Assembly (NCBI GenBank): GCA_945863885.1
Contig: CAMAZY010000029.1
Span: 1-32,843 of the forward strand
Direction: 5' to 3'
Origin: an uncultured Clostridia bacterium
GTDB lineage: Bacteria > Bacillota > Clostridia > Oscillospirales > Acutalibacteraceae
DNA length: 32,843 nucleotides
Shown: one piece after another, positions 1 to 32,843 of the stretch
Layout of the letters: each line of letters opens with the position of its first letter
Position numbering within the stretch: position 1 is the stretch's first letter
Translations under genes and position numbers: made by a program
The notes under the pieces: generated by a model
Seen by the model: only the letters and a program-made list of their open reading frames with translations
What the model was told of the DNA's origin: nothing
Databases searched by the model: none

Positions 1-48
1 TCAGAAAGTATGTGCCCGCGCGGCATTAGCGCAAAGGTAAAGATATAG
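1..48 (-). repeat. Truncated copy of a dispersed intergenic repeat
   Basis: Read on the minus strand this stretch contains CTATATCTTTACCTT followed by GCTAATGCCGC and CGGGCAC, and runs off the window edge in TACTTTCT. The same series occurs on the plus strand at about 32701-32747, with only a few differences. The two copies are therefore inverted relative to each other at the two ends of the window. The 109 bases before the mraY stop hold nothing else I can recognise. Confidence 0.75.
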
Positions 49-109
49 AACAAGTTATCTCCAAAAAGTACAGACTGACTGTCAGACAGATAAACTAAAA
101 TTTATATTA

Positions 110-1150
110 CTACTTCACAGTAAAATACATCAGAAGAATCGCCGTCGCACCGCCGGCAACACTGATCAGGCTGAACACCACATCGATTTTCTTTTCGTTC
201 CAGCCGCTCATTTCAAAGTGATGATGGATCGGTGCCATCTTAAAGACTTTTTTGTGTCTGATTTTGATACTGCCAATCTGAATGACATCGGACATCGCTT
301 CAATTACATAGATGATTCCGACGGCAAGAATAATAAGCGGACAGTCGATCGCATAGGCAAGCGCCGCAACAAGACCGCCAAGGAAATTCGAACCTGTATC
401 GCCCATCATGACCTTTGCAGGATAATGGTTCCAGATAAGATAACCCGCAAGTCCGCCGGCAAGAGCCGCACCGATGATTCCGACGGAGGTCGTCTTATAA
501 ATCGCCGCCATCACAACAAAGCTTACGCCGACAGGAAGCGTCACACCGGCGCAAAGGCCATCCAACCCGTCCGTGAAGTTTACGGCGTTGATTGTTCCGT
601 AAATGGCGCACGCACCGAAAACATAATAGAAAATCAGTCCCGGTACGGTGTCAAAGCTGACTCTTCCGATAAGCGGAATAAGCATCGAGGTGTTACCCGC
701 AATTGTAAGAGAAGCCAGGTAGCCGGCAATAACAAGAAGCTGGGGAATCGTTTTTTGAATTTCCGTAAGACCGAGGTTGCGCTTTTTGACAACCTTGATA
801 TAGTCATCCGCAAAGCCGATCATCGCCGAACAGATGGCAAGAAGAAAGCCCGAAATCAGCTTGACGATCTCAAGACTTCGGATATTTTCGTCGTCCGAAA
901 AGACAGGAATCGAAAACGCCTTGCACAAAAGAGCGGTAAGGATCACCGAAACGGTGATTCCGATAATAAACATCAGTCCGCCCATAGTCGGGGTTCCCTG
1001 CTTTTTGGCGTGCCAGCTCGGGCCGATATCGGTCAAAATATTCTGACCGAATTTCAGTTTATGAAGTGCGGGAATCAGCACACGTCCGAGTACCGCCGTA
1101 AGCACAAAAGCAATCACAGCCGAAATCAGCGCAGCAGTCAGTAATTTCAT
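110..1150 (-). CDS. mraY: Phospho-N-acetylmuramoyl-pentapeptide-transferase (MraY)
   Basis: Integral membrane enzyme that transfers phospho-MurNAc-pentapeptide from UDP to undecaprenyl phosphate, making lipid I on the inner face of the membrane. The 346-residue product has about ten hydrophobic segments and the family motifs: the DD pair at 115-116 (FADDYIK), NAVNFTDGLDG around 188-198, a GDTGSNF loop around 250-256, and the HHHFE histidine motif at 309-313. The start was set at 1150: its ATG lies 9 bases after GGAGG, whereas the in-frame ATG at 1159 directly abuts that GGAGG. It is the last gene of the dcw operon visible here, 60 bases after murE. The usual neighbours murD, ftsW and murG do not follow, at least within the 109 bases left. 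Identification is firm. Confidence 0.97.
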   Translation of the reverse strand: MKLLTAALISAVIAFVLTAVLGRVLIPALHKLKFGQNILTDIGPSWHAKKQGTPTMGGLMFIIGITVSVILTALLCKAFSIPVFSDDENIRSLEIVKLISGFLLAICSAMIGFADDYIKVVKKRNLGLTEIQKTIPQLLVIAGYLASLTIAGNTSMLIPLIGRVSFDTVPGLIFYYVFGACAIYGTINAVNFTDGLDGLCAGVTLPVGVSFVVMAAIYKTTSVGIIGAALAGGLAGYLIWNHYPAKVMMGDTGSNFLGGLVAALAYAIDCPLIILAVGIIYVIEAMSDVIQIGSIKIRHKKVFKMAPIHHHFEMSGWNEKKIDVVFSLISVAGGATAILLMYFTVK

Positions 1151-1178
1151 TTTTATCATCCTCCGTGGTTTTATGGTT

Positions 1179-1197
1179 ACCGGAAAAGTCTTCCGGT
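1179..1197 (-). other. Hairpin in the murE-mraY spacer
   Basis: A perfect 7-bp stem (ACCGGAA/TTCCGGT) with a 5-base loop lies in the 60-base spacer between murE and mraY. No U-run follows, so it is not a standard terminator. It may affect mRNA stability or coupling between the two genes; it could also be chance. Confidence 0.4.
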
Positions 1198-1210
1198 TTC
1201 ACAAATCGCC

Positions 1211-2620
1211 TTATAACAGGCATTCTTTTATGATTTCTCTTTCGTCAAATGGCAGCTTTTCATGGCCGACGATCTGATAATCCTCGTGACCCTTTCCGGC
1301 AATCAGCACCGTATCGTCGCTTTTGGCGGCTTTCAGCGCAAAGGAAATCGCCTGTCTGCGGTCGGGCTTGATGTAAACCGGAATCCGGCTTTGCTTCATG
1401 CCGGCAAGAATATCATCAATGATGTCAAGCGGATCTTCGGTTCTCGGGTTATCCGTTGTAACGACTGCCATATCCGAAAGCGAGCAAACCGCTCTTCCCA
1501 TGCGGCTGCGTTTTTCCTTTTCACGGTCTCCGCCGCAGCCGAAAACGGTGATCAGCCGCCCTTTGCACTGCTTTTTCAGCGAAAGCATCACTTTTTTAAT
1601 CGCATCTTCGGTGTGGGCGTAATCAATAATGATTGCGAACGGAACGGGAGCGGACACCGTTTCCATTCTTCCTTTGACTCCGGCGAAAGTACGAAGAGCC
1701 GCCGCACACTCGTCGAGGCTTACCCCCATATCAAAGGCGGCGATGATTGCCTCGGCGGCATTTCTGACCCACAGCTCGCCTTTCAGCGGCAGCGTGAACG
1801 AGTGAATCAGATTATTCGCAACGAGCACAAACGAGGTCGACTCCTCTTTCAGGACAATATTCTTGACCGTAAAATCCGCTTCGTCGCTTGTCAAAGAATA
1901 GGTAATGACCTTTCGGCTTCCCGCATTTTCGAATTCTTTTTCATACGGGTCGTCAAAGTTGATAATCGCCGTATCGCATTCGGGAAATAGCGAAAGCTTG
2001 GCGTTTTTGTAATGTTCAAAGGTTTTATGATAATCGAGATGATCCTCGGTGAGATTGGTAAAAATTCCCGTCCGGAACCTCATCCCGTACAGTCTGTGCT
2101 GACAAAGTCCCTGCGACGACGCTTCGAGCACGCAACAGTCAAAGCCGATATCCGCCGTCTTGCGAAGATAGGAATACACGTCAAAGCTGTCCGGGGTTGT
2201 CATCGTGGCTTTCCGGTCGGTATCAAGCTTATTTTCCACCGTTCCGATCAGCCCGCATCTTCTTGCGCTTCTTGTAAGAATATGATGAAGAATCGTGCTG
2301 ACGGAGGTTTTGCCGTTTGTTCCCGTGACGGCGATGATTTTCATCTCTTCGTCGGGACGGCCGAAGAATTCACGGCAAAGCACGGCATACGCCTTTCCCG
2401 CATCTTCCACGACGGCACAGTTTTCACAAAGCTTTTTTTCGCCGACAACAAGCACAGCACCGTTTAAAAGAGCTTCTTTTACATAGTCTTCCGCATTTTT
2501 CCGGCAAACAAAGATACAGCCGGGTCTGCATTTTCTGGAATCGTCCGTAATCAAATCAATCGGTTCGTCCTGTGCTTGATAATCGATATTTGCCGCAAAA
2601 AGCAATTGAGAAAGTCTCAT
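1211..2620 (-). CDS. murE: UDP-N-acetylmuramoyl-tripeptide synthetase (MurE)
   Basis: Cytoplasmic ATP-dependent ligase that adds the third residue to UDP-MurNAc-L-Ala-D-Glu. The 469-residue protein shows the Mur-ligase ATP loop GTNGKTS at 100-106, the substrate-loop TTPDS at 141-145, a YKNAKLSLF segment around 204-212 that carries the lysine usually carbamylated in this family, and DNPR at 390-393. In characterised MurE enzymes DNPR marks specificity for meso-diaminopimelate over lysine, so the wall is predicted to be of the meso-DAP type. The start was placed at 2620, whose ATG follows GGAGG by 5 bases; a longer frame reaching into pbp lacks such a site. It begins 22 bases after the pbp stop, consistent with one transcript. 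Confidence 0.96.
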   Translation of the reverse strand: MRLSQLLFAANIDYQAQDEPIDLITDDSRKCRPGCIFVCRKNAEDYVKEALLNGAVLVVGEKKLCENCAVVEDAGKAYAVLCREFFGRPDEEMKIIAVTGTNGKTSVSTILHHILTRSARRCGLIGTVENKLDTDRKATMTTPDSFDVYSYLRKTADIGFDCCVLEASSQGLCQHRLYGMRFRTGIFTNLTEDHLDYHKTFEHYKNAKLSLFPECDTAIINFDDPYEKEFENAGSRKVITYSLTSDEADFTVKNIVLKEESTSFVLVANNLIHSFTLPLKGELWVRNAAEAIIAAFDMGVSLDECAAALRTFAGVKGRMETVSAPVPFAIIIDYAHTEDAIKKVMLSLKKQCKGRLITVFGCGGDREKEKRSRMGRAVCSLSDMAVVTTDNPRTEDPLDIIDDILAGMKQSRIPVYIKPDRRQAISFALKAAKSDDTVLIAGKGHEDYQIVGHEKLPFDEREIIKECLL

Positions 2621-2642
2621 AAGCACCTCCGCCGGCCGTCTG

Positions 2643-5036
2643 TCAGTCAACGACCTTGGTTGTCGAATGGAAATACAGCGTGACACTCGAGCCGGTCTGG
2701 AGCTTCGTACCTTTGGTCACGCTCTGGCTGTAAACCTGAGCACTCGCCTCACTCGCCGGGCCCGAAATAATGATATTGATACCTGCCGCAAGAGCCGTCT
2801 GATTGGCCTGCGACACACTCATTCCCGCAAAATCGGGTACTTCAACAACCTGTGCTTCTGCGTCGTTTTCGGTGTAAACCACCACGACGCCTCCCTTGGG
2901 TATTGTCTGTCCTGAAGCCGGAACCTGAGAAACAACGGTCTTTCCGTCTCCGACAACCCGGATGCTGAACCCCTGACCGGCGGCGGTCGACTTGGCGTCG
3001 CTTACCGTCTTGGAAATCAGATTCGGAGCCGTATAGGTAACCTTGTTCAGTTCGTCTTCTGTGTACTGCGGCTTGACGTTCAGATATTTAAGCGTAGAAT
3101 CCATGACCTCTCTTGCAATCGGAGCGGCAATAACGCCGCCGCCTCTGTATTCTCCCGGCGGATCGTCAACACCGACAAGCACGGCCACCTCGGGGTCATC
3201 AGCCGGTGCGAAGCAGACAAAGGACGCAACATATTTCATCTGCGTTGACGCTTCCTCGCCCTTTTCGGTCTTCAGGTCGAGCTTTTCACTTGTTGCCGTT
3301 TTTCCGGCAACACGGTAGCCGGCGATATAGGCGTTTTTACCCGTACCGCCCTCAACAACGGCTTCCATCATCTGTCTGACGGTCGCCGCCGTGCTTTCGG
3401 AAATCACCTGCCGCTTGACGGTCGGCTCGGTTTTCGAAATCACGCTACCCTCGCTGTTGACAATGCTGTCAACAATATACGGCTGCATCAGCTTTCCGCC
3501 GTTTGCAATCGCACACGTTGCGGTAATAATCTGAATCGGACTGAGTCGTACCGACTGACCGAAAGAGGTACTCGCCAGTTCGACCTTGCCCATCTTTTCG
3601 AGCGAATGATAAACCGGATTGGCCTCGCCCGGAAGGTCGATTCCCGTTTTCTGGGTGAACCCGAAAGCGTCAAAATACTTGTAATACCGTTCGACGCCGA
3701 GCTTCTGACCGATATCAATAAAGAACGGGTTGCAGGAATTCATAAGTCCCTGTGTAAAGGTCTGCGTTCCGTGTCCCGTTGTTTTGGCACAGTGGATCGT
3801 CGTATCGTTTGCGACCTTGTAGGCGCCGGTACAGGTATAGGTGGTGTTGAGACTTACCACGCCCTCCTCCAAAGCGGCGGCAGCCGTAAAAATCTTAAAG
3901 GTGGAACCCGGTTCATAGGTGCTTGTGATACAAAAGCTGTTCCATTGGGAATAAAGCGCATCGGTCACCATCTGGTTATACTTTTCGTCGTCCTCATAGG
4001 ACTTGAGAATCTTGATCTCGTTTTCGTCGACGATTTTATACGGGTCGTTCAGATCGAAGTCCGGCTTATCGCTCATCGCAAGCACGGCGCCCGTGTCCAC
4101 GTCCATTACGATACCGAACACACCGGCGGCCTTTGTATTTTCCTTCGCCTGTCTGAGTGCATTTTCAAGATACATCTGAATATTCGAATCAATCGTCAGC
4201 ACAACACCGCTGCCCTCAATCGGGTCGTTTATCGTCTCAAAACTCGAATCGACAGCATTGTTATAGGCGTCCTTCGCCGTAACCTTTCTTCCGTCGGTGC
4301 CTTTCAGTGCGGAATTGTACTTCATTTCGACGCCGCTGATACCGTCGCCGTTATAGTTTGTTGCACCGATTACCGTCGAAGCAAAATTGTTGTCGGGATA
4401 AATCCGGATGGAATCGTTTTCGTAGCTGAAGAATTTCGAAGCCTTGACGGTTTCTTCGTATTCCTCACCTTTCTTGTTGACGCCGGTGTTGTACACATAT
4501 TCATAACCGAAAAACTCGTCAAGCGCAAGCCGCTGGGAAGCATCAACCTTTTTCTTGACTCTTGCATAGCGCTTGTCGTTTTGTGTGAGAATCTCTTTTA
4601 CTTCTTTCGCTTTCATACCGAGTATTTTGGCAAGCTTTTTTGAAAGAAAATTATAGTATTCGTTCCGCTTTTCATCCGCCTTTTCGGTTACGACCGTTCC
4701 GTCGTCAAGCTTCTTGTTGAATCTTGTTGAAAAGAAGGTATAGATTTCTTTCGGGTCAACCGTCAGAATCCACGCAGATGAACCCGTTACAAGCGGATTC
4801 ATGTTACAGTCATAAATCGTCCCTCTGACGGCGGGAATAATTTCATCGTAAAGCTGGTTGGCTTCCGCCTTTGAGCGATACTCTTCACCGTGAGCAACAA
4901 CGATATAGCCCACTCTTACGATTCCGACAAGCAGCAGAAAAACAAGCAAAAACGCCGTAATCTCTCTTGCTCTGTGCTTATACGAATGATCCGCACGGCG
5001 AGAAACCGTATTTTTTCTGACTCTCAGACGTTTCAA
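2643..5036 (-). CDS. PASTA-domain class B penicillin-binding protein (FtsI/SpoVD/Pbp2x type)
   Basis: Membrane-anchored transpeptidase that cross-links peptidoglycan at the septum or, in SpoVD-like members, during spore cortex synthesis. The 797 residues comprise a basic N-terminus, one membrane segment (about 25-48), a dimerisation domain, a transpeptidase domain, and two C-terminal PASTA domains (about 667-725 and 730-790). Catalytic motifs are STFK at 378-381 with the nucleophilic serine, and SCN at 434-436. The third motif, normally KTG, reads K579-T580-A581, and the DNA is unambiguous there. Translation starts at TTG, 8 bases after a purine-rich AAGGGGG. The position between ftsL and murE is that of ftsI/spoVD in Firmicutes; sequence alone does not decide whether it serves division or sporulation. 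Confidence 0.93.
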   Translation of the reverse strand: MKRLRVRKNTVSRRADHSYKHRAREITAFLLVFLLLVGIVRVGYIVVAHGEEYRSKAEANQLYDEIIPAVRGTIYDCNMNPLVTGSSAWILTVDPKEIYTFFSTRFNKKLDDGTVVTEKADEKRNEYYNFLSKKLAKILGMKAKEVKEILTQNDKRYARVKKKVDASQRLALDEFFGYEYVYNTGVNKKGEEYEETVKASKFFSYENDSIRIYPDNNFASTVIGATNYNGDGISGVEMKYNSALKGTDGRKVTAKDAYNNAVDSSFETINDPIEGSGVVLTIDSNIQMYLENALRQAKENTKAAGVFGIVMDVDTGAVLAMSDKPDFDLNDPYKIVDENEIKILKSYEDDEKYNQMVTDALYSQWNSFCITSTYEPGSTFKIFTAAAALEEGVVSLNTTYTCTGAYKVANDTTIHCAKTTGHGTQTFTQGLMNSCNPFFIDIGQKLGVERYYKYFDAFGFTQKTGIDLPGEANPVYHSLEKMGKVELASTSFGQSVRLSPIQIITATCAIANGGKLMQPYIVDSIVNSEGSVISKTEPTVKRQVISESTAATVRQMMEAVVEGGTGKNAYIAGYRVAGKTATSEKLDLKTEKGEEASTQMKYVASFVCFAPADDPEVAVLVGVDDPPGEYRGGGVIAAPIAREVMDSTLKYLNVKPQYTEDELNKVTYTAPNLISKTVSDAKSTAAGQGFSIRVVGDGKTVVSQVPASGQTIPKGGVVVVYTENDAEAQVVEVPDFAGMSVSQANQTALAAGINIIISGPASEASAQVYSQSVTKGTKLQTGSSVTLYFHSTTKVVD

Positions 5037-5069
5037 GTAAAATACCCCCTTCCTGAAACAGGCGATTAA

Positions 5070-5105
5070 GTAAAAGAGAGTCGAACACGGTATTGTTTTC
5101 GACTC
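5070..5105 (-). terminator. Terminator-like hairpin just upstream of pbp
   Basis: An 8-bp perfect stem (GAGTCGAA/TTCGACTC, 12-base loop) is followed on the minus strand by TCTTTTACTT. It ends about 40 bases before the pbp TTG start, so it would act as an attenuator or as an mRNA-end signal inside the dcw cluster. The U-run is imperfect. Confidence 0.5.
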
Positions 5106-5186
5106 CCTTCACTTTAACCAATGGCAACCAAAGTGCACACAAATGATAATAAGCAAATAATTTTTGACGAGCCGTCCGCTCATGAT

Positions 5187-5211
5187 AAAAGACGAATCGT
5201 ATGCGTCTTTT
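5187..5211 (-). terminator. Terminator-like hairpin after ftsL
   Basis: The stem AAAAGACG/CGTCTTTT with a 9-base loop lies about 40 bases after the ftsL stop. The U residues form the distal half of the stem, followed by ATC. It resembles a weak intrinsic terminator and would partly separate mraZ-rsmH-ftsL from pbp-murE-mraY. Confidence 0.45.
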
Positions 5212-5252
5212 AATTGTATTCAAATAAACCGACAATTATGGCATCAATTCGT

Positions 5253-5702
5253 TCAATTGTCGGTAATCATCTTATTTTCATCGGCCGTATCGATATAAAT
5301 AATGTTTTCCTCGGCAAGCTTCACCATGCCGAGCTTTTCGACGGCAATCTTTTCTATCTTATCGACCGAAACAAGCTTTGCAAGCCGTGCCGCCACGACC
5401 TTTTGGTCATTTTTATAGATTTCGAGCGTGTCAAGCTGCTTGTTATAGTTGATACGGCTGGATCTGAGTGCCGAAAAGCTTGTACAAAGAAGCACAAAAG
5501 ACAGCATGACAACAATAACCAATGCCGAAAACTTAGCAGCCTTGACATGAGACGCAACGGTCTGCTGTTTCAGATCGGCACGGGGCTTTTTCACTTTTTT
5601 CAGCTCAGGCTTTTTCTCTGCCTGAGGCTTTTTTTCGGGTATCGGCTGCGGAATCAATTCCGGCGCCGCCGAAGAATAGTCAAACAGATATTCGACCGCC
5701 AT
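5253..5702 (-). CDS. ftsL: FtsL-like cell-division protein
   Basis: Small bitopic division protein. Family members join DivIB and DivIC in the septal complex that activates the FtsW/PBP synthase. The 149-residue product has a long charged, proline- and lysine-rich cytoplasmic N-terminus (about 1-55), a single membrane helix (about 58-80), and an extracellular region with coiled-coil character ending in an EKLGMVKLAEENIIYI segment of the FtsL/DivIC type. FtsL proteins are poorly conserved, so the name rests on topology, this C-terminal pattern and the position between rsmH and pbp. A GGGGGAG sequence precedes the ATG, and the gene starts 23 bases after rsmH. Confidence 0.85.
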   Translation of the reverse strand: MAVEYLFDYSSAAPELIPQPIPEKKPQAEKKPELKKVKKPRADLKQQTVASHVKAAKFSALVIVVMLSFVLLCTSFSALRSSRINYNKQLDTLEIYKNDQKVVAARLAKLVSVDKIEKIAVEKLGMVKLAEENIIYIDTADENKMITDN

Positions 5703-5725
5703 ATATTCTCTCCCCCAAACTCAGA

Positions 5726-6664
5726 TTACATGTTTTCTTCTTTTCTCTCAATACATCGAAGCGTTGCACTTCTTGAACGCTGGTTCTCCTCAAGTTCTTG
5801 TCCGGTCGGCTTTTTGAACTTGAACGGAAGCTCCCCTTTCGGCGTTTTTCCGCATACGCAGACCGGAAATTCCGGCGGACAGGTACAACCCTGACAAAGA
5901 CCGGCAAAGGTCTGCTTAATCAGCCTGTCCTCAAGCGAATGAAAGGTGATGACGCAAAGTCTTCCGCCCTTATGTAAGCTTTCAAACATATCCTCGGCCG
6001 CCTCGGAAAGGCGGTCAAGTTCTCCGTTGACCTCGATCCGCAACGCCTGGAACGTTCTTCTTGCCGGGTGACCGCCGGTTCTTCTTGCGGCGGCGGGAAT
6101 CGCCGATTTGACGATTTCGGCAAGCTCGAGCGTCGTTTCGATGTTCTTTTTTTCTCTTTCTCTTACAATGGCTTTTGCTATACTTGCGGCGAATTTTTCT
6201 TCGCCGTATTTTTTGAAGATGAACGAAAGCTGTCTTTCGTCGTAGGTGTTGACAATATCCGCCGCCGTCTTTCCCTCTTTTGACATTCTCATGTCAAGCG
6301 GCGCATCGTTATGAAACGAAAAGCCTCGTTCGGCGTTGTCAAGCTGAAACGAGCTTACGCCGAGGTCGGCAAGAATTCCGTCCGCCCCGTCAAGTCCGAG
6401 GTCGGAAAGAATCGTTTTGATGTTGAAAAAATTGTCTTTGACAATGGTGACGTTCGGATATCCGCCGAGCCTTTCGTGAAGGACGCTGATTGCGTCGGGG
6501 TCACGGTCAACGGCAATCAGCCGACCCGTACCGTCAAGGGCTTCCAGAATCTTCCGACTGTGTCCGCCGCCACCGGCTGTGCAGTCCACATAAACGCCGC
6601 CGGGCTTAATCGCAAGCGCCCGGATGCACTCGTCAAGAAGCACGCTTTTATGAGAAAAATCCAT
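5726..6664 (-). CDS. rsmH: 16S rRNA (cytosine-1402-N4)-methyltransferase (RsmH/MraW)
   Basis: SAM-dependent methyltransferase that modifies C1402 in the decoding centre of 16S rRNA. The 312-residue sequence opens with the typical MDFSHKSVLLDE stretch, then the SAM-binding loop VDCTAGGGGHS at about 26-36, DRDPDAI, and DLGVSSFQLD around 101-110. The C-terminal part contains ITFHSLEDRLIKQ and a cysteine-rich stretch (CQGCTCPPEFPVCVCG), both usual for the family. The length matches typical RsmH. Only 12 bases separate it from mraZ, and a GAGGA-type ribosome-binding site precedes the ATG at 6664. Confidence 0.97.
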   Translation of the reverse strand: MDFSHKSVLLDECIRALAIKPGGVYVDCTAGGGGHSRKILEALDGTGRLIAVDRDPDAISVLHERLGGYPNVTIVKDNFFNIKTILSDLGLDGADGILADLGVSSFQLDNAERGFSFHNDAPLDMRMSKEGKTAADIVNTYDERQLSFIFKKYGEEKFAASIAKAIVREREKKNIETTLELAEIVKSAIPAAARRTGGHPARRTFQALRIEVNGELDRLSEAAEDMFESLHKGGRLCVITFHSLEDRLIKQTFAGLCQGCTCPPEFPVCVCGKTPKGELPFKFKKPTGQELEENQRSRSATLRCIERKEENM

Positions 6665-6676
6665 AGGCTTGTCCTC

Positions 6677-7168
6677 TTAGTTCTTAAGCTCGATAAAGCG
6701 TCCGTCCGCCTTGAACTCACGGCGTTTTTCGGCTTCCTTGAGCGAAGCCTCTTCGTCCTTGGCGATTTCGTCGTTGATCTGCATGAAGTATTCGTCGTAT
6801 TTTTCGGGGTTCCAGATCTGTACGTGGTCACCCATGCCGACGAAAAGTCCCGTTTTTTCAAGGCAGGAATACTTGAGAATCGTGGCGTTGACGCTGATTC
6901 TTCCCTGTGAGTCGACCGTAACGACATTCGCATTCGAACGGGAAGCGAAAAGCAGCTTTTCCCGGGTGTATTCGTCCGAAGCGTGGCTAAGCTCACGCTC
7001 AACCCTTTTTTCAAATTCTTCTTCGGTAAAGCACTCGATATGAGGATGTCTTGACGGCTTGACACGGATAACGAAGCTGTCGCCTAATCGTTCCCGGAAT
7101 TTAGCCGGAACAAAAAGTCTGTTTTTCGAATCGAGATTATGCTCGAAGCTTCCCGTAAAGCCAAACAT
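6677..7168 (-). CDS. mraZ: Transcriptional regulator MraZ
   Basis: First gene of the dcw operon. MraZ proteins form ring-shaped oligomers built from AbrB-like swapped-hairpin domains and bind repeats in front of their own gene. The 163-residue product begins MFGFTGSFEHNLDSKNRLFVPAKFRE, the standard first half, and has the second half around 85-100 (VTVDSQGRISVNATIL). The C-terminal about 20 residues are charged and longer than the E. coli protein. Two GTGG boxes spaced 10 bp lie next to the predicted transcription start about 65-75 bases upstream, so autoregulation is likely. Confidence 0.96.
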   Translation of the reverse strand: MFGFTGSFEHNLDSKNRLFVPAKFRERLGDSFVIRVKPSRHPHIECFTEEEFEKRVERELSHASDEYTREKLLFASRSNANVVTVDSQGRISVNATILKYSCLEKTGLFVGMGDHVQIWNPEKYDEYFMQINDEIAKDEEASLKEAEKRREFKADGRFIELKN

Positions 7169-7228
7169 CGCTCACACCTGCCTTTCATTTTTCATCCCCG
7201 GTGAGATTCAACACTTTATTGAACTATT

Positions 7229-7245
7229 CCCCCACAATTCACCAC
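7229..7245 (-). promoter_or_regulatory. Putative MraZ operator
   Basis: On the minus strand two GTGG boxes begin exactly 10 bp apart (7245 and 7235), inside GTGGTGAATTGTGGGGG. Helically phased TGGG/GTGG repeats are the known MraZ targets in other bacteria. They overlap the predicted start of transcription of mraZ, a good place for autorepression. Confidence 0.65.
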
Positions 7246-7251
7246 AAAAAT

Positions 7252-7280
7252 ATTATAAAGTTGCCTGTCCGTTTTGTCAA
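7252..7280 (-). promoter_or_regulatory. dcw operon promoter
   Basis: Perfect TTGACA (7280-7275), a 17-base spacer and perfect TATAAT (7257-7252) on the minus strand. This is a full sigma-A-type consensus feeding mraZ and the genes after it. Confidence 0.9.
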
Positions 7281-7309
7281 GGTTAAAGTGCAAAAAGGAC
7301 ATTAAAAAA

Positions 7310-7343
7310 ACACACAAAAAAACGCCCCGAAATAGGACGTTTT
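7310..7343 (-). terminator. polA terminator
   Basis: On the minus strand AAAACGTCC pairs with GGGCGTTTT (one G-U pair, short loop) and continues into a T-rich run. It lies about 40 bases after the polA stop and ends roughly 30 bases before the dcw promoter, separating the two transcription units. Confidence 0.75.
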
Positions 7344-7380
7344 TAACAACGAATTTTTGTTCGACACAAGTTATAGTGGT

Positions 7381-9975
7381 TCACCCTTTTGCGTCATACC
7401 ACGTTTTACCGACGTTGACTTCGGACAGGAGTTTCACCTTCATTTTGCAGGCGTTTTCCATCTCTTCTTTCAAAATTTCCGCCGCCTTTTTGCTGTCTTT
7501 TTCCGAGCTTTCAACAATCAGCTCATCGTGCACCTGCATAATCAGGGCAGCGTCAAGCTTTTCCTCTTTCAGTCTTTCATAAACCCGCACCATAGCGATT
7601 TTGATGATGTCCGCCGCCGTTCCCTGAACGGGCATATTTTTGGCGACCCGTTCGCCGAACGCCTGAAGCATTTTATTCGAAGCGGTAAGCTCAGGCAGAT
7701 AGCGGCGTCTTTTGAAAAGCGTTTCGGCATAACCGTTTTCTCTTGCCAGCTCGACCTCGTGCGTTAAGTAGCGGTTAATTCCGCTGTAATGATGCAAATA
7801 GCCTTTGATATAATTGTCGGCTTCTTTTCTTGTAACGCCGATATCCTTCGCAAGCGAAAAGGCGCCGATGCCGTAAACGATTCCGAAGTTGACGGCCTTC
7901 GCCCGGCTTCTCATTAAGGGCGTCACCATTTCAAGCGGCATATTGAACACCTGCGAAGCCGTGATAGCATGGATATCGTCGCCGTTATTGAAAGCGGCAA
8001 TCATCGTTTCGTCCTCAGCGATATCGGCAAGTACACGAAGCTCAATCTGCGAATAGTCGGCGTCAATCAGCACGCTTCCCTCGCCCGCCGTAAAGAAGCG
8101 GCGGATTTTTCTGCCCTCATCGTAGCGGACGGGAATATTCTGAAGATTCGGCTCAAGCGACGAAATTCGTCCCGTTCTCGTTTCGGTCTGATTTAAGGTC
8201 GAGCGGATTCGTCCGTCGTCCTCAATCTCTTTCAAAAGACCGTCGCAATAGGTTGATTTGAGTTTCGACAGCGTGCGGTACCGCAGAATATCCGCAACGA
8301 CCGGGTAATCGTACGAAAGTTCTTCGAGCACCTCTGCGTTAGTGGAATAGCCCGACTTGGTTTTCTTCTTCGCCGGAAGTCCCATTTTTTCAAACAGGGC
8401 TTCGCCGAGCTGTTTTGGGGAATTCAGATTAAACTCAAAACCGACCTGAGAAAAGATTTTCTCTTTCAGCTCGTCAATGCTTCGTTCAAGCTCCGTTCCG
8501 TACGAAGCGATTGCATCTTTATCGACCAAAAAGCCGTGAAGCTCCATGGAAGCTAAAACCTTGGCAAGCGGCAATTCGATTTCATAAAACAGCTCCTGCT
8601 GTCCGTTTTCTTCAATCTCGTCCGCCGCCTTTTTGCTGACCGCACGAAGCACGGACGCAAACGAGCACGCCTCCCGAAGCACTTCGGGGCAGTCAAATTC
8701 GGGCTCGGTTATCGAAAAGCCTTGCGCAAGGCGAAGCGGGTCATAGCTGCTTGCGGAGGGGTTGAGAATATAACCGGCAAGGCTTGTATCCATTTTGACG
8801 TTCCTAAGGTCGATTCCCTTTGACAGTGCGGCTTTATAAAGCGGCTTGACGTCGCAGGTATATTTTTCCCATTCGCCGGAAAGGAAAGCTTCCAGAAAGC
8901 TGTCAAAGTCAAAGCAGGTGCTTTCCACTAATTTCAGTTCTTTTTCGAACGAGAAAACAAAGCCCGAAATATCTTTTCCTTTATACAGCGTCACAAAGTA
9001 AGCCTTACCCTCGTTTTTAAGCCGTCCCAAAAGTCCCGGCAAATCCCGTTCTTCCGAAAAAGTGACAGTATCCTTGCTTTCTTCCGCCGCTTTAATCTCC
9101 GCTTTTTCGGCGGTAAGACCGAGCTTTTCAATCATGGCGAACATCTCAAGGCTGACAAGAAGCTTAATTGCCTCGGCATTGTTGACAGGCTTCGGGATAT
9201 AGGACGAAAGGTCGCAGTCAATCGGTGCGTCAAGGCAGATCGTACCGAGTGTCCGGCTCAAAAAAGCGTTATCCTTATCGGTAAGAAGCTTATCGTGCAC
9301 GCCCTTTCTGATGTCGAGCGAGTCGAGATTTTCATAAATATAGTCGATACTTCCGTATTTTGCAATCAGGTCGCCTGCGGTTTTCGGTCCGATACCGGCA
9401 ACACCGGGAATATTGTCGGACGAGTCGCCCATGAGTGCCTTGATTTCAATCATCTGCCGGGGTGAAACGCCGTAATCCTCTTTGATTTTCGCCGTATCGT
9501 AAACGGTCGTGACGGGCTTGCCCATCTTCGTCGCCGCAAGAAGCACGGTTGTGTTATCGCTTACAAGCTGTAAGGAATCCCGGTCGCCCGTTGCGATAAA
9601 GCACTTATCCTCACCCGTACAGTGAGCGGAAAGCGTACCGAGAATGTCGTCGGCTTCAAAGCCCTCTTTTTCGACGATTTTGTAGCCTAAAAGCGTCAAG
9701 AGGTTCTTTAAAATCGGCATCTGGCTGCGAAGCTCGGGCGGCATACCCTTTCGCCCTGCCTTATAGCCGTCATACATTTTATGACGGAACGTCGGCGCTT
9801 TCAGGTCGAAAGCTACCGCCACGCCGTCGGGTGAACATTCCTCTTTTAAGCGGATCAGAATATTCAGAAAGCCGTAAATACCGTTCGTGAACTGACCGTC
9901 TTTCGTACTTAATAGCTTGATGCCGTAAAACGCACGGTTGACGATGCTGTTTCCGTCGATTACAAGAAGTCTCAT
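7381..9975 (-). CDS. polA: DNA polymerase I
   Basis: Repair and Okazaki-fragment-processing polymerase. The 864 residues contain an N-terminal 5'-3' exonuclease domain (about 1-290; TGDRDSLQLV and GDSSDNIPGVAGIGPKTA visible), a central 3'-5' exonuclease-fold region, and a C-terminal family-A polymerase with DADYSQIELR (motif A) and VHDELIVES (motif C). The central region lacks the first Asp-x-Glu metal-binding motif (the strand reads ISGFVFSFEKE), while DTSLAGYIL is kept, so proofreading is probably lost, as in many Gram-positive PolI enzymes. The start was moved to 9975, where ATG follows GGGGGC; the longer frame starts upstream of the predicted promoter's -10 element. Monocistronic. Confidence 0.97.
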   Translation of the reverse strand: MRLLVIDGNSIVNRAFYGIKLLSTKDGQFTNGIYGFLNILIRLKEECSPDGVAVAFDLKAPTFRHKMYDGYKAGRKGMPPELRSQMPILKNLLTLLGYKIVEKEGFEADDILGTLSAHCTGEDKCFIATGDRDSLQLVSDNTTVLLAATKMGKPVTTVYDTAKIKEDYGVSPRQMIEIKALMGDSSDNIPGVAGIGPKTAGDLIAKYGSIDYIYENLDSLDIRKGVHDKLLTDKDNAFLSRTLGTICLDAPIDCDLSSYIPKPVNNAEAIKLLVSLEMFAMIEKLGLTAEKAEIKAAEESKDTVTFSEERDLPGLLGRLKNEGKAYFVTLYKGKDISGFVFSFEKELKLVESTCFDFDSFLEAFLSGEWEKYTCDVKPLYKAALSKGIDLRNVKMDTSLAGYILNPSASSYDPLRLAQGFSITEPEFDCPEVLREACSFASVLRAVSKKAADEIEENGQQELFYEIELPLAKVLASMELHGFLVDKDAIASYGTELERSIDELKEKIFSQVGFEFNLNSPKQLGEALFEKMGLPAKKKTKSGYSTNAEVLEELSYDYPVVADILRYRTLSKLKSTYCDGLLKEIEDDGRIRSTLNQTETRTGRISSLEPNLQNIPVRYDEGRKIRRFFTAGEGSVLIDADYSQIELRVLADIAEDETMIAAFNNGDDIHAITASQVFNMPLEMVTPLMRSRAKAVNFGIVYGIGAFSLAKDIGVTRKEADNYIKGYLHHYSGINRYLTHEVELARENGYAETLFKRRRYLPELTASNKMLQAFGERVAKNMPVQGTAADIIKIAMVRVYERLKEEKLDAALIMQVHDELIVESSEKDSKKAAEILKEEMENACKMKVKLLSEVNVGKTWYDAKG

Positions 9976-10006
9976 CAAAAAGCCCCCGTTAAAACATATT
10001 GTATTG

Positions 10007-10035
10007 ATTATAGCATAACCGAATACAAAGGTCAA
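10007..10035 (-). promoter_or_regulatory. polA promoter
   Basis: TTGACC (10035-10030), a 17-base spacer and TATAAT (10012-10007) on the minus strand, 32 bases ahead of the polA ATG at 9975. It excludes any translation start farther upstream. Confidence 0.8.
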
Positions 10036-10069
10036 ACGGGGAAAGAAAAACTCAAAAAAGGTTTACGCA

Positions 10070-10098
10070 TTGACATATCCGGCAAATTTTGCTACTCT
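10070..10098 (+). promoter_or_regulatory. Promoter of the zinc-ribbon/TPR gene
   Basis: TTGACA (10070-10075), 17 bases, then TACTCT (10093-10098). The -35 is perfect and the -10 imperfect. Transcription would begin around 10105, leaving a very short leader that holds the AAGGAGG site and the ATG at 10122. Confidence 0.65.
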
Positions 10099-10121
10099 AT
10101 ATCAAAAAGGAGGTTGACATA

Positions 10122-11774
10122 ATGATTTGTCATAAATGCGGAAATGAAATCAGCGATACTGTTGATTTTTGTCCTTTTTGCGGGGGAAAATTCAATACAG
10201 ATACCCAAGCTTCGATAAAAACGAAAAACAAAAATGAAAAGAAAAAGATATCCAAATCTAAAAAAGCTATGATTTCCTTTCTTGTCGTACTCATTGTGTG
10301 TGTTGCGTCAGCAGCAGGCATAGGTATTCCATATCTTTCAAGCAACGAGTATAAAATCAATCAGGCGATGAATCAAGGCGATTACGACGAAGCCCTTTCC
10401 GTATATCAAGATAAGGCAGACGGAAAGCCAAGTAAACTGCTTGACCGTGTTCTGAAGAAACGGCTTTCAAAGCTGAAAACAAACTTTGAGAACGAATCCG
10501 TTGATTACAGCATGGCCTGCAAGGAACTTGATACAATCGAAAAAATGAAGTTAACTTCCGTTTCGCAGGACTTAAGCAACGTCAAAGACTATATTATAAA
10601 ACTCAACAAGTCAAGAACTTCGTTCCAATCGGCTGAAGAAATGTTTTCAAAAGGCGACTACGAGGGTGCCGTTTCAAAATACATGCAGGTTATCGAAACG
10701 GACAGAAACTTTGCAGCCGCGCAGGAAAGACTTTCGGAATCAAAAGCAAAGTTCAAAGAAGCAGTCTTAAGTAAATCCGCCGATTTTGCAAAAGAGGGGC
10801 GTTACATCGATGCGGTGGAAAAACTTGAAGCCGCCCTGAATATTCTTCCGGATGATGAAAGAATCACCGACCGACTGGCCGATTATCGAAAAAGCTACCG
10901 AACACAGGTCACAGAAAGAATCAAAGAAGAATTTCATGATAATACAGCATTCTTGAAAATAGAGGACTATGATTGTAACGGTCGTTATGAAGCCTTTGTC
11001 ATTACAGGCGTTCCGGGTGCAGTATTAGACAGTTATGATTCCTGCAAAATCTGGTTTGTTGATGATTCATTGAATTCTGTATTACTATCTGAGAGCAACG
11101 GCGTGATTCCGCACGAAATCATAACAGCTGAAAGCTATTCTTTTTTCAAATATGAAGTTTCAGCCGGTGGATCAGGCAGTGCTTCCTATCTGTTCGGTGT
11201 AAAAAATAATAAGCCTTATGAATTGGTGATATCGGGAAAGTTTATGGACTTTACAAACGAAGGCAACAAATATACGGCAATGACGAATGATTTCAGCAAC
11301 GGCTATCATGATTATATAACACACCATTTTGTTTTTGATAAAAAAGCATGTGAGTTTTATATCGAAGGCTATATCAACATCGGTGATTATTTAACCGATG
11401 ACGGATTTACGATAAAAGGAAAACAATTAGCGGATAAACTTTCCGGCATGACCTTCATCAAAGAAATCTGGAATTGTTACACTGATTCCAAAGCCACTTC
11501 AATCGAAGCAGAGAATAACGACGAAATTTTTCGAATGGAATGGGGTGGATACAATATCCTTTTATACAATCTTTCGGTAGGCAGCACCTATGCACAAGCT
11601 AAAAAAACCTTATCCGAAAAAGGATATCGTTATGATGAAAGTAATAGCAGACTGAGCACCAGAAGATTTACAAAAGGCAATATTTCTATTTGGATATACT
11701 TTCATTATGATATTCAATCCGTAAACGATGACACCCATATAGTCGAGTTTCAAATTGATCTGACTGAAAATTGA
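10122..11774 (+). CDS. Zinc-ribbon, TPR-like membrane protein of unknown function
   Basis: I do not recognise a specific function. The 550-residue product has an N-terminal zinc ribbon (C3, C6, C17, C20), a lysine-rich linker (31-48), one membrane helix (about 49-69), and then helical repeats of TPR character up to about residue 265 (MNQGDYDEALSVYQ, FSKGDYEGAVSKYMQVI, AKEGRYIDAVEKLEAALNILP). The C-terminal 280 residues are mostly beta-rich, aromatic and unassigned. Zinc-ribbon plus membrane helix plus periplasm-facing TPR is a frequent architecture in Clostridia, usually of unknown role. Start: ATG after AAGGAGG, chosen over an in-frame upstream codon before that site. The gene is clearly more AT-rich than polA and valS around it, which may mean separate origin. 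No clear terminator follows. Confidence 0.8.
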   Translation: MICHKCGNEISDTVDFCPFCGGKFNTDTQASIKTKNKNEKKKISKSKKAMISFLVVLIVCVASAAGIGIPYLSSNEYKINQAMNQGDYDEALSVYQDKADGKPSKLLDRVLKKRLSKLKTNFENESVDYSMACKELDTIEKMKLTSVSQDLSNVKDYIIKLNKSRTSFQSAEEMFSKGDYEGAVSKYMQVIETDRNFAAAQERLSESKAKFKEAVLSKSADFAKEGRYIDAVEKLEAALNILPDDERITDRLADYRKSYRTQVTERIKEEFHDNTAFLKIEDYDCNGRYEAFVITGVPGAVLDSYDSCKIWFVDDSLNSVLLSESNGVIPHEIITAESYSFFKYEVSAGGSGSASYLFGVKNNKPYELVISGKFMDFTNEGNKYTAMTNDFSNGYHDYITHHFVFDKKACEFYIEGYINIGDYLTDDGFTIKGKQLADKLSGMTFIKEIWNCYTDSKATSIEAENNDEIFRMEWGGYNILLYNLSVGSTYAQAKKTLSEKGYRYDESNSRLSTRRFTKGNISIWIYFHYDIQSVNDDTHIVEFQIDLTEN

Positions 11775-11813
11775 ACCTTTGCCTTCACTTAGAAAACAAT
11801 AAAGCATTAACCC

Positions 11814-11842
11814 TTGACACAGCCCGTTCTTTATGCTAAAAT
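11814..11842 (+). promoter_or_regulatory. valS leader promoter
   Basis: TTGACA (11814-11819), 17-base spacer, TAAAAT (11837-11842). It drives the T-box leader and valS. Confidence 0.85.
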
Positions 11843-11848
11843 CACAAG

Positions 11849-12079
11849 GATAAAACAAAACGGCGCTGAACAAGAGGAGTAACACTTCGATTTCTTACAG
11901 AGAAAAGGCGGTCGGTGCAAGCCTTGAAGAAATGATGTGTGAAGGTCGCTTGGAAGTCTCGGGAAGAACGGCTTTTGTGCCTATTAGACCCCGGAATAAA
12001 AGAGTGCGAAGCGAAAGCTTCGAATTCAGGTGGTACCGCGAAGTAACGCTTCGTCCTGATTACAGGGCGGAGCGTTTTT
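11849..12079 (+). ncRNA. T-box riboswitch, valine specifier
   Basis: Leader RNA that senses uncharged tRNA. Stem I is closed by CAAG (11871-11874) with CTTG; its specifier loop has AGTAA on the 5' side and GAAG-GTC-G on the 3' side, giving specifier GTC (Val) at 11945-11947. Stem III is GAAGC/GCTTC, followed by the T-box sequence GGTGGTACCGCG (12029-12040). The TGGT bulge pairs with a tRNA acceptor end carrying A73. The competing terminator is ACGCT..CCTG/CAGG..AGCGT at 12046-12075 followed by Ts. The codon agrees with the downstream gene, so this is also a control for reading the second T-box. Confidence 0.96.
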
Positions 12080-12115
12080 GTGTTTTGATTATAACTTAAA
12101 AGGAGTGTATAAAGC

Positions 12116-14737
12116 ATGGCAAAAGAACTTGCAAAACAGTACGATCCGAAAAACGTTGAAGATCGTATTTATCAGACCTGGCTTGACGGAAACTACTTCC
12201 ACGCCGAGCCGGACCCCGAAAAGAAACCGTATACCATCGTGATTCCCCCACCGAACATCACCGGTCAGCTTCACATGGGTCACGCCCTTGACAACACGCT
12301 TCAGGATATCCTGATCCGCTTCAGAAGAATGCAAGGCTACGACACCCTCTGGCTTCCCGGAACCGACCACGCTTCGATTGCAACCGAAGCAAAAATCGTT
12401 GCCGCCATGAAAGAAGAAGGCATCACGAAAGAGGACATCGGCCGTGAGGGCTTCTTAAAAAGAGCGTGGGAATGGAAAGCACAGTACGGCGGAAGAATTA
12501 TCGAGCAGCTTAAGAAAATGGGCTCCTCCTGCGACTGGGAAAGAGAACGCTTTACGCTTGACGAGGGCTGTTCGAAGGCCGTCCGTGAGGTTTTCTGTAA
12601 CCTCTATGAAAAGGGTCTGATTTACCGGGGCGAACGGATCATCAACTGGTGTACCCACTGTAAGACCTCCATTTCCGACGCCGAGGTTGAATACGAGGAG
12701 CACGACGGTAACTTCTGGCACTTCAAATATCCGTTCAAGGACGGAAGCGGCTCTATCGAGGTCGCAACCACCCGCCCCGAAACGATTCCCGGCGATACCG
12801 CCGTTGCCGTTCATCCCGACGACGAACGCTATAAGGACGTTATCGGAAAGACTGTTGTGATTCCCGTCATCGGACGTGAAATCCCGGTTGTTGCCGACAC
12901 GTACGCTAAAATGGATAAGGGAACCGGTGCGGTTAAAATTACCCCGGCGCACGACCCGAACGACTTTGAAGTAGGACTCAGAAACAACCTGCCGGTTATC
13001 AACGTCATGACCGACGACGGCTTCATGAACGAAAAAGCGGGCAAGTATGCCGGTATGAATCTCATGGAGTGCCGCAAGGCGATTGTCAAAGACCTGACGG
13101 ACGCCGGTGCCCTCGTAAAAATCGAACCAACCAAGCATGAGGTAGGCTCGTGCTACCGCTGTCACACGGTTGTTGAACCGAGAGTTTCCAAGCAGTGGTT
13201 CGTGAAGATGAAGCCGCTTGCCGAACCGGCCATCAAGGCGGTCAAGGACGGCAAGACGAAATTTATCCCCGAACGCTTCGACAAGATTTATTTCAACTGG
13301 ATGGAAAACATCCGTGACTGGTGTATCTCCCGTCAGCTTTGGTGGGGTCACCGGATTCCTGCCTGGTACTGCGAGGACTGCGGCGAAATCACCGTCAGCC
13401 GTGAAGACCCGACAAAGTGCTGTAAGTGCGGCAGTACCCACATCACGCAGGATCCCGATACACTCGACACCTGGTTTTCGTCCGCACTCTGGCCGTTTTC
13501 AACCCTCGGCTGGCCGGACAAGACCCCCGAGCTTGCGCATTATTACCCGACAAGCACGCTTGTAACGGGCTATGACATCATCTTCTTCTGGGTTGCGAGA
13601 ATGATTTTCTCCGCCTGCGAGCAGATGGGCGAGGTTCCGTTTGACACGGTCTTCATTCACGGTATCGTCCGTGACGAATTAGGCAGAAAGATGTCGAAGT
13701 CCTTGGGTAACGGTATTGATCCGCTGATCGTGATCGACAAATACGGCGCAGACGCTCTTCGTCTGACGCTTGCGACGGGCAACAGCCCCGGAAACGATAT
13801 GCGTTATTCCGAAAAGAAGGTTGAGGCAAGCCGCAACTTTGCCAACAAGATCTGGAACGCCGCACGTTTCATCCTGATGAACCTTGACGAAAACGAGCCG
13901 GCGCCGCATATCCCCGTCGAGCTTGCGCTCGAGGACAAGTGGGTACTGTCACTGTTCAACAAGCTCACGAAAGAGGTTACGGATAACCTCGAAAAGTTTG
14001 AACTCGGCATCGCCGTTTCGAAGCTTTACGACTTTATCTGGGATATTTTCTGCGACTGGTATATCGAGCTTGCGAAAATCAGACTTCAGCAAGGCGGAGA
14101 AAAGGCGGCACAGGTCAAGGCAGTTTTAGTTTACGTCATGAGCGAAACGCTCAAGCTTCTTCACCCGTTCATGCCGTTTATTACCGAAGAAATCTGGCAG
14201 ACGCTTCCGCACGAGGGCGAAACGATTATGAAAGCTCCGTGGCCGGTTTATAGCGAGAAGCTGATTTTTGACGAAGACGAAGCGAAGATGGAAATCATCA
14301 TGGAGGCAATCCGTGCCATCCGTAACCGCAGAGGTGAAATGAACGTTCCGCCGTCAAGAAAGGCGCACGTTTATATCGCAACCGACAAGACGGAGGAATT
14401 TGAGACGGCAACGGTCTTCATGCAGCGTCTTGCTTCCGCTTCCGATGTCACGGTCGGCGAAAGCTTCGACATTCCGAACGCCGTCAGCATCGTCACCGCC
14501 CACGCCAAGATTTATATCCCGATGGGCGACCTTGTTGACTTCGAAGCGGAAAGAAAAAGACTGACCAAGGAGAAGGAAAACGCCGAAAAGAAGCTTGCGC
14601 AGATTAACAACAAGCTTTCGAACCCGGGATTTTTGAGCAAGGCACCGCAGCAGGTCGTTGACGGTCAGAAAGCCGAAGCGGAAAAGCTCAGCGAAAAAAT
14701 CAAGATGATTGACGAAAGCCTTTCGCAGTTAGGTTAA
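12116..14737 (+). CDS. valS: Valyl-tRNA synthetase
   Basis: Class I aminoacyl-tRNA synthetase that charges tRNA-Val and edits misactivated threonine. The 873-residue length is normal. Visible are the HIGH-type motif HMGH (53-56) after PPPNITGQL, an editing (CP1) domain with [22 protein letters not shown], the [14 protein letters not shown] segment, a Zn-type cysteine group (CEDCG..CCKCG), the KMSKS motif at 525-529, an anticodon-binding region, and a C-terminal coiled coil from about 805 that is typical of ValRS. GGAG precedes the ATG. Expression is under the valine T-box, and a strong terminator follows, so it is monocistronic. Confidence 0.98.
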
Positions 14738-14752
14738 TCGTCAACTTGCACA

Positions 14753-14795
14753 AACACCCCGACGGATTATTGTGTCGGGGTGTTATTTATTTTAA
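14753..14795 (+). terminator. valS terminator
   Basis: A 10-bp perfect stem ACACCCCGAC/GTCGGGGTGT (14754-14763 with 14774-14783) followed by TATTTATTTT. Confidence 0.9.
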
Positions 14796-14886
14796 TAGAT
14801 TGTTAATTCTCAGTTCTTCATTTAATTATATCATAGTTAGGAAAAAGTTGTTTTCCGACATGATATTTTAAGGAGAAGAGAAGAAA

Positions 14887-15984
14887 ATGAACGATTTATT
14901 CAGCTTGATTGCCAAGAAATTTTTTGTGATTACCTCTGCGCTGATACTTGCCTTGAGCTTCACGGGAGCTCCGAGAATCGCCGAGAACGGTACGGTCTCG
15001 GCCGACCTCAGTCAAACGAGCGTCATCGAAAGCAAACGACCGTACGATATCGGATTAAAGGATTTTTACAAAAAATCCGAGGACGCCTTTGTCATTCCTG
15101 GACTCAACGAGGGATTTATCCCGCAGGGTCTGTTTTATGACGCAGCGCATGACGTTTTCCTGATTTCGGGCTATTACGAAAACAAGGTCTTACCGTCTAA
15201 GGTCATTTTGCTTGACGGTGAGGGCAAATTTATAAAGTCCGTCTGTGCGGTTTATGCCAACAACGGCAAAAACTCCTTCGGTCATTTCGGCGGCGTTGCG
15301 GCTTTCGAGGACAATGTATATGTCGCAACAACGGGGGTAACGCTTGTGCTGTCTCTTTCAGACATTATGAACGCCGAAAACAATGCGAACGTTACAATAA
15401 AGAAAAGCCTTTATACCGACGTCACCTGCTCATATGTCAACGTCTGTGACGGCGTACTTTATATCGGAGAATACAAGGATAAAACGGTTGACGGAGCGCT
15501 GAAATCGCCGCATATCGAGCGGTCAAAGGCCGGCGAAATCTTTTATGCCCGCTGTAATGCATTCCGGCTTGAAAGCGGCAGTGCGTTCGGAATCCGAGCC
15601 GATAGGATTGATGAAAAGGGGAATATTACCCCTGACTTTGCGTTCACTTCGCCCCTCAAGGCGCAGGGTATGGCAAGGCTTTCGGACGGCAGAATCGTTT
15701 ACACCTGCTCAGCGACGAACATCACCAATTCGAACGTTTATGTTTTTGATGATTGCGCAAAAGGAGAGCCGGACAAAACGCTTGTCATCAACGGAAAAGA
15801 CGTTCCGCTTTATTACTGTACGCTCTGCGACCGACAGGCTTTATTGAAAGCCCCCGTTTTGCTTGAGGAAATCACGGTTCACCCCGACGGTAATGTATAT
15901 ATCCTTTGCGAATCGGCAGCGATGAAATACCGTCACGAAAACAAAAATCCGATTGATTGCGTCATGCGTTGGGAGATTTTATGA
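14887..15984 (+). CDS. Secreted or membrane-anchored beta-propeller-like protein, function unknown
   Basis: I do not recognise a family with certainty. The 365-residue product begins with a short polar stretch, two lysines and a hydrophobic segment (about 13-30), giving a signal peptide or anchor, so the bulk acts outside the cytoplasm. The rest is beta-rich with repeated short segments of propeller-blade type, for example GLFYDAAHDVFLISGYY, GGVAAFEDNVYVATTG, VNVCDGVLYIGEY, GMARLSDGRIVYTCSA and ITVHPDGNVYILCES. There is no lipobox cysteine near the start and no catalytic signature I can name. An AGGAGAAG site precedes the ATG. It lies between the valS terminator and a toxin-antitoxin module and appears to be a single-gene unit; no confident promoter or terminator is visible. 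Confidence 0.75.
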   Translation: MNDLFSLIAKKFFVITSALILALSFTGAPRIAENGTVSADLSQTSVIESKRPYDIGLKDFYKKSEDAFVIPGLNEGFIPQGLFYDAAHDVFLISGYYENKVLPSKVILLDGEGKFIKSVCAVYANNGKNSFGHFGGVAAFEDNVYVATTGVTLVLSLSDIMNAENNANVTIKKSLYTDVTCSYVNVCDGVLYIGEYKDKTVDGALKSPHIERSKAGEIFYARCNAFRLESGSAFGIRADRIDEKGNITPDFAFTSPLKAQGMARLSDGRIVYTCSATNITNSNVYVFDDCAKGEPDKTLVINGKDVPLYYCTLCDRQALLKAPVLLEEITVHPDGNVYILCESAAMKYRHENKNPIDCVMRWEIL

Positions 15985-15993
15985 AAAAATAGG

Positions 15994-16022
15994 TTGATTT
16001 TATCCTAAGTTTTGCGTATAAT
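15994..16022 (+). promoter_or_regulatory. Promoter of the Phd/Doc module
   Basis: TTGATT (15994-15999), 17 bases, perfect TATAAT (16017-16022). Transcription would start at about 16029, at the ribosome-binding site itself, so the leader is only about 12 bases. Phd-type antitoxins repress their own promoter, but I see no obvious palindromic operator. Confidence 0.75.
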
Positions 16023-16040
16023 AATCACGAGGTGATGATT

Positions 16041-16292
16041 ATGGTCGTAAATACCGATTTACTTGTACCGATGACCGATGCCAATCAGAATTTTTCAAAG
16101 GTTGTACGGTTGGTCGATGAAAACGGAATGGCGGTAATTCTCAAAAATAATAAGCCGAGATATGTCATCGTTGATTTTGAAGAATACGATGATATTGCTT
16201 CCGCCTTGCAAATGAGGAACAGCAAAATCATGAAAACCGCCGATGAAATCATTGACAGCAACATGCAGGCGTTTCTGGAGTTGGCGAAATGA
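16041..16292 (+). CDS. Phd/YefM-family antitoxin
   Basis: Antitoxin of a type II toxin-antitoxin pair; family members bind DNA through the N-terminal half and neutralise the toxin with a C-terminal tail. The 83 residues show the family pattern: an N-terminal start resembling VPMTDANQNFSKVVRLVDENGMAVILKNNKPRYVIVDFEEYD, then a charged helix ending in FLELAK. The ATG at 16041 was chosen because it is 6 bases after GAGGTG; two in-frame upstream codons overlap that site. The last codons overlap the toxin start by 4 bases (ATGA), the usual arrangement for translational coupling. Confidence 0.9.
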   Translation: MVVNTDLLVPMTDANQNFSKVVRLVDENGMAVILKNNKPRYVIVDFEEYDDIASALQMRNSKIMKTADEIIDSNMQAFLELAK

Positions 16293-16666
16293 TACTTCTT
16301 ACGACAGATGAAATCATACAACTGCATTCACGCCTTATTGAGCGTACCGGCGGCTGTGACGGACTGCGTGACCGGGGGTTATTGGAATCTGCGGTTTTCA
16401 GTGTCGAAAGTTGTTTCGACGGTGTAGAAGCCTATCCGACCGTTGAGGAAAAAGCCGCAAGAGTCTTGTTTTCGCTCGTAAATAATCACACTTTTGTTGA
16501 CGGAAACAAACGAATCGGTATTCTTGCGATGCTGATGACGTTATCTCTGAATGATGTACCACTACAATATACGCAGGAGGAATTGATTCTTCTTGGCTTA
16601 TCGGTTGCCGACGGCTCTTATGATTATCCGGCGATATGGGAATGGATTCAGACTCATAAAAAATGA
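16289..16666 (+). CDS. Doc-family (Fic-fold) toxin
   Basis: Toxin partner of the preceding antitoxin. The 125-residue protein carries HTFVDGNKRIG at 67-77, matching the Fic/Doc active-site pattern with catalytic His67 and Arg75; the lysine in GNKR is the Doc form in place of the GNGR of AMP-transferring Fic proteins. Characterised Doc phosphorylates elongation factor EF-Tu and stops translation; the same activity here is inference. Length and the N-terminal segment (DEIIQLHSRLIERTGGCDGLRDRGLLESAV) are typical. The gene looks intact. It overlaps the antitoxin by 4 bases and is followed by a hairpin. Confidence 0.93.
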   Translation: MILLTTDEIIQLHSRLIERTGGCDGLRDRGLLESAVFSVESCFDGVEAYPTVEEKAARVLFSLVNNHTFVDGNKRIGILAMLMTLSLNDVPLQYTQEELILLGLSVADGSYDYPAIWEWIQTHKK

Positions 16667-16670
16667 ACAA

Positions 16671-16693
16671 TGCACCGCCGAAAAAGCGGTGCA
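16671..16693. terminator. Hairpin between convergent Doc and sigma-factor genes
   Basis: An 8-bp perfect stem TGCACCGC/GCGGTGCA with a 7-base loop, followed by TCATTTAT on the plus strand and preceded by a moderately A-rich stretch. Its place between convergent units suits a bidirectional terminator, although the U-run is weak on both sides. Confidence 0.6.
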
Positions 16694-16720
16694 TCATTTA
16701 TATCCGATCAATCTCTTTTA

Positions 16721-16780
16721 TCAGCCTTTTCGCCCGGAAAGCAAAATATCAATATTGTCGAGTATAGCTTTTTCAATCAT
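16721..16780 (-). pseudogene. Short frame overlapping the sigma-factor stop; possible truncated remnant
   Basis: An ATG at 16780 overlaps the end of the sigma gene (ATGATTGA) and opens a 19-codon frame, MIEKAILDNIDILLSGRKG, that ends at a TGA at 16721. A shift in the GGGCGAAAAGG stretch would let it continue as RAKRLIKEIDRI to the TAA at 16698. ECF sigma genes often overlap an anti-sigma gene in this way, so this may be the stub of a deleted partner. It is too short to assign, and it could be chance. Confidence 0.3.
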
Positions 16781-17309
16781 TTTTTCTGTTCCCTATTTTC
16801 TCCTGATGGTTCGTTTCAATTCCCTGCTTTTCGAGCAGCCCTGATAGTTTTTGTCGTGCTTTCTGAAGTCTCGTGCGAACGGCTGAAGCCGATATGCCGA
16901 GAACACTTCCGATTTCCCGGCTTGTCAAATGTTCGGCAAGAGAAAGCAGTTCTCTTTCATCTTTCGAAAGCCCCTCAAGCGCTTTGGTAATCGCAATTGA
17001 CGTTTCGAAATCCGGCTGATATGTCGATTCTACACGGGAGTTTTCCGGGTCAGCAAAACACAGCGGACGTAACTTTGTATATCGCAGATAATCGTTCGCC
17101 GTGTTTTTTGCAATCGCAAACAGCCACGACTTTTTGTTTTTTATACCCGAAAATCCGTAACTGAATATATACTGCCACGCCCGAAGAAAAGTCTGCTGAC
17201 AAAGGTCGTCAGCGGTGTCCTTGTCAAACCGGCGGCAGAAGTAGCCGTAAATCCGCTTTCCGTATTCCGTATACAAGCCTTCAAAAAATTCCGCTCTTTC
17301 GTGTATCAT
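16773..17309 (-). CDS. ECF-type RNA polymerase sigma factor
   Basis: Sigma-70-family factor with only regions 2 and 4. Region 2 spans about residues 10-75 (YGKRIYGYFCRRFDKDTADDLCQQTFLRAWQ, then SWLFAIAKNTANDYLR), and region 4 about 110-160, with the helix-turn-helix LTSREIGSVLGISASAVRTRLQKARQKL. At 178 residues it has normal ECF length. It starts 6 bases after the preceding unknown gene, and the sequence before its ATG has no GGAGG-type site, so it probably relies on translational coupling. No full-length anti-sigma gene follows; only the short overlapping frame at 16780-16721. The gene order suggests that the upstream protein may be its regulator or partner, but nothing in that sequence proves it. 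Confidence 0.9.
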   Translation of the reverse strand: MIHERAEFFEGLYTEYGKRIYGYFCRRFDKDTADDLCQQTFLRAWQYIFSYGFSGIKNKKSWLFAIAKNTANDYLRYTKLRPLCFADPENSRVESTYQPDFETSIAITKALEGLSKDERELLSLAEHLTSREIGSVLGISASAVRTRLQKARQKLSGLLEKQGIETNHQEKIGNRKND

Positions 17310-17315
17310 ATCCGT

Positions 17316-18056
17316 TTACTTTTTGCGTCCGAAGAAGCGGCGGCTTTTCTTTTGCTGTCCGAGGTCGGCAAGGATTTCTTCTTTCCGGCTCGGGTGTTTC
17401 GTATACTCCTCTGCCTCGACAATACTGAATCCGACGGTGGAGCGTGCCTTGACACAGCCGATGATTTTTTTCGGGGCAATGATTTTGTACCCGGCAAAAA
17501 AACGGATATCTTTTTCTTCAATCAGCTTTTCGCTGACATTTTCGTCAAGAAAAAGCTTGTTGCCGCAGACAATCAGCGTTTTATCCTTGAGATGACGGAG
17601 CATATCTTCATCAACCGTTACCGAGTCTCCCCATATACTGCATTCAAAATCGTCGTCGGGCATCGTCATGGTGATTCCGTTGCAGGAATGAATTTTAGCG
17701 GCGCAGTTCTTCGACTTGACAAGAAACCCGTTGACATAAAAACCGCTGTCACCCTTGTAGTTGTCAAAACCCTTGAGAACAATGATACCGTTTGCGATGA
17801 CAACGGCGTTGTCCGGAATGTCAAGGGCACTGATGACCGTTGTGCCGTTAATATGTAACGGTACGGCGTCGGCCGGAATTTTGATGGTGTTTGCCACGTT
17901 TGTCATTTTGATATCTGTTAACGTCTCATAATACTCCGACGGTGCGTCCGCAGGAATCATCAGAATTGCGACATTGGTTATCGATTTGATTTTGGAAAGT
18001 GCTTTTGCGTCGTACTGTGTCAGATCTGCCAAAGCTTGATTTTTTATTTCTGCCAT
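17316..18056 (-). CDS. Unknown beta-rich protein encoded with an ECF sigma factor
   Basis: Not recognised. The 246-residue product has no membrane segment or signal peptide. From about residue 20 to 215 it shows alternating short hydrophobic strands and turns (VAILMIPAD, NTIKIPADA, VPLHINGTTVIS, AVVIANGIIVLKG, GFYVNGFLVKS, TLIVCGNKLFLD), a rhythm like that of beta-helical or bactofilin-like proteins. The last about 20 residues are strongly basic (KKSRRFFGRKK). The start was set at 18056, after AAGGACG with 9-base spacing; a frame reaching 18104 has no such site. The sigma gene begins 6 bases after its stop, so both must be co-transcribed. It may sense or regulate for the sigma factor; this is inference from position only. 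Confidence 0.75.
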   Translation of the reverse strand: MAEIKNQALADLTQYDAKALSKIKSITNVAILMIPADAPSEYYETLTDIKMTNVANTIKIPADAVPLHINGTTVISALDIPDNAVVIANGIIVLKGFDNYKGDSGFYVNGFLVKSKNCAAKIHSCNGITMTMPDDDFECSIWGDSVTVDEDMLRHLKDKTLIVCGNKLFLDENVSEKLIEEKDIRFFAGYKIIAPKKIIGCVKARSTVGFSIVEAEEYTKHPSRKEEILADLGQQKKSRRFFGRKK

Positions 18057-18163
18057 AAATATTTCGTCCTTTCGTTTTGCAGACATCAGGTACCCCGTCC
18101 GCATTTTTCAACCGGTTTCATATAGTAAGACGTAAGTCATTTAGAAAGTGTCTGTGCTTTTTC

Positions 18164-18200
18164 AAAAAACAGACCTGCTGACCGTTTTATCAGCAGGTCT
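18164..18200 (-). terminator. murD terminator
   Basis: An 11-bp perfect stem AGACCTGCTGA/TCAGCAGGTCT (18171-18181 with 18190-18200) followed on the minus strand by GTTTTTTG. It lies 90 bases after the murD stop. On the plus strand it is followed by TTTTCAATT, so it could also act in that direction. Confidence 0.85.
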
Positions 18201-18289
18201 TTTCAATTATTGAAACAGTGAAAGGAACAAATTGAGAAAGGTTTAAGGAACCTTCGCAAGGTACTTTTTGATCAATCATGAACAAAGCC

Positions 18290-19651
18290 TTACGCTTGTT
18301 TCTTTTCAATTTCGTGAACCATATCCTTGAACATGGTGCCCCGCTGCTGATAATTTTTGAACATACCCCAGCTTGCGCAGGCAGGCGAAAGCAGTACGCA
18401 GTCACCGCTTTCGGCGTTTTCAAACGCAACATCAACAGCCTCCTGCATCGACTCGACGAACCGGTAAGCCTTGAAGCCGGCTTCATCGCAGGCGGCGGCA
18501 ATCTTTTCTCGTGTCTGACCCATCAGAAGTAAAAGCTTACACTTACCGATCAGGTGAGAAATCCAGTCGCCGTAGTCGGAGTGCTTATCGTAGCCGCCGG
18601 CAATCAGAATGGTGCTTGACGGCATTGCGTCAATCGCCTTGATAGCGGCGTCAGTGTTCGTACCCTTTGAATCGTTATAATACTTGACGCCGTTGATTTC
18701 GGCGGTGAACTCGATTCTGTGCTCAACGGCGACAAACCGTTTAACGACCTCACGGATTTTCTCCATCGGTACGCCGAAGCTGTCGGTGATGGCAACGGCA
18801 GCCATGATGTTTTCGAAATTGTGCAGCCCGACAAGGTTGATTTCGTCGGTGCGGCAGACGAGAATGTCCTCGCCGTTTTTGTTGTAGATAATCTTGCCGT
18901 CGGCGTAGTACAGACCGTTTTCAAGTTTCTGCGTGCTTGAGAAGAAAACAACCTTGCACTTAAGCTCTTTTGCAAAATCACGAAGCACCGCATCGTCGTA
19001 ATTGAGAACGCAGGTGTCGTTTTCGTCCTGATTTTTCGCAATCGACTTCTTGACTGCTATGTAGTTTTCCATCGATCCGTGGCGGTCAAGATGGTCGGGG
19101 GTGATGTTGAGAATGGCGCTGACCTTCGGCTTGAATGTAATCATGGTTTCAAGCTGGAAGGAGCTGATTTCGGCTACGGTCACACTGTCGGGCGACGAGG
19201 AAAGCGCAAGGCCGGTATACGGAATTTCGATGTTGCCGACAAGAAGCGTTTTGTCGTTGACGCTTTTCATAATTTCGTATGTAAGAGAAGTTGTCGTCGT
19301 CTTTCCGTTTGTGCCGGTAATGGCGAGCACCTGACCCTTATCGTAACGGTAACCAAGCTCAATTTCGCTGTAAACGGTGATGCCCTCGCTTATAACAGTT
19401 TGCATAACCGGCGTTGAAAGCGATACGCCGGGGCTGACAACACAGATCTTGATATCGGAAAGCTGACCCTTTGCGTCGCCGCCCAAGATAAACGGAATGT
19501 CCGTTTCGCCGATTCTTTCGCAAACGGCGGCGGTGTCAAGATTTTCGTTTGCGTCGTAAATGACATATTCTTCGCCAAGCTGAGAAAGCATTTTCGCCGC
19601 ATCGATTCCGCTTCTTCCGGCTCCGACGATGAGATATTTATTTTTTTCCAT
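18290..19651 (-). CDS. murD: UDP-N-acetylmuramoyl-L-alanine--D-glutamate ligase (MurD)
   Basis: Cytoplasmic ligase that adds D-glutamate to UDP-MurNAc-L-Ala, the step before MurE. The 453-residue protein begins with a nucleotide-binding fold (YLIVGAGRSGIDAA), then the Mur-ligase ATP loop ITGTNGKTTT at about 110-119, NITPDHLDRHGSMENY, the HRIEF segment, YYNDSKGTNTDA and a C-terminal LLSPACASWGMFKNYQQRG, all typical of MurD. A GGAGGG site precedes the ATG. It has its own promoter and terminator and is about 17 kb from the mraZ-mraY cluster, in the same orientation, whereas in many Firmicutes murD directly follows mraY. Confidence 0.97.
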   Translation of the reverse strand: MEKNKYLIVGAGRSGIDAAKMLSQLGEEYVIYDANENLDTAAVCERIGETDIPFILGGDAKGQLSDIKICVVSPGVSLSTPVMQTVISEGITVYSEIELGYRYDKGQVLAITGTNGKTTTTSLTYEIMKSVNDKTLLVGNIEIPYTGLALSSSPDSVTVAEISSFQLETMITFKPKVSAILNITPDHLDRHGSMENYIAVKKSIAKNQDENDTCVLNYDDAVLRDFAKELKCKVVFFSSTQKLENGLYYADGKIIYNKNGEDILVCRTDEINLVGLHNFENIMAAVAITDSFGVPMEKIREVVKRFVAVEHRIEFTAEINGVKYYNDSKGTNTDAAIKAIDAMPSSTILIAGGYDKHSDYGDWISHLIGKCKLLLLMGQTREKIAAACDEAGFKAYRFVESMQEAVDVAFENAESGDCVLLSPACASWGMFKNYQQRGTMFKDMVHEIEKKQA

Positions 19652-19684
19652 GAGATTTCCCTCCTGTACGGTTTTTCCTTAGGG

Positions 19685-19713
19685 ATTATAGCACTCAAAA
19701 AGTGTAAATGCAA
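19685..19713 (-). promoter_or_regulatory. murD promoter
   Basis: TTGCAT (19713-19708), 17-base spacer, perfect TATAAT (19690-19685) on the minus strand, 33 bases ahead of the murD ATG. Confidence 0.8.
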
Positions 19714-19790
19714 GGGGGTAGCGGCGGATACCGCATAAATCGAACGTCTCACAAAGCTTCGCCGATCGCCCTTTCCCGATCACGGCGCAA

Positions 19791-19824
19791 GGCTGCGGCA
19801 GTTTTTTGCCGCAGCCCGTTTTTT
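19791..19824 (+). terminator. Plus-strand terminator without an obvious plus-strand gene
   Basis: A 10-bp perfect stem GGCTGCGGCA/TGCCGCAGCC (19791-19800 with 19807-19816) is followed on the plus strand by CGTTTTTTCG. No plus-strand gene precedes it; murD and its promoter run the other way. On the minus strand no U-run follows, although it does lie 35 bases after the stop of the small membrane protein gene. Confidence 0.6.
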
Positions 19825-19851
19825 CGTCGTGTGAAAAAGAAAAAAGCAAGC

Positions 19852-20262
19852 CTACTTTTCGCAAAGCGCAAGACATTTCACAAAGCAGGCGGTATTCGTA
19901 ACCGTCAGCGAGAAAAACGCAATCAGCAAGCCGCCCAAAATAGCCGACAGTACCGTCCATTTGATACAGCCGAGCCCCAAAAGAAGAGCGGAGGACAAAA
20001 TCGTCCCCAGAATTCCGGCAAGAAGCGTATTGAGAATCGTGCATTTGCACTCCCGCAAGTGATTTCCGTAAGTCAGAGCGGCAATCAGCACGGCAAGGTA
20101 CGTAAGGGACACAACGAGCAGCACCCAAAGGAAAGCCGGTTGAAACGCAACAAGTCCGCACAAGTGTAAAATGACGGCAACGATTCCGAATATCACGCTT
20201 GAAAGAATCGAATAAAGCGTACAGGCACATCTGCGTTTGCCGCCGCAGTCAATCAAAGCCAT
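19852..20262 (-). CDS. Small cysteine-containing membrane protein, function unknown
   Basis: The 136-residue protein has four hydrophobic segments (about 18-37, 44-64, 77-98 and 103-127) and eight or so cysteines, several in short motifs near the cytoplasmic ends (DCGGKRRCACT, RECKCT, CFVKCLALC). No enzymatic signature is visible. Such small Cys-bearing four-helix proteins are common in Clostridia, mostly without assigned role. The start at 20262 follows GGGAGGTGAAAGA and was preferred over an upstream frame. A single-gene unit divergent from the padR operon; the 155 bases between its start and the padR -35 element hold no convincing second promoter. Confidence 0.75.
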   Translation of the reverse strand: MALIDCGGKRRCACTLYSILSSVIFGIVAVILHLCGLVAFQPAFLWVLLVVSLTYLAVLIAALTYGNHLRECKCTILNTLLAGILGTILSSALLLGLGCIKWTVLSAILGGLLIAFFSLTVTNTACFVKCLALCEK

Positions 20263-20417
20263 TCTTTCACCTCCCTTTTTCACTATATGCCGAAGTTCAA
20301 AAACGGTGTGAGTGCGGCGGACCGCCATACCGAATCAGTATACGGGAGCGCAACGGCAAAGAAGCGCAAATACCTTGTACAGCCGAATGACCCATTCAAA
20401 AAAATCCGATTTTCCTA

Positions 20418-20446
20418 TTGACATCTTCCTTGTGCGGTGCTATATT
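20418..20446 (+). promoter_or_regulatory. padR operon promoter
   Basis: Perfect TTGACA (20418-20423), 17 bases, TATATT (20441-20446), a strong sigma-A-type promoter for padR and the two following genes. Confidence 0.85.
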
Positions 20447-20448
20447 AT

Positions 20449-20480
20449 GCATAGAGTTCCGATGTATAGAAGCTCTATGC
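20449..20480 (+). promoter_or_regulatory. Putative PadR operator
   Basis: An 8-bp perfect inverted repeat, GCATAGAG at 20449-20456 and CTCTATGC at 20473-20480, starts 2 bases after the -10 box. Between the arms lies a third related copy, ATGTATAGA (20462-20470). Position over the transcription start and palindromic form suit autorepression by the PadR protein encoded next. Confidence 0.7.
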
Positions 20481-20558
20481 CGTGGGCAGACAAAGCAGTA
20501 CCCCCTGCTTTTCCCCTGCCCCCGGCCTCAGACAAAAAATTTTTTATGAGGTGATTGT

Positions 20559-20903
20559 ATGAATATCAAAAAAGAACTCTCCAAGGGCAGTACCTCTTTG
20601 CTTGTACTTTCGGTGCTTGAAAGCGGCGATATGTACGGCTATCAGATCATCAAGGAAATCGAAGCCCGATCGGAATTTGTCTTTTCACTGAAAGAGGGCA
20701 CGCTCTACCCGATTCTGCACGCATTCGAAAAGGACGGCTATGTGACCTCGTACTGGATTGAAAACGAGTCCGCCCGCAAGAGAAAGTACTACCGCATCAC
20801 CGACAAGGGCATCAAGGCGCTTTCCAAAAACAAGGAGGAATGGACGTCCTATTCCTCGGCGGTCAACAAGGTCATCGGCAAGGTGTCCCACGCCAAGGCG
20901 TAA
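20559..20903 (+). CDS. PadR-family transcriptional regulator
   Basis: Winged-helix repressor of the PadR type. The 114 residues contain the family core: LLVLSVLESGDMYGYQIIKEIEARSEFVFSLKEGTLYPILHAFEKDGYVTSYW, then RKYYRITDKGIKAL; the C-terminal helix is the short dimerisation arm of the small (PadR-s2) type. GAGGTGAT precedes the ATG. The next gene starts 17 bases after its stop, so it is the first gene of a three-gene operon and very likely controls it through the palindrome at 20449-20480. The ligand or signal cannot be deduced. Confidence 0.95.
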   Translation: MNIKKELSKGSTSLLVLSVLESGDMYGYQIIKEIEARSEFVFSLKEGTLYPILHAFEKDGYVTSYWIENESARKRKYYRITDKGIKALSKNKEEWTSYSSAVNKVIGKVSHAKA

Positions 20904-20920
20904 AAGCGGAGGATAACATC

Positions 20921-22378
20921 ATGAGCAAACCGAAAATCGTTTCGGACTACCTTGAGGCCGCCGTGCCGAAAGGGCTTACGGCGTCCCGACGGAAGCTGCT
21001 TTCGGACGAGCTTGAAAGCCACATCTATGACAAAGCCGAGCACTATATCGAAATCGGCTATTCCGAAGAAGACAGCTTTGAAAAGGCAGTCGCCGAAATG
21101 GGCGATGCTGAAGCGGTCAACATACAGCTTGATGAGATTTACAAAGAGAACGGCAAACTTAAATTCACTCTTACAGCGGTCATTTTTCTTTCGTGTCTTC
21201 TGTTTACGCTGTGCACACCGATAGGTGCTGTCGCTCCTATTAAGACCTATGCGCCGCCGTTTTACGCTCTGCTTTCATTCGTTCTATATTTTGCCCTCAT
21301 CACATGGATCGTTGTCTGCTACCGAAGAAAAGCGGAAAAAACGCTCAAAGCTGTCGGGATAATCACCTCGGTAACAGCCATTCCCTGTATGCCGCTACTT
21401 CTTAAGCCGTTTGCCGATGCCGTTCAGTATAATATTTCGTTTCTGATTGAAAAAATTTTTCACACGCCGTTTGAAAGCTTCCGGGTTTTCGACACAGTCG
21501 GTACCGTTTCCCTCATTTTTTATTTTGCGGCCATTCTTTCAATACCGGTTTTAAGCTTCGTCCTGCTGTTACACCTGAGAAGCGGAAAAAGCGCCGGGCA
21601 TAAACCGAAAACAGCAAGAATGATTTACGTTTTTGCCGCCATTACGGTTCTCATGACCGCCGTGTACTGGCAGGCAACGGATTATTACGGATATCAGAAG
21701 ATTGTCAGCATCGACCAGTTATATACATATTATGACGGTCAGGACAGCAATTGGGAAAAAGAAAAAGAGAAAATGATCGGCGTGCTTGATGATTACCGAA
21801 AAATCCGCCCGGGTCAGGATGCCGATGAAATCAACCGGACATTACTCGAAAAGGGATATAAGTCCGTCAGCTATGACGATTTCGAAGAAAATTACAGCGA
21901 CAATTTTTTCAGCACTGAATCGAAAAATGTCATTGAATACTACAAAAGCGACAACGGAATGGTACGGGAAACAATCCGTTTTCCCGACACCCCGAACCCT
22001 ATGCGAAAAAGTCTGGATACCGTTACGCCCGATTACATGATCTGTTATGTTGACAACTGCTTTGAATATATCAAATCTCTCCGGATCGGTGCAAACGAAG
22101 AGGAGACCGTCAACCGTCTTTTTGATTTTGACTGTGTACTTAGTTCTGTCAAAACCCGGTGTTCGGAACATGGTGAACAATCCGAATACACCTTCTTTGC
22201 TAGCAAGGCGGCTGTGAAAAAGCCGAAGCCGCTGTCAAGATTCTTCATTTTAGATGTTGGACGTGATGTATCAACACACCTGACGGTCCGTTTCGAATTT
22301 AAGAACGAAAAACTGACCGATGCTTCGGTCAGCGGTGACAACTACTATCTCTACGAACTGACATCTCCCAAAAGTTAA
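20921..22378 (+). CDS. PadR-linked membrane protein with DUF1700-like N-terminus (paralogue 1)
   Basis: Unknown function. The N-terminal about 60 residues (KPKIVSDYLEAAVPKGLTASRRKLLSDELESHIYDKAEHYIEIGYSEEDSFEKAVAEMGDAEAV) resemble the helical prefix seen in DUF1700 and permease-prefix proteins that accompany PadR regulators in Firmicutes. About six membrane segments follow (roughly 78-260). The C-terminal half (about 285-485) is soluble, probably outside the membrane, and contains a segment with RPGQDADEINRTLLEKGYKSVSYDDF, like proteins that use a small lipoprotein-style fold. The 485-residue start was set at 20921, after GGAGG; a frame starting inside padR was rejected. Paired with the next gene, whose N-terminus is nearly identical. 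Confidence 0.8.
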   Translation: MSKPKIVSDYLEAAVPKGLTASRRKLLSDELESHIYDKAEHYIEIGYSEEDSFEKAVAEMGDAEAVNIQLDEIYKENGKLKFTLTAVIFLSCLLFTLCTPIGAVAPIKTYAPPFYALLSFVLYFALITWIVVCYRRKAEKTLKAVGIITSVTAIPCMPLLLKPFADAVQYNISFLIEKIFHTPFESFRVFDTVGTVSLIFYFAAILSIPVLSFVLLLHLRSGKSAGHKPKTARMIYVFAAITVLMTAVYWQATDYYGYQKIVSIDQLYTYYDGQDSNWEKEKEKMIGVLDDYRKIRPGQDADEINRTLLEKGYKSVSYDDFEENYSDNFFSTESKNVIEYYKSDNGMVRETIRFPDTPNPMRKSLDTVTPDYMICYVDNCFEYIKSLRIGANEEETVNRLFDFDCVLSSVKTRCSEHGEQSEYTFFASKAAVKKPKPLSRFFILDVGRDVSTHLTVRFEFKNEKLTDASVSGDNYYLYELTSPKS

Positions 22379-22390
22379 GGAGTGAAACAA

Positions 22391-23896
22391 ATGCCAAAAC
22401 CGAAAATCGTTTCGAACTATCTTGAAGCCGCCGTCCCGAAAGGGCTGTCAGCGTCTAGACGGAAACTGCTCATGGACGAGCTTGAAAGCCACATCTTCGA
22501 CAAAGCCGGGCACTATATCGAAATCGGCTATTCGGAGGAAGAAAGCTTCCTAAAAGCGGTTGCCGAAATGGGCGACGCCGAAGCGGTAAGCGAAAGCTTC
22601 CGCAAGCTCTATAAGGAGAGCCACGCCGTCAATATTCTTATCATGGTTCTTCTTCTCGGTATCAATGCCGTCACCTCATACTACAACCTTGGCGGCAATA
22701 TGGCAGAATCCATGCCCGACCCGAACTTTTTGATTGTCATGCTCAGTCTCAGCTATTTCTCCGCCACGGTGCTTCTGATGAAATACGCCTACGGGAAAAA
22801 ACAGACAAACAAGCTTGCCGCTGTCGGGGCTTCGATGCTGATAATCAGCATACCGTCGTTTTTCATCGGTACGGTTTTCGTGCCCGGCGGTTACGCTGTA
22901 ACAGAAAATCTGCTTTTCATGCTCGAAAAACTCACCGGGACGGATTGTATGAATCGGTTTGAAAACCATTTCACGATTCCGTATATCCTTTTCACCCTCG
23001 GGACGCCCGTTATTCTGTCCGTCATCAGCTTTATCCTGTCAGTTAAAAGCATCTGCTATGAATCGGAAAAGCGTTTTTGGCTCCCCTCTTTGGGACTTAC
23101 CGCCACAGCGGTCATTCTCGTCCTATTTACGTTCACCAATGCCGTTATTTATCCCTTTGCAAGAGAATATCAATATGATCGTATTCTTTCCGATCAGTAT
23201 GAAATCAATCAGAAAGAATCCGAGCAAAGGACTCTGTATAAAATCTTTTCGAAAATCCAAAAAGGCGACAGCCGGAACAGCGTCGAGCCGCTTTTCAAAA
23301 AAGCTGAAATGCTTGCTTCCGATAAATTTCTGGATATGCTTGAGCAGGAATATACCGATTATGTCCGCAATACGGTCGAAAAAAGAATCAACAAACAACT
23401 TCAGGGCAAGCGGAACGCACAGATATACTTTTTCATAACCGATGACAAATATAGCTATTTTCAAGAACCGCCTGAGAATTTTATCCTCGTTGAATTTGAC
23501 AAAAACGGCAAGGTTATCGGAAAAGAAATCAGCGTGGAAGCCATAGCCGGAGAAACCGACCCCGACGGTCTTGCTTTTTACTGTGAACGGCTGAAGCCCG
23601 GCATGACGAAACAGGAAGCCGCCGACATTCTGTCCTCCCCCGCCTGCGAAAAAGTTTTTGAGGCGATATACTACAAGGGCGATACCGTCACCGAAGTGCA
23701 AAGCTATTTTGCCCAAGTAGAAAAGCATAACAGAACCGTTTTCGGCGTACCTCTTCCTTATGATTTAGGCGGTGAAAGTCGCCGGGAAACCTTTCAGGCG
23801 ACACTTGTTTTCGAAAACGGTATTCTGAAAGAGCCGCCCGAAACCAAAGACACGGACGATATAGCAAACGAAATGTCCGAATACGATTCCGACTGA
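22391..23896 (+). CDS. PadR-linked membrane protein with DUF1700-like N-terminus (paralogue 2)
   Basis: Tandem paralogue of the preceding gene. Residues 1-65 differ from it at few positions, while the rest diverges strongly. The 501-residue product has about six membrane segments (roughly 75-265) and a soluble C-terminal half with GMTKQEAADILSSPACEKVFEA near 420, of the kind found in SmpA/BamE-like small domains (a weak resemblance). Function unknown. The ATG at 22391 lies 8 bases after AAGGAG; an in-frame GTG at 22382 overlaps that site. It starts 12 bases after paralogue 1 ends. A strong bidirectional terminator follows. Confidence 0.8.
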   Translation: MPKPKIVSNYLEAAVPKGLSASRRKLLMDELESHIFDKAGHYIEIGYSEEESFLKAVAEMGDAEAVSESFRKLYKESHAVNILIMVLLLGINAVTSYYNLGGNMAESMPDPNFLIVMLSLSYFSATVLLMKYAYGKKQTNKLAAVGASMLIISIPSFFIGTVFVPGGYAVTENLLFMLEKLTGTDCMNRFENHFTIPYILFTLGTPVILSVISFILSVKSICYESEKRFWLPSLGLTATAVILVLFTFTNAVIYPFAREYQYDRILSDQYEINQKESEQRTLYKIFSKIQKGDSRNSVEPLFKKAEMLASDKFLDMLEQEYTDYVRNTVEKRINKQLQGKRNAQIYFFITDDKYSYFQEPPENFILVEFDKNGKVIGKEISVEAIAGETDPDGLAFYCERLKPGMTKQEAADILSSPACEKVFEAIYYKGDTVTEVQSYFAQVEKHNRTVFGVPLPYDLGGESRRETFQATLVFENGILKEPPETKDTDDIANEMSEYDSD

Positions 23897-23904
23897 AAAA
23901 AGAT

Positions 23905-23955
23905 AACCGAAAGCGGCGAAGGAGCAATTCCCTCGCCGCTTTCGGTTTGTTGGTT
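23905..23955. terminator. Bidirectional terminator between convergent operons
   Basis: A 15-bp perfect stem AACCGAAAGCGGCGA/TCGCCGCTTTCGGTT (23905-23919 with 23933-23947). On the plus strand TGTTGGTTTG follows; on the minus strand ATCTTTTTT follows. It ends both the padR operon and the ilvE-containing operon. Confidence 0.9.
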
Positions 23956-23996
23956 TGTAAGTTTTTTTATAACACACGGTCGCCCGTGGATTATAC

Positions 23997-25061
23997 TTAT
24001 ACGGTGACTCTCCAGCCTCTTTTGTCTTCTCTTTCGCCCCACTGAATACCCGTCAGCTCGTCGTAAAGCTTCTGGGTAAGCTCGCCGATGGAGCCGTCGC
24101 CGATATTCATCACGTCGTCCTCATAGCGAAGCTTGTTGACCGGGGAAACAACGGCGGCCGTACCGGTTCCGAATACTTCCTCAAGTGTACCGTCCTTGGC
24201 GGCGGCAACAAGCTCGTCAACGGAAATTCTTCTTTCCTCGACCTCGTAGCCCCAGTCACGGCAAACCTGTAAAATAGAGTTTCTTGTGATACCCGGGAGA
24301 ATACTGCCGTTAAGCATCGGGGTGACAACCTTGCCGGAAATCTTGAAGCAGATGTTCATCGCGCCGACTTCCTCGATGTACTTTCTTTCGACACCGTCAA
24401 GCCAGAGTACCTGAGAATAGCCGCTGTCGTGCGCCTTAACCTGTGCAATCAGGCTTGCGGCATAGTTGCCACCGGTTTTCGCAAAACCCATTCCGCCCTT
24501 TACGGCACGGACATATTCGTCCTCAATCCAGATACCGACCGGCTCAAGTCCGCTTTCGTAGTATGCGCCCGACGGGGAAAGGATAACCATGAAAAGATAC
24601 GTCTTGGACGGCGCAACGCCTAAGAAAGCGTCGGTTGCGATAACGAACGGACGGATATAAAGCGAGGTGCCGGGGTCGGAAGGTACCCAGTCACGATCCA
24701 CGTCAACGACCGCCTTGACCGCTTCGACAAACATGTCCTCGGGAATTTCGGGAATACAAAGTCTCTGATTCGACTGATTGGCTCTTTTGGCGTTCATGTC
24801 GGGACGGAAAAGATAAATCGTGTCGTCCTTTCCTCTGTATGCCTTCATGCCCTCGAACATGGACTGACCGTAATGGAAAACCATGGCGCTCGGCTCGATG
24901 GAGATTTCGCCGTAGGGTACGATTCTCGGGTCATGCCAGCCCTTGCCCTCGGTGTAGTTCATGACAAACATATGGTCGGTAAAAATGTGACCGAAGCCTA
25001 AAGGCTGACCTTTTTCGGGCTTCTTCTTGGGATTGGTCGTTTTGGTGATTTTGATATCCAT
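23997..25061 (-). CDS. ilvE: Branched-chain amino acid aminotransferase
   Basis: PLP-dependent class IV transaminase that interconverts isoleucine, valine and leucine with their 2-oxoacids, using glutamate/2-oxoglutarate. The 354 residues are of the longer, eukaryote-like group (PALRPN..MNYTEGKGWHDPRI start region), with the PLP lysine at K195 in FAKTGGNY, the YIEEVGAMNICF segment and PGITRNSIL near 270-278. The start was placed at 25061: its ATG follows GGAGG by 8 bases, and this removes an overlap with the preceding gene. It is the last gene of the operon, 19 bases after the oxidoreductase gamma subunit. Being co-transcribed with a 2-oxoacid oxidoreductase and an acyl-CoA synthetase suggests it performs the final step of making an amino acid from a branched acid. 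Confidence 0.95.
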   Translation of the reverse strand: MDIKITKTTNPKKKPEKGQPLGFGHIFTDHMFVMNYTEGKGWHDPRIVPYGEISIEPSAMVFHYGQSMFEGMKAYRGKDDTIYLFRPDMNAKRANQSNQRLCIPEIPEDMFVEAVKAVVDVDRDWVPSDPGTSLYIRPFVIATDAFLGVAPSKTYLFMVILSPSGAYYESGLEPVGIWIEDEYVRAVKGGMGFAKTGGNYAASLIAQVKAHDSGYSQVLWLDGVERKYIEEVGAMNICFKISGKVVTPMLNGSILPGITRNSILQVCRDWGYEVEERRISVDELVAAAKDGTLEEVFGTGTAAVVSPVNKLRYEDDVMNIGDGSIGELTQKLYDELTGIQWGEREDKRGWRVTV

Positions 25062-25080
25062 ATCATTAACCTCCGTTATA

Positions 25081-25617
25081 TTATTCGAAATTGTATCCGG
25101 CTTCAACCGCCTTGAGGTTCACGTCGAAAAGCTCAGCCTTTCTCGGCGGAATCACCTTTTTAAGCGACTGCTCGGCGTTTTTTATGCCCATGTCCTCATA
25201 AACGGCAATCAGCTTACCCATGAGAATCATGTTCGCAAGACTGCCGAAGCCGCCGTCTCTTGCCATTTTGGTAGCCGGGACGTAGTAAACCGTTACGTCG
25301 TCACGGTCAACCGTTTCGTCAATCAGCGTGGAGTCAAGAATGATGACACCGCCGGGGACGACATCGTATTCGTACTTTCTAAGCGACGGAAGATTCATCG
25401 CAACAAGACAGTCGGGCTTATCAATAATCGGGGAACCGATCGGCTCATCGCTTAAAATGACGTTGCAGTTCGCCGTACCGCCTCTCATTTCCGGGCCGTA
25501 GGACGGAAGCCAGCTGACCTGACGGTCTTCGATAAGCCCTTTATTTGCAAGAAACTTTCCGGCGAAAAGGACACCCTGTCCGCCGAAGCCGGCAATCAGA
25601 ATCTGTGTTGTGCTCAT
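25081..25617 (-). CDS. 2-oxoacid:ferredoxin oxidoreductase, gamma subunit
   Basis: The small (178-residue) gamma subunit of a VOR/KOR-type enzyme, which with alpha, beta and ferredoxin-like delta subunits interconverts a 2-oxoacid plus CoA with an acyl-CoA plus CO2, exchanging electrons with ferredoxin. The N-terminus [21 protein letters not shown], then [29 protein letters not shown], is the hallmark of the family. The start overlaps the stop of the beta subunit gene by 4 bases (ATGA), indicating translational coupling. Substrate range cannot be read from this subunit. Confidence 0.95.
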
Positions 25618-26369
25618 GCCTCTTCCTCCTTTTTCGCCGAACGGTCTTTATACACGCCCAAGGGATAATAAGGAAGCATATTGTCCTCGAGCCATTTCAT
25701 CGCCTTGTCAGGCGTCAAGCCCCAGTTTGTCGGGCAGGTCGAAACAACCTCGACAAGTGAAAAGCCCTTATTGTCAAGTTGATTCTGAAAAGCCTTTTTG
25801 ATTGCTTTTTTTGCGTTTCGGACGTTCTTGACGTTGTTGACCGTAACTCTTTCGAGATATTCCGGGCCGTCAAGCGTTGAGAGAAGCTCACAGATACGGA
25901 TCGGAAAACCGCACTGCTTGACATCTCTGCCGTAAGGAGAGGTCTGCGTAATCTGACCGGGAAGAGACGTCGGCGCCATCTGACCGCCCGTCATGCCGTA
26001 GATGGCATTGTTGACAAAAATGACGGTGATGTTTTCGTTTCTTGTTGCGGCGTGAACGGTTTCCGCCATACCGATCGAAGCAAGGTCGCCGTCACCCTGA
26101 TAGGTGAAAACAACGTTTTCGGGGTCGGAGCGCTTGATGCCGGTTGCGACGGCGGGTGCTCTTCCGTGAGCGGCTTCGACCATATCAAACGTAAAATAAT
26201 TGTACGCCATAACCGAGCAGCCGACCGGCGCAATACCGATTGTCTTGCCCTCAATTCCGAGCTCGTCTACGACCTCGGCGACAAGGCGGTGAATGATACC
26301 GTGCGTACAGCCGGGGCAGTAATGAAGCGGCACATCAACAAGTGATTTCGGTCTGTCAAATACTACCAT
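25614..26369 (-). CDS. 2-oxoacid:ferredoxin oxidoreductase, beta (TPP-binding) subunit
   Basis: Subunit that binds thiamine pyrophosphate and catalyses decarboxylation or carboxylation. The 251 residues show the CPGC motif at 18-21, the TPP/Mg motif beginning GDGD at 92-95 and closing NN at 120-121, and [11 protein letters not shown]. Length fits KOR/VOR enzymes whose Fe-S domain is a separate protein. The ATG overlaps the alpha-subunit stop by one base (TAATG) and has GGAGG in front. Among four-subunit enzymes the best comparison is with 2-oxoisovalerate and 2-oxoglutarate oxidoreductases; the operon context favours branched-chain 2-oxoacids. Confidence 0.95.
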
Positions 26370-27433
26370 TATTTGTCGCCTCCTTCGTTTGCCTTTTTAA
26401 TTGCGTCAAGCACTTCGGCCGGGGACGGAATCATACCGCCGACACGGTTACAGAGCGTGACGGGTCTTGTGCAGCGGATGGCAAGCTCAACATCCTCAAT
26501 AAGCTGACCCATGGAAAGCTCAACGGAGATGAAGTGCTTTGCGGTTTTCGCCGCTTCAAAAAAGTCCTTTTTCGGGAACGGCCAAAGAGTGATCGGTCTT
26601 ATCATACCGACCTTGATGTCCTGCTTTCTCGCTTCGACAATCGCATTTTTTGCAACTCTTGCGGCGATACCGAAAGCGGCGACGATAATGTCCGCATCCT
26701 CGGTCATGAACTTTTCGCACATCGGCTCGTTTTCTTCTATGATTTTATACTTTTCGTACCGTGCAAAATTCTGCTTTTCCAATTCATCGGGAACAAGCGT
26801 CAGGGAATTGATAATGTTATGTTCTCTTTGCATTTTCGTGCCCGTAACCGCCCACGACTTGTCGTAGTCGGGTGTTTTGACTTCGGACAGCTCAACCGGC
26901 TCCATCATCTGACCCATCGTACCGTCGGCAAGAATCATCGACGTGATTCTGTACTTGTCGGCAAGGTCGAAGCCCTTGATCGTAAGGCTTGCCATTTCCT
27001 GAACGGAGGCCGGAGCCAACACAATCATGTGATAGTCACCGTGTCCGCCGCCTCTTGTCGCCTGGAAGTAATCCGACTGGCTCGGCTGAATACCGCCAAG
27101 TCCCGGACCGCCTCTTTCGACATTGACCACAAAAGCGGGCAAATCACAGCCGGCAAGATAGGAAAGTCCCTCGCTCTTAAGTGAAATTCCCGGGCTTGAC
27201 GAGGAGGTCATGACCCTCTTACCGGTCGCAGCGACGCCGTAAACCATATTGATTGCGGCGACCTCGCTTTCCGCCTGTAAAAATGTTCCGCCGATTTTCG
27301 GCATTCTTTTCGCCATATAGGCGGCAATTTCTGTCTGCGGTGTTATCGGATAGCCGAAGTAATGGCGGCAGCCGGCAAGAATAGCGGCTTCGGCGATTGC
27401 TTCGTTTCCTTTCATCAGTACCTTTTCAGCCAT
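26369..27433 (-). CDS. 2-oxoacid:ferredoxin oxidoreductase, alpha subunit (VorB/KorA-like)
   Basis: Large (354-residue) alpha subunit of the complex, comprising the pyrimidine-binding domain and the transketolase C-terminal-like domain. Typical segments are [30 protein letters not shown] at the N-terminus, [43 protein letters not shown] (about 54-96), [30 protein letters not shown], and [11 protein letters not shown]. This is the form usually labelled VorB, 3-methyl-2-oxobutanoate dehydrogenase, but such labels are not proof of substrate. A GGAG site precedes the ATG, 12 bases after the ferredoxin stop. Confidence 0.95.
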
Positions 27434-27445
27434 TTTTTCAGCTCC

Positions 27446-27652
27446 TTATTTTTCAACTTTAATCACACAGTCGGGACACATCGTTGCGCAGAAAGCGCAG
27501 GCGATACATTGACTTTCATCGCTCATCGCCGCCGGGGAATGTCCCTTTTCGTTAAGCCTGTCCTTATCGATATATAACAAATGCTTCGGGCAGGCACTTA
27601 CGCAAAGACCGCAGCCCTTGCATAATTCCGTTCTGAACGTAACTTTTGCCAT
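27446..27652 (-). CDS. 2-oxoacid oxidoreductase delta subunit, 2[4Fe-4S] ferredoxin
   Basis: A 68-residue ferredoxin-like protein with two Cx2Cx2Cx3C clusters: C11, C14, C17, C21 and C49, C52, C55, C59 (a further Cys at 62). In VOR/KOR complexes this subunit carries electrons between the TPP site and free ferredoxin. The ATG at 27652 has no close ribosome-binding site; the nearest AGGAGG (27699-27694) is about 40 bases upstream, and a strong hairpin occupies the space between. An in-frame stop lies upstream, so the start cannot move far. Confidence 0.92.
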   Translation of the reverse strand: MAKVTFRTELCKGCGLCVSACPKHLLYIDKDRLNEKGHSPAAMSDESQCIACAFCATMCPDCVIKVEK

Positions 27653-27662
27653 AGTTTTTGCG

Positions 27663-27699
27663 TCACCGTCAGGCTGTCAAGCCTTCGGTGAAGCCTCCT
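27663..27699 (-). promoter_or_regulatory. Hairpin between the Shine-Dalgarno and the ferredoxin start
   Basis: On the minus strand AGGAGG (27699-27694) is followed after 2 bases by TCACCG-A-AGGCT-loop-AGCCT-GA-CGGTGA (27691-27663), an 11-bp stem with a small internal asymmetry; the ATG is 10 bases beyond. When folded, the stem would bring the ribosome-binding site to about 12 bases from the start. No U-run follows, so a terminator is unlikely. Confidence 0.6.
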
Positions 27700-27714
27700 T
27701 TCTTTTCGTATAAA

Positions 27715-28392
27715 CTACGCATTGAAATCGTAGTATTTCTTCTGAAGCGTCAGTGGAAAAATCTCGCCCTGACAACCGTCAAGTTCTTCGCACAGGCTTT
27801 CGACTGCGCTCGTCATAATAACCGGAAGACCGCAAAGAGCCGAAAGCTCCCTTGCTTTTTCGTCCGATTTCATGATGTCTTCGGCGGTCGTTTCGTTTCC
27901 GAGGTTCGAGTTGTTGGCGATTGCGGTAAACGGAAGTCCGCTCGCCTTTTCAATCTCTAATAGTATATTGTAAGCCTCTTTTGCCGCTCTTGTCAACGGT
28001 CTGAAGAAATTTGCGACAAAAAACATCTGGAAATTATTCTCTTCCCGGATTTTTTCGCTGAGTCTACCGAGTGCTACCGCTCCGCTGTCGTCGCCGCCGA
28101 CATCAATCACGGCATAGGTGCTTTTGTCCTCGACCGTGCGGTACATACTCGCCGGAAGAGCCGGGATATCAAGGTTCGAGTTCGCATACGGGGAGCAGAT
28201 CAGCCCGATACCGAGGTCTTTTAGCTCCTGCTCGCTGTCCTTAGTGCGAAAATAGGGGTTGACGATATCGAGGTCGGCAATCACAACGCTTTTGCCTTCT
28301 TGTTTCAGCTTCTTTGCGTAGTTTACCGCAAGGTTCGTTTTGCCGCTGCCGTAATGGCCGCAAAAAAGCGTAATTCGTTTTGTCTCTTTCAT
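27715..28392 (-). CDS. ParA/MinD-like P-loop ATPase
   Basis: A 225-residue P-loop NTPase of the SIMIBI (ParA/MinD/NifH-like) group. The Walker A loop is GHYGSGKTN at 12-20 with K18, and DLDIVNPYFR (about 40-49) follows as in CobQ/MinD-like proteins; VIDVGGDDSG near 95-104 fits Walker B. There is no membrane-targeting helix or DNA-binding domain visible. It begins one base after the stop of the acyl-CoA synthetase gene and sits inside the oxidoreductase operon, so it likely serves that pathway, perhaps in assembly or metal-cluster handling; this role is a guess. Nothing suggests plasmid partition. Confidence 0.85.
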   Translation of the reverse strand: MKETKRITLFCGHYGSGKTNLAVNYAKKLKQEGKSVVIADLDIVNPYFRTKDSEQELKDLGIGLICSPYANSNLDIPALPASMYRTVEDKSTYAVIDVGGDDSGAVALGRLSEKIREENNFQMFFVANFFRPLTRAAKEAYNILLEIEKASGLPFTAIANNSNLGNETTAEDIMKSDEKARELSALCGLPVIMTSAVESLCEELDGCQGEIFPLTLQKKYYDFNA

Positions 28393-28393
28393 A

Positions 28394-30664
28394 TTAAAGC
28401 TTGTTTCTCATAATCTTGCCGCTGATGGTCTTCGGAAGCTCATCACGGAATTCAACAATTCTCGGGTATTTATACGGAGCGGTGTGCTTTTTGACGTAGG
28501 TCTGGATTTCCTTTTTCAGCTCCTCCGTACCCTCGGTGCCCTTGGTCAGCACGATGCTCGCCTTGACAACCTGTCCTCTGACCTCATCGGGAGCCGCAGA
28601 AACGCCGCACTCGAGAACATAGGGAAGCTCCATGATAACGTTTTCAATCTCGAACGGTCCGATGCGGTAGCCTGAGGACTTGATAACGTCGTCAATACGG
28701 CTGACGTACCAGAAATAGCCGTCCTCGTCACGGTAGGCGACGTCGCCCGTGTGATACATACCATCGTGGTGCGCTTCGTATGTCTTTTCTTCGTCACGGT
28801 AGTAGCCCATGAACAGTCCGCACGGGTCACCCTTGTCGGTTCTGACGACGATTTCGCCCGACTCACCCGTTGCAACGGGATTGCCGGCGGTGTCAACAAG
28901 GTCGATATCGTAGGTCGGTACCGCCTTGCCCATGGCGCCCGGCTTCGGTGTTGTGCCGACAAGGTTCGCAATCGTCAGCGTGGTTTCGGTCTGACCGAAG
29001 CCCTCCATGATCGTAAGGCCGGTCGCCTTTTTGAACTGATAGAATACTTCGGGATTCAGCGCCTCACCGGCGGTTGTTGCGTACTTGATCGAAGAAAGAT
29101 CATAAGCGGAAAGATCTTCTTTGATGAACATTCTGTACATCGTCGGCGGTGCGCAGAAGGTGGTGATGTTGTATTTCTTGAACATCGGAAGAATCTTATC
29201 GGCGTGGAAGCGGTCAAAGTCATAGGTGAAGACAGCGCCCTCACACATCCACTGACCGTACAGCTTGCCCCAGAGAGCCTTGCCCCAGCCGGTGTCGGAA
29301 ATCGTGAAGTGAAGTCCGTCGGAATGGACGCAGTGCCAGTACTTGGCGGTGATATAGTGACCGAGTGCGTATTTATAGTTGTGCTCGGCAATTTTCGGGT
29401 AGCCGGTTGTGCCGGAGGTAAAGAACATCAGCATCGGGTCGCTTCCGCAGGCGGTGTCCTCCGTTCTCGGGAAGATGCTCCGGAAAAGCTTGTATTCTTC
29501 GTCGAAGTTGTGCCAGCCCTCACGATCGGCACCAACCATAATTTTCACCTGAAGCGTTTCGCTCTTTTCGGCGGCAAGGTCAACCTGATGAGCGGTGTCG
29601 TCAGCCGATGTGCAGACGATTGCCTTAACGCCGGCGGCGTTGAAGCGGTATTCGAAGTCATGCTCCAAAAGCTGATGCGTGGCGGGAATCGCAACGGCTC
29701 CGAGCTTATGAAGCGCAAGAATCGTAAACCAGAACTGATAATGACGCTTTAAAACGACCATAACACGGTCACCTTTAGAAATGCCAAGGGATTTGAAGTA
29801 GTTCGCCGCTCTTGCGGATTCCTTTTTCATGTCCTCGAAGCTGAAACGCCGCTCGGTCATATCATCGGAAATATGAAGCATTGCGAGCTTGTTCGGCTCC
29901 TTTTCGGCGATAGCGTCAACAACGTCATAAGCGAAGTTGAACTGTTCAACGTTCTTGAAGTCGAGGGACAGCAGTCTTCCCTGCTCGTCCTCTTTTGCGT
30001 CGATGAACTTCTTGATAACGAAATCGTCAACCTTTCTTGCCGAAACGATGCTTTCCTTGATTTCCTTTTCGTCAACTTTTTCGTCACCGGGAATAACAAC
30101 AGCAAGGAAAAGACAGTCCTTTTCGCCGACAGCAATCATACCGTGAGGAGTTGAACTCTTATAATAGATACTGTCGCCCTCGTGAAGCACTTCGGTGTGG
30201 TCGCCGACTCTTACTTTCAAAGAGCCCTCCAAAACAAGGTCAAATTCCTGACCGCTGTGCGTCGTAGTATGAATCGGCTTATTCTGAAGCTCATCGGAGT
30301 ATTCATATTTAACCCAGTAAGGCTCGGCAAGTTTGTTGCGGAAAAGCGGAGCAAGGTTGCTGATTTCGATACCGGTCTCCTTGGCGGTACGGATACCCTC
30401 GCCCTTTCTTGTAACAGCATAGGACGAAAGCGATGCACTGTGACCCTCAAGAATATCGGTAATACCGATTCCGAAAGCGAGGGCGCATTTATGGATAAAC
30501 GTGAACGGAAGATCGACCGTGCCCGACTCATACGCCTTGTATTCGTCAACGGTCAGGTTCGTTTTTTCTGCCATTTCTTCGGCATGAAGTCCGGCAATTT
30601 CACGCATTTCACGGATTCTTGCCGCAACCTCCATAACTTCATTGGGAACATTTTTGTTGTTCAT
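28394..30664 (-). CDS. XRE-cupin / acyl-CoA synthetase (AMP-binding) fusion protein
   Basis: A 756-residue fusion. Residues about 16-70 form an XRE-type helix-turn-helix (AARIREMREIAGLHAEEMAEKTNLTVDEYKAYESGT); about 125-195 form a cupin with H132, H136 and E140 and a STPHG segment near 172-176; about 245-756 form an acyl-CoA synthetase. The latter has the ATP loop TSGTTGYPK (416-424), GFGQTETT, YHTGDVAYRDEDGYFWYVSRIDDVIKSSGYRIGP, and the acyl-transfer lysine in PKTISGKIMR (K750). The enzyme would activate a short or branched carboxylic acid to its CoA ester with ATP. GGAGG precedes the ATG at 30664 by 8 bases. It is the first gene behind the T-box leader. The same domain pair HTH-cupin normally forms stand-alone regulators, so the protein may sense its substrate or regulate as well as catalyse. 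Confidence 0.93.
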   Translation of the reverse strand: MNNKNVPNEVMEVAARIREMREIAGLHAEEMAEKTNLTVDEYKAYESGTVDLPFTFIHKCALAFGIGITDILEGHSASLSSYAVTRKGEGIRTAKETGIEISNLAPLFRNKLAEPYWVKYEYSDELQNKPIHTTTHSGQEFDLVLEGSLKVRVGDHTEVLHEGDSIYYKSSTPHGMIAVGEKDCLFLAVVIPGDEKVDEKEIKESIVSARKVDDFVIKKFIDAKEDEQGRLLSLDFKNVEQFNFAYDVVDAIAEKEPNKLAMLHISDDMTERRFSFEDMKKESARAANYFKSLGISKGDRVMVVLKRHYQFWFTILALHKLGAVAIPATHQLLEHDFEYRFNAAGVKAIVCTSADDTAHQVDLAAEKSETLQVKIMVGADREGWHNFDEEYKLFRSIFPRTEDTACGSDPMLMFFTSGTTGYPKIAEHNYKYALGHYITAKYWHCVHSDGLHFTISDTGWGKALWGKLYGQWMCEGAVFTYDFDRFHADKILPMFKKYNITTFCAPPTMYRMFIKEDLSAYDLSSIKYATTAGEALNPEVFYQFKKATGLTIMEGFGQTETTLTIANLVGTTPKPGAMGKAVPTYDIDLVDTAGNPVATGESGEIVVRTDKGDPCGLFMGYYRDEEKTYEAHHDGMYHTGDVAYRDEDGYFWYVSRIDDVIKSSGYRIGPFEIENVIMELPYVLECGVSAAPDEVRGQVVKASIVLTKGTEGTEELKKEIQTYVKKHTAPYKYPRIVEFRDELPKTISGKIMRNKL

Positions 30665-30698
30665 TGTTGTTACCTCCGACATTATTATTGACAACCGA

Positions 30699-30994
30699 TA
30701 AAAAGAAAAACCCGTCTCAAGTAATCTTGAGACGAGCAGTTATAAACTTACCCGCGGTACCACTCAAATTGCAACAGAAACTGTTGCCGCTCTCGGACTC
30801 CGACAAGCCCTATGCATTAACGCAGCAGTCACGGAAGGCATCTACTAAGCAAACAGCTTTTCGAACCTCCGGCTCGGAAGTGATAGGAACTGAAGCTCAT
30901 TTCTGCCGGGCTTACACCAAATTCCCGACTCGCTGAAAGACTGTCCGCTTCGTCCGTCTTCGTCATCGCCTTTTTCATATTCGATTGTCTGATT
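30699..30994 (-). ncRNA. T-box riboswitch, probable isoleucine specifier
   Basis: Minus-strand leader between the promoter and the acyl-CoA synthetase gene. The antiterminator carries GAGTGGTACCGCGG (30765-30752), preceded by stem III GCAACAG/CTGTTGC (30771-30787). The terminator is CGTCTCAAG/CTTGAGACG (30713-30734) followed by GGTTTTTC. In Stem I the distal helix GTCGGG/CCCGGC is clear. The specifier region reads CCT-ATC-ACTTCCGAG; the usual context (codon followed by ACTCC) points to ATC, Ile, at 30884-30882. The TGGT bulge suits A73 of tRNA-Ile. I could not draw the specifier-loop helices unambiguously, so the codon is less sure than the T-box itself. Confidence 0.92.
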
Positions 30995-31000
30995 GTTATT

Positions 31001-31029
31001 ACTCTATCACTTAAAAGGACGGTTGTCAA
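31001..31029 (-). promoter_or_regulatory. Promoter of the T-box/acyl-CoA synthetase operon
   Basis: Perfect TTGACA (31029-31024), 17-base spacer and TAGAGT (31006-31001) on the minus strand. It begins only 12 bases after the stop of the ANTAR gene, with no terminator between, so read-through from upstream is possible. Confidence 0.8.
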
Positions 31030-31041
31030 CCCTTTTTTGAC

Positions 31042-31575
31042 TTATTTCAAAAATCTTTTCGCCGCCTCGACCATACTGATTCCTGAATTCATGCTATACC
31101 GCTGTAGAAGTTTATGGGCATCCCCCTCGGGGATTTCTCTTTCTGCCATAATTTTCCTCTTAGCCTTTTCAATAAGCTCGGTTTCCTCTTTCGGGCGGAC
31201 ACCTTTTGCGGTCGTTTTGGCGGCAAAGGTGCTGTTCATACTGCCCGCAACGGAAACAACGGTTTCACAAAGCTCAAGCCTTGTCACGGGAAGATTGACG
31301 GGGGTGACGTTACTGACATAATACGGAAACGGCTGTTCACTCGTCAGAAGCAGAATCATATCCCAGCTATCCGGCATGATTTTCGAAAGGTAAATCGACG
31401 GCAAGTCCCTGAGCGTGGCACAAATCAGCACTGCGTCCTCAATATCCGACCAGAGAGACTGTACCTCACTTGCACTTGTGCAGCTTGCACAAGCCGAAAG
31501 TCCGGAAGATTCCAGCATTTTTTCAAGCGTCGCCGTAAGCTTTTTGCTGCTTGAGGCAATCACAATATTTCTCAA
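31042..31575 (-). CDS. ANTAR-domain antitermination regulator with degenerate receiver
   Basis: A 177-residue protein with an N-terminal receiver-like domain (about 1-110) and a C-terminal ANTAR RNA-binding domain (about 125-177; ETELIEKAKRKIMAEREIPEGDAHKLLQRYSMNSGISMVEAAKRFL). ANTAR proteins bind paired hexaloop hairpins in leader RNAs and prevent termination. The receiver lacks the acidic pair (IVIASSSKK in place of a DD motif) and the phosphorylatable Asp (DAVLICATLRD), so it is unlikely to be phosphorylated. A TTG start at 31575 is preferred: it is 8 bases after GGGAGG, while the GTG at 31584 overlaps that site. It follows the HPr gene but is separated from it by a terminator, and no independent promoter is seen. 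Confidence 0.88.
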   Translation of the reverse strand: MRNIVIASSSKKLTATLEKMLESSGLSACASCTSASEVQSLWSDIEDAVLICATLRDLPSIYLSKIMPDSWDMILLLTSEQPFPYYVSNVTPVNLPVTRLELCETVVSVAGSMNSTFAAKTTAKGVRPKEETELIEKAKRKIMAEREIPEGDAHKLLQRYSMNSGISMVEAAKRFLK

Positions 31576-31602
31576 TGCCGTCACCTCCCGATATAAAATG
31601 AA

Positions 31603-31633
31603 ATGAAAAAAGGCACATCGAAAACGATGTGCC
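31603..31633 (-). terminator. Terminator between the HPr and ANTAR genes
   Basis: A 9-bp perfect stem GGCACATCG/CGATGTGCC with a TTTT loop, followed by TTTTTTC on the minus strand. It ends HPr transcription about 40 bases after the stop; ANTAR expression probably depends on read-through. Confidence 0.9.
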
Positions 31634-31650
31634 GATGAGGACAGAGTTGA

Positions 31651-31914
31651 TTACTCGGCAAAGCCGGATTCAACAAGTTTCACGAGTTCTTCAACAGCGG
31701 CTTTTTCATCCGAACCGCCGGCGATAATACGAATTTCGGTACCGCCCATGATGCCGAGAGAGAGAACGCCGAGAAGGCTTTTTGCGTTGACTCTTCTTTC
31801 GTCCTTTTCGACCCAAATCGACGATTTGAATTCGTTCGCTTTCTGAATAAAGAAAGTCGCCGGACGTGCATGAAGACCAACCTGATTCTGTACTACTACT
31901 TCTTTAACATACAT
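31651..31914 (-). CDS. ptsH: Phosphocarrier protein HPr
   Basis: The 87-residue phosphocarrier of the sugar phosphotransferase system. The catalytic histidine is H15 in GLHARPAT and the regulatory serine is S46 in NAKSLLG, so both EI-dependent and HPr-kinase-dependent phosphorylation are possible; a Crh-type protein would lack the histidine. The length is normal. The ATG at 31914 follows GGGAG by about 10 bases; a longer frame to 31935 was rejected. It is alone with its own promoter and terminator, without ptsI next to it, as in many Clostridia where HPr also serves carbon catabolite repression. Confidence 0.95.
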   Translation of the reverse strand: MYVKEVVVQNQVGLHARPATFFIQKANEFKSSIWVEKDERRVNAKSLLGVLSLGIMGGTEIRIIAGGSDEKAAVEELVKLVESGFAE

Positions 31915-31961
31915 AATATGATATCTCCCACACACAAATTATCATTTATCTGACGCTACAT

Positions 31962-31989
31962 ATTATATCACAAAACCGAACTTCGTCAA
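31962..31989 (-). promoter_or_regulatory. HPr gene promoter
   Basis: TTGACG (31989-31984), 16-base spacer, TATAAT (31967-31962) on the minus strand, about 48 bases before the ATG. Confidence 0.75.
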
Positions 31990-32177
31990 TAGATTCTTCA
32001 CGAGGAAACGAGATTTCGTTTGCAAGCCTAAACATCAGCTAAATTAAAACTTAAAATTTGTGCATTTTCACTATAATTTTTGCGCATAAAAAAGCAGTCT
32101 GCACAATGGGGTTGTATCACTTTTCAAAAAGTAATGCTGATATCGGTTCCGCTTCCGGTTTCAATCAATAGGCGTTT
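31990..32177. other. AT-rich intergenic stretch without identified feature
   Basis: No gene, promoter pair or hairpin of clear significance. A TATAAT-like sequence near 32072 lacks a matching -35 element in either direction. Confidence 0.5.
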
Positions 32178-32310
32178 TAAAGACAGAAAGCCGAGGACGA
32201 TCAACGAAAAGTGTATTTACGCTGTAAGGGATAAATTTTAGTTTGGTCGCATGGCGACTCCAATGCCGGGGTACATGGTGCTTGATTGAAAACTGACAGC
32301 CCGAGCCGTG
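32178..32310. repeat. Intergenic repeat, copy A
   Basis: The stretch around ATAAATTTTAGTTTG, GTCGCATGGCGAC, CCAATGCCGGG, CTTGATTGAAA and CCGAGCCGTG recurs about 241 bases downstream. The 5' part is less well conserved. It includes a small GTCGC-atg-GCGAC hairpin. Short direct repeats (TGAATAATGAATAG) lie just after it at about 32319-32347. It does not encode a credible protein. Confidence 0.75.
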
Positions 32311-32430
32311 GGATTTTAATGAATAATGAATAGTGAATAATGAATAGTTGTGGTCGCGGGTCAACTCGGTTCCGAAGTAAAGTCGCTGTCCACAGAGTTT
32401 GATTTTTCTTGAAGGGAAGTTTGTAGATTA

Positions 32431-32550
32431 AAAATGACGGAAAGTCGGGTGCCTTCGAGAAAGTATTTCGATAAATTTTAGTTTGTCGCATGGCGACACC
32501 AATGCCGGGTTTCACTGTACTTGATTGAAAGCTGGGTGTCCGAGCCGTGA
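32431..32550. repeat. Intergenic repeat, copy B
   Basis: Second copy of the preceding element, with the same series ATAAATTTTAGTTTG, GTCGCATGGCGAC, CCAATGCCGGG, CTTGATTGAAA and CCGAGCCGTG (32471-32549). Differences from copy A are scattered base changes and a few insertions. A third fragment, AAATTTTAGTTTAGCGG, occurs at 32560-32576. Confidence 0.75.
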
Positions 32551-32582
32551 GCCGAGTTGTAAATTTTAGTTTAGCGGTGTAA

Positions 32583-32632
32583 ACTCGGCTCCACCTTTGG
32601 GGGAGCTGTCACGAAGTGACTGAGGGGGTTAC
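32583..32632. repeat. Short palindromic repeat (GGGGGAGCTGTCACGAAGTGAC type)
   Basis: Two adjacent hairpins: GCTCC/GGGGAGC, and GTCAC-gaa-GTGAC, followed by TGAGGGGGTTAC. Elements of this form are, from general knowledge, frequent between genes in Oscillospirales and related gut Clostridia; no function is established that I know of. Confidence 0.65.
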
Positions 32633-32690
32633 ATGCTGACCTTTACCGCTCGGCTTGTTTTATCTACCAGTCAGTTTGTTCTCTTATACT

Positions 32691-32815
32691 ATAGCTTCCT
32701 CTATATCTTTACCTTGTGCTAATGCCGCACGGGCACTTACTTTCTTTCAGTTACGAAAGAAAGTAAGCAAAGAAGCGCTCTTTCGTAGCAGGACAACACT
32801 AAGTGTGGTCGCACT
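32691..32815 (+). repeat. Dispersed intergenic repeat with a 13-bp inverted repeat
   Basis: The plus-strand counterpart of the element at 1-48: CTATATCTTTACCTT, GCTAATGCCGC, CGGGCAC, then a perfect 13-bp inverted repeat CTTACTTTCTTTC/GAAAGAAAGTAAG (32736-32748 with 32755-32767) and CAAAGAAGCGC. Further downstream a looser inverted pair ACAACACT/AGTGT continues. No coding frame of note runs through it. Confidence 0.75.
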
Positions 32816-32843
32816 GTTGTGTGGAGGGTGATTTGTTCTCTCT

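Follow-up and report, generated by a model that had tools for sequence, protein, structure and literature searches.

The analysed contig of an uncultured Clostridia bacterium (the window, 32,843 nucleotides) carries an isoleucine-type T-box leader ahead of seven same-strand open reading frames (ORFs; 23997..31029), which encode a fusion of XRE, cupin and acyl-CoA ligase domains (ACS1), an ATPase, a ferredoxin, the VorB, VorA and VorG subunits of a 2-oxoacid:ferredoxin oxidoreductase (VOR) and a branched-chain amino acid aminotransferase (BCAT). Very probably, this operon serves isoleucine salvage from 2-methylbutyrate and is switched on by isoleucine shortage; the leader, its amino acid and the gene set are established by computation, and the substrate, the direction of VOR, the uptake of the acid and the operation of the switch itself are what we infer from the comparisons below.

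Table 1. Features of the T-box-controlled operon and its leader in the window.
Feature	Position	Strand	Basis
Promoter-like TTGACA (31029-31024), 17 nt, TAGAGT (31006-31001)	31001..31029	-	by eye, predicted
T-box leader, isoleucine type	30725..30975	-	RF00230, 85.7 bits, E 5.8e-19 (1-kb scan)
Specifier codon ATC (Ile)	30882..30884	-	sequence; conserved in homologous leaders
T-box/antiterminator motif GAGTGGTACCGCGG	30752..30765	-	sequence and RF00230 match
TGGT bulge	30762-30759	-	sequence, inside antiterminator motif
Intrinsic terminator: hairpin (about 30736-30711) and T-run (30710-30701)	30701..30736	-	by eye
ACS1, HTH (XRE), cupin and AMP-forming acyl-CoA ligase fusion	28394..30664	-	Pfam HTH_3, Cupin_2, AMP-binding
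P-loop ATPase, CbiA/MinD type	27715..28392	-	Pfam CbiA, 28.7 bits (cut-off 25.4)
2x[4Fe-4S] ferredoxin-like delta subunit	27446..27652	-	above Pfam Fer4 cut-off, below PorD_KorD cut-off
VorB, 2-oxoacid:ferredoxin oxidoreductase alpha subunit	26369..27433	-	NF005507, 535.6 bits (above cut-off 399)
VorA, thiamine-diphosphate beta subunit	25614..26369	-	above Pfam TPP_enzyme_C cut-off
VorG, gamma subunit	25081..25617	-	above Pfam POR cut-off
Branched-chain amino acid aminotransferase (IlvE type II)	23997..25061	-	TIGR01123, 416.1 bits (above cut-off 250.05)

The leader resembles the isoleucine class of RF00230 in its stem I specifier, AGAGA/GGTG-type apical parts, TGGT antiterminator bulge and terminator, and the motif, bulge, specifier and terminator found here agree with an initial annotation. 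Because the gathering score of the family is 93 bits, the window leader (85.7 bits) is absent from the whole-window Rfam list; a covariance search of its genome gave E 3.5e-19 for the same leader. Seven orthologous isoleucine leaders were scanned, four of which lie at or above the gathering score (L042, 109; L027, 103.3; L131, 95; and L040, 93.2 bits) and three below it (L022, L029 and L072). Stem I covaries, with changes on both sides in 10 of 14 predicted pairs among 43 leaders, including columns 23-95 (AU 15, UA 14, CG 8) and 6-112 (GC 19, AU 15). The E-values and the conservation in relatives exclude a chance origin of the match. Compact in appearance, the specifier loop is flanked by covarying pairs and has no AGUA element, unlike the window's valS leader. 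No tRNA-Ile for leader-tRNA pairing was found among the 30 examined of 39 tRNA matches. Promoter-like pairs similar to that in Table 1 were noted by eye in many of the relatives' printed leaders.

The specifier was assigned by position, as three bases followed by one spacer base and the right strand of the lower stem I helix. Applied by eye with the gene already known, this rule fits the longest downstream ORF (within about 1.5 kb; that of the Cys T-box begins 712 bases on) in 10 of 11 other strong T-boxes of the same genome, the genes having been named by profile searches in seven cases and by eye in four. The exception, GAC (Asp) ahead of a hisS-like gene, would fit only with aspS following, and the alaS-like T-box also allows a second reading frame. 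A blind script of the rule agreed in 8 of 12 T-boxes of this genome, failing on the TrpX-like, cysE-like, hisS-like and alaS-like leaders. A second isoleucine (ATC) T-box of the same layout is located upstream of ilvA (L008). ATC was found in all 73 homologous leaders that could be anchored without using the codon and, by eye, in one more. Of the checks proposed with the initial annotation, the covariance search returned a T-box match in the window, and the leader comparison an isoleucine specifier in all 74 readable leaders. ATC is followed by a variable base (A 34, C 34, G 4, T 1; n = 73), which, taken alone, is also compatible with a serine specifier (TCN); the latter was rejected because the positional rule suits the other T-boxes of the genome, the ilvA leader of the same layout reads ATC, and leaders of sister ligases read GTA or GTC at the same place.

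The seven genes are as close-packed as initially described, to which it can be added that the first protein, starting with ATG at 30664-30662, is an HTH-cupin-ligase fusion. We tentatively read its HTH-cupin part as a probable second sensor, whose signal may be the acid or its CoA ester. The NCBIfam cut-offs for PorB_KorB, PorC_KorC and PorD_KorD (261.9, 81.1 and 60.05) were missed, with scores of 119.7, 68.1 and 37.6 bits, and no uptake gene is included among the operon genes.

A T-box core lies no more than 700 nt upstream of ACS1 in 75 of 80 homologous loci. In 50 of these relatives, the ligase is followed on its strand by the ATPase, ferredoxin and VorB genes; in the other 30, no VorB follows on that strand within the fetched stretch, which contig ends explain in some cases only. 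Homologous operons without a T-box had been named as evidence against the initial reading: few near loci are of this kind (3 of 80, L067, L073 and L088, have none directly before ACS1), whereas none was seen at many distant ligase homologues, ten of which were covered by a permissive rescan. Among the first 40 order-level loci, the core pattern is near the ligase in five (L131, L144, L153, L169 and L170), and VOR genes adjoin the ligase in just 4 of the 35 without it. A scan of 12 of the other order-level loci at the Rfam gathering level, a threshold that the window leader too would fail, found no T-box. When ten loci classed as empty (L137, L139, L148, L150, L165, L166, L167, L168, L189 and L212) were scanned permissively, divergent T-boxes turned up directly before the ligase in L165, L166 and L168 (61.1, 72.2 and 50 bits), each with ATC when read by eye and with Gly at residue 460 of the ligase. 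In L167 a T-box stands behind the ligase; no T-box was found in the remaining six.

The closest solved relative of ACS1 is 3etc, its best match in the PDB by sequence (634.7 bits; next, 348.9) and also by fold, the AlphaFold model being used for the fold only (its pLDDT averages 80.2 but falls below 50 at, for example, 417-419, 461-463 and 659-668). According to PMC10455477, the 3etc enzyme (MacsMa of Methanosarcina acetivorans) prefers 2-methylbutyrate. It is an archaeal chain of 580 residues without the HTH-cupin part that ACS1 has. Where they align with its pocket, all 75 Ile and all 38 Val ligases have the same residues (W442, W459, K461, W464, C503 and G556 of the window protein). We take the pocket positions to be W237, W254, C298 and G351 in MacsMa and V310, T311, V386 and W414 in E. 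coli Acs; a literature search on the Acs residues found nothing. Equating Trp259 of MacsMa with W442 was considered and dropped, as an offset of 23 alone in the aligned part gives Lys at 256 (from the 3etc title) and Trp at 259 (a position given in PMC10455477), and Trp259 therefore matches W464. From the likeness to 3etc, the pocket residues and the isoleucine T-box, we infer that ACS1 is a putative 2-methylbutyryl-CoA synthetase.

Many relatives possess a second ligase paralogue, ACS2, which the window's genome, with ACS1 only, does not. The T-box of ACS2 reads valine in 41 of 44 records (37 GTA and 3 GTC by script, one GTC by eye), and a promoter-like pair was seen by eye in 14 printed ACS2 leaders. 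A tree of 119 ligases is split by specifier with no crossover (SH-aLRT 99) into 81 rows (75 Ile, 6 with none seen) and 38 rows (36 Val, 2 with none). Only five columns of the ligase domain are nearly fixed apart between the two groups, and one of them, residue 460, is in the acyl pocket, aligned with Val310 of E. coli Acs. This residue is Gly in 74 of 75 Ile ligases, the contrary case being L080 with Ala, and Ala in 38 of 38 Val ligases, which is the direction expected for 2-methylbutyrate versus isobutyrate. In the order-level sample, which overlaps the first sample of homologous loci, Gly 460 accompanies an Ile T-box in 38 of 38 cases (33 by script; L165, L166, L168, L169 and L179 by eye) and Ala 460 a Val T-box in 16 of 16 (15 by script, L176 by eye), one of these at 43% identity. 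We put at one in twenty the chance that one of the five differences would fall within a pocket of some five residues; the match in size and the Val case at 43% identity strengthen the pocket argument.

As proposed, uncharged tRNA-Ile would accumulate on isoleucine shortage and pair with the leader at its ATC specifier and TGGT bulge, whereupon the antiterminator would form and the operon be transcribed. 2-Methylbutyrate supplied by other anaerobes would be taken up and joined to CoA by the ligase, with ATP spent to AMP; VOR, drawing on reduced ferredoxin, would carboxylate the resulting 2-methylbutyryl-CoA to 3-methyl-2-oxopentanoate, and the aminotransferase, which in this genome probably also catalyses the last de novo step, would yield isoleucine. 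Although VOR enzymes can also run oxidatively, the assimilatory direction, and with it the salvage role initially put forward, is favoured on sequence grounds because the ligase is AMP-forming with a closest solved relative that prefers 2-methylbutyrate, sister ligases bear Val T-boxes, and genomes with T-boxed ligases are mostly without ilvC.

That role is qualified in the window's genome, which also encodes the de novo route (leuA-ilvB-ilvN-ilvC-ilvD-leuC-leuD-leuB and ilvA), so salvage would be a parallel supply there. The operon BCAT is the only type II BCAT match in a profile search of this genome and probably serves both routes; thus control of the operon would also touch the de novo route. 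Of the 42 genomes of the order-level sample found to carry a T-boxed ligase, 35 have no ilvC, versus 42 of the 105 others (Fisher p 1.4e-6, indicative only, as kinship is ignored and the genomes are incomplete and related). Before three late-found T-boxes were included, the counts were 32 of 39 versus 45 of 108. Matches weaker than E 1e-50 were left out, giving 70 of 147 genomes as ilvC-bearing, and some, not all, of the genomes with weaker ligase matches were checked for T-boxes. ilvA (TIGR01127 only) is likewise absent from 37 of 42 versus 58 of 105.

The sharing of BCAT allows a broader reading, in which isoleucine is only the signal and the operon serves all three branched-chain amino acids, by salvage and, via BCAT, de novo. 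It gains from BCAT being the genome's only type II enzyme and from relatives in which a single VOR cluster is downstream of both ACS1 and ACS2, but the separate Ile- and Val-specifier ligases and their Gly/Ala pocket difference argue for acid-specific entry, and the window's genome holds ACS1 only; we regard this reading as unlikely. A catabolic operon, in which BCAT and VOR would gain energy by oxidising isoleucine to 2-methylbutyryl-CoA, with the ligase incidental, is at odds with the predicted induction upon starvation for that very amino acid and with the ATP that an AMP-forming ligase spends. The amino acid-specific T-box of each ligase paralogue and the lack of ilvC in most carriers seen also speak against catabolism, which is very unlikely although BCAT and VOR types are used in amino acid fermentation by anaerobes.

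Supply of primers is likewise very unlikely: the ligase and VOR would give FabH 2-methylbutyryl-CoA for branched membrane lipids when isoleucine-derived keto acid is short. According to PMC10026030, MbcS of Staphylococcus aureus activates 2-methylbutyrate and isobutyrate for lipid synthesis, and the MbcS equivalog (NF047394) is the top NCBIfam match of ACS1, though at 440.1 bits it is far below the cut-off of 850. Primer supply has no need for VOR and BCAT in the operon, however, and many carriers, having lost ilvC, lack the usual branched-chain amino acid route; a Trp T-box ahead of indolepyruvate oxidoreductase (IOR) and an arylacetate-CoA ligase-like gene (two loci) suggests the same logic without a lipid role.

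Isoleucine salvage from 2-methylbutyrate and T-box control are each known already. Synthesis of isoleucine from this acid by rumen anaerobes has been known since the 1960s (Robinson and Allison 1969, cited in PMC2812497), and the same reductive carboxylation was proposed for the rumen methanogen Methanobrevibacter ruminantium, citing work on rumen bacteria, with no control described in the available text (PMC2812497). In the literature examined, neither the genes that carry out the route in these bacteria nor the control of those genes is named. T-box and ferredoxin oxidoreductase occur together in PMC5171806, where the T-box is on trp, and in PMC2700814, PMC5640608 and PMC9045289; isoacids serve as feed additives (PMC10311502). 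The initial annotation knew of no description of this gene set under a T-box, and no paper joining a T-box with the 2-methylbutyrate route was found, an earlier mention in T-box surveys or supplementary tables being possible. Carboxylic-acid salvage would be added to the functions controlled by T-boxes, the window's leader preceding a proposed isoacid-salvage operon and not a synthetase, de novo or uptake gene.

It is reasonably likely that T-box specifiers label a modular system of acid-to-amino-acid salvage in gut Clostridia, comprising the Ile/2-methylbutyrate ligase, its Val/isobutyrate sister, a Leu module of leuA-like genes and a third ligase (isovalerate), and a Trp module of IOR and arylacetate-CoA ligase. 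VOR and BCAT would be shared, the first two ligases would each be fused to an HTH-cupin sensor, and a single Gly/Ala change in the pocket would set the substrate; carriers without ilvC would rely on this system as their main source of branched-chain amino acids, and their dependence on isoacids would have its genetic basis here. As each acid-activating gene would carry a switch naming its amino acid, substrate, direction and purpose could be read from DNA, and isoacid dependence would become a gene-level prediction for uncultured gut bacteria. The retuned Ile/Val switches may account genetically for the use of, or need for, branched-chain acids among many gut anaerobes.

T-boxes ahead of the third ligase read CTC or CTG (Leu) by eye in 12 of 12 printed; two of the neighbouring leuA-like genes were scanned, both below the LeuA cut-offs, and isovalerate as the substrate is a guess. 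IOR matches were present in 51 of 79 genomes, and 30 loci were scanned. The window genome's own IOR cluster (L245) has no T-box core, and no IOR beta subunit was identified in L243. A T-box precedes IOR in 2 of the 30 loci, both from one family of genomes and both with the arylacetate-CoA ligase-like gene; each reads Trp by the helix rule, by eye, a frame that rests on this reading, and the Rfam alignment displays a UGG stretch.

Computational analysis places an isoleucine T-box before the operon encoding a fusion acyl-CoA ligase (ACS1; HTH, cupin and AMP-forming ligase), a 2-oxoacid:ferredoxin oxidoreductase (VOR) and a branched-chain aminotransferase (BCAT), an arrangement kept in relatives, with a valine T-box on a sister ligase. 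The positions initially annotated for the T-box motif, bulge and ATC specifier proved exact to the base, and the Rfam T-box covariance model matched the leader, though under its gathering score of 93, which is why this T-box is missing from the whole-window Rfam list; the sole T-box in that list lies ahead of valS. Compensatory changes were found in 10 of 14 predicted stem I pairs (43 leaders). The specifier loop looks compact, with covarying pairs alongside (columns 21-97, 22-96 and 23-95) where an AGUA element would normally be, and this may explain the sub-gathering score. An ANTAR-domain (antiterminator) protein ends 12 bases ahead of the operon's promoter-like sequence. Elsewhere in the window, two large ORFs matched no Pfam family and a third matched no NCBIfam family.

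Coordinates of features in the window and in loci of relatives
Feature	Position	Strand	Basis or remark
Promoter-like pair, T-box leader, seven close-packed genes	from 31029 downward	-	sequence
T-box leader of the operon	30975-30725	-	Rfam T-box model, 85.7 bits, E 5.8e-19
ANTAR-domain protein	31042-31584	-	
Second T-box, ahead of valS	11857-12061	+	111 bits; specifier GTC, next base G
Valyl-tRNA synthetase, downstream of second T-box	12116-14737	+	
Large ORFs	20840-22378 and 22382-23896	+	no Pfam family matches
Large ORF	10089-11774	+	no NCBIfam family match
Val T-box between ligase genes of a relative	L042:10325-10572		
Divergent Ile-type T-box before ligase	L165:10237-10015	-	
Divergent Ile-type T-box before ligase	L166:3123-3345		
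Divergent Ile-type T-box before ligase	L168:3194-3354		
THF riboswitch of a relative	L040:1233-1333		
Trp-type T-box before indolepyruvate oxidoreductase	L243:8566-8340	-	
Trp-type T-box before indolepyruvate oxidoreductase	L244:179-422	+	

The window's own genome has 12 strong T-boxes, in which the specifier was taken as three bases followed by one spacer base and the right strand of the lower stem I helix; these readings, and some gene names, were made by eye with the genes known beforehand. By this rule the specifiers are Leu (leuA), Val (valS), Asn (asnB), Phe (pheS-like), Cys (serine acetyltransferase), Trp (a TrpX-like binding protein and a TrpB-like gene), Thr (thrS-like), Ala (alaS-like), Ile (ilvA and the operon leader) and Asp (hisS-like); a blind script of the rule agreed in 8 of the 12. 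The Ile T-box of ilvA (contig C13, locus L008) has a layout identical to that of the operon leader. The proposed isoleucine specifier was borne out by ATC in 73/73 leaders of relatives, located with anchors that exclude the codon. The leader of L091 reads ATC by eye, and the sequence of L048 begins within the leader.

Conservation was assessed in the best 80 of 586 loci encoding a relative of the ligase, mostly from metagenome assemblies by title, many of them from ruminants and other animals. The sequence pattern used to recognize a T-box core occurs within 700 nt upstream of the ligase in 75 of these 80 loci. In all of the remaining five, a core lies ahead of the next gene, 2.5 to 2.7 kb beyond. 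Of these, L026 and L084 begin too close to a contig end for a core before the ligase to be seen, and L067, L073 and L088 have none within 700 nt before ACS1, L073 and L088 having a third ligase upstream. An apparent decayed core (GGGTGGTATTATGG) lies about 150 nt upstream of ACS1 in L067. On the ligase strand, the ATPase, ferredoxin and VorB genes follow in 50 of the best 80 loci and all six downstream genes in 30; no VorB was seen downstream in the other 30, partly because contigs end.

The expectation that homologous operons carry a T-box leader held for most close relatives, but many distant homologues show none. Of the first 40 order-level loci, 5 had a core near the ligase, versus 35 of 40 loci from the strongest matches. 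The pattern undercounts: when ten of the loci classed as lacking a core were rescanned permissively with Rfam, three proved to have divergent Ile T-boxes ahead of the ligase, and the other seven showed none there. Absence from part of the ligase family is real at this permissive level, and includes L189 (68% identity) and L212, one of four loci from one genus (61% identity). Divergent Ile-type T-boxes in L165, L166 and L168 have lost the usual TACCGCG antiterminator side.

Many relatives encode a second fusion ligase (ACS2) that separates ACS1 from the VOR genes and shares about 54 to 67% identity with the window's enzyme; one from L042 has HTH, cupin and AMP-binding domains by Pfam. Its leader specifies Val in 41 of 44 records (GTA in 37, GTC in 3 by script and by eye in L072), the records outside this count being L038, L055 and a fragment in L019, and Rfam matches above gathering were obtained for L022, L042 and L072. 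In a tree of 119 ligases a single branch splits the Ile- and Val-labelled sets (81 versus 38 rows) with no crossover. A valine T-box with its own promoter-like sequence stands between both ligase genes in relatives such as L042, and expression of the VOR genes behind it may therefore depend on valine starvation or read-through.

Between 75 Ile-labelled and 38 Val-labelled ligases, 31 columns share less than 12% of residues, 26 in the HTH-cupin part (residues 1-216) and 5 in the ligase part (contrast p 2e-10). Position 460 is Gly in 74 of the 75 Ile-labelled ligases (exception L080) and Ala in all 38 Val-labelled ones; its counterpart in E. coli Acs is Val310, an acyl-pocket residue, and it adjoins the residue matching Lys256 of MacsMa, the acyl-CoA ligase of Methanosarcina acetivorans. 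W442, W459, K461, W464, C503 and G556 are invariant across all 113. Ala in place of Gly at 460 adds a methyl group to the enzyme where the acid would lose a CH2, as expected for isobutyrate versus 2-methylbutyrate. In an order-level sample overlapping the first set in species, with six T-box readings by eye, Gly accompanies Ile T-boxes in 38/38 cases and Ala Val T-boxes in 16/16. These pairings extend to L153 (43% identity), with Ala and a Val specifier backed by the Rfam alignment, and to L144, where the HTH-cupin and a Gly-containing ligase are separate genes after an Ile T-box. MacsMa (PDB 3etc) is the nearest solved structure to ACS1 by sequence and fold, and passages of PMC10455477 give 2-methylbutyrate as its preferred substrate. 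The Ile versus Val contrast is far greater in the HTH-cupin part than in the ligase part, and the HTH-cupin is a separate adjacent gene in some distant homologues (L144, L145 and L146).

A ligase homologue at E 1e-150 was counted in 101 of the 147 genomes of the order sample, and T-boxes before the ligase were detected in 42 of the genomes examined. Since ilvC is absent from 35 of these 42, versus 42 of 105 others, most of the carriers detected are unable to follow the usual branched-chain pathway yet retain the salvage genes. An exception is the window's genome, in which leuA-ilvB-ilvN-ilvC-ilvD-leuC-leuD-leuB follows a Leu T-box, ilvA follows an Ile T-box, and there is one fusion ligase only. 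The operon BCAT is the sole type II BCAT found there, so the operon probably also completes de novo synthesis.

The substrate, the reductive direction of the VOR, uptake and the operation of the switch are inferred. The ligase spends ATP to AMP in activating the acid, and starvation control fits making, not breaking, the amino acid; the HTH-cupin part, the region of greatest contrast between the two ligases, may let the acid or its CoA ester exert further control. What appears to be new is the joining of T-box control to these genes, T-boxes and the 2-methylbutyrate route each being known already. The route is given in PMC2812497, which cites Robinson and Allison 1969, and the activation step is described for S. 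aureus MbcS, serving lipids, in PMC10026030. A literature search with incomplete coverage of T-box surveys and supplements found no publication joining T-box control with these genes.

Leucine and tryptophan cases point the same way, the specifier indicating which amino acid would be regenerated from its acid. A Leu T-box, read by eye, was present in 12 of 12 inspected cases of a leuA-like gene followed by the third ligase, in which an AMP-binding domain is joined to a xylose isomerase-like TIM barrel. Among 30 indolepyruvate oxidoreductase loci, two carry a Trp T-box, read by eye, with a phenylacetate-CoA ligase-like gene downstream, which suggests indoleacetate-to-tryptophan salvage. The corresponding oxidoreductase genes of the window's genome (contig C5, locus L245) have no T-box core and lie beside two acyl/aryl-CoA ligases, one PaaK-like. 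The combination of Leu T-box, leuA-like gene and TIM-barrel ligase occurs in L039, L027, L060 and others.
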